From Methanococcoides alaskense (GTDB lineage: Archaea; Halobacteriota; Methanosarcinia; Methanosarcinales; Methanosarcinaceae): DNA of 64,000 nt. The first letter of the stretch is position 1, and every line of letters starts with the position of its first letter. The DNA lies in NCBI RefSeq assembly GCF_027594145.1, contig NZ_JAQFFK010000001.1:186001-250000 (forward strand), written 5' to 3'. This document shows positions 1 through 64,000 of this stretch, one piece after another. Position numbers and translations under genes: made by a program. Under the pieces are notes generated by a model. It saw only the letters and a program-made list of their open reading frames with translations, was not told the origin of the DNA and made no database searches.

Positions 1-16
1 TTCAAAGGTGTGTGAT

Positions 17-604
17 GTGAGAAAGGTCGTACTTGCTTCCGCCTCTCCTCGCAGGAAAGAGCTGCTTTCCCAGTTGATCGGGAATAATTTTGAGGTATGC
101 GTTAGCTCGTACGAAGAAACTCATCGCCATGACATGACAGTTGAGGAGTTGGTGGTCTTTCACTCTTTGGAGAAAGCAAAGGATGTTGCCTTAAGTTTCG
201 ATTCGGGCATCATCATCTCCGCGGACACTGTTGTTTTCTGTGAAGGAGCCGCTCTGGGGAAACCACATACTCCGGAAAAGGCAAAAGAAATGCTTGAAAG
301 TATAAGTGGGAAGTCTGTTCAGGCTATCACCGGAATGACCGTTCTCGATATGGATTCCGGTAAATGTGTCAGTGAATACGTGAGTACGGATGTTAATATG
401 AAACAGATGTCCTCTGATGAGATCGTATCCTATGTGAATTCAGGAGAACCGCTTGACAAAGCTGGAGCTTTTGCAATACAGGGGAAAGGGGCTGTACTTG
501 TTGAAAGTATCCATGGGGATTTCTTCAATGTCGTTGGTCTTCCCCTTTTCAGGCTTGGTACAATTCTTCAGGAAATGGGTATCTCTATCTTTGATGATGG
601 TTGA
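17..604 (+). CDS. maf: Maf-family nucleotide pyrophosphatase
   Basis: Maf/YhdE-type nucleoside triphosphate pyrophosphatase, a cytosolic house-cleaning enzyme that hydrolyses non-canonical or methylated NTPs. The N-terminal signature [12 protein letters not shown], the central SADTVV motif and the [14 protein letters not shown] block are all present, and the length (about 195 residues) is normal for the family. Start is uncertain because the window begins here: GTG at 17 lies six bases after an AAAGGTG sequence and gives the usual [13 protein letters not shown] start, while GTG at 8 would add three residues. The next gene follows on the same strand after about 100 bases. Confidence 0.9.
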
Positions 605-705
605 TGTTCGATACTCCTGTCAGACCCTTTTCAATTTTATTAAATTACAGTTCACCGAAAAAGACATAAGCGATGTTCTTCAACTATTTTTAAGGAGTGG
701 TTATC

Positions 706-990
706 ATGGCAACAGCAAAATGGAATGGGGTTTTACTTGCGGAAAGTGATTCGGTAAAAGTGATCGAAGGAAATCTTTATTTTCCACCTGAGTCAGTGAA
801 CAAAGAACTTTTTAGGGAGTCGGATACTCGTTACCAATGTCCCTGGAAAGGCCTGGCATATTATTTCGATATAGTTGTCAACGAGGAAGAAAATAAGGAC
901 GCTGCCTGGTCCTATCTTGAACCGAAAGAGGCAGCAAAAGAGATTGCGGGTCATTTTGCTTTTGGGAATGGGGTTGAGTTAATCCCTTAA
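706..990 (+). CDS. DUF427 family protein
   Basis: Protein of 94 residues that matches the DUF427 pattern: MATAKWNG at the start, [11 protein letters not shown], and the [12 protein letters not shown] core. Members are small cytosolic proteins with no firmly established activity. The ATG at 706 is preceded by AAGGAG at 692-697; an in-frame start nine bases earlier lacks that signal. The stop overlaps the stop of the convergent rubredoxin-ThDP gene by four bases. Confidence 0.8.
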
Positions 991-2765
991 TCTACCCTTT
1001 TTGTGCTTGCAGCCATCTTATCCGGGTCAACTACAACTTCAATAAGCGATGCCTTTTCAGATGAGAATGCTTTTTTAAGTGCAGCATCGAGATCTTTCGG
1101 GTCTTCTATCCTGTAACCTTCACCTCCGGCAGAGTTAGCAAATTCCGCGAAGTCCGGATTCGGGAAACTCACACCGTATTCGGGATAATTATCCCGTAGC
1201 TGTTCTTTCTTTATGTTCTTGAGCTTACCATCGTTAAAGACTATGACATTAATGCCAAGGCCTTCTCTTACAGCGGTAGTGAAATCTCCCATTAACATTG
1301 CAAAGCCACCATCACCTGTCACACAGATGACCTGCTTATCCGGATAATCAAGTTTTGCTGACAATGCCGCTGGCAATGCAAATCCCATACTTGCAATATT
1401 TGCGGACATGAACGTTCTCTGTCCTTCACACATGAACTTCTTGTAGAACCAGTATGTATGGTCCCCAACATCGACACAGATGATCGCATCTTTGTCTGCA
1501 TGGCGTTTTATGGCCTGTATCACATAACCGGAATTTATCGGAATGGAAAGGTCGTTCGATTCAGTTTCAAGTTCTTCGTGGTGTTCCTGTTTCATTCTGT
1601 CGATATATTCAAGGAATTCGGTGTTCTCTCTCTTCCTCTCAATAAGTGGCAGAAGTTTTTGGAGAACAAGTTCCGCATCACCGACGATCCCCGCATCAAC
1701 GTCAAAGGTCTTACCGAGCTTTGTCGGATCGATATCTATCTGTACTATCTTTATTCCCGAAGGTACAAGGTTAGCCTGCCTGAAACCGGAACCCATTATA
1801 ACTATCAGATCGCAGTTCTTTATTGCCTTTGCAGCGTGTTTCGAACCGATGGATCCCAGTACTCCAAGGCTAAATCTATCATTTTCGTGTACAACACCTT
1901 TTGCTCTTGATGTGGTTGCAACAGGTGCGTTCAGTTTTCCAGATAGCTCTTTTATCAGCTTTCCACTGTGCCTGGATCCCCAGCCTGCAAAAAGAGTGAC
2001 CTTCTGACATTCATTGATAAGGTCTGCAGCCTTTTGAACGTCAGCATCCTTTGGAGATGTTTTGTTGGAAAATACTCTTTTTTCGATGGAATAAACCTTC
2101 TCATCAAGTTTTTCTGCAAGTATGTCTGTTGGTGTGCTCAATACTGATACGCCGGGTTTCTTGAAAGCATATTTAGTCGCCATTGTGACAAGCTTAAGGG
2201 CTTGATTCTCCCTTGCAATGGTCTCTGCGAATTCCGTGAATGGTTTGAACAGTTCTATCTGGTCTATTTCCTGGAACGCCTCACTTCCAAGGTACACTTC
2301 CGGGATCTGTCCCGCAAATGCAAGTACCGGACTTCTGTCAGTGGCAGCGTCCATCAATCCGGTTATCAGGTTAGTGCAACCCGGACCTGCTATGGACATG
2401 CATACTCCGAGCTCTCCGGTCATCTTCCCGTGAGCTGATGCCATAAAAGCAGCTGTTTCCTCATGTCTTGTAAGGATGAACTTTATCTTTTCGCTCTTTC
2501 GGATGGCTTCTATCAGCGGCAAATTGGAATCTCCTGGTATTCCGTAAACATACTTTACGCCAAAGACCTCCAGTTGCTCAATGATCTTCTCTGCAACAGT
2601 TGTCTTTATACCTTCCTTATCTTTGCCCCCTACCTCTGAAGTAAATGCAGACTTTGGAGCGCCACAGACAGGACATGTGAAGTCGTCAGGCAGGGACTCG
2701 AAATCCTGCCCTTCCGCTTCTTCATCATAGACCCAGTTACAGACGGAACATCTATATTTTCCCAT
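987..2765 (-). CDS. Rubredoxin-fused thiamine-diphosphate enzyme (pyruvate oxidase/acetolactate synthase-like)
   Basis: A 592-residue fusion. Residues 1-45 form a rubredoxin with two CxxC pairs (CSVC and CPVC) that would bind one iron. Residues from about 55 form a full ThDP-dependent enzyme of the POX/AHAS family: N-terminal pyrimidine-binding domain with the conserved Glu in RHEETAAF, a central domain, and a C-terminal domain with the ThDP motif GDGGF...FND. The rubredoxin suggests electrons from a 2-oxoacid are handed to rubredoxin rather than flavin or oxygen; this is inference. It is the downstream gene of a minus-strand group with the CDGSH protein and mscS, with an upstream gap of 25 bases. 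Substrate cannot be read from sequence; pyruvate is the simplest guess. Confidence 0.85.
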
Positions 2766-2790
2766 GTTATATCCTCACAGAAAGTGTATT

Positions 2791-3426
2791 TTAGTTCTTC
2801 TCGTCTTTGAATTCAATGTGCCAGTGTTCTCCGCTACAGAACGGCTTGTTCTTCGAAGCACCACATCTGCAAAGGGTGAAATGTTCTTTTGATTCGGGAG
2901 TGTTTCCTTCAGGATCATCGAACTCGATACCACCGACAGCATCGTAGGGTCCGTCCTTTGTGACAGTTATGCCTGGTTTTCGGTCAACATCTTTGTGCAG
3001 GACTCCGTCCTTTGTGTAACTAAGAGCACCGGATGGACACATCTCTACGACCCTGATTATGTCTTCAACACTTGCACCATTAGGGTCGATCCATGGTTCT
3101 TCTTTCATTCTGAAAACGGTTGGCAGATTATCTGTGCAGTATCCACGATGGGAACATACTCCCCTATTGTCATGGATCGTGATCCCTTCTCCAACATAGT
3201 TATCGACTTTATCAGGTTGTCTGCCTTCGACCTTTTCGCCTGTGAATCCCACTTTCAAATGTGTTCCGTCACAGAACGGTTTGTTCGAGGAATGGCCACA
3301 GCGGCAAAGAGCTACCATGGGCTGCGGCTCGAATGTATCTCCTTTTGAGTTATTCAGGTCCTTAAGCTCTTTTACAATGTATGGCCCATTCGTTGATGGC
3401 TGGATGGATGTTTTGTTGTCTGTCAT
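2791..3426 (-). CDS. Double CDGSH iron-sulfur protein with central ferredoxin-like domain
   Basis: A 211-residue protein with two CDGSH (mitoNEET-type) cluster sites: CRCG...KPFCDGTH near residue 42 and CRCG...KPFCSGEH near residue 188. Each has three Cys and one His, the ligands of a [2Fe-2S] cluster. The middle part has VCSHRGYC and, 30 residues on, MCPSGAL, resembling the divergent Fer4_19 domain often joined to CDGSH repeats. It is probably a cytosolic redox or iron-sulfur protein. It lies between mscS (30-base gap) and the rubredoxin-ThDP gene (25-base gap) on the same strand, so co-transcription and an electron-transfer link with rubredoxin are plausible but unproven. Confidence 0.85.
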   Translation of the reverse strand: MTDNKTSIQPSTNGPYIVKELKDLNNSKGDTFEPQPMVALCRCGHSSNKPFCDGTHLKVGFTGEKVEGRQPDKVDNYVGEGITIHDNRGVCSHRGYCTDNLPTVFRMKEEPWIDPNGASVEDIIRVVEMCPSGALSYTKDGVLHKDVDRKPGITVTKDGPYDAVGGIEFDDPEGNTPESKEHFTLCRCGASKNKPFCSGEHWHIEFKDEKN

Positions 3427-3456
3427 TTCTTAGTTCCCCCTTCAATATCAATAATT

Positions 3457-4257
3457 TCACTGTTTGTCCATATGGATGTCCAGTTGTGGATATGGTATCT
3501 CAATGTCTGCTTCCTTGTATGCATTCAGGATGCCGTTCGTCAATGCACCTTTGACGCCCCAGTAATTCGCTGTATTTGTCCATGCGCGAAGTTGCAGGTT
3601 CACTGATGAATCTGCGAGTGCAGTGGTTACAACAGCTGGTGTTGGATCTGTAAGCACCATTGAATTATCTTTCATAAGCTCCATGGCAACCTTTAATGCA
3701 TCCTCGAGTTTGGTATCGTAACTGACTCCCACATCAACATCGACTCTCCGGGTGGGCATTCTTGTCGCATTGACAATGGGGCTTCCCCACACCAGTTTAT
3801 TTGGTATTGTGATGAGCTTGTTGTCAGGTGTGAGCAGGTCGGTCGCCATTATACCTACTTCATGTACGGTTCCTGAATGCCCACTTACCATTAAGAACTC
3901 GCCTTTATCAAAAGGTCGAAGTGTGGCTATCCAGACACCTGCTGCAATATTCGTCAATGTGTCCTGCATTCCAAAACCAAGAATCAGGCCGATAACTGCT
4001 GAAAGTCCGACAATGACCGAGCTAATGTCAGATCCAAGCATTGATACTGTTGCAAGGATGACTGCGACATAGAGAAGTGCAAGGATGAATTTTGACAGAA
4101 ACTCTACGATAAGTTCCGGTAGATCTGTTTTCTGCAATCCGTTCTTGAATATTTTTATGAGGACCTTTGCAACAATGATTCCTAATACGAGTACTATCAA
4201 TGCTGATAAAAGGTCAAAATAGGTCAATTCCATGTATGGTATATTTTGCGATAACAT
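3457..4257 (-). CDS. Small-conductance mechanosensitive channel, MscS family
   Basis: A 266-residue membrane protein with three predicted helices in the first about 125 residues. The third carries the glycine/alanine-rich pore pattern ending LGFGMQDTLTNIAAG, followed by the beta domain (RPFDKGEFLMVSGHSGTV) and the cytoplasmic alpha/beta vestibule (PNKLVWGSPIVN). This is the minimal MscS architecture, which opens under membrane tension to release solutes on hypo-osmotic shock. It is the first gene of the minus-strand trio and its promoter must lie in the following 500-base gap. Confidence 0.9.
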   Translation of the reverse strand: MLSQNIPYMELTYFDLLSALIVLVLGIIVAKVLIKIFKNGLQKTDLPELIVEFLSKFILALLYVAVILATVSMLGSDISSVIVGLSAVIGLILGFGMQDTLTNIAAGVWIATLRPFDKGEFLMVSGHSGTVHEVGIMATDLLTPDNKLITIPNKLVWGSPIVNATRMPTRRVDVDVGVSYDTKLEDALKVAMELMKDNSMVLTDPTPAVVTTALADSSVNLQLRAWTNTANYWGVKGALTNGILNAYKEADIEIPYPQLDIHMDKQ

Positions 4258-4640
4258 TAGACCAACTCCCCAGTTTTATTTAATAACTAATGTTCTGTTT
4301 TCATGGTAGATATATAGTACCTTTCCACTTCCAAAATGCTTCTTCTTCTAAATAAATCAATATTTGAATATTTTCTTCGATCTATCCTTAATAATAATTG
4401 ACAAAATGTTTTTATATAATAAATTATGTGTAGGGGCTGACTCCAAACGAGGGGGTGTGTCCAATTCCACTCCTCCTCCAACTCATTCATAGCATTAATT
4501 TTTCTGTTCCATATTCTATTAATGTGTCTCAAAGTCATGTTTTCTATCTTGTGTTCAATTAATTTTTTTCTTGGAAATCCTCTCTTTTATGCAGGGCGAT
4601 TTATCGACACACAGCTGTTTTAATATTCATACAAGCCATT
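4258..4640. other. AT-rich intergenic region without convincing gene
   Basis: Gap between divergent mscS and marR. It must hold the mscS promoter on the minus strand. A short minus-strand open frame of 83 codons here (4287-4538) has no ribosome site and no recognisable motif, so I do not call it. Confidence 0.5.
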
Positions 4641-4652
4641 CAAAACAAAAGC

Positions 4653-4718
4653 TTTATATATTGGTGCGAATATTAGAAAATCTAACCATTCGATTATCGA
4701 ATTATACGATTATCGAAT
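4653..4718 (+). promoter_or_regulatory. Promoter with tandem MarR operators
   Basis: A TATA-like TTTATATA is at 4653-4660. Directly downstream, around the expected transcription start, are two palindromes: 4688-4702 reads ATTCGATTATCGAAT, a perfect dyad around a central T, and 4704-4718 is the same with one mismatch. The centres are 16 bases apart, so two dimers would bind close together. Position between TATA box and the marR start fits autorepression by the adjacent MarR protein. Confidence 0.65.
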
Positions 4719-4762
4719 CTTATGTGGCCAAGTTATGATCTTAAAAATTACGGAGGTGCATT

Positions 4763-5266
4763 GTGGATAAAAAAAAACAAATGGTAGAGTTGCATCTTGA
4801 AATTGACTATCTGAAAAGAAAAATGGAAAGCAACCTTGTCGGTCAGTTCGTTGAAAAAGATGATATTTGTTTGAACAAAACCGCAAATATGGCTATTCAT
4901 TTTATAAAACGTGAAGGGGAGGTCATGCCTTCCAATCTTGCAAAATATCTGGAGATCAAGAAGAGTAGTGCCACAAGCCTGATCTATTCTCTTGAAGCGG
5001 AGGGACTCGTTTATCGAAATGACGATCCGTCTGATCGCAGAAAAACATTATTGGGTCTCACTGAAAAAGGGCTGGAACGATCTGAATATATGCTCGATAA
5101 AATGTGCAGTGTCGCATCAGAATGTATGTCCGATCTGAGCGATGAGGATATTGATGAAGCACTAAATGCACAGAAGGTCCTTATCAAATTCCATAAACAT
5201 ATGCACTCACATGCTCTTTTGATCCTTGAGAAGATAGCTCGGGAAAAACGTTCGGATAATAATTAA
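4763..5266 (+). CDS. MarR-family transcriptional regulator
   Basis: A 167-residue winged-helix regulator of the MarR family. It shows the recognition helix KSSATSLIYSLEAEGLVYR and the wing DPSDRRKTLLGLTEKG, characteristic of the family. The GTG start at 4763 follows GGAGGTG at 4752-4758. It lies 13 bases before the start assigned to the RND exporter and behind two palindromic operators, the usual arrangement of a repressor controlling its own efflux operon. The ligand is unknown. Confidence 0.9.
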   Translation: MDKKKQMVELHLEIDYLKRKMESNLVGQFVEKDDICLNKTANMAIHFIKREGEVMPSNLAKYLEIKKSSATSLIYSLEAEGLVYRNDDPSDRRKTLLGLTEKGLERSEYMLDKMCSVASECMSDLSDEDIDEALNAQKVLIKFHKHMHSHALLILEKIAREKRSDNN

Positions 5267-5279
5267 GGAGGTAGTCATC

Positions 5280-7664
5280 ATAAAGAACTTATTCGAAAAA
5301 CTGGGAATCTTTATTGAGAACAATACTATCCCTATACTATTAGTAGCTTTATTGCTCGTCCTTGTCTCTGTCCAGGGTGCACAGAACATTACTATGGAAT
5401 CTGGAACTGATACATTTGTTGAAAAAACTTCCCAGTTGTATCAGGATTTTGATCACCTTTATATGAACATCTTCGGTACGGAAGCCATTGTTATAATTAT
5501 AGAGGACGGTCAGGTAAATGATCCCGCTTTGTTGCAGGCGATGGACCGGCTTGATCATATGTCTTCGTCGCTGCCCGGTGTAGTGGATGTTCAAAGTGTC
5601 GCAACAGTTGTTAAAGATGCTAATTTCGGTCTTACCGGTGATGCATCACTGCCTGAAGACAAGGCAGAACTACAGTCTCTGATAGATAATCATGTTCCTG
5701 AACAACTGATGCCTGACAGTACTCACACACTTGTTTATGTCGAGATTGCAGGTTCGTTAACTGATGACCAGAAACAGGAGATACTGAGGGAGGTCGAAAC
5801 ATCTGTAACCTTTGCAGAATTCCCTCCTGACTATAATGTAATAGTAACAGGAGAACCGGCTTTCATGGTCTCCATGAACAATGCCATGATGTCAAGTATG
5901 GGTGTATTGCTTGGGCTTTCAGTTGTCCTGATGATCGTTGTCCTGTATCTTGTGTTCGGTCATGTCAGGTGGAGGTTAATGCCTCTTGCTATTGTTCTGC
6001 TGGGTATAATATACACATTTGGTGCCATGGGCTATCTGGGGATTCCAATGACCATGGTCTCAATGGCCGCATTCCCTGTACTGATCGGTCTGGGTATAGA
6101 TTATGCCATCCAGTTCCATAATCGTATAGAAGAGGAGCTTGGACGTGGTGCGACACCGGCAGAGGCAGTGGTGGAGACTATCAAGCACACCGGTCCTGCT
6201 GTCCTGATCGCACTTATAATAACAGCACTGGGATTCTTTTCCCTTTTGACATCAAGCGTACCTATGATACAGGATTTTGCGAAACTGCTTCTCATAGGTA
6301 TTGCGATGTGTTTCCTTGCTTCCCTGTTCGTAGGTGTGACTGTGATATATGGCCTTGACAACATGCAATCTATACGCAAGAAGAAGTTCGGACACTTGTC
6401 CCTGAGTGGCAAAAACAAATCAAAGACATCATCTCCCGGTCCTGGAGAACCCAAGCCGGATATTCTGGACAGGATGCTGGGTCTTACTACCCGTTTCACC
6501 ATAAAACATCCTTTCATGATCCTATCAATTGCTGTTCTGCTTTGTGCCGGCGGCTTGGTGGCTGATACTCAGGTAGGGATTCAGACAGATACGCAAACCT
6601 TTGTCCCACAGGACCTGCCGGCATTGATCCAACTAGGCCATCTTTCTGATATTACAGGTGGTGAGGACCAGCTGAACATTATCATCAAGACTGACAATGT
6701 TGCTGATCCTGACACTTTGAAATGGATGGATGAGTTCAGCTCTCATGAAGTAGATAGCCGGAACAATATCATCGGGGCGGAAAGCATGGCCAGTGTCATT
6801 AAGTCGATGAATGGCGGTATAATCCCTGAAAGTGAGTCTGAGATCAGATCTTTGTATGAACAGATACCTGGTCAGCAAAAAGACCGTTTCATGTACGGTG
6901 AGAACATGCTCCTGCTTAACCTGAACGTTGGTGACGTAATGGGAAGTATTGGGATGGAAGGATTTGAAGTCCTCACGGATATTGTGAGGGATGATGTGCT
7001 GTGGATGTCCCCTCCTCCCGGAATGACAGCTACGATAACCGGAAGCAACGTTGTGTTCATAGAAGTTATCGGAGCCCTTACGTCCGGACGTATCTTTATG
7101 ACATACCTGGGATTGGGGCTGGTATTTGGTGGACTGTTTCTGATCTACCGCGATCTCCTCAAAGCGCTTGTTCCCGTTATTACCATGTTCATGGTAATTG
7201 GGTGGTCTGGAGGGCTGATGTACCTGCTGGGTATGGAATACAATCCAATGACAGCTACACTGGGAGCACTCATCCTTGGTGTGGGTTCCGAGTATGCTGT
7301 ACTTATGATGGAGAGATATTTTGAGGAAAAGGAAAAAGGTGCCAGTCCTGAAGAAGCAATGACCGAAGCAGGAGTAAAGATCGGAAAAGCGATAGTCATT
7401 TCCGGACTTACGACATTGTTCGGTTTTTCTGCACTGATTGCATCAGATTTCGGTATGATCAGCGGCTTCGGTATGATCACTGTAATAGATGTAGGGCTTG
7501 CCTTATTCGCAACATTTGTGATCTTCCCACCTGTGATGGTGTTGCTCGACAATTTCCGCGAAAAAAGGAATGCAAAAAAAATAATGCCTGAAGCATTCGA
7601 AGATAATATAGAAACGATCGAAATTGCAAAATATAGCACTGACCCGGAGGCTGATGCCTTTTGA
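5280..7664 (+). CDS. RND-superfamily (MMPL/HAE3-type) exporter with apparent ATA start
   Basis: An approximately 794-residue membrane transporter with the RND two-fold layout: a first helix, a large extracytoplasmic loop (about residues 45-190), a block of five or six helices, then a second helix, loop and helix block. Motifs such as GLGIDYAIQFHNRIEEEL and GVGSEYAVLMMERYFEE are the paired fourth-helix motifs of archaeal MMPL-like exporters. The first ATG/GTG/TTG is TTG at 5352, but that start would cut the first membrane helix. AAGGAGGT at 5265-5272 points instead to ATA at 5280, giving a proper N-terminal helix (IKNLFEKLGIF...). It follows marR and overlaps the next gene by one base, so the operon likely exports lipids, drugs or surface components. 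Confidence 0.85.
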   Translation: MKNLFEKLGIFIENNTIPILLVALLLVLVSVQGAQNITMESGTDTFVEKTSQLYQDFDHLYMNIFGTEAIVIIIEDGQVNDPALLQAMDRLDHMSSSLPGVVDVQSVATVVKDANFGLTGDASLPEDKAELQSLIDNHVPEQLMPDSTHTLVYVEIAGSLTDDQKQEILREVETSVTFAEFPPDYNVIVTGEPAFMVSMNNAMMSSMGVLLGLSVVLMIVVLYLVFGHVRWRLMPLAIVLLGIIYTFGAMGYLGIPMTMVSMAAFPVLIGLGIDYAIQFHNRIEEELGRGATPAEAVVETIKHTGPAVLIALIITALGFFSLLTSSVPMIQDFAKLLLIGIAMCFLASLFVGVTVIYGLDNMQSIRKKKFGHLSLSGKNKSKTSSPGPGEPKPDILDRMLGLTTRFTIKHPFMILSIAVLLCAGGLVADTQVGIQTDTQTFVPQDLPALIQLGHLSDITGGEDQLNIIIKTDNVADPDTLKWMDEFSSHEVDSRNNIIGAESMASVIKSMNGGIIPESESEIRSLYEQIPGQQKDRFMYGENMLLLNLNVGDVMGSIGMEGFEVLTDIVRDDVLWMSPPPGMTATITGSNVVFIEVIGALTSGRIFMTYLGLGLVFGGLFLIYRDLLKALVPVITMFMVIGWSGGLMYLLGMEYNPMTATLGALILGVGSEYAVLMMERYFEEKEKGASPEEAMTEAGVKIGKAIVISGLTTLFGFSALIASDFGMISGFGMITVIDVGLALFATFVIFPPVMVLLDNFREKRNAKKIMPEAFEDNIETIEIAKYSTDPEADAF

Positions 7665-8767
7665 TGAACTGTAAAAACAAACAAAAGAACAGATATGTGA
7701 ATTCAGTGGTCATAGTGGCTGTCCTGCTGACCGCGACATTGTTCGCGGTTACTGCATCTCCTGTAGCAGGAGCAAAAGAGTTCGTACAGCCGACCTATGA
7801 GTTCTCAACCAATTATTATGATGCCTACGGTGAACCTGATCTCTATGTTTCCGTTATTGGGGACACTGAGTTCGAGAGGGGCGAGACTGCACAGGTACGC
7901 GTTGTCCTTTCAAACAGGGGTGTACTGTATGGGTTTAAGGCCAAGACCTATGTTGATACGGAAAATGGAGATCATGCAAAGTCCCTGAAAGAGCTCGAAT
8001 ATGAGTTATTGAGGACCACTGCTTTTGGTTTAAAGACTGAGATGGTCTCGACCACAGATTATATAGAGGTCGATCCGATCACAAGTATCCAGACACTCGA
8101 GAGTCTGTACCCGGGAGTATTGCCGGATGACCCGATGTCCTTTGCCATCACCATCTCCGATAACGCACCTGCTGGCACTTATATGCTCTTACTTCCTGTC
8201 AGTTATGAGTTCCAGAGTGAGGTTGAGATGACTGATGGAAGTATTGTCAGACTTGGTCTGCCTGACCTTGATCATACAACATTCTATAAGACAAGGAACA
8301 CGACCCTTCAGATCCCGGTGATCGTCGAACCGGCAGCAAAGTTCGTAGTATCCGATGTGGAAGGTGAACTTACATCCGGGCAGTCAGGTGTCATCAATGT
8401 GACCTACACAAATGTAGGTGAGATCGAAGCATCTGATGCTTTTGCCAGGATAGTTGTGATGAAACCGTTGAGTTCCGACAAGTCAGCTGTGAACCTGGGT
8501 AATATTGCACCGGGTGAGAGCAAGACCGCATCATTCGACCTTGCTGCAGATATCTCTGCGGTGGAGAAGGATTATGGAATTGACAGTGAGATCAAGTATC
8601 GTGATGAGGACGGAGATCTGCAGTTCTCGGATAACATTATTGTTGAGGTCCCGCTCAAGTCAAGGGATGCAGGTATAAGCATCACTACGTTGGCAATTGC
8701 AGGAATTCTCCTGATGGTAGCTTACATGGGATACAATACTTTGAGGAAGGCTAAAAAAGCTAAGTAA
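7664..8767 (+). CDS. Secreted COG1361-like surface protein, exporter-linked
   Basis: A 367-residue envelope protein. It has an N-terminal signal (hydrophobic residues about 13-32, then SPVAGAKE), Ig-like beta domains of the COG1361/CARDB type (SGQSGVINVTYTNVGEIEASDAFARI), and one C-terminal helix followed by a KKAK tail. The ATG overlaps the exporter stop by one base, with GGAGG 13 bases upstream, so translation is probably coupled. This architecture (external beta domains anchored at the C terminus) next to an MMPL exporter recurs in archaea, where it may serve as the external partner of the pump; that role is inference. Confidence 0.8.
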   Translation: MNCKNKQKNRYVNSVVIVAVLLTATLFAVTASPVAGAKEFVQPTYEFSTNYYDAYGEPDLYVSVIGDTEFERGETAQVRVVLSNRGVLYGFKAKTYVDTENGDHAKSLKELEYELLRTTAFGLKTEMVSTTDYIEVDPITSIQTLESLYPGVLPDDPMSFAITISDNAPAGTYMLLLPVSYEFQSEVEMTDGSIVRLGLPDLDHTTFYKTRNTTLQIPVIVEPAAKFVVSDVEGELTSGQSGVINVTYTNVGEIEASDAFARIVVMKPLSSDKSAVNLGNIAPGESKTASFDLAADISAVEKDYGIDSEIKYRDEDGDLQFSDNIIVEVPLKSRDAGISITTLAIAGILLMVAYMGYNTLRKAKKAK

Positions 8768-8809
8768 TGTTTTGAAATTATCTAATTTACAATATCAAGA
8801 GGACTAATT

Positions 8810-9946
8810 ATGTTTAAAATGACAGATTCCAGATACGCTTTGCCAATTATGGCTTCACTTGCTGTATTGTTGCTTTTTATAGCACCAGTACATGCAGCGT
8901 CTACACTGCCATCGAATGGTGAGTTCACGGCAGCTAATGCGGAACTACCTGATTTCTTCAATTTTGATGAGAACTATTATACAGTATATGGTGGTCCCGA
9001 TGTGACAGCGACTCTCCTCGGCGACAATGAGTTCGAACGTGGTGATACTGTCACACTGAACCTCGATCTAATGAACAAAGGTCTGATCACAGGTTTCAGG
9101 TCCGAGGAAGATGACTTCTACCTTACTCAGCTGGAACAGAAGTTGCAGAACACTGAAATGTCCTATGAAGCCCAGCGAACAACAGCTATCGGTATTGTTG
9201 CTGTCCTGACACCTCTGGATCCTGCTGTTAAAGTTAAATCCGGTCCTCAGGAAGCAGGTACTCTTGTATCAGGGCAGATGACCGAGTCGCCTGTCAGCTT
9301 TAACATCGAGATCTCGGATAATACAGAGGCAGGCGGCTACCCCATGCGCCTTGATCTCTATTATGGATACCAGAAGAATGTCCAGATAAATGGTGACAAT
9401 GAAACTGACCTTGGTATTACAAATATGGAGGTTGGACTCTGGTATGATATGGGCACACAGAACACGACCTTTGACATATATGTGAAGGATGAGGCAAGGT
9501 TCGAGGTGACCAATGTTACGGGTGAACTATATCCTGATTCGGAAAGTATGATCTATGTTACTTATGAGAATGTAGGTGACCTTCCAGCAAAGGATGCTAC
9601 TGTAAGGATAAGTGCGGCTGATCCGTTCAGTACTACTGATGATCAGGCATTTTTAGGTACACTTGGATCCGGTGAGAGCACAGTTGCAGTTTTCAAGCTC
9701 AAGGTCGATGATCTTGCAGTTCCAAAGGCTTACGCTTTGAACAGTGAGGTCAAGTATGAGGATATCGATGGACATGACCAGATCTCGGATACGGTGAAGA
9801 TCAAGACCGATGTACTTCCGGCATCTGCAAATGGTGATGGTCCCAATATGTTTGTGATAATTGGTGCAGGTGTGGTAATAGTGCTTGCAGTTGCGGGATA
9901 TTTTGTTTATCGAAGCAGGTCTTCAAAGAAAGTTGGCGATGAGTGA
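8810..9946 (+). CDS. Secreted COG1361-like surface protein, paralogue of the preceding gene
   Basis: A 378-residue protein with the same plan as its upstream neighbour: signal peptide (cleavage near VHAAS), a Tyr-rich start of the mature part (NFDENYYTVYGGPDV versus TNYYDAYGEPDL in the neighbour), the SESMIYVTYENVGDLPAKDATVRI beta domain, and a single C-terminal helix with RSRSSKK tail. The two genes are clearly tandem duplicates. The AGAGGA ribosome site is at 8798-8803. It ends the exporter operon. Confidence 0.8.
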   Translation: MFKMTDSRYALPIMASLAVLLLFIAPVHAASTLPSNGEFTAANAELPDFFNFDENYYTVYGGPDVTATLLGDNEFERGDTVTLNLDLMNKGLITGFRSEEDDFYLTQLEQKLQNTEMSYEAQRTTAIGIVAVLTPLDPAVKVKSGPQEAGTLVSGQMTESPVSFNIEISDNTEAGGYPMRLDLYYGYQKNVQINGDNETDLGITNMEVGLWYDMGTQNTTFDIYVKDEARFEVTNVTGELYPDSESMIYVTYENVGDLPAKDATVRISAADPFSTTDDQAFLGTLGSGESTVAVFKLKVDDLAVPKAYALNSEVKYEDIDGHDQISDTVKIKTDVLPASANGDGPNMFVIIGAGVVIVLAVAGYFVYRSRSSKKVGDE

Positions 9947-10054
9947 TCTTATCGCCTTTATTTTTTTAAGTGCTTTTTTATTGTTATGCTTTGATGTTTT
10001 GTTTGATATAACATAAGTAATAAGTATAGTATGATATTATTATGGTTGAAATCA

Positions 10055-10123
10055 CTTATATATTAGAAATGACATGGTATCACAAACTTTAAAGCAGTTA
10101 CATTTAATCTAGATACTTATATT
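10055..10123 (+). promoter_or_regulatory. Two candidate TATA boxes for the aIF2-gamma operon
   Basis: CTTATATA at 10055-10062 and CTTATATT at 10116-10123 lie upstream of the TTG start at 10168. The first would give a leader of roughly 80 bases, the second about 20. Sequence alone does not decide between them. Confidence 0.35.
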
Positions 10124-10167
10124 ACATCACACTTTTATTTTAGCCCGATCGGGAGGGAAATCAAAAA

Positions 10168-11394
10168 TTGAGTCAGCCTTGTGTTAATATTGGTATGGTA
10201 GGTCATGTCGATCATGGAAAAACGACGCTTGTAAGCGCGCTGTCCGGTGTATGGACAGATACGCACAGTGAAGAAATGAAGCGTGGTATATCTATTAGAT
10301 TAGGGTATGCAGATACTACTTTCCGGAAGTGTCCTACCTGCCCGGAGCCTCAGGGCCTTAGCGTTGCTAAGACCTGTGAGCACTGTGGGACTAAAACGGA
10401 AGAGGTCCGTACCGTGTCATTTGTAGATTCTCCTGGTCACGAGACCTTGATGGCAACAATGCTCTCTGGAGCTGCTATCATGGATGGAGCTATTCTTGTC
10501 ATTGCTGCGAACGAGGAATGTCCTCAGCCACAGACTAAGGAACATCTTATGGCCCTGAACATCATCGGTATCAAGAATATCGTGATCGTGCAGAACAAGA
10601 TAGATCTTGTTCCAAAGGAAAAGGTCATTGAACATTATCATCAGATCAAGGAATTCGTTAAAGGAACGGTTGCAGAGGATGCACCGATTGTTCCGATCTC
10701 CGCACAGCAGAACATCAATATCGATGTTCTCATCGGTGCGATGAACGAAATGATCCCAACTCCAGTGCAGAAACTTGACAAGCCTGCACACTTGCTTATT
10801 GCAAGGTCTTTCGATATCAACAAACCTGGAACACCTATTGATAAGATCGCAGGTGGCGTTATTGGTGGAACCCTTACAGCAGGTACACTAAAAGCAGGTG
10901 ATGATATTGAGATACGTCCAGGACGTAAGGTCGAGAGCGAGAATGCTGTTAGATGGGAGCCCATCTTCACCAATGTCAATCTTATAATTGCAGGGAAGGA
11001 AAAGGCCGATGAGGCAACTCCTGGTGGGTTGCTTGCATTGGGTACCGGTCTGGACCCAAGTATCACAAAGAGTGATTCCCTTACGGGACAGGTTGCAGGT
11101 GTACCTGGTACATTGCCGCCAACACGTGACTTGTTCACTCTTGAACTGAAGTTACTTGAACGTGTAGTGGGTGTGTCCGATGAGGAATCCATTGGTAAGA
11201 TCAAGACCAGTGAACCTCTTATGCTCAATGTCGGTACTGCAACTACTGTAGGTATCGTTACTAGTGCACGTGAGGATGTCGCAGAGGCAAAGTTAAAGCG
11301 CCCGGTATGTGCTGAGGTCGGTTCCATGGTAGCTATCAGCAGACGTATTGGTTCACGCTGGCGACTTATTGGTGTTGGAGTAATCAAAGATTGA
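10168..11394 (+). CDS. eif2g: Translation initiation factor 2 subunit gamma
   Basis: The 408-residue GTPase subunit of aIF2, which carries Met-tRNAi to the small ribosomal subunit. All G motifs are visible: GHVDHGKTT (P-loop), DSPGH (G3), NKIDL (G4), and the gamma-specific zinc knuckle CPTC...CEHC within the first 80 residues. Start is TTG at 10168, preceded by GGGAGGG at 10151-10157. It heads a conserved archaeal cluster with PIN, rpoE1, spt4, dpcK, S24e and S27ae, and overlaps the PIN gene by four bases. Confidence 0.97.
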
Positions 11395-11756
11395 AGGTTA
11401 TAATCGATACGAACGGTTTTATGATACCAGTTCAGTTCAAAGTAGACATCTTTGGTGAACTGGAGCGCCTCGGGTACGATGATTTCGTTGCGCCCCAGGC
11501 GGTCATCAATGAGCTCAAGGCACTGGTCAAGAAGTACAGGGGCGAGAACCGAACTGCAGCAAAGGTTGGACTTTCGTTATCAGATCGATGTACTCTCGTG
11601 GAAAGGGCAGGAATTGCGGACGATATCATCCTCCAGCTTGCTCTTGATACAGATGCAGCAGTGCTGACCAATGATGTTGGTCTGGTAAAGCGTCTTAATG
11701 ATGCGAATGTTACCGTTGTGCGTTTGCGTCAGAAGAACCGTTTGGATATAATGTGA
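11391..11756 (+). CDS. PIN-domain protein (FAF1/VapC9-like)
   Basis: A 121-residue PIN-fold protein with the acidic nuclease residues: IIDTNGF at the start, NELKAL in the middle, and the [26 protein letters not shown] block at the C terminus. Genes of this type sit between aIF2-gamma and rpoE1 in many archaeal genomes and belong to the group related to eukaryotic Utp24/FCF1 rather than to toxin-antitoxin pairs; no antitoxin gene is adjacent. Start is TTG, overlapping the aIF2-gamma stop by four bases, so it is translationally coupled. A role in RNA processing is likely but not shown. Confidence 0.88.
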
Positions 11757-11817
11757 CCATCATATTATAATTTTAGTAACAGTTTAAATTAATGCAGGGC
11801 ATATTGGAGATCGAGAT

Positions 11818-12396
11818 ATGTATAAAAGGATGAAACTTAAGGACACGATCCGTGTAGCTCCCCGTCTGTTGGGCGAAGATGTAGGAGTTAGCGTAAAGGA
11901 TGCGTTAAAGGAGAAGCTTGAGGGCAGGGTCGATAAGGCGCTGGGCTCCATTGTCGCTGTCACTGATATTGAAGAGATAGGTGAAGGGCATATCCTTGTA
12001 GGAGACGGTGCTGTCTATTACGATGTGACCTTTGATGCTATTGTATTCGTCCCAATACTTCAGGAGGTCATGGAAGGTCTGGTAGTAGAGACCGTAGAAT
12101 TCGGTGCTTTTGTCAGCATTGGTGCTATGGATGGTCTTTTACACGTTAGCCAGATTACTGATGATTTCATGTCCTACGATGGTAAGAATGGTAGGCTTAT
12201 CAGCAAGGTCGGAAACCGTACTCTCTCAGAAGGTGACAAAGTGCGTGCCCGTATCGTTGCTGTGAGTACCAATGAGAGAGAACCAAGGGACAGTAAGATC
12301 GGCCTGACAATGCGTCAGCATGCTCTGGGCAGGTTCGAATGGCTTGAAGACGCACGCAAGCCTAAGGCCGATGAATCTAAAAATAAAGATGAATAA
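11818..12396 (+). CDS. rpoE1: DNA-directed RNA polymerase subunit Rpo7 (RpoE1)
   Basis: A 192-residue homologue of eukaryotic Rpb7, which with Rpo4 forms the stalk of archaeal RNA polymerase. The N-terminal RNP-like domain is MYKRMKLKDTIRVAP, and the S1 RNA-binding domain begins near residue 82 (GLVVETVEFGAFVSIGAMDGLLHVSQ). The acidic/basic C-terminal tail is typical. It lies 16 bases before spt4 in the usual archaeal order. Confidence 0.96.
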   Translation: MYKRMKLKDTIRVAPRLLGEDVGVSVKDALKEKLEGRVDKALGSIVAVTDIEEIGEGHILVGDGAVYYDVTFDAIVFVPILQEVMEGLVVETVEFGAFVSIGAMDGLLHVSQITDDFMSYDGKNGRLISKVGNRTLSEGDKVRARIVAVSTNEREPRDSKIGLTMRQHALGRFEWLEDARKPKADESKNKDE

Positions 12397-12412
12397 ACCG
12401 AGGTGTTTCTAA

Positions 12413-12598
12413 ATGGTAGATCAGGTATGCCGTGAATGTCACAGGATCGTTACAGGTCAGACATGTCCTGTTTGCGCTTCAAGCAATTTGAGTGATGACT
12501 GGAGCGGACTTGTCATTATCGTTGATCCTCAACGTTCCATAATAGCAGAAATGATCGGCGTTGAAGTTGCCGATAAATACGCTTTGAAGGTGCGGTAA
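12413..12598 (+). CDS. spt4: Transcription elongation factor Spt4 (RpoE2)
   Basis: A 61-residue zinc-ribbon protein with CREC...CPVC, the four ligands of archaeal Spt4, followed by the SDDWSGLVIIVDPQRS strand that pairs with the Spt5 NGN domain. It acts with Spt5 on elongating RNA polymerase. Length is normal. It sits directly between rpoE1 and the DUF359 gene, as in most archaea. Confidence 0.95.
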   Translation: MVDQVCRECHRIVTGQTCPVCASSNLSDDWSGLVIIVDPQRSIIAEMIGVEVADKYALKVR

Positions 12599-12599
12599 G

Positions 12600-13181
12600 T
12601 TGGGTTTACATATTTCCTTACCAGAAAGCCTTCGGCCTCTTTTAAGGAAACCTTTCGGGGTCTTGTACACAGGTACTGGCGGTGATGCTGTCAGAAGTCT
12701 TGTAGATGATCTCGATAATCCCACAAAACTTATATCTGTGGGAGATGTTACTACTTTTCACTTGCTAGATTCAAATATCATTCCAGATATTCTCATCGTG
12801 GATGATAGGACAAAAAGGGCACCAGCTTCATCACAGGTCGTGTATGGAACAAAACATAAGGGATTCGCTGAGATAACAGTAGATAATCCCCCCGGGGTAA
12901 TAACCGAGGATTTGATCGGTGTGATAAGCGATGCGATATTGTCTGATAAAAATGTTCGAATTTTCGTACAAGGCGAAGAAGATCTTGCAGCTTTGCCTGC
13001 GATACTAATGGCACCTTTGAATTCGGTGGTCCTTTATGGTCAACCGGATAAAGGTGTGATGCTTGTAAGGGTTACAGAATCCATAAAAGCAGAACTTAAG
13101 GATCTATTTGATAAGATCCTTGAAAAACAGGATCATAAAGAACAGTTATACAACGTGCGGAGGAAATTAAATGGATATTAA
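12600..13181 (+). CDS. GTP-dependent dephospho-CoA kinase (DUF359)
   Basis: A 193-residue DUF359 protein. This family was shown to be the archaeal GTP-dependent dephospho-CoA kinase, the last step of coenzyme A synthesis. Conserved blocks [17 protein letters not shown] and the [14 protein letters not shown] / [18 protein letters not shown] segment are present. Start is TTG at 12600, one base after the spt4 stop; its end overlaps the S24e start by 11 bases, so expression is coupled to the transcription and translation cluster. Confidence 0.92.
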
Positions 13182-13479
13182 TATTACTGAAGACAAAAAT
13201 AATGCGCTTCTCAACAGGCGTGAAATGATGTTCGATGCAACATTCGAGGGTTCCACACCTTCAAGGATCGATGTCAGGGGCAAACTGGCTGCAATGCTTA
13301 ACGTACCCCTTGAACTTGTCATCCTTCAGAAGTTCGAGAACAGCTACGGTATGTCTGCAGCAAATGGCTATGCAAAGATCTACGAAGATGCAGTTCGCAT
13401 GAATGTCGTAGAGAAAGAATATGTCCTCAAAAGGAACGCACTTCCTGAGGCAGAAGTTGTAGAAGAAGCAGGTGAGTAA
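13171..13479 (+). CDS. rps24e: 30S ribosomal protein S24e
   Basis: A 102-residue small-subunit protein. The start [19 protein letters not shown] and the block [24 protein letters not shown] are diagnostic for S24e. GGAGG at 13159-13163 precedes the ATG, inside the end of the upstream dpcK gene. It is followed two bases later by S27ae. Confidence 0.96.
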
Positions 13480-13481
13480 AC

Positions 13482-13631
13482 ATGGCTGTCAAAGACTACT
13501 ATAAAGTAAACGGCGAATCCATTGAAAGGCTAAGGCAGTTCTGCCCACGCTGTGGTGATGGTGTCTATCTTGCAGACCACAAGGACAGACTTACCTGTGG
13601 CAAATGCGGATACACTGAGTTCAAGAAATAA
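13482..13631 (+). CDS. rps27ae: 30S ribosomal protein S27ae
   Basis: A 49-residue zinc-ribbon ribosomal protein read directly from the sequence: it begins [12 protein letters not shown], contains CPRCG at residues 21-25 and CGKCG at 39-43 as the zinc ligands, and ends TEFKK. The ATG is two bases after the S24e stop and a strong hairpin terminator follows, so it closes the operon. Confidence 0.95.
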
Positions 13632-13642
13632 TATTGATAAAT

Positions 13643-13674
13643 GGCATCACCTTTGATGTGATGCCCTTTTTTTA
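13643..13674 (+). terminator. Hairpin terminator of the ribosomal/transcription operon
   Basis: GGCATCAC (13643-13650) pairs perfectly with GTGATGCC (13658-13665) over a seven-base loop, then a run of seven T. It lies 11 bases after the S27ae stop. Confidence 0.75.
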
Positions 13675-13727
13675 GTTTTTATTTTTAATAATCAGGCAGA
13701 ACAGCTTTTGCCTCGGGCTCTTTAAGG

Positions 13728-14123
13728 TTATTCAAGCTCTTTCTCTTCTCTGTAATTGCGAAGTGCAAGCTCAATGGTCATATGAAGACTGTTCTCTTCA
13801 AAAGGCTTGATAATATATCCGTAAGGCTTTGTTCTTTTAGCTCTCTCTAATATCTTATCATCCGAATAGGCAGTGAGGAAAACTACTGGGACATCGAAGC
13901 TTTTTCGTATCTTGTCTGCAGCTTCGAGTCCATCCATATCACCTTTTAGCATAATGTCCATCAATATAAGGTCTGGAAATGTGATCTCCGCCTTACTGAT
14001 CGCCTCTTCTCCCGACGACGCGATACTGGGGACAAGGTATCCAAGGTTCTTAAGCATCTTCTTAATACCTAATGCGACGATCTTCTCGTCTTCCACTATC
14101 AGTATCTTGGTCTGGCTCATCAT
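13728..14123 (-). CDS. CheY-like response regulator
   Basis: A 131-residue single-domain receiver. Acidic pocket VEDEK near residue 11, phosphoacceptor Asp in LILMDIMLKG near residue 56, conserved Thr/Ser in VFLTAYSD and Lys in IIKPF. There is no output domain, so it must signal through protein contacts. It follows the histidine kinase gene by ten bases on the same strand and is almost certainly its partner. Confidence 0.92.
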   Translation of the reverse strand: MMSQTKILIVEDEKIVALGIKKMLKNLGYLVPSIASSGEEAISKAEITFPDLILMDIMLKGDMDGLEAADKIRKSFDVPVVFLTAYSDDKILERAKRTKPYGYIIKPFEENSLHMTIELALRNYREEKELE

Positions 14124-14133
14124 TTATCCTCTT

Positions 14134-16641
14134 TCAATTGTATTTTTCTTCTGTAAATTGAATTATGAACTTTGTTCCATTGTCCTTTTTAAGTTCAATG
14201 TTTCCATCGATCTGCTCAACAAGGTTCGTCACAAGCTGTAATCCAAGGGATTCGGTATCTCTGAAATCTATATCATCTGGTATGCCACTGCCATTATCGC
14301 TGACCGTTAGCATAAAATCGTCTCCGCGGTGCTCAATATCCACGGATATGATACCTTTCTCGTTCTCGTCCTTATCCTCAAATGCATACTTAAGTGAGTT
14401 AGAAACAAGCTCATTGATAATAATTCCAAGTGGAACTGCAGTATCCATGTTAAGGAAAACATCCGCGACATCAAGTTCGATGGCGATATTCCTGTTACCT
14501 ACTACGTAGGACTGGGAAAGGTATGTAATAAGATTCTTTGTATAATCTGCAAAATCGATACTTTCCATATCTTCTGACTGATATAACTTCTCATGGACCA
14601 GTGCCATTGTCCTGACCCTATCCTGGCTGTTCTTGAAAGCATCTCTTACTTTTTTGTCCTTGAACTTATCTGATTCCAGGTACAACAGCGTTGATATCAC
14701 CTGCAGGTTATTCTTGATACGGTGATGGATCTCTTTCTTGCGAATTTCCTCTACCTTTAGTAATGCCTCTTCTGCACGTTTCCTTTCATCTATATTTACA
14801 ATGATGCCTTGTAGGTAATCCACATTTCCTTCTGCATCACGGCGGATAAAGGTCCTCTCATCGGCCCAAACGATTTTGCCATATTTGGTCAGTATCCGAT
14901 ATTCAATGGTAAACTCATTTGCTCCCTCATCGCATTTTTTCTGTAGCTGTTCCTCAACTCTTGGAAGGTCCTGTGGGTAAACGATATCTGCATAAGTTAC
15001 TTTGCCGGATGCGAAATCCTCAGTTGAATATCCGAACTGTGAAATGTTCTTTGATACGAAATCAATAGGCCATCCTTTCTCTGCTCTCCACTTGAAAACA
15101 ATTATAGGACTATTCTCAACAACCCTCTCCATCTCTTCTTTCATCTGGTTGGACTGTTCAAGCTCCTTTGAATATCGTATAAGCTCTTCTTCCGCTTTCT
15201 GCCGCTCGGTGGTCGCACTGTAAAGGGACTTTCTTGTCTTCTCGATGCCGTCTGTAAGTATCCTGAAATCCCCTTCTCCCTTTAGTTTGATCTTACGGGT
15301 GAAATCCTCATTCTGGAATGCTGTCAGAACAGCGTTCGATTCATCGATAATGGCATTGATCATTGTTGCGAAACTATCGAGGGTATCTCCAATATGTTTG
15401 AACTCTCCTTTCAGGTCAGTTGCCACACGTGTCTGGAGTTCACCCTTTGCCAGTTCATTGGTAACCCTCATGGTCTCTGTCATAGGTTGTGTAAATGCAT
15501 CAAGGATCTCATTCAAACCTAATGGTATGTTCTTGAAATCGATATCGACGTCGGTATCAGCTCTGGCATGGAGTTCTCCGACCACAGCGGCATCTGACAG
15601 GTCCTTAAAATCAGCAACTATCTCATTGATGGGTCTTGTGACAAATCCGGCGATTATGGCCGCAAGTCCTGTCATGAAAAGAATCGATATTGTGGATATC
15701 ACAATGAGGTTGTTACGCAATTCAGTAACGCCAGCAAGCATTTCATCCTTTGGTACTACGAGAACAAAAGAGAAATTCCCTGTTTTGATAGGTTCGTAGA
15801 ACATTACCACGGTCTTTCCTGTTGTAGGGTCGATCGTATCGATAAATCCACAGTTGCCTACTTTGATCTCATCTGCCATGGCGGTGATCTCAGGGACATC
15901 GAAATCATAAAGTGTTCTGTAACCGATCCAGTCCTTCTGTTCAGGTTGAGATATAAGGATGCCAGTATTTCCGGTCATGAACGCATATCCGGTGTCGAAT
16001 ATCTTCACTTCACTGACAACTTCATCAAGGTATGTGAGGGATACATCGACCCCGCCTATGCCGACAAACTCATCATCTTTGAAAATAGGCGTAACATAAC
16101 TTACTATGAAAACACCTTCGTAAAAATAGGGGTCAATGATATGATCGACCTTTGTCATTTTTGGTAACTGGTAATAATCTGATTCTTCATAGTTCAATAA
16201 TGGATCAATTGTCAGGTCTCCATTGATCCTGTTCCAGTATGGTATGAAGCGTCCGGTCTCATCATGTCCTTCTGCATTTATGAAAAGCTGGTCATTGCCA
16301 TCAAAGGCATTTGGTTCATAGCATACATATGTTCCCAGAAGATTTGGGTTGCGTACTGCCACTTCCTTGAGTATATCATTCACTTCATCTCTGTTCGCTG
16401 AATTATAAGCGTTCATGGAATTGGCAATGGTCTGACCAATGGCATGATTCTTGCGCATATCGCTATCAAAATAGTTTGCGAATCCCCTTGCTTTTTCGAT
16501 AGATTGCTCATAAGCGAGGGTCTCTTCCTGTGATGTGACCGTTGAAATAATTACGGATGTTGATGTTACCAATACTAATAGAACGCCGACTACGATGAAG
16601 AGTATAAGCTTTGATTTAAGGGATGTGTTCTTCCAGTCCAT
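14134..16641 (-). CDS. Membrane sensor histidine kinase (dCache-HAMP-PAS-HisKA_2)
   Basis: An 835-residue sensor kinase. A membrane helix spans about residues 12-34, and an extracytoplasmic dCache domain follows to about 300 (GVDVSLTYLDEVV and DTGYAFMTGNTGILI motifs). A second helix at about 308-333 leads to HAMP-like segments, a PAS domain at about 508-617, the HisKA_2 phosphoacceptor EIHHRIKNNLQ at about 635, and a HATPase domain with the N box INELVSNSLKYAF at about 747. Start at 16641 is chosen because GGGAG precedes it; an earlier in-frame start would overlap the regulator gene and lack a ribosome site. Its place beside the Msr regulator and the dimethylamine genes suggests it senses a methylotrophic substrate or product. 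Confidence 0.92.
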   Translation of the reverse strand: MDWKNTSLKSKLILFIVVGVLLVLVTSTSVIISTVTSQEETLAYEQSIEKARGFANYFDSDMRKNHAIGQTIANSMNAYNSANRDEVNDILKEVAVRNPNLLGTYVCYEPNAFDGNDQLFINAEGHDETGRFIPYWNRINGDLTIDPLLNYEESDYYQLPKMTKVDHIIDPYFYEGVFIVSYVTPIFKDDEFVGIGGVDVSLTYLDEVVSEVKIFDTGYAFMTGNTGILISQPEQKDWIGYRTLYDFDVPEITAMADEIKVGNCGFIDTIDPTTGKTVVMFYEPIKTGNFSFVLVVPKDEMLAGVTELRNNLIVISTISILFMTGLAAIIAGFVTRPINEIVADFKDLSDAAVVGELHARADTDVDIDFKNIPLGLNEILDAFTQPMTETMRVTNELAKGELQTRVATDLKGEFKHIGDTLDSFATMINAIIDESNAVLTAFQNEDFTRKIKLKGEGDFRILTDGIEKTRKSLYSATTERQKAEEELIRYSKELEQSNQMKEEMERVVENSPIIVFKWRAEKGWPIDFVSKNISQFGYSTEDFASGKVTYADIVYPQDLPRVEEQLQKKCDEGANEFTIEYRILTKYGKIVWADERTFIRRDAEGNVDYLQGIIVNIDERKRAEEALLKVEEIRKKEIHHRIKNNLQVISTLLYLESDKFKDKKVRDAFKNSQDRVRTMALVHEKLYQSEDMESIDFADYTKNLITYLSQSYVVGNRNIAIELDVADVFLNMDTAVPLGIIINELVSNSLKYAFEDKDENEKGIISVDIEHRGDDFMLTVSDNGSGIPDDIDFRDTESLGLQLVTNLVEQIDGNIELKKDNGTKFIIQFTEEKYN

Positions 16642-16660
16642 TTGTTTCACTCCCTTGCGT

Positions 16661-17449
16661 TTAGAGCTCTGTGATCCTTCTCGAAAGGTTCTGATAGTGA
16701 GTGAAAAGCTCTTCTCCCCATTTACTGGCACTTTCATCAAAGCTCATGATCTTTCTGTGATCATACATTCCTTCTTTGTTGAAGAAACAGAGATATGTAA
16801 ATCTTTCAGTTACCGTTATTGTGGTAAGTTTAATGGAATCATCACAAATGTACAGGTCAGCACTTCCTGATCCTGTTAGAAGCTCTAATTCTTTTGAACA
16901 GTCTGTTCTCATACGATTGAATACCGACTCTGTAAATATAAGTGTAAAATCGATCTCTTTTGAAAGGAGGTCTATGAACAATCTGGGATAAAGGGGATGG
17001 AAGTAGGAGATGAACATTTTCACATTATTTGAACGTATTATGTTCTCGGTAAATTCTATTGGCAGGTCGAACATGTGATTAAGATCAGGTTCTATCAACA
17101 TACATTGCCCGAGTTCCCCTATGCGGTATGAAAGGGATTTGGGGATGGATGTAAGGTTACGGGTTGCCCAGTATTCCATGTTCTCTTCAATAACACCAAG
17201 TGTCTTTAACAGGGGGGACATGTTCTTTACTATAATGCGACCGACATCGGATAATTCATAATCATCAAGTTCGTTCTGGACTATCATGTCCTGTTCTTTG
17301 AGTATCTTTATCTGTGGCATCATGGCCTTTGAAGTGACATTAAGTGATGTCTTGATCTGGTCGATGTTCCTTGGACCTTCAACCAATAATAATAAAAGGT
17401 TCTTTCTTTTTTCAGAAAGCCATATTGTATCACTTAGCGACGATCTCAT
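16661..17449 (-). CDS. Msr-type methanogenesis regulator (winged helix + DUF1724)
   Basis: A 262-residue transcription factor. The N-terminal ArsR-like winged helix spans about residues 10-75 (NIDQIKTSLNVTSKAMMPQIKILKEQDMI). The C-terminal FilR1/DUF1724 domain has YFHPLYPRLFIDLL and the GSADLYICDDSIKLTTITV strand pattern. This is the family of Methanosarcina Msr proteins that control methyltransferase genes. It is divergent from mtbC across a ~317-base gap, so it is the obvious candidate regulator of the dimethylamine operon. The histidine kinase starts 20 bases after its stop, so the sensor and this factor are probably co-transcribed. Confidence 0.88.
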   Translation of the reverse strand: MRSSLSDTIWLSEKRKNLLLLLVEGPRNIDQIKTSLNVTSKAMMPQIKILKEQDMIVQNELDDYELSDVGRIIVKNMSPLLKTLGVIEENMEYWATRNLTSIPKSLSYRIGELGQCMLIEPDLNHMFDLPIEFTENIIRSNNVKMFISYFHPLYPRLFIDLLSKEIDFTLIFTESVFNRMRTDCSKELELLTGSGSADLYICDDSIKLTTITVTERFTYLCFFNKEGMYDHRKIMSFDESASKWGEELFTHYQNLSRRITEL

Positions 17450-17569
17450 CTGTTATCTTCTATAAAATCCTGTATCAATAGTAATGACCCTTTCGGTTGT
17501 CTATACTAGATAGGTCTTTAGGGAGTTGCATTTTTCATGATCGTACCAAGAATAAGCATATTTTATCAG

Positions 17570-17590
17570 TATATATACCAAAGCCTTTGG
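17570..17590 (+). promoter_or_regulatory. Candidate mtbC promoter with adjoining palindrome
   Basis: TATATATA at 17570-17577 is followed without a gap by CCAAAGCCTTTGG (17578-17590), a perfect dyad with a central C. Transcription would start near 17600, leaving a leader of about 165 bases before mtbC, in line with the long leaders known for methylotrophic mRNAs of Methanosarcina. The palindrome is well placed for the divergently encoded Msr regulator. Confidence 0.5.
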
Positions 17591-17766
17591 AATATCCAAT
17601 GCCACTGGTCATTTCTAATGCCTTTTGCAATTTCCGATGTCAGTAGGACTTACAACTCACATTATGCTATATGTCATACTTGTTTTTCATTCTATGGTAG
17701 TGCGGAGTAATATCCTGCTGCCACGTCAATGTGGTTTTTCCACATGGATGTAAAGGAGGTTGTAAC

Positions 17767-18411
17767 ACGGCAAACGAAGAATTATTTAAAACACTATCCG
17801 ATGCGGTAGTAAGTTGCAAGAAAGATGATGTGATCGCTGCAGTAGGTAAAGCAAAAGGCAAGGCTCCAGCAGTAGAACTTATTGACAACGGTCTCGCAGC
17901 AGGTATGAATGAAGTTGGTGTACTCTTCGAAAGAGGAAAACTCTTCCTTCCACACGTTATGATGGCAGCAGACGCAATGTCCGCTGGTGTTGAATTACTT
18001 CAGGACGAGCTTGGTGGAAGCGAAGGCGCATCTTCTAAGCTCGGTGTTATTGTAAACGGTACCGTTGAGGGTGACGTTCACGACATTGGTAAAGCAATCG
18101 TATCAACAATGCTTCAGGCAGCAGGCTTTGAAGTCCACGATATTGGCAGGGATGTTCCTGTACAGAACTTCATTGACAAGATCAAGGAAACCAACGCAGA
18201 TATGGTCGGTCTTTCCGCACTTATGACAACAACCCTTCAGGGCCAGAAAGAAGTCATTGAACTTCTCAAAGAGAATGGACTCAGGGATAAGGTAAAGGTC
18301 ATGGTCGGTGGCGCACCAGCAACTGATGCATGGGCAAAGAAATGTGGCGCAGACTGCTATGCAGAAAATGCAAGTGAAGCTGTAGCAAAAGCAAAAGAAT
18401 TACTTCTCTGA
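17767..18411 (+). CDS. mtbC: Dimethylamine corrinoid protein MtbC, apparent ACG start
   Basis: The corrinoid carrier of dimethylamine methanogenesis, methylated by MtbB and demethylated by MtbA. The cobalamin-binding fold is complete: GDVHDIGK supplies the axial histidine, with GLSALMTT and VGGAPAT downstream; the helical cap domain is residues 1-85. The expected first residues MANEELF are present except that the start codon reads ACG at 17767, seven bases after GGAGG (17755-17759). The nearest standard start in frame is GTG at 17731, which would place the ribosome site inside the gene and add a 12-residue Cys-rich tail not expected in the family. mtbB starts 18 bases after the stop. Confidence 0.9.
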   Translation, partial: TANEELFKTLSDAVVSCKKDDVIAAVGKAKGKAPAVELIDNGLAAGMNEVGVLFERGKLFLPHVMMAADAMSAGVELLQDELGGSEGASSKLGVIVNGTVEGDVHDIGKAIVSTMLQAAGFEVHDIGRDVPVQNFIDKIKETNADMVGLSALMTTTLQGQKEVIELLKENGLRDKVKVMVGGAPATDAWAKKCGADCYAENASEAVAKAKELLL

Positions 18412-18429
18412 TCGATCGAGGTGTATAAT

Positions 18430-19833
18430 ATGGCAACAGAATATTTCTTAAGAATGGGTGACGGTCAGAAGATCTTCATGACAAAGGAAGACATCAGAGC
18501 TGACATCGAAGCAGGTAGTGCAGATGCAGCAGACCTTGGTGAAATCCCCGCAATGTCTGAAAATGAAATGGATCATATGCTTGATATCATCACTTCACCC
18601 GGCAGGATCGTTGGTGTGGAGCCAGGCCTTGAAGTTCCGGTAACACACGACATCGGTGCTATCAGGATCGATGGTGACCAGGGTAACAGTGGTGTAGGTA
18701 TTCCTGCAAGCAGACTCGTTGGTTCAATGGTCCACGAGCGTGCATTTGGTGCAGACACAATGGAACTTGGTCACATCGACTACAGCTACAAGCCTGTCAA
18801 ACCTGTGATCTCACATGAATGCCAGACAATGGAAGTTTGTCAGCAGAACATGATCATTCCTATGCTCTATGGCGCAATGCCAAACATGGGTCTGTACTAC
18901 ACTCCTGATGGTCCATTCGAGAACCCTGGTGATCTTATGAAAGCATTCAAGATCTCCGAAGCACAGGATTCTATTTTCCATGCTGCAGAGCACGGTATCC
19001 GCGACATGACATGGATCATGCAAAAACTCCAGCATGTTGGTAGTGACGGTGTCAACTTCGATACCATCGGTGCAGCCGGTGACGGTGACATGTATGCATC
19101 ACTTAATGCTATCGAAGCACTCAGGAAAGAATTCCCGGGAATCTACATTGAAGCAGGTATGGCAGGAGAACTTGTTCTCGGTATGCACGGAGAGCTTGAG
19201 TACGATGGTACAGTACTTGCAGGTCTGTGGCCACACCAGCAGGCACCACTTGTAGCAAAGGCAGGAGCAAACATATTCGGTCCTGTATGTAATACCAATA
19301 CCAGCAGGACATCCGCATGGAATCTTGGTCGTTCAGTAACATTCACAAAGGCAGCTGTTGAGGCATCACCAATTCCATGTCACGCAGATATGGGTATGGG
19401 TGTAGGTGGTATCCCAATGCTTGAGACTCCGCCAATCGATGCTGTCACAAGGGCAAGCAAAGCAATGGTCGAGATCGCAGGCGTCGATGGGATATAGATC
19501 GGTGTTGGTGACCCAATGGGTATGCCAATCTCACACATCATGGCTTCCGGTATGACTGGTATGAGGGCAGCTGGTGACCTTGTTGCAAGGATGCAGTTTG
19601 ACAAGAGTATGAGGATCGGTGAAGCAAAGGACTTCGTTGCAAAGAAACTCGGTGTTTCAAATGCTGATCTTTCTGACGAGTTTGTCATGAGGGAGATCAG
19701 AGAAGAGCTCGATATCGGTGTAATCACCTCTGTGCCAGGATGTGCAAAGGGTATTGCAGCTAAGATGAACATCGAGAAACTTCTCGGCATAGACATCAAC
19801 TGCTGTGATAAGTTCAGGGAAATTACAGGTTAA
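18430..19833 (+). CDS. mtbB: Dimethylamine:corrinoid methyltransferase MtbB with in-frame UAG (pyrrolysine)
   Basis: A 467-residue enzyme that transfers a methyl group from dimethylamine to MtbC. The reading frame is interrupted by TAG at 19495-19497, codon 356, exactly where MtbB proteins carry pyrrolysine; the frame continues [18 protein letters not shown] to TAA at 19831. Automatic callers split it into two open frames (18421-19497 and 19516-19833). ATG at 18430 follows GAGGTG. Conserved [15 protein letters not shown] and [15 protein letters not shown] blocks are intact. A terminator follows at 19853. The pyrrolysine tRNA and synthetase genes must lie outside this window. Confidence 0.97.
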
Positions 19834-19852
19834 GTTCTACCTGCACTGATAT

Positions 19853-19890
19853 AAGGGTCCTGGCATTTGTCAGGCCCTTTTCAGTTTTTT
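19853..19890 (+). terminator. Hairpin after mtbB
   Basis: AAGGGTCCTG pairs with CAGGCCCTT around GCATTTGT with one bulged base, followed by TTCAGTTTTTT. It separates mtbB from the permease gene, possibly as an attenuating rather than complete terminator because the permease starts only 42 bases on. Confidence 0.6.
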
Positions 19891-19931
19891 GATATGATGG
19901 GTAGTATTTATTAGAAAAGGAGTGATGTAAT

Positions 19932-21440
19932 ATGTCTGAGGAAAAGAAATCGGGTGTAGACTGGAAGCACGCAGAGCAATGTGCAAAGGTCGTCTGTGAA
20001 ACCGGTGAGCTTGAACGATCGATCGATTGGAAACAAGGATTGGCTATTGCTATTGGTGTACCTTTATTGATCTTACCTTCGATTGGCTATTTTGCCAGCT
20101 ATTTATGGTCCGCTGCTATTATTGTATGGGGTCTTTCTGTATTCCAGGGTTTTATGCAGAACCTCGCTTATGGTGAACTCGCAACTACATTCCCTAATGC
20201 ATCCGGTCTGCCTGGATTTGCACAGAATGTTTTCAAGTCCCCTGACCATAAAGGAAAGTACGACAAGGGTAAACTTATCGGTGGATTCAGTGCATGGAGC
20301 TACTGGTTCGCATGGAACCCTGTACTTGCTATCTTCGCAATTCTTATTGGTTTTTATCTTCACAGTTTGTTCCCTTCACTTGCAGCAACTTTCAGCCAGT
20401 ACCAGCTTTCAATGATAGCAGGTGTTGTGATATTCGGTGGATTAATACTTATCAATTATCGTGGACTTTCGAGTGGTGCTGTTGTAGGTTATATCCTCGC
20501 AGCTTTCTCACTTATCCCAATGGCAATTATTACATTGGCACCTTATGTGACCGGTGACTTCGTAATGACTAATATCACCAGTACATGGTTGCCAACTGAC
20601 TGGGCATGGGATCTCCATCATATCCTGATCTTGCTCGGTATCTTTGCAATGGCTCAGTGGAGTGCTTGCGCATGGGAAACTGCAGCTATCTATGGTCCGG
20701 AATATAAGAAACCTGGCTCCGATGTGCCAAAGGCATTGTTCTCTTGTGGTGCTATCTGTCTGGTAGCTTTCATCCTTGTACAGATGACCATTACTGGTGT
20801 ACTGGGAATCGATGGTATTGCAGCTGCACCAATTGATCCAATGCTTCCGCTTGCACAGGCAGCGCTCGGTGACTTCGGTTCAACAATTGCTATTGTCATG
20901 CTCATTGCAGCAATGGTATTGATCATCCAGACTGCATACCTTGGTGCATCAAGGGCAATGCACTCAATGGCAACTGAAGGAAATCTTCCTAAAGTATTTG
21001 CAAAGACAAACCCACATGGTACTCCTGTACTCGCAATGGTCGTTATCGGTCTCTTCAATCTTGTACTGATCTCAATGGGTACTCCATCAGCTATCCTTGC
21101 TGCATCAGCAATCGGATATGTTTGTGCTAACGGTATCAGTCTTTTTGCATACGTAAAGGCAAAATCAAGGCCGGACCTTGCTGGTCTTGACAGGCCATTC
21201 AAGGCACCTACCGGATGGAAGAACGTTGCATTGATGTTTGGTCTTTTCAACCTTCCTCTCTGTCTGATCGGTGTGATCTACCTTAACAGTGTTGAAGGAA
21301 GCTGGTTCTCAACAATTGTCGGTATTTGTGTACTTGCTCTGTATGTCCCACTGTGGTTCTATTCACAGCACGAGGCACATACTGACAAGATGGCAGCTAT
21401 AAACGTCAGCATGATTCCGGAACTTTCAAGGAAAAAGTGA
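19932..21440 (+). CDS. mtbP: APC-family methylamine permease
   Basis: A 502-residue amino-acid-permease-type transporter with about 12 helices. N-terminal segment DWKQGLAIAIGVPLLILPSIGYFAS, then the GFSAWSYWFAWNPVLAI and AMAQWSACAWETAAIYGPEYKKP blocks typical of the permeases linked to methylamine methyltransferase operons in Methanosarcinaceae (MtbP, MttP, MtmP). Position after mtbB suggests dimethylamine uptake. ATG follows AAGGAGTG. A terminator follows. Confidence 0.85.
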   Translation: MSEEKKSGVDWKHAEQCAKVVCETGELERSIDWKQGLAIAIGVPLLILPSIGYFASYLWSAAIIVWGLSVFQGFMQNLAYGELATTFPNASGLPGFAQNVFKSPDHKGKYDKGKLIGGFSAWSYWFAWNPVLAIFAILIGFYLHSLFPSLAATFSQYQLSMIAGVVIFGGLILINYRGLSSGAVVGYILAAFSLIPMAIITLAPYVTGDFVMTNITSTWLPTDWAWDLHHILILLGIFAMAQWSACAWETAAIYGPEYKKPGSDVPKALFSCGAICLVAFILVQMTITGVLGIDGIAAAPIDPMLPLAQAALGDFGSTIAIVMLIAAMVLIIQTAYLGASRAMHSMATEGNLPKVFAKTNPHGTPVLAMVVIGLFNLVLISMGTPSAILAASAIGYVCANGISLFAYVKAKSRPDLAGLDRPFKAPTGWKNVALMFGLFNLPLCLIGVIYLNSVEGSWFSTIVGICVLALYVPLWFYSQHEAHTDKMAAINVSMIPELSRKK

Positions 21441-21468
21441 TGGTATAAACAGCTCCTTTATTTGTCCA

Positions 21469-21503
21469 AAGGTCCCGGATCTTTCCGGGTACTTTTCTTT
21501 TTT
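21469..21503 (+). terminator. Terminator of the permease gene
   Basis: CCCGGA at 21474-21479 pairs with TCCGGG at 21484-21489, followed by TACTTTTCTTTTTT. Confidence 0.65.
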
Positions 21504-21548
21504 ATTCAGCTGTTGAGCTTTGATTATCTAATGAGTGTTGTGTAAATT

Positions 21549-22466
21549 ATGGGTGGTTCTATGGTTATGGTCGAAGGGGTATCTGATGTTTCATATGAGG
21601 ATCTTGAAGTGGTCTTTGTTTGGAAGTCTGAGTATGGGTGGCCTATTGAGTTTGTTTCTGATAATGTTGGCATGTTTGGCTATGATGCAGATGATTTCAT
21701 GTCCAAAGGGTTGAATTATGAAGATATTATTCATCCTGCAGATCTGGAAATGGTTAGGAAGGCATTGTCTGTTTATTCTGATGGTCCTGTTGATCCTGAT
21801 GGGGTATTTGTACAGGAGTATCGTATTTTTACATCTAATGGTGATGTCAGGTGGGTTCGCGAAAAGATGCTGATCGTTTATGATGAGCGCGGGTTGATGG
21901 AACGTCTGGAAGGCAGTATCGTTGATATTAGCGATGAAAAGAAGATAACTGATTTCATGTTTATTCAAAGGGAAATGGGAACCGACATGAATTGGTCTGG
22001 CAATCTTGAGGAGTCAATGGATTCTCTTCTTAAATTGACAACTCAGTTAGATGCTATTAATGCCGGTGCTCTCTATATGCTGGATGATGTCACTGGCGGA
22101 CTTGTCCTCGTAAGGCATAAAGGTCTCTCGGATGGTTTTTTGAGTTGTATCTCCTATTTCGATCATAATTCTATTCAGTTCAATTTTGCGGAGAAGGGTT
22201 TTCCTATATACAAGCATTATTCGGAGATCTACCCTTTTATTTCAGGTTCGTGCCTTAATGATGAGGGTCTTCAGGGTACTGCGATAATTCCTATCCATCA
22301 CGAGGGGCATTTTATGGGAATGCTTTTTGCAGCATCGTTTTCTGAGTGCGTTATTCCTGAGAATGACCGTGATTCTCTTGATGTGATCAAGTCGCTTACG
22401 GGTCTTATGATAAATAATGTGAATCTGTCTGTAAAGGTGGATGGAATTCGGTTTGACCTTACTTGA
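21549..22466 (+). CDS. PAS-GAF sensor protein without kinase domain
   Basis: A 305-residue cytosolic signalling protein. Residues 10-140 are a PAS_3 domain very like the PAS of the nearby kinase (VFVWKSEYGWPIEFVSDNVGMFGYDADDF against VFKWRAEKGWPIDFVSKNISQFGYSTEDF). Residues 150-300 are a GAF domain. The protein stops where a histidine kinase core would begin, with no HisKA or ATPase motif in the remaining sequence. A response regulator gene follows 66 bases later. It may act as a ligand-sensing partner or be the stub of a kinase. Confidence 0.8.
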   Translation: MGGSMVMVEGVSDVSYEDLEVVFVWKSEYGWPIEFVSDNVGMFGYDADDFMSKGLNYEDIIHPADLEMVRKALSVYSDGPVDPDGVFVQEYRIFTSNGDVRWVREKMLIVYDERGLMERLEGSIVDISDEKKITDFMFIQREMGTDMNWSGNLEESMDSLLKLTTQLDAINAGALYMLDDVTGGLVLVRHKGLSDGFLSCISYFDHNSIQFNFAEKGFPIYKHYSEIYPFISGSCLNDEGLQGTAIIPIHHEGHFMGMLFAASFSECVIPENDRDSLDVIKSLTGLMINNVNLSVKVDGIRFDLT

Positions 22467-22532
22467 TATTCTTTGTTATTGGGGTAACATGGGTATGATC
22501 CTGGGCTGGAATATTTGTTTGGGGACTGTATT

Positions 22533-22937
22533 ATGAAAGATGCGCAGATCGTAGTAGTTGAGGATGAACTTATCGTCGGTATGATGATTAAGTTGAAGCT
22601 GGCGAAAATGGGGTACTGTGTGTCAGGCCTGGCTTCAAGAGGGGTTGATGCTATTGCAATGGTCGAGGAGGTCCGACCTGATATGGTACTCATGGATATC
22701 CGTTTAAAAGGCGGTATCAATGGGGTGGAGACCGCGATGAAGATAAGGGAAATGTCAAATACTCCTATCGTTTTCATTACTGCCGATTCTTCCCGTGAAA
22801 CGAGGGAGATGGCAGAACTTGCCAATCCTCAGGGCTTTTTGCTCAAACCATTTATGGACGAAGAACTTGGGTCTATTGTTGATTCTGTGTTATCTAATTC
22901 TGCGGAGGGGGCAAGGGCGGTACCCGGGAATGTCTGA
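22533..22937 (+). CDS. CheY-like response regulator
   Basis: A 134-residue receiver with VEDEL near the start, the phosphoacceptor Asp in MVLMDIRLKGG, Thr in VFITADSS and Lys in LLKPF. The ATG at 22533 is preferred over the upstream TTG because it gives the usual MKDAQIVVVEDE start. No output domain. Its nearest partner is the PAS-GAF protein upstream, which has no kinase core, so phosphate must come from another kinase, perhaps that at 14134-16641. Confidence 0.88.
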   Translation: MKDAQIVVVEDELIVGMMIKLKLAKMGYCVSGLASRGVDAIAMVEEVRPDMVLMDIRLKGGINGVETAMKIREMSNTPIVFITADSSRETREMAELANPQGFLLKPFMDEELGSIVDSVLSNSAEGARAVPGNV

Positions 22938-23244
22938 TCTGGCATAAGTTATCTTAGCCGGCGTCTTCTTCTATTTTCATGTAATGTTCTGCTTCATCGC
23001 TTTTTTTGTAGTTACAACGTCGAGGGGTTGTATTTCTCATGCGAGGTTAATTATCTCTAGTCGATGTCTATATTTTTTCCTATAAAGGCATTTGTAAATT
23101 TTTATTGCATAAAGTTTATATGTGACATTCTCATTTAGGGAAATCACATTATCACTTAAAAACGAATCGAATTTGGTGTATATACAATAATAGTTACTCT
23201 CGTAGCTTAAATTGAATACTCAACTTCATATAGAGTGTGAAAAA

Positions 23245-23421
23245 ATGGTAGAAATGGAAGATGTTATCATTGGTGCTTTCGCCTTTGCAGGAATTGCTAC
23301 ATTGATCCTTTATATGCTCACAAACCCTGGTGGATCTATTTCTTTCAATCTTCAGGAAGTTGCCGTGGGCTCTGTCGCTGTGTTCGTATTCAGTAAGGTC
23401 GGTTTCTTGTCAAGTTTCTAA
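23245..23421 (+). CDS. Small membrane protein, unknown
   Basis: A 58-residue protein beginning MVEMEDVIIGAFAFAGIATLILYML with one clear helix at about residues 8-26, then a loop with NPGGS, and a second weaker hydrophobic stretch (EVAVGSVAVFVFSKVGFL). ATG at 23245 is preferred over TTG at 23212. A 270-base AT-rich gap upstream can hold a promoter. I recognise no family. Confidence 0.5.
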   Translation: MVEMEDVIIGAFAFAGIATLILYMLTNPGGSISFNLQEVAVGSVAVFVFSKVGFLSSF

Positions 23422-23560
23422 AGTTTATTTTCTCCCTTTATTACATTTTTAGGGAATCAATTTGGAATGCTTGATGCCTTTGTTTTTGTTCTCTTGAATC
23501 TCTTCATCTAATCCTTTTAATGCTGATGAATGCGTATTTTTGAGCTTAAGGGGGTGTGTT

Positions 23561-23716
23561 ATGGGTCGGAACTGTTGTGATATCTGTAAGGTCTATGGGG
23601 AATGCTCAAAACTTGGGCTGAACCAGACGGTTGATGTTCTTGGAGATAAGAAGAGATTTGCTGCTTGTTTGTATGCCTGTGAGATGGAGTATCGGAAGGT
23701 AGTTGGTGATGCGTGA
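23561..23716 (+). CDS. Small six-cysteine protein
   Basis: A 51-residue open frame read directly: it begins MGRNCCDICKVYGEC and ends EYRKVVGDA. Cysteines are at residues 5, 6, 9, 15, 36 and 40, an arrangement consistent with metal or cluster binding. AAGGGGG at 23549-23555 precedes the ATG. No helix or signal is seen. Function unknown. Confidence 0.55.
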   Translation: MGRNCCDICKVYGECSKLGLNQTVDVLGDKKRFAACLYACEMEYRKVVGDA

Positions 23717-23927
23717 CGCAAGGGTGGGTATAAGTTGCCGCTCTGCATATATTGAAATGGTCTCATCAAAGCAGTGTAATTGAAAATAATGTGGTAATTC
23801 GAAAATATAGCTATCATACCAGAAGTGAAATGGTCTGTATGATCTGTGTTTTGCGAATGCGGGTATTTTAATGAATTGTTGTAATTTTATGATGCTTTTT
23901 AAAAGTAAAAAATAGGAGTGAATATTC

Positions 23928-24095
23928 ATGAATGATAATACTTTAAATAACGATGAAATTAAAGGGTCTGATGTCAATGAAGCTGATGAGGCATGCAGGA
24001 GTGGAAGTTGCTGCAGCTCTGGCAGTTGCTGCAGTTTTAAAATGTGGGTACTGATCGGTATCGCACTGGGACTTCTCTGGTATTTCGCAAATTGA
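23928..24095 (+). CDS. Tail-anchored protein with CC-repeat motif
   Basis: A 55-residue protein: an acidic N-terminal half, then a doubled motif at residues 25-36 (two SGSCCS units preceded by one Cys), then a single C-terminal helix MWVLIGIALGLLWYF. Five cysteines sit at the membrane surface. GGAG at 23915-23918 precedes the ATG. It lies on the same strand as the six-cysteine protein upstream. I know no assigned function. Confidence 0.55.
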   Translation: MNDNTLNNDEIKGSDVNEADEACRSGSCCSSGSCCSFKMWVLIGIALGLLWYFAN

Positions 24096-24436
24096 AGTAA
24101 AAGGGGAATGCTCCTTTGCTTTTTTTAATTGAATGTGTCATCCTTCGCAAGATCCACTGAGGATTGAAATACTCTCTCTCTTCTGGGGGCATGCTCTAGA
24201 AGTTTATTCAGGTTCCTAGAGTTTACTTGATTCCTGCAAGTATTGATGCTATTCTTACTGTTTTAAACCGTTATGATGTCCTGAAATTTAACTTTTTCAG
24301 TAAGCACCAGTTGTATGTTACTTACGTCAACAAATTCTTAAACAATTTGTAATCTATAAGATCAAACGCAATTTTAATATTAAAGATCCATGTGTATTAC
24401 TACAAACTTAGTATAATTATAAAAAAGAGTTAATGG
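24096..24436. other. Intergenic region, nothing recognised
   Basis: About 340 bases between the tail-anchored protein and tRNA-Glu on the opposite strand. No open frame with a ribosome site, no repeat and no strong hairpin was seen. Confidence 0.5.
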
Positions 24437-24511
24437 TGCTCCGATGGGGATTCGAACCCCAGTCGCAGGAGTGAGAGTCCTGTATGATTGGCCGTGCTAC
24501 ACTATCGGAGC
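24437..24511 (-). tRNA. tRNA-Glu (CTC)
   Basis: On the minus strand the acceptor GCTCCGA pairs with TCGGAGC, the anticodon stem CAGGA/TCCTG encloses loop CTCTCAC with anticodon CTC, and the T arm GGGGTTCGAATCCCC is perfect. The final CCA is not encoded. Confidence 0.95.
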
Positions 24512-24596
24512 ACACGGTTTTGTTGCTTTTAACATCCCCTAAAAGCAACCTATTCTATTTATAACTTTCGTCGAAAAAGATAATTGGAAGTTCGCA

Positions 24597-25844
24597 TTAT
24601 GCGAACATTCCGGCCGGGGTGTTGATATCTTCCTCGGAAACTACTTTCTCGAAAGCATCGAGGAAGTCTTTCATGGTGATCATGTCGCCTCTTCTTCTGA
24701 GTACGAACATGCCTGCTTCTTTAACTATTACATTAAGGTCTGCACCACTGAGGCCATCGGTCATATTTGCGATCTTGGCAAGGTCGAGATCTTTCTCAAG
24801 ATTCATCTTCCTTGTATGGATCTTCAATATTTCCTCTCTTGCTTTTTCATCGGGTATGGGTATCTCGATTATACGGTCAAACCTTCCTGGGCGCAAAAGA
24901 GCTGGGTCAAGCAGGTCTATCCTGTTGGTCGCAGCTATGATCTTCACATTGCCACTGGAGTCGAAACCATCCATCTCAGCCAAAAGTTGGAGCATCGTAC
25001 GGTTAACTTCCGCTGAACCGGTCGTTCCATCGTGGGTTCTCATCCCACCTACTGCGTCTATCTCATCGATGAACAGTATGGATGGGGACTTTTCTCTGGC
25101 AAGCTGAAATACATCCTTTACGAGCCTTGCGCCCTCTCCAATGAACTTCTGTACAAGATCTGAGCCTGACATACGAATGAATGTCGCATGTGCTCTTGAT
25201 GCAACTGCTTTTGCAATAAGTGTCTTTCCTGTTCCAGGGCTGCCATACATAAGAACGCCACTTGGCGGTTCAATACCGAGGTTCTCAAACAGCTCTGGCT
25301 CTGTAAGTGGCAGCTCAACTGACTCAATGACTTCTTTGAGCACCTCATCAAGACCACCTATCATATCATAATCTATTCCAGGTGAATCGATAAGTTCCAT
25401 CATCTGTGCACGAACATCGGCTGCTCTGCTGATGATGTCGATGATCGCGAACGCGGCATTGATGCTTACACGCATGCCCGGTTCGAGGTTTCCTTCCAGT
25501 TCAGATGGTATCATCGTCATAACTTCCTGATTATTGCCATGCTGGCGCAGGAGTGCCATGCTATCTTCTACTTCCATGACGCTGGCAATGAACAGTGGTG
25601 GTGTCGTCAAGTGGTCAAGCTGGTCCTTAAGCTGATCCATCTCTGACATGCATTTGTTCACCATAATATTGCTTTCAAGAAGCTTTGCTTTCATTGTTTC
25701 GTTCTGGACCTTTAGGACCTCGTTCTCACTGATCACTTCTTTGATGTCCATTTTCTGCATCTCATCAGTATTGTGGTCATCACTATTAGAATCCATCTCA
25801 GTGGACTTATTTCCTGCTGTTGATCCTTCACTTACTTCGGCCAT
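24597..25844 (-). CDS. Proteasome-activating nucleotidase-like AAA ATPase
   Basis: A 415-residue PAN homologue that unfolds substrates for the archaeal 20S proteasome. An N-terminal coiled coil runs at about residues 35-80, then an OB-type domain to about 150, then one AAA module with Walker A GSPGTGKT (201-208), Walker B LFIDEIDA, and the second region of homology ending LRPGRFDR. The last three residues are MFA. The usual PAN docking tail is hydrophobic-Tyr-any, so here Phe replaces Tyr. The gene is alone between tRNA-Glu and an AT-rich gap. Confidence 0.9.
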   Translation of the reverse strand: MAEVSEGSTAGNKSTEMDSNSDDHNTDEMQKMDIKEVISENEVLKVQNETMKAKLLESNIMVNKCMSEMDQLKDQLDHLTTPPLFIASVMEVEDSMALLRQHGNNQEVMTMIPSELEGNLEPGMRVSINAAFAIIDIISRAADVRAQMMELIDSPGIDYDMIGGLDEVLKEVIESVELPLTEPELFENLGIEPPSGVLMYGSPGTGKTLIAKAVASRAHATFIRMSGSDLVQKFIGEGARLVKDVFQLAREKSPSILFIDEIDAVGGMRTHDGTTGSAEVNRTMLQLLAEMDGFDSSGNVKIIAATNRIDLLDPALLRPGRFDRIIEIPIPDEKAREEILKIHTRKMNLEKDLDLAKIANMTDGLSGADLNVIVKEAGMFVLRRRGDMITMKDFLDAFEKVVSEEDINTPAGMFA

Positions 25845-26352
25845 GTTGCCTTCTTATAACATCATGTAATATAAAGCAACTGCGTGTTAGAAAATGTCTC
25901 ATCCTTAAGGATTCTTTTATCCTTATTGGGTACGCCTTTTTTTGTTTTATTTGTATTTATAAGGGGGACTTATGCTTTTAAATAGCAATGGGTCACTATT
26001 TTCCAATCACCCCCTCATCCTCATAATTATAATAATGTATCTCGAGTTTACAAGCGTTTTCTGCCTTTCAATCTTATTTGTTTCATATGCACAATTTTTT
26101 TTCTCTTTATTGAGGTTAAAAAAACGAGTTGTTTCAATTTTAATCTGTAATTATATGTTTTTTTCTAAAAATAATGCTTTAAAACCTTTTAATTCACTAT
26201 AAAACACATGATAACACGAATTCAAGAGTACATTTATATATAATCACACACTATTATTATATTGCAGCATGTATCAATTGCATATAATCACCACAATGTG
26301 ATTGAATCTGACTGCATTCGCACAAAAATTAAACCATAATCTGAGGGGATGA
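25845..26352. other. AT-rich divergent promoter region
   Basis: About 500 bases between the PAN gene (minus) and the Q-rich regulator (plus). ATTTATATA at 26232-26240 is a likely TATA box for the plus-strand gene, giving a leader of roughly 85 bases. An open frame at 25972-26202 has no ribosome site and skewed composition, so I do not call it. Confidence 0.5.
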
Positions 26353-27249
26353 ATGGTTTGTGAATCCACCGATCTGAGGGGATGGATGGATACGCTAGCA
26401 GGAGCGCATAAGATGAAGATTCGGATCGAAGTACTCGATGACGAAGGGAAAGAATCCACCAGCATTGAATTTGCTGGTGAGAATGTGAAACAACGAGTGA
26501 TCAAGTTTATTGATACTTTAGATGAAACGCAAACTCACTCGACTGGATCTTCATCAGCCAATCTGCATTCCGGGCAGAATGCCCAACAACTTTTTTTGCA
26601 ACAAAATCCACAACCTGTAGTGTTACAACCACAACAGGGTGGACAAGATCAATTTTATACAGTGTCTGTTATGCCGGTAACATCACCTGTACCACCGATG
26701 TATCCTGGCATGCAGGTTCCAGCAACACAGGTTCACTACCCACAGTACTACGTTCCTGTGAACCAGCAAAATGTGAATACATCTGTTAATCCTGTTGTGA
26801 ATCAGTCCGTTAATTATATTCCACCACAACAACAGCAGCAACAGGCTATGTCACATCCTAATATGGTTATGCCAAATGTTGCTCAGCCCACTGTCACAGA
26901 AAAACAAGTTCTACAGGTTAACAACAAGATCGTTCCGAACGTATCACTCCATGACAGGATAATGGACACTTCTCTGACGATCAGCGAAAGACTCGAAATG
27001 TTCCTGAAATACGAGCATTCACGCGAATGGTCAACTTCACAAAAGATACAGGAGCACTACGAAAGTATCTACGGTGAGATCAAATTGAGCACAGTATCCA
27101 CATATCTTTCCCGTATGTATCGAAAGAACCTTCTTGAACGCCGTGGAAACCGTACTCAGCGCGAATATCTCTACATTGGTGATCGTGTGGAAGCTGTAGG
27201 TAAGCCTATTGCACAAGGTTATTCTGCCTGGCAGACACAGAGGGTATGA
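26353..27249 (+). CDS. Q-rich winged-helix protein, unknown
   Basis: A 298-residue protein in three parts. Residues about 20-55 form a charged alpha/beta region (MKIRIEVLDDEG...FAGENVKQRVIKFID). Residues 56-200 are a low-complexity linker rich in Gln, Pro, Val and Asn with a run of six Gln. Residues 210-285 look like a winged helix (ISERLEMFLKYEHSREWSTSQKIQEHYESIYGEIKLSTVSTYLSRMYRKNLLERR). The start region is duplicated: CTGAGGGGATG with an in-frame ATG occurs at 26341-26355 and again at 26374-26388, so translation may begin at 26353 or 26386. Probably a DNA-binding regulator; target unknown. Confidence 0.75.
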   Translation: MVCESTDLRGWMDTLAGAHKMKIRIEVLDDEGKESTSIEFAGENVKQRVIKFIDTLDETQTHSTGSSSANLHSGQNAQQLFLQQNPQPVVLQPQQGGQDQFYTVSVMPVTSPVPPMYPGMQVPATQVHYPQYYVPVNQQNVNTSVNPVVNQSVNYIPPQQQQQQAMSHPNMVMPNVAQPTVTEKQVLQVNNKIVPNVSLHDRIMDTSLTISERLEMFLKYEHSREWSTSQKIQEHYESIYGEIKLSTVSTYLSRMYRKNLLERRGNRTQREYLYIGDRVEAVGKPIAQGYSAWQTQRV

Positions 27250-27439
27250 TCCTGATAAAGATCATCTGGTAATGTTTTATCTTCTGCTTTTTTGTTATCA
27301 TTCTTATAATTCTACTGTTTATCAATCTGATAATTGTTGTTTTCTTGGGATGGTGTATTCACTTCCTGTTATTCTGTGAAACCTGCAACAGTGACACACG
27401 CATACGTTTATAGCTATTCACATACATACTCACAGAGTG

Positions 27440-29422
27440 ATGAGTGGTTTTGATCTTGTATCTGACTATGAACCTAAAGGTGACCAACCGGAAGCTATCA
27501 GAAAGCTAACCGAAGGGCTGAACAAAGGTCTTAAACATCAGGTATTGTTGGGTGTTACAGGTTCCGGAAAGACCTTCACGGTTGCGAATGTGATACAGAA
27601 TGTGCAGAAACCGACTCTTGTGATCGCACATAATAAAACACTTGCTGCACAGCTTTTCTCTGAGTTCCGTGAATTTTTTCCTAATAATGCAGTGGAATAT
27701 TTTGTAAGTTATTATGATTACTACCAGCCGGAAGCTTATCTTCCCACCACAGATACGTACATAGAAAAAGATTCTTCTGTGAACGAAGAGATCGATCGTC
27801 TGCGTCTGTCAGCCACAAAATCTCTAATTGAACGCAAGGATGTTATCGTCGTCTCCAGTGTTTCAAGCATCTACAACATCGGTTCTCCTGATGAGTGGAG
27901 GCGAATGTCTGTTATTCTCCGCCCGGGTGATGAGGTGGGTAGAAGTGAGCTTTTTACCGCACTCATCAATATACACTATGAGCGTAACGACATTGAACCT
28001 GCCAAAGGTTCCTTCCGATCCAAAGGCGATACTATTGAGGTTTTTCCTGCACAGGATATCCATGGCGTTCGTATAGAACTATTTGGGGACGGGATCGATA
28101 GGATATCTTCCTTTGATCCCGTGACTGGAAAGACGATCGACGAGGTTAAAGAGGGCAACAGCATTGTCATATATCCTGCTAAACATTTCGTTATGCCGCA
28201 GGAAGAAATGGTCAAGGCACTTGGTTCAATTGAAAAGGAACTTGAGGAGCAGGTTGCGAAACTGGAGTCTGAGAACCGTATTCTTGAGGCACAGAGACTT
28301 ATGCAGCGTGCAAAGTTCGATATGGAGATGATCCGCGAGCTTGGATATTGCAGCGGCATTGAAAATTATTCCCGTCACTTTGACGGACGCAAGCCAGGTG
28401 ATCCTCCTTCATCCCTGCTCGAATTCTTCCCGGATGATTTTTTGCTTGTTATCGATGAGTCCCACGCGACCATTCCTCAGATCAGGGGAATGCATAATGG
28501 GGATCGTGCCAGAAAGGAGGCACTCATCAATTATGGTTTCCGTCTTCCTTCTGCTTACGATAATAGGCCGTTGACCTACAACGAGTTCCATCATAAGATA
28601 AACCAGGCCATCTATGTGTCAGCTACACCTGCGGATTATGAACTCGGGATCAGCAGTGCTGTCGTAGAGCAGATAATCAGGCCTACAGGTCTTGTTGACC
28701 CTGTAGTGTTCATTCGTCCGGTGGGGAATCAGATCGATGATCTTATCGGTGAAGTTAATAAGGTCACTGAGAAAGGTTATCGCACCCTTGTCACAACGCT
28801 TACCAAAAGAATGTCCGAGGACCTGACCGATTATCTGCTGGAAATGGGTATTAGGGTGCGTTATATGCATTCTGATATCGATACTCTCGAGAGGGCAGAG
28901 ATCATCCGTGATCTGCGAAAGGGCGTGTTCGATGTTCTGGTGGGTATCAATCTTTTAAGGGAGGGGCTGGATATCCCTGAAGTGGCCTTTGTAGCTATCC
29001 TTGATGCTGATAAGGAAGGTTTCCTGCGTTCGGAAAGGGCACTTATACAGACAATGGGACGAGCTTCAAGGAATGCGGATGGATATGTGATCCTTTATGC
29101 TGACAAAGTTACTGGTTCCATGGAGGCTGCTCTGAAGGAATCGGACAGAAGGCGACAGATACAGCTTGTGTATAATGAAGAACATGGCATAGTTCCGCAG
29201 ACCATCCATAAAGCTCTCCAAAGAGAGCTTGTTGAAACAGAATATGATGGGGTCGTATCTGAAGTTCTTGAGGTTGCAGAAGATCTTTCTGATATCGAGA
29301 TCGCTGATATGGTCATTGAACTTGAAGCGGAGATGCACCTGGCTGCCAAAAATCTGGAATTTGAAAGGGCAGCGGCGTTGCGTGACAACATAAAGGAACT
29401 CCGTAGCACGTATTCTCTTTAA
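27440..29422 (+). CDS. uvrB: Excinuclease ABC subunit B
   Basis: UvrB of about 660 residues, the damage-verifying helicase of nucleotide excision repair. Walker A GVTGSGKT lies near residue 38, the beta-hairpin motif [12 protein letters not shown] near 95, the DESH box in [12 protein letters not shown], helicase motif [11 protein letters not shown], and the C-terminal UVR domain ([17 protein letters not shown]) that binds UvrA/UvrC. ATG at 27440 directly follows a GTG; neither has a strong ribosome site. uvrA and uvrC are not in this window. A photolyase lies 1 kb downstream. Confidence 0.97.
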
Positions 29423-29552
29423 TATCTGCTCTGTCACAGCGACACAAGGGCGATGTTTCATTACGTATTGCATTCAGTACAATACTTCTTTTCGGATGGT
29501 GGCTTTAGCCGAAAGGATTATATGCTAAAAATGCCAGTTAAGGATTGTAAGT

Positions 29553-29624
29553 GCGCTGATGGTCTAGTGGCTATGACTGGGGCCTTCCAAGCCCTAAACC
29601 CGGGTTCAAATCCCGGTTGGCGCA
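29553..29624 (+). tRNA. tRNA-Gly (TCC)
   Basis: Acceptor GCGCTGA pairs with TTGGCGC (one G-T pair each at positions 5 and 6), the anticodon stem GGGGC/GCCCT encloses CTTCCAA with anticodon TCC, and the T arm CCGGGTTCAAATCCCGG is perfect. No encoded CCA. Confidence 0.95.
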
Positions 29625-29750
29625 TCATATTCTTTTCTCATCTCTAACTTTTCTCATCTCTAACTTTTCTAATAGTGTTCACTTTGTTTTTTATTAAAGG
29701 TGTGTTTTTCATGCAAAATATTTATTAAGTTCCCCCTAGCATATTTACCT

Positions 29751-30335
29751 ATGAAGCAAATGGGGGCATTATTTGTGATAGCGGTACTGATCTTAGTTCT
29801 TGTTGCAATATGGTTCCTGGTGGGGGTCAAAGTTTCAATGAGTACTGAACAGCTTAATTATACGGTGATCGAAGAGCTTGGTGATGGTGTTGAGATAAGG
29901 CAGTATGACAGAAGTACATTCATATCTGCGGATGCAAAGGACTCGAACTCCGGGTTCAGGACACTGTCGGGTTATATCTTCGGCAAGAACAAAAATGATG
30001 TAAAGATAGCGATGACAGCTCCTGTGATATCCCAACAGGAGGAACATGTCCTGCATATGTCTTTCATCCTGCCGGAAGGATATGGTGTAGACAATGCTCC
30101 TCATCCTCTGGACGAAGCCATATCAATTCACAATGTTTCTCCCAGAAAGCTTGCGGTAATTAGATTTTCCGGATATGTGACCGATAATAAAATTGGATCT
30201 CGGAGGCTCATACTTGAAAAGAAACTTTCAGAGCACGGGCTGAGTACAAAAGGGGAATTTTTCCTTATGCGGTACAATCCGCCCTGGGTACCTCCCATGA
30301 TCATGCGGAATGAAATTGCAGTTGAGGTAGAATGA
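29751..30335 (+). CDS. SOUL-family heme-binding protein
   Basis: A 194-residue protein with an N-terminal helix (about residues 6-28, a membrane anchor) and a SOUL/HBP domain: YTVIEELGDGVEIRQYDRSTF, then SGYIFGKN, IAMTAPVIS and the C-terminal RYNPPWVPPMIMRNEIAVEV. Family members bind heme or tetrapyrroles. ATG at 29751 is chosen because the domain begins shortly after and an upstream start gives an unneeded tail. Its stop overlaps the photolyase start by four bases. Confidence 0.88.
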   Translation: MKQMGALFVIAVLILVLVAIWFLVGVKVSMSTEQLNYTVIEELGDGVEIRQYDRSTFISADAKDSNSGFRTLSGYIFGKNKNDVKIAMTAPVISQQEEHVLHMSFILPEGYGVDNAPHPLDEAISIHNVSPRKLAVIRFSGYVTDNKIGSRRLILEKKLSEHGLSTKGEFFLMRYNPPWVPPMIMRNEIAVEVE

Positions 30336-31735
30336 CATCCCGGTTCAAGAGATCCCTCTTTGTTTTCAGGAGGGACTTGCGGGTGGATGACAATACTGCT
30401 CTTCTGGCAGCTCTTGACATGTCCGATGAGGTCATTCCCTGCTTCATACTAGATCCGCGTCTATGCGATCCTGGAAGGAAGGCTTTCAACAGCAATGCCT
30501 TGCAGTTCCTGCTGGAGTCGCTTGATGATCTCAAAGGGCAGCTCAGAAAAGTGAATGGCAGGCTCTATCTCTTTTCAGGTCTTCCCGAGGAGGTAATTGG
30601 TCAGCTTCTGGGGATCCTGGATATTGATGCTGTTCTTGTGAACCATGATTATACTCCTTTCAGCATCAGAAGGGACATGCAAATAGCCAGCATATGTGCT
30701 GATAAAGGTGTGGACATGCTTCAATTCAATGACTGCCTGCTCCATGAGCCCGGGACCATACGCACGAAAAAAGGAACTCCGTACAAGGTCTTCACCCAGT
30801 TCTTCAGGGAGGCTTCGAAAAGGGATGTTGTTATTCCTTCAATGTTCAGTGGAGGCAGTTTCTTTACTGGGGACTGCGGAGTTGATGAGGTAGGTGAGGG
30901 TAGTTTTCTGAAAAGGCCATTACCTGAAAGGAATGAACAAATATTCGTGCATGGCGGGAGGGCCAATGCACTGGCTGTACTGGAGTCCCTTTCCCAGTTC
31001 GTGAACTATGATAAAGAAAGGAACCTGCCTTTCCTCAAGGGCACTACGGGTCTTTCTGCACACAATAAGCTTGGTACCATATCCATAAGGGAGTTCTACT
31101 ATTCGGTACTTGATGAACTTGGTAGGGGTCATACACTTATCAATGAATTGTACTGGCGTGATTTCTTCACCCAAATATCCTTCGAATTTCCTGAGGTCTT
31201 CAAGCATGCGTTCAAAAGCAAGTTTGAGAATCTCATTTGGGGCAATGATCGCGTCCTTTTCGATGCATGGTGTTTGGGTAAAACAGGTTTTCCTATTGTG
31301 GATGCAGGCATGAGGGAACTGAACACAACAGGATATATGCACAACCGTGTGAGGATGATCGTAGCCTCCTTCCTTGTGAAGGATCTTCATATCGACTGGA
31401 AGTGGGGTGAGCGTTATTTTGCAAGCAAACTCGTGGACTATGATCCATGTGTGAACAATGGTAACTGGCAGTGGGCTGCTTCTACAGGAGCTGATTCACA
31501 GCCCTATTTCCGGATATTCAATCCCTGGCTACAGCAAAAGAAGTTCGATAAAGACTGTGAATATATCAAAAAATGGATACTTGAATTGGAAGAAATCGAG
31601 TCACAACGTATTCACAAACTGGAAAAGGGCGATATGGATATTCCGGGATATCCGGGACCAATCGTTGACCATAGCAAAGAAAGGGATGTTGCATTGTTCA
31701 TGTTCAAGGCAGCAGGTCTGAGCACGGATGTCTGA
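30332..31735 (+). CDS. phr: Deoxyribodipyrimidine photolyase (CPD class I type)
   Basis: A 467-residue light-dependent DNA repair flavoprotein. The N-terminal alpha/beta antenna domain is LFVFRRDLRVDDNTAL. The FAD-binding helical domain has the ELYWRDFF, KTGFPIVDAGMRELNTTGYMHNRVRMI and WKWGERYFASKLVDYDPCVNNGNWQW blocks that hold the flavin and the electron-transfer tryptophans. Start ATGA overlaps the SOUL gene stop, so the two are coupled; a tetrapyrrole-binding protein joined to photolyase is a recurrent pairing. Confidence 0.95.
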   Translation: MTSRFKRSLFVFRRDLRVDDNTALLAALDMSDEVIPCFILDPRLCDPGRKAFNSNALQFLLESLDDLKGQLRKVNGRLYLFSGLPEEVIGQLLGILDIDAVLVNHDYTPFSIRRDMQIASICADKGVDMLQFNDCLLHEPGTIRTKKGTPYKVFTQFFREASKRDVVIPSMFSGGSFFTGDCGVDEVGEGSFLKRPLPERNEQIFVHGGRANALAVLESLSQFVNYDKERNLPFLKGTTGLSAHNKLGTISIREFYYSVLDELGRGHTLINELYWRDFFTQISFEFPEVFKHAFKSKFENLIWGNDRVLFDAWCLGKTGFPIVDAGMRELNTTGYMHNRVRMIVASFLVKDLHIDWKWGERYFASKLVDYDPCVNNGNWQWAASTGADSQPYFRIFNPWLQQKKFDKDCEYIKKWILELEEIESQRIHKLEKGDMDIPGYPGPIVDHSKERDVALFMFKAAGLSTDV

Positions 31736-31757
31736 AGTTAGATGATTTCCCGTGGGG

Positions 31758-31782
31758 CTTATATATTAGTTAGCCTAACTAA
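31758..31782 (+). promoter_or_regulatory. TATA box with MarR operator
   Basis: CTTATATA at 31758-31765 is followed at once by TTAGTTAGCCTAACTAA (31766-31782), a perfect 17-base dyad around a central C. The marR ATG lies six bases after it, so the dyad covers the transcription start of a short-leader mRNA. This is a textbook autorepression site. Confidence 0.7.
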
Positions 31783-31787
31783 CCATT

Positions 31788-32219
31788 ATGCCCGTGCAAC
31801 TTTCATTTGAAAAGGTCGATAAGTACTACCAGAAGATCCTGACAAAAAATGAAAAGCTTGAGAAATATGCTGATGTGAGTTATAGTTCCTTCTCTTATCT
31901 TGCGGTGGTCAGATCCCTCGTCAATCCCACAATATCGGAGCTTGCATCTGCAATGGATGTGAAGAAACCTTCTGCAAGTACCATGGTGAAGAAACTTGTT
32001 GATATGGGTCTGCTGGAGGTCGAACGCTCGATCAGCGATAAACGTGTCTGCAATTTAACTCTCTCTGCAGAAGGTAATGAAGTGATCGAACTGGGTCGGT
32101 CTGCTGATGATCTGTTCTTTGGGAAGGTCGAGGAGGTCCTTGACGACAATGAGTTCGAGACATTTGCGGGTTTGTGGGAAAAGATAACTTCCAATCTTGA
32201 AGTTGATGGTGGGAAATGA
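31788..32219 (+). CDS. MarR-family regulator of the MATE gene
   Basis: A 143-residue winged-helix protein with the MarR pattern: TISELASAMDVKKPSASTMVKKLVDMGLLEVERSISDKRVCNLTLSAEG. It is preceded by a palindromic operator and its stop overlaps the MATE transporter start (ATGA), so it very likely represses this efflux pair. Inducer unknown. Confidence 0.9.
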   Translation: MPVQLSFEKVDKYYQKILTKNEKLEKYADVSYSSFSYLAVVRSLVNPTISELASAMDVKKPSASTMVKKLVDMGLLEVERSISDKRVCNLTLSAEGNEVIELGRSADDLFFGKVEEVLDDNEFETFAGLWEKITSNLEVDGGK

Positions 32220-33580
32220 GCGAAGACGAATTAGCAGTTGAAAGTATAGGGAAATTATTCAGAAAATTCGCCCTTCCTGCGGTCGTGGGATTCATCATCG
32301 GTGGTGTACAGATAACCATTGATGGATATTTCATCGGCAATGGCGTCGGCACTCTTGGGCTCACATCGGTGACACTTGTATATCCTTTGCTCATTGGTAT
32401 GATCGCAACAGCCATGCTTATAGGCACGGGTGGTGCTTCCCTCGTGGCCATTGAGCTTGGGAAGGGCAATCGCAAGCGTGCCCATCGGATCGCTTCTGAC
32501 CTGCTGCCTTTGATGTTTGTGGTGGGTACATTCTTTGCTATCCTGGGGCTGTTCTTCACTGAACCGTTGCTCAGGATGGTGGGTGCTACAGGCACTGTTT
32601 TCGTTATGGGCAGCGACTATCTTCGTATAATGTTCATAGGTTCGATCTGTCTCATTGCAGGAATAGGGCTTGATCCTCTTGTGCGTAATGACGGTCGCCC
32701 TTCATTTGCCATGAAGATGATGGTTGTGGGCGCTGTGACGAACATCGTGCTTGATTATCTTTTCGTCATGCGCTGGGGTATGGGGATGCAGGGTGCGGCC
32801 ATTGCTACGGTTATCGCTTTTGCAGTTTCCATGATCGCATTCGTATCCTATTTCTTCAGCAGGCATGCACAGTTGAGGCTTTACCTTTCCGACATCAGCC
32901 CTGACCTTGAGATCATTGCAGGCATATTGAAGACCGGTTTTCCGGCATTCGTCATGCAGGCGTCCCTTGGAGTGCTTGTGCTGAGCTATAATTATATGCT
33001 CCTGAAATACGGTTCTGAGATTGCGGTCTCCTCTTATGGTGTCATCGAGTATTCGTTCGCCATCTTCTACATGGTCTTCGAGGGCATCTCAGCTGGTGTG
33101 CAGCCGATAATCGGATTCAACCACGGCGCAAAACTTTACGACAGGGTTTACAGTGCTACCAAAATGGCCATACTATCCTGTTTTTTAGTAGGCCTTTCAG
33201 GATTCACTCTGCTATACACGTTCCCGGAAACGATCATCCAGCTTTTCAATCGCAATGATCCCGAGTTGCTGGTAACAGCGGTCGAAGGTATGAGGATATT
33301 CATATTCGGTATCATCGTTGAAGGTGTCATCATATCCGTGGCTGTGTATTACCAGTCAGTGAACAAGATAAAACCGTCATTGTTCATCCATTTCGGCAAG
33401 ATCTTCATCTTCATCCTTCCCTTGCTGTTCATACTGCCGAGATACTACGGTCTTACGGGTGTCTGGATGGCCGCCCCTGTGGGGATATATCTGATGTTAA
33501 TAGTTGTAGCGTTCATGTTCATTAAGGAAGTAAAAATTCTCAAACACCCTCCGGCAGAGGCCAACGAACAAATTTTGTAA
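32216..33580 (+). CDS. MATE-family multidrug exporter
   Basis: A 454-residue transporter with about 12 helices in two bundles. The start FRKFALPAVVGFIIGGVQITIDGYFIGNGVG and the GFPAFVMQASLGVLVLSYNYML opening of the second half are typical of archaeal MATE (MepA-like) cation-coupled exporters. It is translationally coupled to the marR gene upstream. It is the last chromosomal gene before the split tRNA-Leu. Confidence 0.92.
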   Translation: MSEDELAVESIGKLFRKFALPAVVGFIIGGVQITIDGYFIGNGVGTLGLTSVTLVYPLLIGMIATAMLIGTGGASLVAIELGKGNRKRAHRIASDLLPLMFVVGTFFAILGLFFTEPLLRMVGATGTVFVMGSDYLRIMFIGSICLIAGIGLDPLVRNDGRPSFAMKMMVVGAVTNIVLDYLFVMRWGMGMQGAAIATVIAFAVSMIAFVSYFFSRHAQLRLYLSDISPDLEIIAGILKTGFPAFVMQASLGVLVLSYNYMLLKYGSEIAVSSYGVIEYSFAIFYMVFEGISAGVQPIIGFNHGAKLYDRVYSATKMAILSCFLVGLSGFTLLYTFPETIIQLFNRNDPELLVTAVEGMRIFIFGIIVEGVIISVAVYYQSVNKIKPSLFIHFGKIFIFILPLLFILPRYYGLTGVWMAAPVGIYLMLIVVAFMFIKEVKILKHPPAEANEQIL

Positions 33581-33639
33581 TGCTGCGATACAGTCATGCT
33601 GCGATATGCCTTGTCGCATCATTGCATAAGATTAAATAT

Positions 33640-33697
33640 GAAAAATGAGTTTAGATATTGTTCCTTTTTGCGGGGGTTGCCCAGCCTGGCCAAAGGC
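33640..33697 (+). repeat. tRNA-Leu locus duplication, left copy
   Basis: These 58 bases (30 of flank plus the first 28 of the tRNA) match 60224-60281 at 56 positions, showing that the upstream flank as well as the tRNA was duplicated. Confidence 0.85.
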
Positions 33698-33712
33698 GCA
33701 GGGCTTAGGACC
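33670..33712 (+). pseudogene. 5' half of a split tRNA-Leu (TAG)
   Basis: GCGGGGGTTGCCCAGCCTGG begins a tRNA-Leu that runs through D arm and anticodon loop and breaks off after CTTAGGACC; the next bases (ATATTC) cannot close the anticodon stem. The missing 3' half is at 56672-56713. Joined, the halves give 85 bases with a paired acceptor (GCGGGGG/CTCCCGC), anticodon stem CAGGG/CCCTG and anticodon TAG. The left junction does not rebuild a tRNA, so this gene is inactive as it stands. Confidence 0.85.
33698..33712 (+). repeat. Left attachment core
   Basis: GCAGGGCTTAGGACC, identical to 56657-56671. It covers half of the anticodon stem and the whole anticodon loop, a standard crossover site for archaeal tyrosine integrases. 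Confidence 0.85.
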
Positions 33713-33804
33713 ATATTCAAAGGGCTTCGCAATATTTCAGAGAAACTCGCAAAATAGAAGGCGCAACATTAATATGCAAAAAACATTTAATTATATATCT
33801 CAGT

Positions 33805-33892
33805 GCGAGGGTTGCCCAGCCAGGTCAAAGGCGATGGGCTTAGGACCCATTTTCGTAGGAATTCGTGTGTTCGAATCACACCTCTCGCACCA
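33805..33892 (+). tRNA. tRNA-Leu (TAG), element-borne, with encoded CCA
   Basis: Complete 85-base tRNA-Leu plus CCA. Acceptor GCGAGGG pairs with CTCTCGC, the anticodon stem ATGGG/CCCAT encloses CTTAGGA with anticodon TAG, and the T arm GTGTGTTCGAATCACAC is perfect. It lies 93 bases inside the left end of the element. It differs from the split host gene in acceptor, anticodon-stem and T-arm bases and, unlike the other tRNAs in this window, encodes the terminal CCA, both of which mark it as foreign. It has the same anticodon as the gene the element interrupts. Confidence 0.93.
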
Positions 33893-34231
33893 TTCACATT
33901 TATTCTTAAAACATTGATGTTTGCATCTTTTAGTTTTGGCTCCTTAACTGCATTTATATCATCCACCTAGGACTAATAAATAATTTCTATTGGTCCTAAT
34001 CACTGATTGTGTTAAAATTTTCTGAAGATAGCTGGGTTCGATATCGAATATTAGGTATGATTTTGGTATGATATCATTTTGCGTTCAATGTTGTTTAATA
34101 TTTGCATTGAAAATGAAGAGCCCGCATACGTAGATGAAGACTGGTAGTTTACTATTGAATAATATTGGTTTTCATTGAAGTAGTCTGTACTTTTTATGAC
34201 ATGAATATATTATTTTTCCGATTTATATCCT
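33893..34231. other. Intergenic region with inverted repeat
   Basis: About 340 bases after the element tRNA. TAGGACTAATA (33968-33978) and TATTGGTCCTA (33988-33998) form an inverted repeat with one mismatch, possibly a tRNA terminator or a protein site. No gene is seen. Confidence 0.45.
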
Positions 34232-37018
34232 TCAATTGTCTATTCCAAATACTGCCAGAAGGGGAGCCGAATATGATATCTCCTCATTGATGATTCCTGA
34301 ATAAAGCAATTCCCGGTGTAGAAGCTCTTGGATCCTCTGCCGTTGCCGAGTTGCAGTACTCTTCCAAAAATCAATATCTTTTGAATTTGAATGCCTTATG
34401 CCAATTAATTCCTCGCCAAGCTGTTCAAGCCATGGTGCACGATCTCCATCAGTAGTCATACCGATTCGAACAATGTGGTGTGCAGTCTGGCCATCCTTTG
34501 TTTGAGTATTTACTTTCCAGACAGTCAACAAGCCTCCTTCTGTAATTCCTTTGAGTCTACCAAACACCGCACGATTTGTTTCATCCAATTCAATGTAGCT
34601 TTGCATCACTTTCCGGATTTCCGGATGTTCCAGACCGACAAGTTCCAGATTTTCATCACTTAGTGCACGTTCACGGTCGGAAGTGAACTGAATGGGGTGC
34701 TGTCCATCTTCGATCAATGTCCACATGACTTCATCCTTTTTCATAAAATCTTTTTCGGCAAGTCTTGCAGCTCGTGAAACAAAAGATATCAGACGTTGCA
34801 TGCCGCGTCCATCGTCATCAAATTTCTGGTAGTCGCCCAGATTGAATCGATCCAAAACTTGGAAAAGTTCAAACACAACCTCCCTAGCCAAGTTGGCATT
34901 ATTCATTGCCACTTCAAGTTCTTGGCGAGTTCTTTTTAATGTGGGATCGGCTAAAGCATCCTGGTAAAGCCGATCGTAACTTAAGCAATTGCTTAGCTGT
35001 CCAAGTACCTGAGCTCGGAGGTCTTCTGTGACCTGGCCCTTTTCATCCACTTTACCAAGTGCATAGGCAATGTCGTTAAGTTTCTCTTCAAGCAGAAGGA
35101 ATATCTTGCCTTCGATAGTGTCTGCTGAAATGAGGTTATAAACCTGTGCTGTGGACAATTGTCCATAACGATGAATACGACCGATTCTCTGTTCAAGGTC
35201 CATGGGATTCCATGGCAGGTCATAGTTGAACAGAACCCGGGCAAATTGCAGGTTGATACCTTCACGACCAGCGGCTGTAGAAACAAGTACATGTGAGCCA
35301 CCTTTTTGGCGAAAGCGTTTTTGTGCAGCAGTCTTTGCTCCGTGGTCACCGCCTTTTAGCACGTCCACACCTTTGTCAGGAAAAGCTTCATTAAGATTGC
35401 TCTTGATTGTTTCTACAGTACCTAAGTAGGTAGCAAAAATCACTACTTTTTCATCAGGATTCTGAGCCCAAATTTGTTTAAGGGCATTTATGAGAACCGC
35501 AGTCTTTGTTTCTATGCCTTCTGGGCATTTTGTCATCAGTTCTCTTATACGTTGCCGTTCTTCCGGTACACCCAAAGCAACTAACATGGCGGCAGATTCT
35601 TCGCTACTGGCTGCTAATTCAGTATCTGAATAATTATCGGTGCTCTTCAAGAATGCTTTCGCTTCTTTGCTCTTTTTGAGAAGATTTACCTTCGTATCGG
35701 CAAGAATTTGATCAACCTGAGCATTTCCTACAGAATCGAATGGTAGATTGTATATCTCATGAATAAGTTGCCGAGCCTCTTGCAAAACTTTATTTCTACC
35801 ATCCACATCAAGCAATCCGTCACGTTCGATGGCTTCCTGTACTGTTATCATAAGGAGCCGACGCCATAAAGTAGATCGGATAGCTGCAAAACTGCTGGCT
35901 GCAATCTTTTGAAATATGGTCATCACAAAGCCAAGTCCTCGTCCTTTATTTCCTTGTTGAGCTGCCAGATTGTACCCGTCACGTAAATACTCAAGCAGTG
36001 CGTTGTAAAACTCCATTTCCTCTTCTGAGAGATTGAATCCTTCTGTATGGACCATTCGGCGGGCAAAAAGAGAACTACCATCCTGAGCACAGGCATCGGC
36101 TTTTGTCCGGCGGATTACCACTGCATTAAGACGGTGGCGGTTATTGACCATGTCCTGCTCGCTTTCAAAAAGTTCAGGTCTAAGCAGGCGAATCAACATC
36201 CAGAATCGGAAATGATCACCCTGATGCGGAGTCGCAGAAAGTAAAAGCAAATCCCGGCAGTGGTCACGCAGGGCTTCAGCCAGCTTGAAGTTTTCCGTTT
36301 TTTTAACGCGATTACCGTTTTGATAAACGCTCAAATGATGTGCTTCATCGAACACCACCAAATCCCAGGGTGGAGCTTCAAGTATTTTTTTGATTCTGGT
36401 AGGACGCTTCAGAGTATCAACTGAGGCGATTAGAAGATTATGTTTCGCAAAGGCATTCGATTTGCGGTCTGTTACGTCACCTTCTGATCCGAACACCTCA
36501 AAATCAAGATTGAAAACATCATTCAATTCTCTTCTCCAATTTTCAACGAGTCCCGCTGGTACAACCATCATAGCTCGTTGTAATTCACCTCTTGATGCCA
36601 TTTCCCGCAGTATGAGGGCTGCTTCAATCGTTTTGCCTAGGCCCACTTCATCAGCAATGAGAAACCGTTTGGGACGTGTATTGGCCATTCGATGAACGAG
36701 TGTCACCTGATGTGGTAACAAGTCAACTTTAGCCGAAGTGAGTGTAGCAGCGCTCTCCATGAGCGGAATCTCTTCAGCCTCCAAAGCCAGCCAGAGATGT
36801 TCCAGGCGCTCAGATGAGGCTGAAGAGAATCCATCAATTATTCGGTTGAAGCGGTCTGTGGATAAAGATAGTGTTTCAGCTGAAACTTGGCGTTCTCCTA
36901 ATGCAAGAAAAAATACTGTGATGTAGCCGGTTGGCTCAATGCCAATGACAACGCCTTCACCAAGTTCGGAGTGCAGAACTTTCAGCCCAAGTTGAATCTC
37001 ATGAGATGCGAGCGACAT
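34232..37018 (-). CDS. SNF2-type helicase of the defence operon (BrxHII/DrmD-like)
   Basis: A 928-residue superfamily-2 ATPase. The N-terminal region is followed by motif I ADEVGLGKT, motif II FDEAHHL, motif III LLLLSATPHQG, then helicase domain 2 with STAAGREGINLQFA and QRIGRIHRYGQ. Such HepA/SNF2 enzymes translocate on double-stranded DNA and are components of BREX type 3 (BrxHII) and DISARM (DrmD). The ATG at 37018 is preferred over a TTG nine bases upstream; the gene overlaps the end of the small gene by 20 bases. Last gene of the operon. Confidence 0.9.
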   Translation of the reverse strand: MSLASHEIQLGLKVLHSELGEGVVIGIEPTGYITVFFLALGERQVSAETLSLSTDRFNRIIDGFSSASSERLEHLWLALEAEEIPLMESAATLTSAKVDLLPHQVTLVHRMANTRPKRFLIADEVGLGKTIEAALILREMASRGELQRAMMVVPAGLVENWRRELNDVFNLDFEVFGSEGDVTDRKSNAFAKHNLLIASVDTLKRPTRIKKILEAPPWDLVVFDEAHHLSVYQNGNRVKKTENFKLAEALRDHCRDLLLLSATPHQGDHFRFWMLIRLLRPELFESEQDMVNNRHRLNAVVIRRTKADACAQDGSSLFARRMVHTEGFNLSEEEMEFYNALLEYLRDGYNLAAQQGNKGRGLGFVMTIFQKIAASSFAAIRSTLWRRLLMITVQEAIERDGLLDVDGRNKVLQEARQLIHEIYNLPFDSVGNAQVDQILADTKVNLLKKSKEAKAFLKSTDNYSDTELAASSEESAAMLVALGVPEERQRIRELMTKCPEGIETKTAVLINALKQIWAQNPDEKVVIFATYLGTVETIKSNLNEAFPDKGVDVLKGGDHGAKTAAQKRFRQKGGSHVLVSTAAGREGINLQFARVLFNYDLPWNPMDLEQRIGRIHRYGQLSTAQVYNLISADTIEGKIFLLLEEKLNDIAYALGKVDEKGQVTEDLRAQVLGQLSNCLSYDRLYQDALADPTLKRTRQELEVAMNNANLAREVVFELFQVLDRFNLGDYQKFDDDGRGMQRLISFVSRAARLAEKDFMKKDEVMWTLIEDGQHPIQFTSDRERALSDENLELVGLEHPEIRKVMQSYIELDETNRAVFGRLKGITEGGLLTVWKVNTQTKDGQTAHHIVRIGMTTDGDRAPWLEQLGEELIGIRHSNSKDIDFWKSTATRQRQRIQELLHRELLYSGIINEEISYSAPLLAVFGIDN

Positions 37019-37499
37019 AGTACCCAACTGTTATCTCTTTTCCGTTTTCAGCATCGTCACGTGTTATACGCTTCATATTCATTGTAGCGCTACCATCCCA
37101 AAGTCCTTCAGACAGACGAATTGTTTTTTTGTCGCGCCGATGAAAATGCACTTCTTCATCAAGAGACACTTCCGAAAAAGCCTTTTTATGGGACGAAAAG
37201 CCGAATACAATACCACAATCAGTCCAGCTATTTTGTATCTGAATAAGAAGTGGACGGATGCGCCTGCTCAAAAACTCGTCCGCCTCAATCTGCGACATTG
37301 TTTCTATGACTGTCTCCAGACCGGAGATTAGAATTGTCTTTTTTGGTATCGGTGGTTCTGAGGGGATAGCATTTTTCCAGCTAAGAACCTCGCGAAGGGA
37401 AATCATGGAATCCTCTGCAATGAATTTAGCCATACTCTGCGGATCAAAAACCACACAAGAACCTTTGCGTTGCCAGACTGTGGAAGATATGTTATCCAT
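36999..37499 (-). CDS. Small protein of the defence operon, unknown
   Basis: A 166-residue protein beginning MDNISSTVWQRKG. It has a hydrophobic strand TILISGLETVIETM and a second GIVFGFSS separated by a helix, suggesting an alpha/beta fold, but no intact Walker A motif. AGGTGG precedes the ATG. In BREX type 3 a small protein (BrxF) accompanies the methylase and helicase, and DUF499-DUF1156 loci often hold another small protein; I cannot assign it to either. It lies between the methylase (gap 66 bases) and the helicase (overlap 20 bases). Confidence 0.7.
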   Translation of the reverse strand: MDNISSTVWQRKGSCVVFDPQSMAKFIAEDSMISLREVLSWKNAIPSEPPIPKKTILISGLETVIETMSQIEADEFLSRRIRPLLIQIQNSWTDCGIVFGFSSHKKAFSEVSLDEEVHFHRRDKKTIRLSEGLWDGSATMNMKRITRDDAENGKEITVGYYVARIS

Positions 37500-37565
37500 T
37501 TTGACCACCTACTATATGGCACAAAATAATTCTGGTTTTAGTTTTAATATCATCATTTTCAGCCA

Positions 37566-40500
37566 TTATTCATTCTCCTCCAGATAATCAAACAGGGTTG
37601 GCTGGACATTGACCTGCTTATCTTTGTGGGTGCGCCAGTGCTCGACTAGTTGTAGTGCTGTTTGTGCAGATTTCCGTATCTCCATTGAATCTCCCACCTT
37701 TAGATACCACTTCAGGATATCATCCACTGATTTTTTAATCCGGAAATTGGGATTATTCAGTTCATTCTCAATCTTCACACCTGAATTTTGGAATGCTACA
37801 CCAATCAGGAAATGGGCCTGGTCAAGGTCGGTCTTGATGACTTTTCGGTTGCGACCAGGTCCTGTGAAGTAAGCAAACCTATCGCTAATTGGAACCACAT
37901 GCACTACTTTACCTTCCACACGAATCCAGCCACGAGATTCCAGATCACTCTGACTGGCACCAGTGCCTCGCAGGGTTTTGTGGAGTTCGTCACGGGGAAT
38001 TTCCGTATTATTACGGAAAATGCGCAGGTATAGCCTGCTTGCAGGTTCGGCAATATCTGGCGGATGCTGAGTTCCCGTTTTATCAGTATCCTCAATCAGG
38101 TCATCCAGAAGCTGGTTGATACCAAGCAATGCATCATGCACCTCCAACACCTCCCCCTCACCTGTGAAAACCTTTCCATAATGGCGGCTGTAGAATTCCA
38201 GCGATTTGCCACGCAGAATGACGCGCAGGTCGGATTCAGGCAGTCCCTTGCCATGTGTATGTTCCAGCAATTCCTTGAGTTGCTGGGCCTCGGATTTGAC
38301 CCAGCGGCGCATCTTCGCCCAGCTTATTGGCTCCACATCACCTAGCCTTTTCCGACAGACATGTATAATATCGTATTCAATCTTTTTAGAACCGAAAGCG
38401 GCATTAGTATCATCCCCTTTTGTTTCATCACTAAGAACAGGATATGTAGAAATTAGGACATATCCAGCATCGAAAAGTGCCTTAAGAATGTCAATCCACG
38501 CATTGTCTTCATTGTGATGGAAGGTAAAGGCCATAATGCCGCCGTCTTTGAGCAGTCGGCCTGCTTCTGCCCAGCATGCGCTCAGCGTCTGGCAGTAGAA
38601 ATCCGAGGATGGTTTCGGCCGGTAAAATGGGTTTGGATAATTTTCATTAAATTCTTCGTCACCACTCAAGTCCCGAATCTGCTTAAGATGCTTTGCTTCA
38701 ATGAATATTGATTTTTCGTAATTTTCTCTGTCATCAGGGTGTTGGGCAGGGTCATCAATGGCTTGGAGTGCTTTTGGGGTGAATTCTGGCTTGAAATACT
38801 CTCCCTCTGGTAGCCCTACATACCATTTCTGCAAAGGAATTCGTAGCCAAACATAGAAGAAATCGGCCATATCGGCATAAAATAGGTTGTTACCAAACGG
38901 TGGATCAGTGATAACGAGATCAAAATTTTCATCACCCAAAATAGTTAAATCGGTAGATGAGCCACAATATTGTTCACAACCAGGAACAAGTGGATCACCG
39001 GGGTTACACTTATCTGATTTAACTTTTCCATTGTCTATAACGACGAGTTCCCAAGGATCACTACACCATTCCATTGCCTTCACTACTTTATCTGAAGAAG
39101 ATGCCCAGTTGCCTCGCCCAAGATTAGAAAATACCGAATTTTCGACAACTTGCATCTTAATGTGAAAATTTGGATTAGAAAACATAGGTTCAATCTTGTC
39201 AGCAATTGAATTCCAGAACACGAACATATTTTGATTTCGCAGGTATTGCTGGAATGTACCTAACGCCTGTTCACGCACATCCAGTGGCCAAGATTCTTCT
39301 GGTGCCTCCATGATTGCTTTGAGCAAGTGAGTATGAACCAGAAGCTGTCGAGGGTTGAACATTTTCCACCAATGTGTGTACCCTCTTTTTGTTAGGTTGC
39401 CTTTTTGAACATGAGTTTCCCATGCAAATGGCAGCTCAGAGCGAGGCCAATAATTGTTCAGGTCTTTTTCTCGACGATTTGTCCATTCTGTTTCAGCGGC
39501 ATTGAGACGCCTGATGTCTTCGATGGTAGGTATTTTGAAGTAACGACCGCCATAGTTGAAACCTTCGGCATTGCACTGTGGACAATGACATTGTAATGTG
39601 TAAGGAAATACAGGTGAGTGATGTTGTGCCTCACGCTCAGTCGAAGCAAAATCTGCTGGGCGACCACAATTTCCGCAGGTGAAAGTAGCTTTCTTCGGCA
39701 CAGTTCCCCGTTTCGTATCAATCACTATGCCATCAAGAAGTTCCACCTCATCTGGTAGAGATTCACCTCGTACCTCTATAATAGACAGATTATCCATTCT
39801 TCGCTCGAACCATTGAGCAGAATCAACAGCTGAAGCGCCAGCCCAGCCACCCAATTCTTTATCACCATCAAAGCCAGATGTTCCTTTAATCCACTCAGGA
39901 TGTATGAGCAAAGCCATCTCTACCTTTTTTTTCTGGATTTCAAAATCCTTCTTTTTACGCGCAGATGCCTTAAGATTCGATTTGGCATGTCTTTCGAGAA
40001 TACGGGCCACTCGCTTTCCTGCAAATCCGCCACATGCCGGGCACCGTAGGCCCGGTTCATCATCAACTTGTTCCTTTAGTGCCCACATCCGTTCAATTGT
40101 ATCAGCACTTTTACCTTTGTCGTAATCCTTCAAAATTTGTGCAAAATCCTGAGTCATTTCAGTAAAAGGCATTTCTTCCTTCAGCACCACACGCTCAGAT
40201 TCAGGTGCCATACGGGTCTCACCCAACTCGGCATGGAATGTCTGATTACAATCAGGGCATGTTAGCTCGATATAAGATGTGGACAGTTTTTTTACAGCCA
40301 CCACAGGATTGCGGAAAATCGGTGTGCGATGCCCACAACCCTCTACCTGACATGGACCGTGCTTGGCCCAGAATGTGTAGATTATCTCAGGTCCCTCCCA
40401 GCGGTAACGGCTACGTGTTTCTGGCTCAAGTTCCAGAGGATCGATATCGACAGGTTCACCAGTCTGCACGTCTAGCCAGCGACCTTCATGCCCACGCGGG

Positions 40501-41126
40501 CAAGTGGTGGTATAAAAGGGCTGAATCTGTGGTTTAACCTCGGCTTCAATGTGGTCAAATAGTGCCTGCACCTGTTCGGGATTGCTACACGCAAGTTCAT
40601 TTTTCACAACAAGCCAGGCAACCGGATTGAGATCTATACCAGTCATCTGCATACCAAGGCGGGAACCTTCTACTAGGGTGGTACCGCCTCCCATGAACGG
40701 GTCCAACACTCGCAACTTCTTGAAGGAACCTGCCTTCTGGTGGTTACAATAATAATGCTCCCACACTTTTTTGGCAGCCTCATTTGGGTCGTCTGGCGCT
40801 TCGGTAGCTGCAGCAATCAGCATGGAGCGAAAAACACTTGACCGTCTTCTTGCCCACCATTTCGACATTTGGTATATTGGTTTTCCAGCATTACCTTCCA
40901 GATTGGACAGGGCATTGATGTGAGCTATGGGGAAATCTGCTTCAAGACAAGTCAATTTGCGGTTTGGATTAGAAAAATCTGGTACTGGTAGTCGGATAGC
41001 TTTGCCAAGCTTTTCGGGAAGAAAATCGGCCATCTTGTCAGCCGTTGTCTTGTTTTTTATTTTATTTTTTAGAGCACTGTTAGGCTCCGCTACGTTTCCA
41101 TCTAATTTTGTTTGATTACTATTCAT
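37566..41126 (-). CDS. DUF1156 adenine-specific DNA methyltransferase (PglXI/DrmMI-like)
   Basis: A 1186-residue methylase. The DUF1156 start is at about residues 65-105 (FPIAHINALSNLEGNAGKPIYQMSKWWARRRSSVFRSML). The SAM site LDPFMGGGTTLVEGSRLGMQMTGIDLNP is at 141-168, and the catalytic DPPF motif (ITDPPFGNNLFYADMADFF) near 740. Between them are several zinc-ribbon CxxC pairs (CPACG, CGNCG, CPQCN). COG1743 enzymes of this kind are the modification subunits of BREX type 3 and DISARM-like systems. ATG at 41126 overlaps the PglZ stop (ATGA); the longer in-frame start at 41216 would lie inside pglZ. Expected to mark self DNA. Confidence 0.92.
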   Translation of the reverse strand: MNSNQTKLDGNVAEPNSALKNKIKNKTTADKMADFLPEKLGKAIRLPVPDFSNPNRKLTCLEADFPIAHINALSNLEGNAGKPIYQMSKWWARRRSSVFRSMLIAAATEAPDDPNEAAKKVWEHYYCNHQKAGSFKKLRVLDPFMGGGTTLVEGSRLGMQMTGIDLNPVAWLVVKNELACSNPEQVQALFDHIEAEVKPQIQPFYTTTCPRGHEGRWLDVQTGEPVDIDPLELEPETRSRYRWEGPEIIYTFWAKHGPCQVEGCGHRTPIFRNPVVAVKKLSTSYIELTCPDCNQTFHAELGETRMAPESERVVLKEEMPFTEMTQDFAQILKDYDKGKSADTIERMWALKEQVDDEPGLRCPACGGFAGKRVARILERHAKSNLKASARKKKDFEIQKKKVEMALLIHPEWIKGTSGFDGDKELGGWAGASAVDSAQWFERRMDNLSIIEVRGESLPDEVELLDGIVIDTKRGTVPKKATFTCGNCGRPADFASTEREAQHHSPVFPYTLQCHCPQCNAEGFNYGGRYFKIPTIEDIRRLNAAETEWTNRREKDLNNYWPRSELPFAWETHVQKGNLTKRGYTHWWKMFNPRQLLVHTHLLKAIMEAPEESWPLDVREQALGTFQQYLRNQNMFVFWNSIADKIEPMFSNPNFHIKMQVVENSVFSNLGRGNWASSSDKVVKAMEWCSDPWELVVIDNGKVKSDKCNPGDPLVPGCEQYCGSSTDLTILGDENFDLVITDPPFGNNLFYADMADFFYVWLRIPLQKWYVGLPEGEYFKPEFTPKALQAIDDPAQHPDDRENYEKSIFIEAKHLKQIRDLSGDEEFNENYPNPFYRPKPSSDFYCQTLSACWAEAGRLLKDGGIMAFTFHHNEDNAWIDILKALFDAGYVLISTYPVLSDETKGDDTNAAFGSKKIEYDIIHVCRKRLGDVEPISWAKMRRWVKSEAQQLKELLEHTHGKGLPESDLRVILRGKSLEFYSRHYGKVFTGEGEVLEVHDALLGINQLLDDLIEDTDKTGTQHPPDIAEPASRLYLRIFRNNTEIPRDELHKTLRGTGASQSDLESRGWIRVEGKVVHVVPISDRFAYFTGPGRNRKVIKTDLDQAHFLIGVAFQNSGVKIENELNNPNFRIKKSVDDILKWYLKVGDSMEIRKSAQTALQLVEHWRTHKDKQVNVQPTLFDYLEENE

Positions 41127-42079
41127 AATGATGGCAACTCCATATAAGGCACGGCAACTTCCAGAAGACTCATTCCGCCATGGCTGATTTGCGGAAATCC
41201 ACTCTGGATTTTCCATTTGCGCTGCCCTAAAACAACATGCTGGTTGTTTTCAGTCATGACAATAGGAGGCATGAACTGGTTTTGCCATGGATTGGCTGCG
41301 GCTTTATTTCGGGATGCACCAAAAGTTTTTCTAAGAATCTCTACAGCATGTTTGTCAATTACCTCAGATGAGAATAATTTGCTGACTGCATAACCGTGAT
41401 CAGAGGTTATAACAAGTTTGCGCCCCTGGCGCAATTTGTTTATGAAATTCCAGAAACCATCACCAAGCAGTTCCTTGGAGACTATTTTTTCGATTTCATG
41501 ATTCTTGTTTTGCATGTGAATAAGGTCATCCAACCAGCTGTGCCAGATAAACAGATTTGGGTTTGATGGCACAGCGCAGTCTTCAAAAGGAATGCTGAAA
41601 ACATCGGTGTAAACGCTTTTATCGAAAAGCTTGAAAGTACCGGGTTTTTTATCATTTGCCAGCGTGCTCCGTGAAGACAGATTCAATGCTTTAGCGAATT
41701 GATTAGTGGTAGAAGGACATTCCGAACCAGTAACTTTCACCCCAGAAATTTCAATATTATGCTTTTTGGCTCCGTCAAGGAGTAAAGGAAGCTCCCTAAG
41801 CGACAAAGCATCTAGAATCAATACTGCTTGACCATTGGACGCTGAATCTCCACACCATTCCCCAAGAGCTGCCGAAGTAAGCTTTGCCCGCTTTGGATAG
41901 GCTTCCCAGAGATCCCATGCTGCTTCCGAAAGCAAACGATCTGGAATGACCGTTTGTTCATGTAAAGCAGCAGGAGACCGGATGTTTTGAGCAAGATCCA
42001 ACATAGCATCGAAAATCTTTTCCCATGCATCAGCCTTAGATGGTGTATCAAGAATGATGGAGGGCCAATCTGCACTCAT
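41123..42079 (-). CDS. PglZ-like alkaline-phosphatase-fold protein
   Basis: A 318-residue protein with the PglZ pattern: ILDALSLRELPLL (the metal-binding Asp and following Ser) near residue 88 and LVITSDHGYA (metal-binding DHG) near 226, ending HGGMSLLEVAVPYMEL, also typical of PglZ C-termini. It is much shorter than BREX PglZ proteins (600 residues or more), so only the phosphatase-like core is retained. It overlaps the ATPase stop and the methylase start by four bases each. PglZ is an essential but poorly understood BREX component; it may be a nuclease or structural protein. Confidence 0.85.
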   Translation of the reverse strand: MSADWPSIILDTPSKADAWEKIFDAMLDLAQNIRSPAALHEQTVIPDRLLSEAAWDLWEAYPKRAKLTSAALGEWCGDSASNGQAVLILDALSLRELPLLLDGAKKHNIEISGVKVTGSECPSTTNQFAKALNLSSRSTLANDKKPGTFKLFDKSVYTDVFSIPFEDCAVPSNPNLFIWHSWLDDLIHMQNKNHEIEKIVSKELLGDGFWNFINKLRQGRKLVITSDHGYAVSKLFSSEVIDKHAVEILRKTFGASRNKAAANPWQNQFMPPIVMTENNQHVVLGQRKWKIQSGFPQISHGGMSLLEVAVPYMELPSL

Positions 42080-44862
42080 TGCTCATCTCCTTCCTTGTAA
42101 GTGATTTCCAGCTTAGCTTTGAAAGTGGACGGAATGCGTTGCAAAATCTGTTTGATCTGTTGTGCTGTCATCCCAATGAGCTCTATTTTGGCTGAATCAA
42201 TGGTATGAGTTGAAGCAATGCCCCATTTTTCAAAATTCCCCATAAGATTAATACCAGTTGCCTCTTCGTCAGACTGCTTGGTTCGAGTTATTGCTACTGT
42301 TGTTGCTGGTAGTGTTGGTATTTTTTTGATGTTTACCGAACCATTATTTACTGCATCATCGCCCCCACCAAACGGTGTCACTTCAACAGCTTGACTTCCT
42401 GGAGGATCTATTGAAGTGTTTCCTCCAGTTTGTTCTTTGGGTGCGATTGTGGTACCTCCAATAGCTCCTGGAAGTCCGAGTTCAACTTGCCGCATCTCTT
42501 GACCAGTTCGGAAGGCTTTTTGATTAACATAACGAAGCGCATCACTATCCGATTGGTCTTCAGGACGTCGTCCAATCCAGGTTCCAGCCACATTAAGTAT
42601 AATATCTCCCTGGGCAACAATATCCAAAATGCGTTCATATATCTTTGTCTCTCCGAGGAAGGGGATGGCTTCACCTGTATTGGGAACTGGTGGGTTGGTG
42701 AGATCATCCACCAGTGATCCGACAAAATTGGAGTCCTTTGCTTGTTGAACTACAAATGTCTTAAAATCCTCCGGTTCAAAAAGGTTGGAGAGAATTTTTG
42801 ATTCTACATCACCAGGTATCTCTTCACCTTCTTTATATATTTTTTCGATATGGAATACACAATTTTTAGGATTTTGAAAATCCCACTTATGCAGAATCGC
42901 AAATCGATTAAAACGGTTTTTCAGACTACTTCGCAAAGGATTGTCAAACCCGTGGTGTAAGGCACGGTAGGTTGTGTCCCCACCCCATGCTTCACGGGAA
43001 CAGAGATAACTACAACGTGTCAAATGGATTAATTCCTTGTCATTGTAGAGCCCTTCTGTACCACTTTTCAAAAGTAGAAACCGAACAGTATTGTGGCGAA
43101 TCTGCACATGTTTGACAAGCCAAGTACCAAGACAGGCGTTGATATCTGCATTGCTGTCCCCTATTTTTTCGGGGATAACCAGCAACACTGGTTGATTCCA
43201 TTTGGCAGGCATATCAGCTTCGTTGATAACTTCACTCCAGGGGTCATCTTTCCATTTTGTCCCAAGAACAATCACTCTGGAAGTCTGCTGTTTATTTTCA
43301 GGAACAAATATACTCCGCAAAGTTTTACGGATGTGCTCGATATCTTTTCCCGGATGAACTGTCTGACCAGTGTCAGTGTCTGCACCTACTTGCCACAGTT
43401 TATCATTTTTAGCGAATGCACGTACCTTGGAGCGCGGATTCTCATGGAGGCCGAACCAGAAAGCTCCTCTAGGCTCCTCGCTTGTATGTATGTTTACACT
43501 ATTTTCAACCAAGAGCGTAATCTCTGCCTGAAAAGCATTATCATCTATCACATGTTGACTGGTGATATCAAGATGCAGCTCAGCAGGTGTTCCACCTATG
43601 TTTTTGCCTGGAGACATTGAGCGCATCCAAATTGAGCTGACAAGTTCACGGGCATCGGGAACTTCTACCCCTGCCTCTCTGACGGTTTCCAGATTATGCT
43701 GAGCAATTTCTCTTAGTTTTTCTTGGCCTGCCTGATTGGCAATGGAATCAACAAGTGTCTGAACTTCTTCTGAATCACCATCGACATAGAAATGTGCCGG
43801 GGTAATAATTGGTGTATAATTTCCATGACTTCGATATACATGAGCAAGGATACGAATCATGTCACGTGTTTCTTGGGCTACCTGGGAAAGCAGAATGTGG
43901 TCTTCCAAAAGTTCAATCAGTTCCGGGCTAAAAGGCCAGCATTCAAATACCTCTTGCCGTTTTTGATCCTTTTCAGATTCTGATTTATTGGGATGAAGAA
44001 GACGAAAACGTTCACTTGCATAAACGTTTGCAGTAGCTTGGATGTCGCAATCTGGAATATTCCTTCTGTTCTCGAAGAGGCGATGCAAAAGAAGTCTCTT
44101 ACGGTCTTGTTTTGCTGTATTGCCTCTAAAGTCAATCAGCACAGGACCTTGGCGATGAATCTGTTGGAAAGCCTCATTATTGTTGTTCAGAAGAGAGGTT
44201 ACGAAAATAAGAATCTTTGGACTATCCTTAGCTATTTCTGAAAGATTTTGGACAAAATTAAAAGCCCATTGTCGAAGCATGAATCCTGTTTTCGGATCTA
44301 TCTCAGGCAAACCGGTAATCCAGGTCTGAAATTCATCAAGAATCAAACATGTGGGGCAGTCCTCAAACATTTCTTCGAGCAATGACCGGGGTGGATATGA
44401 TTGTTCCATACCCTCGAACTTCCCTCGGTAGAAGTCTCCCTTAGGGTGGCGATCGAAAAGGAGATTCCACAGTAAAGGATATTCATTATTTTGCACGGGT
44501 TCGGAGATGGGAAAGAATCCTTGAACCATCTTGAAATTTTTCATTTCGCTATCATCGAGTTTTTCTCCCCACTCATATAACCAACTCTCAACAGTACTAG
44601 GAGAGTTGATTGCATGGTGCATAACAGCCATTATATGAGATTTACCACGTCCTCGGTCGCCCATTAAAACGATGGGGCTTCCACTTCGTTTGCTGCCTAT
44701 GGCTTTGAGAGCAGTTTGTATATCTGCTGTAGGGTAAGTAATGGACAGAATATAATTTGCGGATTTTTGTACAGCACCTTGATTGTCGGAAGTGCACAAA
44801 GAAATTGCTGTGCCAGGCATCTGTGCTCCAAGGAATTCATCTCTTAACTTAAGATTAAGCAT
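42076..44862 (-). CDS. DUF499 P-loop ATPase of the defence operon
   Basis: A 928-residue AAA-type ATPase (DUF499, COG1483). Walker A GDRGRGKS lies near residue 68, Walker B CLILDEFQTWI near 180, and a C-terminal region follows with a Ser/Thr-rich linker before EKWGIASTHTID. It plays the part of BrxC/PglY as the large ATPase. ATG at 44862 follows AGGAGATT; two earlier in-frame ATGs lack such a site. First gene of the minus-strand operon. Its promoter must lie in the long gap upstream. Confidence 0.88.
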   Translation of the reverse strand: MLNLKLRDEFLGAQMPGTAISLCTSDNQGAVQKSANYILSITYPTADIQTALKAIGSKRSGSPIVLMGDRGRGKSHIMAVMHHAINSPSTVESWLYEWGEKLDDSEMKNFKMVQGFFPISEPVQNNEYPLLWNLLFDRHPKGDFYRGKFEGMEQSYPPRSLLEEMFEDCPTCLILDEFQTWITGLPEIDPKTGFMLRQWAFNFVQNLSEIAKDSPKILIFVTSLLNNNNEAFQQIHRQGPVLIDFRGNTAKQDRKRLLLHRLFENRRNIPDCDIQATANVYASERFRLLHPNKSESEKDQKRQEVFECWPFSPELIELLEDHILLSQVAQETRDMIRILAHVYRSHGNYTPIITPAHFYVDGDSEEVQTLVDSIANQAGQEKLREIAQHNLETVREAGVEVPDARELVSSIWMRSMSPGKNIGGTPAELHLDITSQHVIDDNAFQAEITLLVENSVNIHTSEEPRGAFWFGLHENPRSKVRAFAKNDKLWQVGADTDTGQTVHPGKDIEHIRKTLRSIFVPENKQQTSRVIVLGTKWKDDPWSEVINEADMPAKWNQPVLLVIPEKIGDSNADINACLGTWLVKHVQIRHNTVRFLLLKSGTEGLYNDKELIHLTRCSYLCSREAWGGDTTYRALHHGFDNPLRSSLKNRFNRFAILHKWDFQNPKNCVFHIEKIYKEGEEIPGDVESKILSNLFEPEDFKTFVVQQAKDSNFVGSLVDDLTNPPVPNTGEAIPFLGETKIYERILDIVAQGDIILNVAGTWIGRRPEDQSDSDALRYVNQKAFRTGQEMRQVELGLPGAIGGTTIAPKEQTGGNTSIDPPGSQAVEVTPFGGGDDAVNNGSVNIKKIPTLPATTVAITRTKQSDEEATGINLMGNFEKWGIASTHTIDSAKIELIGMTAQQIKQILQRIPSTFKAKLEITYKEGDEQ

Positions 44863-44901
44863 GGTAATCTCCTGTTGATTCATATTTATATGTATATTCA
44901 A

Positions 44902-46097
44902 TAGTTATCTTTCTTATAGTACCTTTTATTTTAGTGTAGTACCACCAAAATATGGCTAACAATCAACTTAATCTCTTTGTCATTTATATTCCCTTGGTAC
45001 ACATCAACAATTATTTATGTTTCTCTCTAGCATCAGTATCCTATATTTAAATTCTACCACCTTATTTGTTTTTCCAATTCGATTATAATAATATTTAATC
45101 AGTATATTCTATGAATATTTATATCTTCTGATTTTGTGGTACTGTTAAGATTCTTGCATTGTTATAAACAGCAATATCATCTATTATGAAAATCCCTATT
45201 ATAATTATACTAAGTAAAGTTGCCAACGTGGTATTTGATGAGAGGGATAGAATCATTAAGATCAAACCAACTAGATATAATGCAGGTAATAATAATTTAT
45301 AGTATAATCTTTTGAAAGGTTGTCTGAATTGTGGATTATCTATAAGTTCCGATTGCCACAGGCTCCTTATTTACGTTGCGTCTCCAATGACAATTACGAC
45401 CTTTGCTTCAGGCTTGAGGACTTCCTTTCACTTAGAAGAGCATTCACACATGTCTTCGAAGGCACAGTCTAAAGGATTCTACAAATTGTTCCTATTCGTA
45501 GTATTATAGACTGCTCCGCATTCACTCTAACATCGAAGCAAAGCGGGTAGATTTTGCTTCCATAACATTGATGACAAAGATCTCTGAAAAACAAAGTTCG
45601 CATGTGGAACCAACTGAGCAAACGTTACCTTAATTTTGATTCTGGCAGTGTTGTGCAAACTCTTTTTCTCAGACTATATGGAAAGATCCGAGCATCTCCT
45701 CAAGATTCACTTGATTTGATATTCTTACCGCTTTGTTACAGAACCTCTATCATATTCCAAACACTTCGCTCATTTCCAATTTAAATTCTTAAAACGTCTT
45801 TCACTTCATCAGCCAAATCATGTTTACATGGTTGGTATCTTCAGTACCATACATAGAGAAGTAAATTTATTCAAAATCAAAAAGTAAGAAATCTGAAGCT
45901 ATAATCATTGCAGACTTTTGGATCTTTTGTTTTTCAAATCCATGCTTAGAATATTAAGAAGGCATTAGGACTTCTGTAGTCCAGTATTAAATTGTTGATG
46001 TTTTGTAACACTTAAAAATCAATAGTTTCCTCTATGTCCAATTATTTTCAACAATTCCGCATTTTTCAGCAGGTGTTCTTTTATGCTTTATACCTTT
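44902..46097. other. Decayed AT-rich stretch
   Basis: About 1.2 kb without a credible intact gene. It holds a short methylase-like remnant (45371-45430). On the minus strand at 45130-45370 a start-less frame has two hydrophobic segments (LLLPALYLVGLILMILSL and LLSIIIIGIFIIDDIAVY). Two plus-strand frames of 60-65 codons (45312-45509, 45602-45784) have no ribosome site. I read it as degraded genes plus the defence promoter. Confidence 0.5.
45371..45430 (-). pseudogene. Remnant resembling a DNA methyltransferase C-terminus
   Basis: One minus-strand frame reads KEVLKPEAKVVIVIGDAT then stop, close to the 'R-VLKPGGKAVIVIGD' strand near the end of many N4/N6 DNA methyltransferases. It has a stop just upstream and no start, so it can only be a fragment. 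The match is short and from memory. Confidence 0.35.
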
Positions 46098-46397
46098 TTA
46101 TACTAATTCGCCATGTCCTCTACATAAGTTTAAATAGTCCATGGCATCTGTAGAATTTACGAGTGAGCGGTGGACCTCGTCACCGTTTTGGTTCTCTACG
46201 GTAAAATATGATACTTGGGTGGTCTTGTAGGTTAACTGCATTAATTCACCAAGTGTGAGTTTGTCGTCCAAGATATGAACAAAGTAGGGTTCAGAGGTAA
46301 CATAATCAAGCTCAAAGAAAGTGGTGACAAGACCACCTGTTTTTTGATAGTAGAAATTGATGAATGCTATTTTATTATTATAATTTTTGTGTGGCAA
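46098..46397 (-). CDS. Hypothetical protein
   Basis: A 99-residue soluble protein beginning MPHKNYNNKIAFINFYYQKTGG (TTG start). Predicted mixed alpha/beta, with no cysteine pair, helix or known motif. An AT-rich TATA-like stretch lies just upstream on its strand, so a nearly leaderless mRNA is possible. Family unknown. Confidence 0.5.
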   Translation of the reverse strand: MPHKNYNNKIAFINFYYQKTGGLVTTFFELDYVTSEPYFVHILDDKLTLGELMQLTYKTTQVSYFTVENQNGDEVHRSLVNSTDAMDYLNLCRGHGELV

Positions 46398-46499
46398 TTT
46401 AACGTATATTAAAGTATATATAGAAAATTGTAAATTATCATGAATAGTTTATGCTAACAGTCCATATAAAAAATAAAAGTCAATAAAGGAGATCTCACA

Positions 46500-47381
46500 A
46501 TAAATATTATAACCTTATACTATTCAATTGGTCTTTTAGTAGTAATCTTTATTTTTTGGTTTATTGCATATATTTCATGCATCTGTTTGCTATGGCCTGC
46601 ATTATCTTATGGGGTTTCAAAAATGAATGATTTTATTAAAAGAAATAAAGAATTCTCATACAAAATTGCAAATGGAGTTATCATAACTATTTTTGCAACA
46701 TTTGTAGCATTAATAGTAGTAATACTGACATCGATATTAAATAAAATGTACACAGTGGATCCGTTAGATACATCTGGATCTTTAAGTGTATATATTAATG
46801 CGTTTATTGCAGCTGCTACTTTTTTGTATGTAACTTATACTTATCGTGCAATTCAACAGTCGGAACATAGCATTAAACAAACATCTGTAATACAACAAAT
46901 GGGCAATATAGAAAAAAAACTTGAAAACATGTATTATCCCCTAAAACATGTTTTAAATAATGATTTCAAAATAAACTACGATAGTAATTCAACCTATATA
47001 ACATTAGAATCCACTGATATTTTAAAAATCAAAGCAAATTTAGCTAAAATAAATAAATTTTCACATTTAGCTTCAGATGATTTAAATTTAAAATTAGAAG
47101 ATTTCCTATCTTATTTTGAACCGAATTCAGCTATTTTAAAAAGAAGACACCATCAGATGTTGACTAGTCAAATTTCAAGAGAAACTGACGATAGAATGAT
47201 CGGAAATCTAATGTTTAGCCGTACAATATTGTTGATTCCAGAAGATGAACAGTACTTAATGCACCATATAGTACAAAATAAAGAGAAGATTAGCAAATTA
47301 TATGATGAAATTGTAGACAAAGTAAATGAGGATATAACCTATTACAAAAGAAGCCTTGCAGAGCTAAACAAGAAACTTTAA
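46500..47381 (+). CDS. Membrane protein with apparent ATA start, unknown
   Basis: A protein of about 293 residues if it starts at ATA 46500, eight bases after AAGGAG (46486-46491). That start gives a first hydrophobic helix (SIGLLVVIFIFWFIAYISCICLL). The first standard starts in frame are TTG 46587 and ATG 46623, neither with a ribosome site. Two more helices follow (GVIITIFATFVALIVVILTSIL and SVYINAFIAAATFLYVTYTY), then a long, charged, soluble domain to the C terminus. The shape resembles membrane-anchored phage-resistance proteins, but no family is recognised. Confidence 0.65.
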   Translation: MNIITLYYSIGLLVVIFIFWFIAYISCICLLWPALSYGVSKMNDFIKRNKEFSYKIANGVIITIFATFVALIVVILTSILNKMYTVDPLDTSGSLSVYINAFIAAATFLYVTYTYRAIQQSEHSIKQTSVIQQMGNIEKKLENMYYPLKHVLNNDFKINYDSNSTYITLESTDILKIKANLAKINKFSHLASDDLNLKLEDFLSYFEPNSAILKRRHHQMLTSQISRETDDRMIGNLMFSRTILLIPEDEQYLMHHIVQNKEKISKLYDEIVDKVNEDITYYKRSLAELNKKL

Positions 47382-47420
47382 TCAATTTAATGTTAAATTG
47401 TCTTTAGTTTATGAAAAAAT

Positions 47421-47484
47421 GGTTTTGTAGAAATCCTTTATGGTTACAACAATTAAACTATAGTACTAGGATTTCCACAAAGCC
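47421..47484. repeat. MITE-like 64-base inverted-repeat element
   Basis: GGTTTTGTAGAAATCCT (47421-47437) and AGGATTTCCACAAAGCC (47468-47484) are inverted repeats matching at 15 of 17 positions around a 30-base centre. The same end occurs alone at 58043-58059. This looks like a non-autonomous insertion sequence derivative. Confidence 0.55.
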
Positions 47485-47563
47485 GAAATATGATAAAAAA
47501 GGGAAACAAATAATGGGTCTTAACAATTATTAAAATATTTGTCATAAAACAATAATTTAATAA

Positions 47564-48202
47564 TTAATGTTCTTCCTTTTTCCACTCTCCATTTTCGTAT
47601 ACATACCCATAATTTATCAATCTATTTGTAATAGTTGATGCAGTGACCCCAAAATATTTCCCACATGCATTTGCTGATAAACCTTTTTCGATAAGCTCTT
47701 CGAGTTTCTTACTAGGAATTTCTTTCTTTGGTCTGTGACAAATAACCCCTCTTTGTTCCGCAGCTCTTCGCCCAGCTGTCATTCTTTCATTAATGATGGA
47801 TCTTTCAAATTCCGCAAATGAAGCCATTATCTGTAATGTCAACTTTCCCATTGCAGAAGATGTATCAATTGGCTGGCTTGTTGCTGCAAAGGATACACAA
47901 TATGACTCAAGCTTTTCAACACTGACGAGACAATCGATTATGGACCTAGCAAATCGGTCAATCTTTGTTACAAGCAGAATTTGGAATTTGCCATCCTCTG
48001 CATCTTGCATTATATTCTGAAAGGCAGGTCTCTCAGTGTCTTTACCTGAAAATCCAAAATCGATATATTCCTCATGAACAACCCAACCTTTTGAGTGACA
48101 ATAATTTCGGAGTTCTTGTCTTTGCAAATGTATCGAATCCTGTTGATTGTCTGTTGAAGTTCGAATGTAAAGCCCAGCTTTTTTTATAGTATTATTTTTC
48201 AT
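47564..48202 (-). CDS. Serine recombinase/resolvase
   Basis: A 212-residue small serine recombinase. Catalytic Ser in YIRTSTDNQQ (residue 16), then the IDFGFSGKDTERPAFQNI and LLVTKIDRFARS motifs, the E helix GKLTLQIMASFAEFERSIINERMTAGR, and a C-terminal helix-turn-helix (SANACGKYFGVTASTITNRL). It may resolve plasmid multimers or move the element; it is separate from the tyrosine integrase at the right end. Confidence 0.93.
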   Translation of the reverse strand: MKNNTIKKAGLYIRTSTDNQQDSIHLQRQELRNYCHSKGWVVHEEYIDFGFSGKDTERPAFQNIMQDAEDGKFQILLVTKIDRFARSIIDCLVSVEKLESYCVSFAATSQPIDTSSAMGKLTLQIMASFAEFERSIINERMTAGRRAAEQRGVICHRPKKEIPSKKLEELIEKGLSANACGKYFGVTASTITNRLINYGYVYENGEWKKEEH

Positions 48203-48508
48203 TTTAAATCAACTCTTTTTTTATTTTCAAGAAGATTATATATTTCTGAATGCATATATATATTTTGTTTGTAATATTAAAAAGCTGAAGCTTAATAAAT
48301 AGAAAAAGGATGGGAAAAAGGAATATTTCTGGTGTTCCGGGAACAAATAGGAGCTGTTTGTTCAGTTGAAGCTAGATAAATGAATAAAGAAACGATTTGA
48401 CCAGGTTAATCTTCCTAGTGTTCGATGCAGTGAAAGCTGTTGGTTCCTGAATCCCGTTTGCGTGATTAAAGATATTGTTAAGTATAATCAAATCTTCAAA
48501 TTGTATTC
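48203..48508. other. Intergenic promoter region
   Basis: About 300 AT-rich bases between divergent genes. TATA-like repeats of TATATAT near 48240-48270 may serve the recombinase. Nothing else is recognised. Confidence 0.4.
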
Positions 48509-49294
48509 ATGGACTCATACGATGAAACAGTTAAAACTGCTGGTGAAGTTGCTAAATTGGCTACAAAATCGCTTGATGTCGTTGGTCAATTTGGTGGTTT
48601 TCTCTCGAAGATTTTTGGAACTCCTGCCAAAGATGCCTATGGTATTGTAGGAGATCAAATTGATTTCATCCAATGGGAAAGACGCACTAGGATGGTGGAA
48701 ATAGTAAATCAGTATCATGAAAAAAAAGGCTTTCCTCCAGTAAGACCGATTTCTCCTAAATTTGCAATTCCCATGATTATGAATGCAGGTCTGGAAGAGG
48801 ATGATGATTTGCAGGATATTTGGTGTAGACTTATTGCGAATAGTATGGATGCAAATTTTGATTTTGAAATCAGATATGCTTTCATTGAAATGATAAAAAG
48901 TCTTTCATCTTTAGATGCTCAAATTTTGAGTCTTGTTTATCGCGGTGCATCAAAGTATTCCTCTATACCATCAAGGAATTTTGCTGAAGATGATGATGTT
49001 TTTGACAATGAAACTGATTATGTTGTTCGTAAAGAACGTATGCAATCTTATTTCATGAGCAAAGTAGTTATTAAACATAAATTGGGCTGCACAGGCGAAT
49101 TATTAGATGTTTCTATTCATAATTTGCTTAGAGTCCAATGCTTAAATGATTCTTCCTTAGAAGATGCACTTTCTGCTTTCGAGACTATTGATGATTTTGA
49201 TGATTTTGGTGACCTTAATCTTATGGTTCCGAGGGGGTATTATAGTCTTACCCCTTTAGGAATAGTATTTGTTGAAGCGTGCATAATTATGTGA
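48509..49294 (+). CDS. Abi-alpha-like (DUF4393) protein
   Basis: A 261-residue protein matching the Abi_alpha pattern: an amphipathic N-terminal region (AKLATKSLDVVGQFGGFLSKIFG), then GDQIDFIQWERRTRMVEIVNQY, then PISPKFAIPMIMNAGLEEDDDLQDIWCRLIANSMD, which is the family hallmark. Members occur in abortive-infection loci. It lies in the element between the recombinase and the replication module. It is probably a second, stand-alone defence gene; its mechanism is not known to me. Confidence 0.75.
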   Translation: MDSYDETVKTAGEVAKLATKSLDVVGQFGGFLSKIFGTPAKDAYGIVGDQIDFIQWERRTRMVEIVNQYHEKKGFPPVRPISPKFAIPMIMNAGLEEDDDLQDIWCRLIANSMDANFDFEIRYAFIEMIKSLSSLDAQILSLVYRGASKYSSIPSRNFAEDDDVFDNETDYVVRKERMQSYFMSKVVIKHKLGCTGELLDVSIHNLLRVQCLNDSSLEDALSAFETIDDFDDFGDLNLMVPRGYYSLTPLGIVFVEACIIM

Positions 49295-49428
49295 CTTACT
49301 AAAGGGTTACTGAATCAATCCCCAAAGCCACAAAAAACCAGAATTTTATTTTATTTTTTTGGCTACAACAACACTATTAATTGACACAAAAACCAGAATG
49401 CCAAATATTTTCATATAATTCTTAATTG

Positions 49429-50382
49429 TCAAAATATCATCACTTTTGGTTTCAACATTTTGTCACTCTCGACAGTGATACTATTCTTCCCTAATTTAGT
49501 AATTTTAAAATGATATCTCAATATATCTTTATCTTTTAATGGTGCCTTTGCATGTTTTCTCTCTTGCTCACGTTTAAATTCAGCATGACTCAAGATCTCA
49601 ACACTGCCCCTGTTAAATAGTGTTTTTCCACTCAGCAAAATCGGTAACATATTTTGATATTTTCTGAAAAAATCACCGGTCAGATACACTTTGCTATCAT
49701 AGAAGCGTTTGCATAGCTTATAGCGAGATTCAGCAAGTTTCTTATGGTTATTTTCACTTTTAAGTAATTGTTGCGATTTACGTTTTGATTGATTACCTTC
49801 AGATGCAGATTCTTGCTTTAGTTGCATTGTAACAACAGGCTTTTGTATATCCATCAACTCAATTTCTAAATCAGAAATTCTCTTATCTTTTTCACCAAGC
49901 AATTTTCTTAATTTTTTGACTTCTTCGGAACTATCCTGGCCTTCGTAATTTTTATCGTTACTTGAAACAAAGTTACTTGGCTTTGAATGAGCCTCCTGAA
50001 CTACAGCAATTCCACCTTCAAATAATCCTTTGCTACGTATTTTGTTATCAACAGCTTGGTTAAACAATTCTTTATTATTGAGAATTACATCCACCATTTC
50101 AACTGCAATCGGGTTTGCTTGACTCATTACTAATGCATCGAACTTTTCTTTATTGATATTTGGATTTTTAGCGTGTTCTATGCCTTTTGGAGACGTTAAT
50201 TGATAATGAAATGGCTGTTTTTGTCCTTTTTTAATGATGTATCCTCGCTTTCGCAGATTTACAAGTTCAACCTTGAATGACTGATAATTTTCATATGGAA
50301 TTGATTCGAAGATAGCTCTACTAGTGTTATTTCCTGTTAGTATTGATTTCAAAATTAATCCTTTCAATTGACAATCTTTCAT
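49429..50382 (-). CDS. Coiled-coil protein with N-terminal winged helix, unknown
   Basis: A 317-residue protein. Residues about 5-65 look like a winged helix (SRAIFESIPYENYQSFKVELVNLRKRGYIIKKGQKQPFHYQLTSPKG). Residues 150-215 form a charged coiled coil (SSEEVKKLRKLLGEKDKRISDLEIELMD). The rest is basic. It lies next to the iteron array, so it may bind the origin or act in partitioning; this is inferred from place only. Confidence 0.6.
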   Translation of the reverse strand: MKDCQLKGLILKSILTGNNTSRAIFESIPYENYQSFKVELVNLRKRGYIIKKGQKQPFHYQLTSPKGIEHAKNPNINKEKFDALVMSQANPIAVEMVDVILNNKELFNQAVDNKIRSKGLFEGGIAVVQEAHSKPSNFVSSNDKNYEGQDSSEEVKKLRKLLGEKDKRISDLEIELMDIQKPVVTMQLKQESASEGNQSKRKSQQLLKSENNHKKLAESRYKLCKRFYDSKVYLTGDFFRKYQNMLPILLSGKTLFNRGSVEILSHAEFKREQERKHAKAPLKDKDILRYHFKITKLGKNSITVESDKMLKPKVMIF

Positions 50383-50969
50383 TTTCTTGATATTATCACC
50401 TTTTAGATTTGATAGGTTAACACTAACTGTTAACCCTCATATTTAAATTGTTTTGAAATTATATAAACATTCTCAATATTTCATATGGTTAATTCCGAGA
50501 AAAAGCAACAGGATCCCTCAAGAGTTTATTGATATGTTTTGTAAAATCTCAATAAATAATAGAAGTAACAATGTTCTTTAGAAATCTAGTAGTAATAATC
50601 ATAATATTAATTTTCACTTAAAAGTAGAGGAATGTTGTCTATGAAATATACTAGGTGATTCAATCATAATAGATCTAACAAGTGTATTAAGTATACAAAA
50701 TATACGAGATTACAAGATAGTAAAACTCTAATTTTCTAATTAAAATAGTAGTCAACGCCTGGAATCAAAAAATTGGTGGCATATTACCCCATAGTCAAGA
50801 GATCATTTAGAAGGCAATAAATGTACCCTTTTAACCCAAAATGCTCTTAAAACTGCTCTAAATTGCTTTGAACTAAAATTAATAGGTAAGATATCGATCA
50901 AAGTGATTACTCAATAATATTCGTAAATATCACAACTTCTTGAAACTGAACAAATAATACGGATTCAAG
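50383..50969. other. AT-rich intergenic region beside the iteron array
   Basis: About 590 bases with no credible gene. It holds the promoter of the 317-residue protein and borders the array. Confidence 0.4.
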
Positions 50970-51312
50970 TATACCACTAATGATTGCAACAAGAATAAAT
51001 CATTTTCAAAATTATACCACTTTTTCTGGAAATATACCACTGTTTTGAAATCAAAAAATGAAATAACGATGTTTAATTATCCCACTAATACCACTTATAC
51101 CACTAAAAAGATAATAAAATATAAAAAAAGGTTAATTTTAGTTTTTGCAATCGATGAAAAATATTTGTTTCTTATTTTCGGTGGTATAGGTGGTATAAGT
51201 GGTATTAATGTATTTCATCTACAATTTCTGGTCAGATTAAAGTGGGATTAATAAAATAGAAAAGTGGTATAGTCATTTATGTGTATAATTTTTGATGTGT
51301 AAAAGTGGTATA
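50970..51312. other. Mirror-symmetric iteron array, candidate replication origin
   Basis: Twelve copies of the 9-mer TATACCACT. Left of centre all six are in plus orientation: 50970, 51013, 51033, then three head-to-tail at 51078 (TATCCCACT), 51087 (AATACCACT) and 51096. Right of centre six inverted copies: three head-to-tail at 51180 and 51189 (both GGTGGTATA) and 51198 (AGTGGTATT), then 51241 (AGTGGGATT), 51263 and 51304. Distances from the centre (51142) match in pairs to within two bases: about 168/166, 125/125 and 105/103, with the triplets also balanced. The middle 75 bases are almost pure A+T, suited to unwinding. The DUF927 helicase gene ends 72 bases away. Confidence 0.75.
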
Positions 51313-51383
51313 GATCCCTAGACATTTCATTTTTGGAGATATATATCTAAAAAATTGAATGTATGATTTAAAATCACAATCAT

Positions 51384-53258
51384 TCAATCTTCTTTTGGTA
51401 CTTTTATTGTGGGCCACGTTGGTTCCATACTTTTCAAACCTAATATCTCATGTACTTTTTTAAGGTTCAAGCGTGAAACATCTTGTTGTGTTCCATCATA
51501 CTTCACTTTAGTTGAAAATCTCCTTGTAACACTACCATCTTTTTTGTTTTCCTTACGATGAACTAAGATACCTTCATCAGCCCATTCTTTTTGTACAGTT
51601 GTACTATTATAACCAGATTCTCTGATTGCTCTCCTCAATTCTAAAGGAATTAGATCAATATATTCATCAGAGATCCATCCGGAGTGTAGCTGTTTTTGAC
51701 CTAAGCTTAAGTCTGGACGATTAGATCGACTATCTACAAAATTTTTAATATTGACTTGTATCCAGTCGTAGACACTTTGTAATGCTCTGTGTGAATACGA
51801 CTCAATAGGCGCATTTTCAACAATTTCTTCGAAGTATTTATTTGTTATAGCAAATGGATCGACAGTTTCAACTCCAATTTCTTCAAATATTTCTTCAATT
51901 AAGACACCTGCTGTCGTAATAGCTGCGAAAGTGTTAGAAAGTCTATCACCGACACTTGTATTCGTTTTGGTGAATTGGTTCTTTAAATCTGAAAATGTTT
52001 CGTCCCTTATGTTGTCCTTGTAATCGAAAATCTTTTTTATGAATGGTTCTACAAGATGCCCATAATTATCCTGCATAGTACGCTTTGCTAATTCTACCTC
52101 GTCTGGCAGATATCTCATATCACAATGCAGTTCGATTACTCTAACCAACTGACCTGTAAAACCATCGTTATCAGTGATGGCTTTTTCACCTGTCGTTAGA
52201 ACAACTGAATTCCAAGAACCACCTATAAGCAGGCCACCTTCTTTCTTTCCCCTTAACTTGCCCTTTCCGTTTGATATCATGTAAATAAGAGCTGTGAGCA
52301 TATCCTGATTTTTTTGCACGCTTGTTTCATCTAGATAAAAAGGTAAGTCGCAGAACAATTCTGCCATCTTTTCTGCACCCACTACTGTTGTATCAGCACT
52401 CCATTTCAAATCTTTTGGATTTCCAATAGCGCTAAACGCTACACTGGAGGTGGTTGTTTTACCTGTTGATGATTCGCCACTGTCATCTACAAAAAAGGAA
52501 TCGACGCCGACCAAATTAAGAATCATTGCAGACATGGCTGCATATATTTTAAATCGGACGATTGGTTCACTTAAAATTCCGTTCATACCTTTGATCCAGT
52601 TCTCAAAGGTCCCTTTTTTTGTCAAACCTTTTAAGGCAGCTCCTTCAACCATTTCTACAAGGTGTGTGGAATCCTTTGTGTATGCCCTATCACCGAATAC
52701 AAAACATTCATCAATAATTTTGGTTTTAGGCTTCCATCCATTTTTTTGAGCAACTATTATTTTGTCCAATTCATCATAGTTGAACTTCAAGCACTCAGCG
52801 AGATATTCATTTAAATCAGGAATAAACTTCAGAGTTATTATGAATCCTTTGTTAATCAACTCTTTTATACCATCATTACTAAGAGCCTTGACTTGTGGCA
52901 TACGTAATATCTTACATTCGTCGCGTAGTCTCTCAGCAAAGGTAATTTCAAGCCATTTATTTCCATCATCTATATTCATACCCATTCCTGTGATTGTGCA
53001 TGGAGAATGTGAAATTCTTGATGTGAAGTTTCCTGATTTTTTATTGTATTTTATTTTAAATAGACCTGTTTCTTTGCCTTCGAAATCCGTTGTTAAATAA
53101 TCAGAAGGGAGTAACTTGCCTGCATATATCTGAGATTTTGGAGAGTAATCCAGATGAGTGAGAGCATTTTCATCAGTGCTTTCAACTATGATGTCTACCT
53201 CAAATGATTTTCCTTCTTCCTTTGTAGTTTCAGTTTTGGAAACATGTCCATCATTCAT
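51384..53258 (-). CDS. DUF927 helicase-like replication protein
   Basis: A 624-residue protein of the DUF927 family, P-loop NTPases found as replicative helicase or primase-helicase parts of plasmids and viruses. Walker A region DSGESSTGKTTTS near residue 268, a conserved SFVAFSAIGNP-like segment after it, and LPFYLDETSVQKNQD as Walker B/sensor region. The C-terminal part (about 520-600) looks like a winged helix (VQKEWADEGILVHRKENKKDGS). It is last in a minus-strand run with two or more small genes, overlapping the 47-residue gene by four bases, and ends beside the iteron array, the usual layout of a Rep gene and its origin. Confidence 0.88.
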   Translation of the reverse strand: MNDGHVSKTETTKEEGKSFEVDIIVESTDENALTHLDYSPKSQIYAGKLLPSDYLTTDFEGKETGLFKIKYNKKSGNFTSRISHSPCTITGMGMNIDDGNKWLEITFAERLRDECKILRMPQVKALSNDGIKELINKGFIITLKFIPDLNEYLAECLKFNYDELDKIIVAQKNGWKPKTKIIDECFVFGDRAYTKDSTHLVEMVEGAALKGLTKKGTFENWIKGMNGILSEPIVRFKIYAAMSAMILNLVGVDSFFVDDSGESSTGKTTTSSVAFSAIGNPKDLKWSADTTVVGAEKMAELFCDLPFYLDETSVQKNQDMLTALIYMISNGKGKLRGKKEGGLLIGGSWNSVVLTTGEKAITDNDGFTGQLVRVIELHCDMRYLPDEVELAKRTMQDNYGHLVEPFIKKIFDYKDNIRDETFSDLKNQFTKTNTSVGDRLSNTFAAITTAGVLIEEIFEEIGVETVDPFAITNKYFEEIVENAPIESYSHRALQSVYDWIQVNIKNFVDSRSNRPDLSLGQKQLHSGWISDEYIDLIPLELRRAIRESGYNSTTVQKEWADEGILVHRKENKKDGSVTRRFSTKVKYDGTQQDVSRLNLKKVHEILGLKSMEPTWPTIKVPKED

Positions 53259-53398
53259 TGAATCACCTCCCCAAGATCTCTTAATCCAGAATGGATATGG
53301 CTAATTGCACCGATTTTGATACACTTGGATGTAAAATTATCAAAAAATAATGGTGGATTTGAAGTCACTGGATATCGTTTATTATTACTATTACTCAT
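53255..53398 (-). CDS. Small protein coupled to the DUF927 gene
   Basis: A 47-residue open frame beginning MSNSNNKRYPVTSNPPLFFDN and ending GLRDLGEVIQ. It overlaps both neighbours: ATG lies in the stop of the 117-residue gene upstream, and its own stop overlaps the DUF927 start (ATGA). Double overlap with coupled starts argues that it is translated. Function unknown. Confidence 0.6.
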   Translation of the reverse strand: MSNSNNKRYPVTSNPPLFFDNFTSKCIKIGAISHIHSGLRDLGEVIQ

Positions 53399-53744
53399 CA
53401 AATTCACCTTTTTTAATTATTTGATTAGTACCGATGTCATCTCCATCTTCTAAATCAGAACAAGGCATTATTTCATAGGTAACAGACTGATCAAGATAAA
53501 ATATCAATTGATCACACCTGTCCAATATCGAATAACACTCATCAATAAAGTCATTATATACTTCTATTATTTCGTTACGTTCTGAATCCTGTAAATCAGT
53601 TGCATTCTCAATCAAAGTTATCTTATGTTTATACTTTAAAATATCCTCAACAACATCATCAAAAATATTTGCTACATCATCAATTAGATTTAAAACTTCT
53701 GGCTTTGCTGTTCTTTCTATTAGATAATCACTTTTAATATCCAT
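53391..53744 (-). CDS. Acidic helical protein, unknown
   Basis: A 117-residue strongly acidic protein starting MDIKSDYLIERTAKPEV, predicted mostly helical (NLIDDVANIFDDVVEDILKYKHKITLIE) with no known motif. A slightly longer start at 53753 is possible. It is coupled to the 47-residue gene by overlap and so belongs to the replication operon. Confidence 0.65.
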   Translation of the reverse strand: MDIKSDYLIERTAKPEVLNLIDDVANIFDDVVEDILKYKHKITLIENATDLQDSERNEIIEVYNDFIDECYSILDRCDQLIFYLDQSVTYEIMPCSDLEDGDDIGTNQIIKKGEFDE

Positions 53745-53946
53745 CTTTATCACTTTTTATTTTTTTTAAAACTAGCAAGACCATTGATGGATTTTAGAAA
53801 TTACAGGCATATCAAAAATATTATATACAAGATATTACTAACTATAAGATGCTACTCAAATAGAAGGAAATGTTATTTCTAAAACCCTCAGGTCTACTAG
53901 TGTTGGTTTTTTAAATATTTCTTTTATTCTTTATTTACAAGCTAAA

Positions 53947-54162
53947 TTATTCTACCACGTCTTCTAGCAGTTCATCTATCTTTTGAGAATGCACTTCTAA
54001 AATCATATGTTTTAAGAATAGCTCCAATGCTTTCTTACAAGGAACACAAACTTTAGCATAACCATTGCATTTAGATATTTGACCAACGTCATTTGAAATT
54101 GATACTTCTATTTCTATTTCTACATCATTTGAAAATAACACTTTCTCATTTTGTTTACTCAT
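53947..54162 (-). CDS. Small protein, unknown
   Basis: A 71-residue protein beginning MSKQNEKVLFSNDVEIEIEVS, with two Cys in VCVPCKK and an amphipathic C-terminal helix. The start at 54162 is chosen over 54171 because the two read equally well and the shorter start keeps GGTGAATAAAATG as ribosome site. Separated by 190 AT-rich bases from the next small gene downstream. Confidence 0.5.
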   Translation of the reverse strand: MSKQNEKVLFSNDVEIEIEVSISNDVGQISKCNGYAKVCVPCKKALELFLKHMILEVHSQKIDELLEDVVE

Positions 54163-54191
54163 TTTATTCACCTATTTTTGTATTTTTAACG

Positions 54192-54380
54192 TTAAACTAA
54201 TCCTCTTTTCTTTTTCACATCTTCTAATGAGATTTTACCGTCTTTTATATCCTTCATAATCTCATTGAATTGTGATTGCGCTTTTTGTTCAATCTTCTTC
54301 ACCAATTGAAATGATTTGGGCATATGATTATAGATTTCCTCATCAAATTCCAATGATTCATTTAAATTAATCTCTTTCAT
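54192..54380 (-). CDS. Small acidic protein, unknown
   Basis: A 62-residue protein beginning MKEINLNESLEFDEEIYNHMP, predicted helical, ending VKKKRGLV. It is the first minus-strand gene of the replication-side run and faces the divergent regulator across 240 bases. Function unknown; it could be an antitoxin-like or accessory protein. Confidence 0.5.
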   Translation of the reverse strand: MKEINLNESLEFDEEIYNHMPKSFQLVKKIEQKAQSQFNEIMKDIKDGKISLEDVKKKRGLV

Positions 54381-54564
54381 ATTATCTCTCTTTGTATATT
54401 ATTTAAATTCAATTTTAATTATGTTTTTTCGACTGTTTTTTTGATTCAAATTGTAAATTGTACCTTAACCATTCAATGATCGGGCACTTGTAGTCCAATT
54501 GTTTTTTTCTGTTAGTTCATCAAATCCCTCCATTCAAATAGTTAGAATTAAACAAAAATAATAA

Positions 54565-54604
54565 GGTATTTATACCATATATTTAGTACTATAACTGTAC
54601 TAAA
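54565..54604. promoter_or_regulatory. Two palindromes in a divergent promoter
   Basis: GGTATTTATACC (54565-54576) and TTTAGTAC...GTACTAAA (54582-54589 and 54597-54604, seven-base spacer) bracket a TATA-like ATATATTT. They lie 20-60 bases before the regulator start and are plausible operators for it and for the divergent small genes. Confidence 0.5.
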
Positions 54605-54623
54605 TAAAAAAAGAGATGTAGGT

Positions 54624-55355
54624 ATGGTTGATAAAATATACACAAAAAAGTGTGAGATGGTCTATAGTTGTATACCTGAGGATGGATCTCCAATTAGATA
54701 TAACCGATTACATGAAAAAATAACAGAAGAACTCCAGTCTCAAAATGAAATAAAAAAAACAATGAGTAAGTCAACATTATCAGATTGTCTGAAAAAAATA
54801 ATTAATATAAACCTTGTAGAAAAAAAGAAGCTAAAGGGAATAAGAGGAAATCCTGTAGAATACAGGCGAAATAAAAAATATGATTTTTATGACGAAGATG
54901 AAAGAAGAGTTAATCCAGAAAATGTAGAAGAATCGCAATACCTTATGATAAGCATGGAATTAAGTAACATAATTAAAAATCTGATAAAAGAGTTATATTT
55001 ATATTCAAAAGATAATGATGAAATCGTATATAAGAAACGCTATAGTATGTATTTATCTGTTGATATACTCCCCCGTCTTATGAAGCTACTTAACTATGTG
55101 GAAAATGAAAATAAAATGAACGATGATGTATATCGCTGTCTTTTTGGAGACCATGATTTTTCAATGAGAGAAAAATCGTATGAAAATCTGTATGTTACGA
55201 AACTTAATAATATGATAGTAAATTCATCATCTTGGAAGTCAAAAGCAAATCTACAAAGTAAGCTAGAAAAAATGAGTAATATAGAAATCATGCTTGAATA
55301 CAAATATAAAGATGAATATGGCTATCAAGATATTGAAAAAATACTTCCACATTAA
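54624..55355 (+). CDS. Winged-helix regulator of the element
   Basis: A 243-residue protein with an N-terminal winged helix (about residues 10-80: RYNRLHEKITEEL...KSTLSDCLKKIININLVEKKKLKGIRGNPVEYR) and a helical C-terminal region rich in Tyr, Lys and Asn. The base composition is very AT-rich, like the rest of the replication half. Palindromes just upstream suggest autoregulation. It lies between the replication genes and the integrase, a common place for a copy-number or integration regulator. Confidence 0.7.
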   Translation: MVDKIYTKKCEMVYSCIPEDGSPIRYNRLHEKITEELQSQNEIKKTMSKSTLSDCLKKIININLVEKKKLKGIRGNPVEYRRNKKYDFYDEDERRVNPENVEESQYLMISMELSNIIKNLIKELYLYSKDNDEIVYKKRYSMYLSVDILPRLMKLLNYVENENKMNDDVYRCLFGDHDFSMREKSYENLYVTKLNNMIVNSSSWKSKANLQSKLEKMSNIEIMLEYKYKDEYGYQDIEKILPH

Positions 55356-55468
55356 TTAAAATGATATATGAACCTATAAGAAAATTAAGGTTTGGATTTT
55401 ACACAATATAAACAAAAACCGTTATTTAGAATTAATATTGATTTATTGTCCAAACCAATTACCTAAAA

Positions 55469-56599
55469 TTATTTCATATTTTGCAGCATTTCATTAATTC
55501 GTGATTCAACTAGTTCATTAACCTGTGCTTCAACAAATTTAGACAACTTATTATCAGTCAGTTTAAATTCGGAATCCAGTTTTATTGCAGTATCCATATC
55601 TAATACCATTGAACAACTACTACAATATTTTGCATCATGTGGGTTTTTCGTCTTACATCGAGGACATTTAATTGGTTTAAGCACTTCCTTCTTCTTTTCC
55701 ACATCATCCTCAATAATCCCATTTATTGCCAATAATTTATTCTCAACATCATCACCTGACAAGTGAATATAAACTGCAGGCATTTTAGAATCGGCTTCCC
55801 ATCCTGCAAAAATTCTCAACTCCATCTCTTTAAACCCTTGTTTCACCAATTCAGTTAATCTTCCATGTCTCAGAGCATGAGGATGAACATTCTTTTTTAG
55901 ACCTGCATTCTCCGCATTTGTTTTAAGCATATTTTGAACTGTGCGTATATCTAAACTTTTAGGTTCAGCCCCATAATTGCGACTTGTGACAAATAAAGGT
56001 GCATCAGGGTTATCACGGAATGGATGCTGATTGATCCATGCTTGTAAATCAGGCACCGAATCAATAAGCCTCAATTTTCTCATCCCAGTTTTGCCATTAA
56101 CGATTATAGAACAGCCATGTCTGTCAAATTGAACGTTTTTTATATTTAAACTAAGAATCTCATTAGCACGAGCTGCACTATCCCACAGCATCATAACTAT
56201 TGCACGATCGCGTTGTGTTTTGCAGGTTTCGACCAGTTTTTTAACATCTTCCTGCACAATAAGTTCATCCACAGGTAGATTGTTTTTAGGAGATCTTGTT
56301 TTAATTCCATCAAAAAAATCATTGTCAGGAGAGAACCACTTAAAAAAAAGCCTTAGGTCAACGACATCATTATGGACAGTCTTAGGTTTATTATTTTGGC
56401 GACGGTATAGGATATAATCTTCAATGTCAGATTTTGTAATTTTGTCTAAATTTTTTCCTTCATGGAATTTTAAAAACGTATAAACTTTCCAAAGTTTAGT
56501 ATTAATAGTACTATCTTTAAAATTGTTGAGCTTAAGGTGCCTTTTATATGATTTAAACGTTTCAGCATTATTTCCTGTAAAATCGGGTGCATATTTCAT
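55469..56599 (-). CDS. Tyrosine integrase with C-terminal zinc ribbon
   Basis: A 376-residue tyrosine recombinase. SAM-like DNA-binding domain at residues 1-90, catalytic domain with Arg in SAARANEIL (144), Lys in GKTGMRKL (170), HPHALRHGRLT (His-x-x-Arg, 241-244), Trp in GWEADS (267) and nucleophile Tyr in AVYIHLS (277). After the catalytic domain comes a zinc ribbon CPRC...CSSC (about 308-327) and a helical tail. ATG at 56599 is preferred to an earlier ATG at 56638 in a poor context. It lies 58 bases from the right attachment core and is intact (not split by integration), so the element could still excise. Confidence 0.93.
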   Translation of the reverse strand: MKYAPDFTGNNAETFKSYKRHLKLNNFKDSTINTKLWKVYTFLKFHEGKNLDKITKSDIEDYILYRRQNNKPKTVHNDVVDLRLFFKWFSPDNDFFDGIKTRSPKNNLPVDELIVQEDVKKLVETCKTQRDRAIVMMLWDSAARANEILSLNIKNVQFDRHGCSIIVNGKTGMRKLRLIDSVPDLQAWINQHPFRDNPDAPLFVTSRNYGAEPKSLDIRTVQNMLKTNAENAGLKKNVHPHALRHGRLTELVKQGFKEMELRIFAGWEADSKMPAVYIHLSGDDVENKLLAINGIIEDDVEKKKEVLKPIKCPRCKTKNPHDAKYCSSCSMVLDMDTAIKLDSEFKLTDNKLSKFVEAQVNELVESRINEMLQNMK

Positions 56600-56656
56600 A
56601 CATTTAATATGTATTAAATACATATATATATTTTGCAATATTACGTGACCCTCTAA

Positions 56657-56671
56657 GCAGGGCTTAGGACC
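56657..56671 (+). repeat. Right attachment core
   Basis: GCAGGGCTTAGGACC, identical to 33698-33712. Confidence 0.85.
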
Positions 56672-56713
56672 CTGTCTCGTAGGAGTTCGTGCGTTCGAAT
56701 CGCACCTCCCGCA
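56657..56713 (+). pseudogene. 3' half of the split tRNA-Leu (TAG)
   Basis: Core GCAGGGCTTAGGACC is followed by the rest of a tRNA-Leu: CTGTCTCGTAGGAG, T arm GTGCGTTCGAATCGCAC and acceptor CTCCCGC plus A. It lacks acceptor 5' strand and D arm, which are at 33670. It has no promoter of its own. Confidence 0.85.
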
Positions 56714-57050
56714 CTATTTTGTTTTAGATGTTTGTAGCAAGATCACATCTGAATATGTATATTACATTCAATATGGCTATTAGAATTAAAGCTATTATTA
56801 TGAGCTCAAATCCTCCTGATAGCTCGGACATGAGCGACACTGGCAGGAATAGCAGTAGATTCACTACTGACTTTTGTAGTGTATTGGTACCTATCAAAGA
56901 AAGGTAAGATCATTCACAAGTATAAATTAGCTGCCTCAATGGATGTGAATTGATCTATAGTGGAAATATGGATCAACACACAAATGTATTTATGTAACAA
57001 TTGTGTATGATGATTATACATGACCAATTAGCTAGATGGAGGAATCAATA
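56714..57050. other. Intergenic region with a possible small membrane ORF
   Basis: About 340 bases. On the minus strand 56724-56864 (GTG start) or 56724-56831 (ATG start) encodes MSELSGGFELIIIALILIAILNVIYIF and a short tail, a plausible small membrane protein, but without a clear ribosome site. GGAGG at 57039-57043 near the right edge belongs to the antitoxin. Confidence 0.3.
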
Positions 57051-57284
57051 ATGCGACTGTCGATCAATAAAAGGAACCGCAGAACACGGGAAGTTGATAA
57101 TATCGTGAAAGTCGCGAGGGCAGCATCCTCTAGTGCGAAACAAAATGCATTTAGTCATGGGATATCAGTAGCAAGACAACAGGGTGAAAACATTGTTATG
57201 TTGCATCCAGATGGAAGTACTGATGTCATTAAGAGAATTGAAAATAGTCCTGTAACACTAAACAAAAAACGATACTACATATGA
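57051..57284 (+). CDS. Probable antitoxin of a zeta-like pair
   Basis: A 77-residue basic protein beginning MRLSINKRNRRTREVDN with a helical middle and GENIVMLHPDGSTDVIKRIE near the end. GGAGG at 57039-57043 precedes the ATG; a start at 57036 would lie over that site. Its stop overlaps the start of the zeta-like toxin (ATGA), the usual layout of a toxin-antitoxin pair. Assignment rests on this place. Confidence 0.6.
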   Translation: MRLSINKRNRRTREVDNIVKVARAASSSAKQNAFSHGISVARQQGENIVMLHPDGSTDVIKRIENSPVTLNKKRYYI

Positions 57285-58003
57285 AGCAACGTATGAGGGT
57301 ATTTGCAGGACCAAATTGATCTGGTAAAACTGCAATTGTTAGTGAATTTATTGAAAAAAGGGATGAACTGATCGATCCTAATCGGCATGTTAATCCGGAT
57401 GAACTTAATTTATTGGATGTTCTCAATTTTGATAGCTTTGGAGTAAAAGTTGACGAGGGCGATTTTCGAGATTTTGTACTCCAGTATCATTTTTATGAAA
57501 AACTTGGCATTACCATTCAAGATCTTAAAATTAAAGACAACTGTTTTTACATAAATAAAAAAAGTTCATATATGGGTGCAATGTTATCGGATTATCTTAG
57601 ACAGTGCCTCATAAAAACAAACGAACGTTTATTTTCGTTTGAAACAGTTTTATCACACCCATCAAAAATAGATTTTCTCAAGGATGCAAAAAAACTCGGT
57701 TGGGATGTCTATTTGTATTATGTAAGTACAAACGACCTTGAAATTAATTGTGTTCGTGTGGCACAACGAGTGCAAATGGGTGGTCACGATGTTCCTCGTG
57801 AAAAGATATATGATCGGTACACAAAGGCCAACAATAATTTATTTGAGGTTTTAAAGCACTGTCGTAGGGCATATATTTTCGACAATTCTGAAGAAATGGA
57901 ATTAATAGCTAAAAAAAATCCTGATGGTTCATTGGATCTATTGGTGGATTATCTTACTCCAAGTTGGTTTAATGAGTGTGTTCTCTCCAAATTAATTGAG
58001 TGA
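57281..58003 (+). pseudogene. Zeta-like P-loop kinase toxin with UGA in the Walker A motif
   Basis: From ATG 57281 one frame runs 241 codons and reads MRVFAGPN, stop, SGKTAIVSEFIE. The stop is TGA at 57317-57319 where Gly is expected in GPNGSGKT; one base change (GGA to TGA) explains it. The rest is intact: DPNRHVNPDELN, FSFETVLSHPSKIDFL (substrate-binding Glu/Thr region), the lid VAQRVQMGGHDVPREKI, and a C-terminal helix. Re-initiation at 57413 would lose the P-loop. It is therefore a disarmed toxin with its antitoxin kept. Family is zeta/PezT-like ATPase. Confidence 0.85.
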
Positions 58004-58042
58004 TGGTTATGTCGATATTTGAATTCAATTGAAACAAAACTG

Positions 58043-58059
58043 AGGATTTCTACAAAGCC
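58043..58059. repeat. Solo inverted-repeat end
   Basis: AGGATTTCTACAAAGCC, matching the ends of the MITE-like repeat at 47421-47484 (16 of 17 with the right end). No transposase is adjacent. It marks an insertion sequence scar at the junction with the RuBisCO remnant. Confidence 0.5.
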
Positions 58060-58097
58060 GATATTAGATTCTTAAATTTCTGAATAAAAAAGGTTTG

Positions 58098-58129
58098 ATC
58101 TCTACACATTCAGATATCCGTGTAGAGAT
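58098..58129 (-). terminator. Copy of the RuBisCO terminator
   Basis: ATCTCTACA and TGTAGAGAT (58098-58106, 58121-58129) form the same nine-base stem as at 60426-60457. It serves no intact gene here. Confidence 0.6.
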
Positions 58130-58142
58130 CATTTTTGTACAA

Positions 58143-58310
58143 TTATCTATCAAATATAACGATTGCTTCTGCCAGTTCTTATGGTCCTGACATATTCCTC
58201 AATGTCCATTCCCTGAAGATATACATCACATGTCTGGACAAGTGCCTTTGCACCGGACTGTGTGCCTCCGAGTTGGAAATGTACGCCTGAACCTATGGTC
58301 GTGATGAATA
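58143..58310 (-). pseudogene. RuBisCO 3'-end remnant
   Basis: The minus strand reads FITTIGSGVHFQLGGTQSGAKALVQTCD, VYLQGMDIEEYV, then a shifted tail, closely matching the last ~55 codons of the intact RuBisCO at 60471. Changes include HSHPGG to HFQLGG in the phosphate-binding loop and a frameshift near the end. With the terminator copy it shows that about 225 bases (58085-58310) are duplicated from 60410-60640. Confidence 0.85.
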
Positions 58311-58343
58311 CAAAAAAAATTAGAAAGATTGTTTATCAATCAA

Positions 58344-60011
58344 TCAATCCTTCCTTCTGTAAATAATATACACTGACAGCAACATACCGATTGCTGGAAG
58401 CATGCTGAATCCTGGAGTTGTTTCACTTTCTTCTTGTAGTTCAGGGGTTTCTTCAACAATTTCTTCTTCGGATGATTCCTCTTCAGAAACTACTACGACT
58501 GCATTATCGGTAGCATTTGAACTGGAAGTGTTATTTGCTTCCTCCTCTTCAGTTTCTTCTTGAATTGGCATGATTACCGCACTGCCAGTACCACTACCTC
58601 CAGAAGAGCTGCCACCGGTGTCAACATTATTGACAGTGATGTTAATTGTCTCTGAATCGGTTAGGATACTATCGTAAACTGTAAAATTAACCGAATAAGC
58701 TCCAGCTTGGGATTCGGAAGGTGTCCACGAAAATACACCTGTACTGTCATTCAATGTAGCACCTGTTGGGAGATTGGTGCCGGAGTAGACAAGGGTGTCG
58801 TTTTCAGGGTCTATGGCAATGACCGTGAAGGTTAGTGGGGCATTCTCATTAACACTTTTATCACCGATTGGGGACAGCACAGGAGGCTGGTTTTCTTTTA
58901 CTTTAACAAGCCACATGTCATTATTTGCGCCATTCTCTGTGGAACCTGCTACAATGTAGCCGTCTAAGGTTTGCTGGACAGAATATGCATAATCATGATT
59001 ACCGCCGTCAAAGGTAACATTCCAGTCCTCGGAACCTGTAGAATTGGTCTTAATAAGCCACATGTCTCGATTATCTTCATTCTCTGTGTAACCGGCTACA
59101 ATATACCCTTCATCGGATGTTTGCTGGACAGGATATGCCCCATCATCTTCAACGCTGCCGTCAAAGGTAACGTTCCAGTCCTCGGAACCTGTGGAGTCGG
59201 TCTTAATAAGCCACATGTCCCGATCTGCGATATTATCTGCGTAACCGGCTATAATATATCCTGTGTCGTTGGTCTGCTGGACAGAATATGCATGATCATT
59301 ATAACCGCCATTAAAGGTAACATTCCATTCCTCGGAACCTGTGTCGTCGGTCTTAATAAGCCATACGTCATAATCTACACTATTATTTGTGGATCCGGTC
59401 ACAATATACCCGTCGGATGTCTGCTGGACAGATCTTGAATAATCATCATTACCGCCGTCAAAGGTAACATTCCATTCCTCGGAACCTGTGGAGTCGGTCT
59501 TAACAAGCCATATGTCCCAATCTGCACTACTATTTGTGTAACCGGTCAAAATATACCCGTCGTCAGATGTCTGGTTGACCGAAGTTACATAATCAGAAGA
59601 ACCGCTGTCAAAGGTAACGTTCCAGTCCTCGGAACCTGTGGAGTCGGTTTTAAGAAGCCACATGTCCCGATCATCGCCAGTCTCCGTGGTACCGGCTACA
59701 ATATATCCGTCGGATGTCTGCTGTACAGAATATATAATATCATCATCACTAACGTTGCAGGTATAGGTAACATTCCATTCCTCGGAACCTGTGTCGTCGG
59801 TCTTAAGCAGCCACATGTCATTATTTGCGCTATTATTTGTGTAACCGGCTACAATATACCCATCGTCGGATGTCTGCTGGACAGAAGTTGCCACATCATC
59901 ATAACCGCCGTCAAAAGTAACATTCCAGTCTTCAACAACTCCTACGGCAGCTGAAGCCCCTGTGGTAACTAAAGTTAAAAGTATTACAAAAATTATTACA
60001 TATAATCTCAT
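58344..60011 (-). CDS. Surface beta-propeller-like repeat protein with PGF-CTERM-like tail
   Basis: A 555-residue secreted protein. Signal peptide (residues 1-22, ends GASAA), then seven repeats of about 50 residues with the pattern GSEEWNVTFDGG--DYAYSVQQTSDGYIVAG-T---A--DMWLIKTD, expected to form a seven-bladed propeller. An Ig-like domain follows (LSPIGDKSVNENAPLTFTV, about residues 375-465), then a Ser/Thr/Glu-rich stalk and the C-terminal sorting tail TPGFSMLPAIGMLLSVYIIYRRKD, which resembles PGF-CTERM signals cut by archaeosortase. It lies between the two copies of the tRNA-Leu/RuBisCO segment and so was probably brought in with them. Confidence 0.88.
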   Translation of the reverse strand: MRLYVIIFVILLTLVTTGASAAVGVVEDWNVTFDGGYDDVATSVQQTSDDGYIVAGYTNNSANNDMWLLKTDDTGSEEWNVTYTCNVSDDDIIYSVQQTSDGYIVAGTTETGDDRDMWLLKTDSTGSEDWNVTFDSGSSDYVTSVNQTSDDGYILTGYTNSSADWDIWLVKTDSTGSEEWNVTFDGGNDDYSRSVQQTSDGYIVTGSTNNSVDYDVWLIKTDDTGSEEWNVTFNGGYNDHAYSVQQTNDTGYIIAGYADNIADRDMWLIKTDSTGSEDWNVTFDGSVEDDGAYPVQQTSDEGYIVAGYTENEDNRDMWLIKTNSTGSEDWNVTFDGGNHDYAYSVQQTLDGYIVAGSTENGANNDMWLVKVKENQPPVLSPIGDKSVNENAPLTFTVIAIDPENDTLVYSGTNLPTGATLNDSTGVFSWTPSESQAGAYSVNFTVYDSILTDSETINITVNNVDTGGSSSGGSGTGSAVIMPIQEETEEEEANNTSSSNATDNAVVVVSEEESSEEEIVEETPELQEESETTPGFSMLPAIGMLLSVYIIYRRKD

Positions 60012-60223
60012 TTGAACAATACCCCCATTAATATATTATTATGTTTGATTATTTAAGTATTGGTGTAGTAATATCATCTATATTGGAGATTATCAATTAG
60101 CTTTTCGCTTTAAAAGCGTAAATCTTTTTTCAAGACTACTGGCACCACTCTGAGCATAGCTTATGCATTGCATATATATGGTAGAAAATGTGCAAGTCCA
60201 TGGAATATACTTACACAGAATAC

Positions 60224-60281
60224 GAAAAATGAGTTTAGAGATTGTTCCTTTTTGCGGAGGTTGCCCAGCCTGGCCAAAGGC
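60224..60281 (+). repeat. tRNA-Leu locus duplication, right copy
   Basis: Matches 33640-33697 at 56 of 58 positions, covering the upstream flank and the first 28 bases of the tRNA. Confidence 0.85.
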
Positions 60282-60331
60282 TCAGGACCCTGTCTCGTAG
60301 GAGTTCGTGCGTTCGAATCGCACCTCCCGCA
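60254..60331 (+). pseudogene. tRNA-Leu pseudogene with anticodon deletion
   Basis: GCGGAGGTTGCCCAGCC begins a 78-base sequence that ends with an intact T arm and acceptor (CTCCCGC plus A). Relative to the 85-base joined gene it lacks seven bases (GCAGGGC) and has one T-to-C change, so AAAGGC runs directly into TCAGGACCCTG. The 5' strand of the anticodon stem and part of the loop are gone and no anticodon can be formed. The lesion falls exactly on the attachment core of the element. Confidence 0.8.
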
Positions 60332-60353
60332 CTACTTTTAAAAATAATCAGCT

Positions 60354-60384
60354 TTGCTATTTCATAAACACTTCGAAATAGCAA
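60354..60384. terminator. Hairpin after the tRNA-Leu pseudogene
   Basis: TTGCTATTTC (60354-60363) pairs perfectly with GAAATAGCAA (60375-60384) over an 11-base loop. Possibly a terminator of the former tRNA gene; no T run follows on the plus strand. Confidence 0.45.
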
Positions 60385-60425
60385 GAGGTATCAACCCCTT
60401 AAATATCGGAATTAAAAAGGTTTAA

Positions 60426-60457
60426 ATCTCTACAGGTTCAGATATCCGTGTAGAGAT
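60426..60457 (-). terminator. RuBisCO terminator
   Basis: ATCTCTACA (60426-60434) and TGTAGAGAT (60449-60457) form a nine-base stem 14 bases after the RuBisCO stop; on the minus strand it is followed by TTTAAACCTTTTT. A decayed copy is at 58098. Confidence 0.7.
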
Positions 60458-60470
60458 TATTTTCGTACAA

Positions 60471-61895
60471 TTATCTATTCAAATAGAACTCGATCGCTTC
60501 TGCCAGTTCCTTATGGTCCTTGGCATATTCTGCAATGTCCATTCCCTGAAGATATGCATCACATGCCTGAACCAGTGCCTTTGCACCTGACTGGGTTCCC
60601 CCTGGGTGGGAGTGTACGCCTGAACCCATGGTCGTGATGAAATCTACATTCTCCATTACATCTATGAAGGGTTTCAGTTTCACAGGGTTAAGGCCGCCGG
60701 AAACTATGGGGCAGCATTTCTTCATGGCTCTCCAGCTATCGTCTTCGAGGATGACGTGGTGAGCAAGGTCCTCGTTGACAAGGTTGATGGCATCCTTATC
60801 GGTATCCATTATCTTTGACCATGTCTGCTCGAAGAAGTGTCCGGGTGACTTCAAATACTGGATGCCGTGGGCGGCAACAACATCTTCCGCAGGTGTACCT
60901 TGCATCTTGCCGACACCAGCTGTTCCGGTGTGTATCCCTGAAGCACCGGCAAGGCGTGCGAACTTTGACAGTACCAGAACTGAAAACCCGATGGGGTTTT
61001 CCTGTCTTGTAAAAGCACCATGTGCAGCTCTGTGGAAGTGCAGGAACACATCGGGATATCGTCTTCTGAGGGTTTGTACCGCCATCCATCCGGCCGTGAT
61101 ACCATCTATAAGGAAAGCATAGCTTCCGGGTTCGAATCCTGCATTGGTGATCATCTCACACCTTTCTATCATGGTGTCGAAATCAGCAGCTGAAACATTG
61201 AACGAGTGGACCTTCTTGTGACCGGTCTCTTTCACAGCCTTGTTCATAGCCTCTTTCACATGAGCGACCATCTTCTCATACGGGCAGAAATCCTGATTTG
61301 CCTGGGGCTCATCGTTCTTGACAAAATCTCCTCCGCCTACCCAGAAATCATAGCACACTTCCGCATATTCCGCAGAAGTAAGTCCCATCTTTGGTTTAAC
61401 TATGGTGCCGAGGATCGGTCTGTCATGAACATCAAGGTACTTTCGCATATCGTCAACAGTATAGCTTGGACCGTCATACTGTTCCAGCATGGATGGCGGG
61501 AACCATACATCCATAAGCTTCAATGCCTGGATCTCTTTCATTCCAAGGATATTGCCGACAATGTAGGTCAGTATATTCTGGACATTTCCTCCCCTGTCAA
61601 AAAGTCTCCACGGATAAGCTACCCATACCAGCTCTCTTTCCAGATCAAGCTGATACACCAGAGCATTCATGGTTCTGGAGAATGCAGTCTCTGTATTCAC
61701 TTTGATATTTGTACCCGTTGATGATTCTGCAGCGATCTCCGCAGCCGCTTGTAGTACGTTCAGATCTCCTCCCGGTATCAAGTGAAATACTCCGAGAAGG
61801 TATTCCCCATTGGTCGGATCAGGTAGTTCCAGATCCACATATGCCTGTTGTTTGGAATCGAGCGATTTTACCAGGTCCTCATAGATCAAACTCAT
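60471..61895 (-). CDS. rbcL: Archaeal RuBisCO large subunit (form II/III type)
   Basis: A 474-residue RuBisCO. Catalytic GTIVKPKMGLT has Lys167. The activation site GGGDFVKNDEPQ has carbamylated Lys193 with metal ligands Asp195 and Glu196. HFHRAAHGAF, the loop 6 segment and the C-terminal phosphate site SGVHSHPGG are all intact. In archaea this enzyme works in nucleoside/AMP salvage, carboxylating ribulose bisphosphate made from AMP to give two 3-phosphoglycerate. The M. burtonii enzyme is known as a decamer with an extra loop; HFFEQTWSKIMDTDKDAINLVNEDLAHHV is where such an insertion is expected. No AMP phosphorylase gene is in the window. Confidence 0.96.
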   Translation of the reverse strand: MSLIYEDLVKSLDSKQQAYVDLELPDPTNGEYLLGVFHLIPGGDLNVLQAAAEIAAESSTGTNIKVNTETAFSRTMNALVYQLDLERELVWVAYPWRLFDRGGNVQNILTYIVGNILGMKEIQALKLMDVWFPPSMLEQYDGPSYTVDDMRKYLDVHDRPILGTIVKPKMGLTSAEYAEVCYDFWVGGGDFVKNDEPQANQDFCPYEKMVAHVKEAMNKAVKETGHKKVHSFNVSAADFDTMIERCEMITNAGFEPGSYAFLIDGITAGWMAVQTLRRRYPDVFLHFHRAAHGAFTRQENPIGFSVLVLSKFARLAGASGIHTGTAGVGKMQGTPAEDVVAAHGIQYLKSPGHFFEQTWSKIMDTDKDAINLVNEDLAHHVILEDDSWRAMKKCCPIVSGGLNPVKLKPFIDVMENVDFITTMGSGVHSHPGGTQSGAKALVQACDAYLQGMDIAEYAKDHKELAEAIEFYLNR

Positions 61896-62073
61896 ATAGA
61901 AATAACAGTTTGCAATCTATTTGAGTTTTTTGAATACGTCATGTGGGACAAAAAGGAAATGCTGTTCGATATCACCGTTTTTGTAAGCGGTGGTATTCTA
62001 TGATCTGTTAATTTAATAGTTCTAAAATAGAATAAAGAAAAGGAAAAATATGCTTTAAAAATAAGTTATGCAC

Positions 62074-62304
62074 TTATCCATCATTTCCGATCGCTTCCGC
62101 AGGACAGGAGTCCATGGCCTCTTCGCAATTCTTCTTTTCAGCATCATTCTCGGGCTGCTTATATACAAAAGAACTCGAACCGTTTTCATTCATCTTGAAA
62201 TTATTGGGAGCTTCATCTATGCATCTCTGACAAGTGATACACTGATCATCCACGTAATAAGCTCCTTCTACATTTTCAGCCACTTTATTTTTTACATCTG
62301 CCAT
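62074..62304 (-). CDS. Single-cluster ferredoxin
   Basis: A 76-residue ferredoxin with CITCQRC (three ligands) near residue 22 and CPAEAI near 67, the pattern of one [4Fe-4S] or [3Fe-4S] cluster; the middle part is NFKMNENGSSSFVYKQP. ATG at 62304 follows GGGGGAC at good distance; an earlier TTG five codons up would overlap that ribosome site. Acts as a soluble electron carrier. Not linked to an operon. Confidence 0.9.
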   Translation of the reverse strand: MADVKNKVAENVEGAYYVDDQCITCQRCIDEAPNNFKMNENGSSSFVYKQPENDAEKKNCEEAMDSCPAEAIGNDG

Positions 62305-62404
62305 ACATAAGTCCCCCAAACTAATATCTAGAATACTCTTTAACTTTGTAAAGCTCTGTATTTATAAATTTCTGGACAACTTATGTGCAGATATTTGTGA
62401 TAAT

Positions 62405-62704
62405 TTAGAGAACATCCTTAAGGGCATTAGCAGCTACGTAAACACTGCCGATCCCGCAGATGTACTGTGTGATCCTGATGGTCTGCATGATCTCTTCCTT
62501 TGTAGCACCTGCATCCAATGCTTGCAATGCAAGAGAGCGCACTCCATTAACAGTACCTTTTGATGCATCAAGGGACAATGCCATCAGGAGCTTGTATTTG
62601 TAAGGTATTCCATTTTCCGGGAATGCGTTATGAAGGGTATCATCCAAAAGTTTGACGAATTCCGGGTCGTTATCTGCTATTATCTGAAGTGGGTCTTCTG
62701 GCAT
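62405..62704 (-). CDS. Carboxymuconolactone decarboxylase family (AhpD-like) protein
   Basis: A 99-residue all-helical CMD-fold protein: GIPYKYKLLMALSLDASKGTVNGVRSLALQALDAGATKEEIMQTIRI matches the family. The active-site CxxC of AhpD is absent; only Cys near residue 84 (YICGIG) remains, so alkylhydroperoxide reduction is doubtful. Spaced 100 bases after the ferredoxin on the same strand. Function unclear. Confidence 0.85.
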   Translation of the reverse strand: MPEDPLQIIADNDPEFVKLLDDTLHNAFPENGIPYKYKLLMALSLDASKGTVNGVRSLALQALDAGATKEEIMQTIRITQYICGIGSVYVAANALKDVL

Positions 62705-62876
62705 TTTTATTATCTCCTTATGTGTATCATTTATTGAGAGCTAACTATTTATGGTGATTCCATAGCATTCATTTATCGTTGCTCATGTAGAACATTATCT
62801 CTTTTCATGGTCATTATGTTTATCTGTAAATAGCTTCCATAAATATCAGACATATCTTGTGATCCGGGGAATTAAT

Positions 62877-63200
62877 ATGAGCTATTCACTTCTGGCAATA
62901 TCTATCTTTTTTGAGATATGCGGTACCGTTTGCATGAAAATATCCGATGGTTATTCGAACATTCCGGCATCTCTGATGATATTCGTGTTCTATGGAGTAA
63001 GTTTTAGTATTTTCCCATTTGCTTTGAAGAACATTGATGTAAGCCTTGCCTATGCCATCTGGTCAGGAGTGGGAACTGCATCCATGACCTTGATCGGGAT
63101 ATATTATTTCAAAGAGCCTGCAACAGCCATAAAGATGGTTTCCATATTCATTATCATGGTCGGTGTTCTGGGATTAAATCTCAGTGATAAGCTGGCATGA
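62877..63200 (+). CDS. SMR-family small multidrug transporter
   Basis: A 107-residue EmrE-type protein with four helices. The essential membrane Glu is in ISIFFEICGTVCMKISDGY, followed by SLAYAIWSGVGTASMTLIGIYYFKEP and a final IVGVLGLNL-like helix. ATG at 62877 gives the family length; GGGG lies 9-12 bases before it. Works as a homodimer or heterodimer; a single gene here suggests a homodimer. Exports cationic compounds or guanidinium-like solutes. Confidence 0.9.
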   Translation: MSYSLLAISIFFEICGTVCMKISDGYSNIPASLMIFVFYGVSFSIFPFALKNIDVSLAYAIWSGVGTASMTLIGIYYFKEPATAIKMVSIFIIMVGVLGLNLSDKLA

Positions 63201-63340
63201 TACACTAGGAATCTACTTATGACTATTTTCATATATTGATCATGGCAGATGGATATAGGTCTTAAAAGCAGTTACCTGTAGCAACAGCTAAATAATTTCT
63301 ACTCCCATCTAATATATAATAAATAATTGGGGGTAATCTA

Positions 63341-63724
63341 TTGATATCTGTAATCTCGGTCCTTGCTGACCTATCACTTACTCTTCAAGTGATAGCTTTT
63401 GTAATGCTTCTGTATGCTATCAATCTTAAAAAAGTGGGTCTTGCAGAGCATGGGAGGGCGTCTTCCCTTGCGGTATATGTTATGGTACCTACGATATTGT
63501 ATATGTTCTATTCTATCAGTCTGGGCTTTAGGTTGCCCGAATATGGGATCATACTTGGTTTGCACCGGCTTCTCGGCTCAATAGTTCTGATCTTCATAAT
63601 TCTTTTTGTGACCAACAGATGGAGGTTCAAAAAGAAGGTCCATATGGATATTGTAGCGGTATGCTGGACTTTGTCCTTGCTGATGGGAATTGGTGTCTAT
63701 TTGATTTCTCATGATATCTTATGA
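63341..63724 (+). CDS. Small four-helix membrane protein, unknown
   Basis: A 127-residue protein with four predicted helices (starting VLADLSLTLQVIAFVMLLYAI). Histidines in LGLHRLLG and near AEHGRASS could bind heme or metal, as in DUF420-like and cytochrome b561-like proteins, but the pattern is not decisive. TTG start follows GGGGG at 63329-63333. Predicted in the cytoplasmic membrane. Confidence 0.6.
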   Translation: MISVISVLADLSLTLQVIAFVMLLYAINLKKVGLAEHGRASSLAVYVMVPTILYMFYSISLGFRLPEYGIILGLHRLLGSIVLIFIILFVTNRWRFKKKVHMDIVAVCWTLSLLMGIGVYLISHDIL

Positions 63725-63887
63725 TATCGCTTTTCTTTTTTGTGTTCTGCTTCTTCCCATATAACACTCTCAACTGTTCCTGATCTCCAATCCTTTTCTT
63801 ATGGCTTCATTAAAGGCTTGTGTGAATTTATACATATATTAGTGCTCTTTTGTGTTCCCATTCCTCTTTGGAAGCATTCGACGAAAC

Positions 63888-63933
63888 ACTTATAAATGAT
63901 TAATCGTTATGTATATGTGCAATCATTAATCAT
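63888..63933 (+). promoter_or_regulatory. Promoter with inverted repeat
   Basis: CTTATAAA-like TATA sequence (63889-63896) and ATGATTAAT (63896-63904) paired with ATTAATCAT (63925-63933) across 20 bases. It lies 40 bases before the gene starting at 63971 and may be an operator. Confidence 0.4.
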
Positions 63934-63970
63934 GATAAATTGCACTGCACCAACAAGGAGGAATACATAT

Positions 63971-64000
63971 ATGGACACATATTACACAGGTTCGATGATG
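63971..64000 (+). CDS. Start of a gene cut by the window edge
   Basis: ATG at 63971 follows AAGGAGG (63955-63961) at nine bases; only MDTYYTGSMM can be read. Nothing can be said about its function. Confidence 0.55.
   Translation, partial: MDTYYTGSMM

Follow-up and report, generated by a model that had tools for sequence, protein, structure and literature searches.

An array of short repeats lies beside a DUF927 helicase gene in the 64,000-nucleotide stretch of Methanococcoides alaskense DNA analyzed here (the window), which raises the question of whether it is a replication origin and, if so, of which kind. The first-pass annotation had described twelve 9-mers, six per inward-facing arm, around a 75-bp A+T-rich core, and our analysis reproduced that description; as detailed below, we arrived at the same function and at a different view of its novelty.

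Layout of the iteron array

Positions 50970-51312 (343 bp) hold twelve TATACCACT-type 9-mers, six of them exact, five with one mismatch and one with two. The six plus-strand units start at 50970, 51013, 51033, 51078, 51087 and 51096, and the six minus-strand units at 51180, 51189, 51198, 51241, 51263 and 51304, so that both arms point inward at the core. The parts of the array are the following.

50970-50978, plus strand: left-arm iteron TATACCACT, midpoint 166-168 bp from the array center
51013-51021, plus strand: left-arm iteron TATACCACT, about 125 bp from the center
51033-51041, plus strand: left-arm iteron TATACCACT, about 103-105 bp from the center
51078-51104, plus strand: inner left triplet of contiguous 9-mers, TATCCCACT AATACCACT TATACCACT
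51105-51179, no strand: 75-bp core, 84% A+T, probable melting site
51180-51206, minus strand: inner right triplet, TATACCACC, TATACCACC and AATACCACT as read on the minus strand
51241-51249, minus strand: degenerate right-arm iteron AATCCCACT (two mismatches), about 105 bp from the center
51263-51271, minus strand: right-arm iteron TATACCACT, about 125 bp from the center
51304-51312, minus strand: right-arm iteron TATACCACT, about 168 bp from the center

The distances from unit midpoints to the array center (left/right arm) were 42/42, 51/51, 60/60, 103/105, 125/125 and 166/168 bp, and the matching of the arms proposed earlier thus holds for all six pairs within 2 bp. When positions were randomized with the tight triplets held intact, six of six mirrored pairs at this tolerance were obtained in 2 of 5,000 trials; at a tolerance of 1 bp the mirror spacing was not significant (537 of 3,000 randomizations). 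The spacers between units showed no reverse complementarity between arms above chance, which argues against a recent inverted duplication as the source of the arms and for a symmetry of site placement rather than of a duplicated arm.

Copies with at most one mismatch numbered 11 in 352 bp, against 0.07 expected from their density elsewhere in the window. Moreover, the exact word TATACCACT occurs 17 times in the 1.97-Mb genome, six of them in the array and the remainder scattered, so that the density elsewhere by which the annotation would have been refuted is not seen. Of all 75-bp windows taken between 45.0 and 56.6 kb, only 0.6% reached the A+T content of the core, and an Rfam scan yielded no RNA family. 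The array starts 71 bp beyond the stop codon of the DUF927 gene, on its 3' side, bearing out the adjacency that had been noted.

The helicase and the element that carries it

The neighboring gene and its proposed DNA-reading part are as follows.

51384-53258, minus strand: 624-aa Cch/SaPI-Rep-type helicase-initiator (DUF927, PF06048, plus HTH_56, PF18662), assigned by Pfam, PDB sequence and predicted fold
51519-51794, minus strand: C-terminal HTH_56 'Cch helix turn helix domain', residues 489-580, proposed iteron reader

In Pfam the 624-aa protein matched DUF927 with an E value of 1.8e-52 and HTH_56 with 4.7e-8 (33.5 bits, the cut-off being 26.2), and its nearest PDB sequences were 8tch (SaPIbov1 Rep, E 6e-22) and 5dgk (SCCmec Cch, E 1.1e-16). 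The predicted model had a mean pLDDT of 67 and a pTM of 0.64, with a C-terminal region of low to moderate confidence in which a winged-helix-like order was seen at low confidence; when this model was used in Foldseek, 8tch and 5dgk were again on top (E about 1e-25; TM, normalized to target length, 0.72-0.74). In sequence and predicted fold alike, then, the protein beside the array is a SaPI Rep/Cch-type helicase. The literature relates Cch (DUF927) to SaPIbov1 Rep; SaPIbov1 Rep and SCCmec Cch are both self-loading helicases, and the iterons recognized by SaPI Rep are located just 3' of the rep gene.

The array and the helicase gene are part of an integrated element, whose landmarks are these.

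33698-33712, plus strand: attL core GCAGGGCTTAGGACC (15 bp), end of the 5' half of the host tRNA-Leu (33670-33712)
33805-33892, plus strand: intact tRNA-Leu(TAG) on the element, beside attL
55469-56638, minus strand: tyrosine integrase of the element, 389 aa, adjoining attR
56657-56671, plus strand: attR core GCAGGGCTTAGGACC, start of the 3' half of the host tRNA-Leu (56657-56713)

In three genomes of the same genus (G001, G003 and G006) the site is empty, the tRNA-Leu being uninterrupted and the left flank running into the 3' half. The two tRNA-Leu(TAG) halves together with these empty sites define an element of about 22.9 kb with the origin candidate and the helicase inside it; a repeat at 47468/58043, considered as an alternative att pair, was dropped in favor of the tRNA-Leu sites with their empty-site evidence. 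The host tRNA-Leu(TAG) is split inside the anticodon region, and the intact copy on the element presumably replaces the lost function.

Other contents of the element and its flanks were also recorded. The 34232-44901 stretch encodes an SNF2 helicase (HmaA/BrxHI-like) and a large DUF1156 methyltransferase (HmaB/PglX-like), together with a weak PglZ match and a sub-cutoff DUF499 match; judged by these similarities the cargo resembles a defense cluster, and the scans made found no match there to one complete known defense system. An Abi_alpha-family protein (PADLOC candidate PDC-S47, 48509-49294) adjoins a serine resolvase gene (47564-48202) in the element. Beyond attR a second, degenerate tRNA-Leu copy is located at 60254-60331, and the 57000-58308 segment is common to G005 and G008, in which it is followed by host DNA that corresponds to the window from 60398 on; 56714-60250 and the degenerate tRNA-Leu appear to be a tandem insertion, or an older one, at the tRNA-Leu site. 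Other genes of the window encode an archaeal aIF2-gamma, a RuBisCO-family protein and a dimethylamine methyltransferase, the frame of which (18421-19497) stops at about profile position 355 of 466, fitting a candidate in-frame amber codon for pyrrolysine. By its gene content the host is a methylotrophic methanogen, probably one of the Methanosarcinaceae.

Arrays and mirror geometry at related loci

Relatives of the locus were drawn from 22 of the 112 genomes of the host's family, from phage and plasmid records and from viral and genome contigs, giving 110 loci that were reduced to 48 non-redundant clusters from Methanosarcinaceae-type archaea, phages, plasmids and SaPIs. Protein scans of genome and viral contig collections with the window helicase, a Streptomyces helicase or an archaeal relative returned no relatives, and class- and phylum-level searches added one further locus only (L058). 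Arrays were detected with a composition-corrected repeat score, run with controls at a threshold of at least 7; a mirror-guided finder had been dropped because it chose chance motifs in weak loci. Among 49 regions tested 3' of the DUF927 gene (the 48 cluster representatives plus L044), 34 (about 70%) reached the threshold, the window scoring 17.4 and the highest region 29; of the upstream tiles 2 of 48 did so, and of 21 tiles taken elsewhere in the window none did (highest score 5.8). A minority of relatives, L036, L038 and L042 among them, had no convincing array.

The iteron word differs lineage by lineage across these loci. Archaeal words include TATACCACT in the window, TGGATTAGC, CGCCGGACT, TGTCGTACC, GGTAAGGTT and others, and those of phages, plasmids and SaPI-type elements include GTTTCACCTA, GGTAACCGAG, CTGTCACAAC, GGGGAACT and AGTTCCCG. 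Two loci deserve separate mention: L040 has its only strong array (AATTATGG) on the 5' side of the DUF927 gene, where it accounts for one of the two upstream hits and may be a displaced origin, and the archaeal L048 has two different inverted arrays, GGTAAGGTT at 5648-5955 and AGTGGAAAA at 6233-6485, about 300 bp apart, which may be two separate origins or one origin accompanied by a control site.

We then compared arrangements, setting the center of each array by its innermost opposed pair and taking as partners units of the same orientation at a distance within 3 bp. The outer units were pooled, since small arrays give the per-locus null little power and many loci are individually non-significant: 24 of 49 chances were mirrored, whereas 2,000 trials of random rotation averaged 4.5 and never exceeded 14. 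Representative geometries are given as bp from the center, with i for inward and o for outward units.

Window: i42 i51 i60 i103/105 i125 i166/168
Archaeal L044: i54 i64 i72 o104/106 i128
Archaeal L049: i64 i73 o106 i127
SaPI-type L132: i45 i54 o98 i121
SaPI-type L133: i50 i59 o103-104 i125-126 i136 (5/5 units mirrored)
Phage L062: i53 i62 o110
Geobacillus plasmid L066: i58 i122 i134 i155

A partly common layout is seen, with inner inward tandems at about 40-70 bp, a unit at about 95-118 bp that is usually outward and inward units at about 120-140 bp. In the pooled bacterial loci inward units fall at 40-70 and 110-140 bp and are nearly absent from the interval between, while outward units fall at 90-120 bp; archaeal loci follow the same pattern of distances with more scatter, and the archaeal arrays L032, L046 and L048 are only partly symmetric. 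The unit at about 104 bp is inward in the window, whereas at the other loci it is usually outward. Thus, of the conservation expected in related elements, the mirror spacing was retained while the iteron word was not. Unrelated words combined with conserved mirror distances suggest that geometry, not sequence, is kept by selection, and the DUF927 initiators of bacteria and archaea may well share a position code instead of a sequence code, in which set mirrored distances and orientations, written in each lineage's own words, would let two helicase rings assemble facing each other on the two sides of a melting core.

As to the protein that binds the array, the first-pass annotation had offered both the 624- and the 317-residue proteins. 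Among the tested proteins of the window element, DUF927 recurred at 24 and the integrase at 10 of the 25 archaeal loci retrieved (the former as expected, given that these loci were gathered by DUF927 homology), and of 24 archaeal DUF927 loci only 2 had a homologue of the 317-aa protein nearby, making it an unlikely binder. No tested protein of the element other than DUF927 tracks the arrays, and the helicase is therefore the natural binder. Its C terminus diverges much more than its core among close relatives (window versus L033: core 47%, C terminus 25%), as expected of a domain that tracks changing iterons, although the association of iteron word with C-terminal domain was not significant once core similarity was removed (partial Mantel p = 0.15). 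The iterons are most likely read by the C-terminal winged-helix/HTH_56 domain. Moreover, primase-related domains are fused to DUF927 in archaeal relatives, DnaG-like in L046 and of the NrS-1-polymerase type in L041 and L049, which supports a role in replication.

Function of the array and its relation to known origins

Taken as a site, the array is almost certainly where replication of the element starts. In the fuller reading, which we hold to be very probable, it is the origin of the element of about 22.9 kb, bound by the element's own 624-aa helicase in two assemblies that would melt the core and leave in opposite directions. Helicase subunits would assemble on each arm by way of their C-terminal domains, the inward-facing arms setting the two assemblies in opposite orientation at matching distances on either side of the core; melting of the 75-bp A+T-rich core would be driven by ATP, after which two rings, presumably loaded as a double hexamer, would each take a single strand and depart in opposite directions, host primase and polymerase coming after them. 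Replication would thereby start bidirectionally at the array.

The direction of replication in this scheme cannot be read from static sequence: a unidirectional origin, or a melting site for one helicase with the second arm only architectural, would be compatible with the origin claim, and we consider it rather unlikely, as both arms keep full sets of sites at matching distances across lineages, a feature that fits two equivalent assemblies. A regulatory reading would instead make the array an operator bound by the 317-aa protein or another regulator of the element, governing how the replication or 317-aa genes are transcribed. Its position in an intergenic region about 590 bp upstream of the 317-aa start, and the fact that inverted repeats are targets of many regulators, would suit such a role; yet the scarcity of 317-aa homologues noted above, the presence of arrays 3' of the helicase gene also at phage, plasmid and SaPI loci, the placement of this one 3' of the helicase gene and not at its promoter, and the unusual 343-bp symmetric layout of 12 sites with an A+T-rich core make it very improbable. 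Sigma-70-type promoter matches likewise showed no excess over background, in a scan whose reach does not extend to archaeal promoters.

It could also be asked whether the array is a decayed, non-functional relic, given the single mismatches in most inner units (four or five of the six), the two in one outer unit, and the integrated state of the element; the helicase and integrase reading frames are intact, however, and the mirror spacing is held to within 2 bp, so that we regard decay as highly improbable. Iteron clusters of plasmids also act as centromeres, and a partition site was weighed on that ground; it is extremely improbable, the arrays tracking the helicase gene and occurring in phages and SaPIs, with no ParA/ParM-like gene among the Pfam-scanned proteins of the element.

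The preferred reading, an origin served by a symmetric assembly, is strongly supported by the similarity of the helicase to SaPI Rep/Cch in sequence and predicted fold and by the mirror arrays 3' of archaeal and bacterial homologues. The 'new type' of origin once suggested is instead of the known SaPI/Cch kind, the layout of which is described in PMC7581432 and PMC6092414 and in the SaPI-type loci measured here. According to PMC6092414, an A+T-rich region flanked by two iteron sets is present in every PICI origin. The window shares with the SaPI/PICI rep-ori module of the SaPIbov1 Rep type a DUF927 Rep helicase with an origin immediately 3' of its gene, short iterons in two sets, one on each side of an A+T-rich region, and mirror distances, measured in the SaPI-type loci L065, L132 and L133. 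It differs in being located on an archaeal chromosome, in its iteron word TATACCACT, in the inward orientation of the unit at about 104 bp (outward in SaPI-type loci) and in an inner arm of three contiguous 9-mers in place of two.

Sequence-level traits of a SaPI/Cch-type replicon are found here, among them a DUF927 AAA+ helicase, a C-terminal HTH domain and an iteron array directly downstream. As in a PICI, the element has an integrase and a specific att site (15-bp core in tRNA-Leu, three empty sites), and no PICI packaging, capsid-remodeling or terS genes were detected among its Pfam-scanned proteins, small ORFs being without assignment. SCCmec Cch (5dgk) has the same DUF927-type helicase, HTH_56 being named by Pfam after Cch, and is with 8tch the best structural match to the 624-aa model; the comparison with Cch covered the protein, and the element is otherwise unrelated.

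Archaeal chromosomal origins (ORB/mini-ORB, Orc1/Cdc6) also place inverted initiator sites on both sides of an A+T-rich unwinding element, but the initiator of the window comes from a different family and is itself the helicase; no Orc1/Cdc6 family match was found among the Pfam-scanned proteins of the element. Bacterial iteron plasmids (RepA/RepE/TrfA) typically have one-directional tandem arrays, and their initiators recruit host DnaB. Like them, the window has an A+T-rich region adjoined by short repeated initiator sites, but with opposed arms and a DUF927 initiator where a classical iteron plasmid has one-directional direct repeats and a Rep_3/RepA-type initiator.

The SaPI/Cch rep-ori layout was already known, and so was a Cch homologue in the thaumarchaeal integrated element NitAR2-E2 (PMC6563490), in the text of which we found no description of an origin or iteron array. 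According to the literature found, what is new is the archaeal occurrence of this origin, its presence outside islands, in phages and plasmids, and the quantified mirror geometry with a changing word. With this finding, methanogenic archaea join the known hosts of the SaPI/PICI-type replicon. The loading of two rings by a self-loading helicase becomes directly testable on a small DNA, the origins of unannotated DUF927 elements can be sought by a practical rule, and methanogen genetic tools gain a candidate replicon. If the position code is true, one origin design would be used across both prokaryotic domains, beyond PICIs, and would serve as a template for finding origins from sequence.
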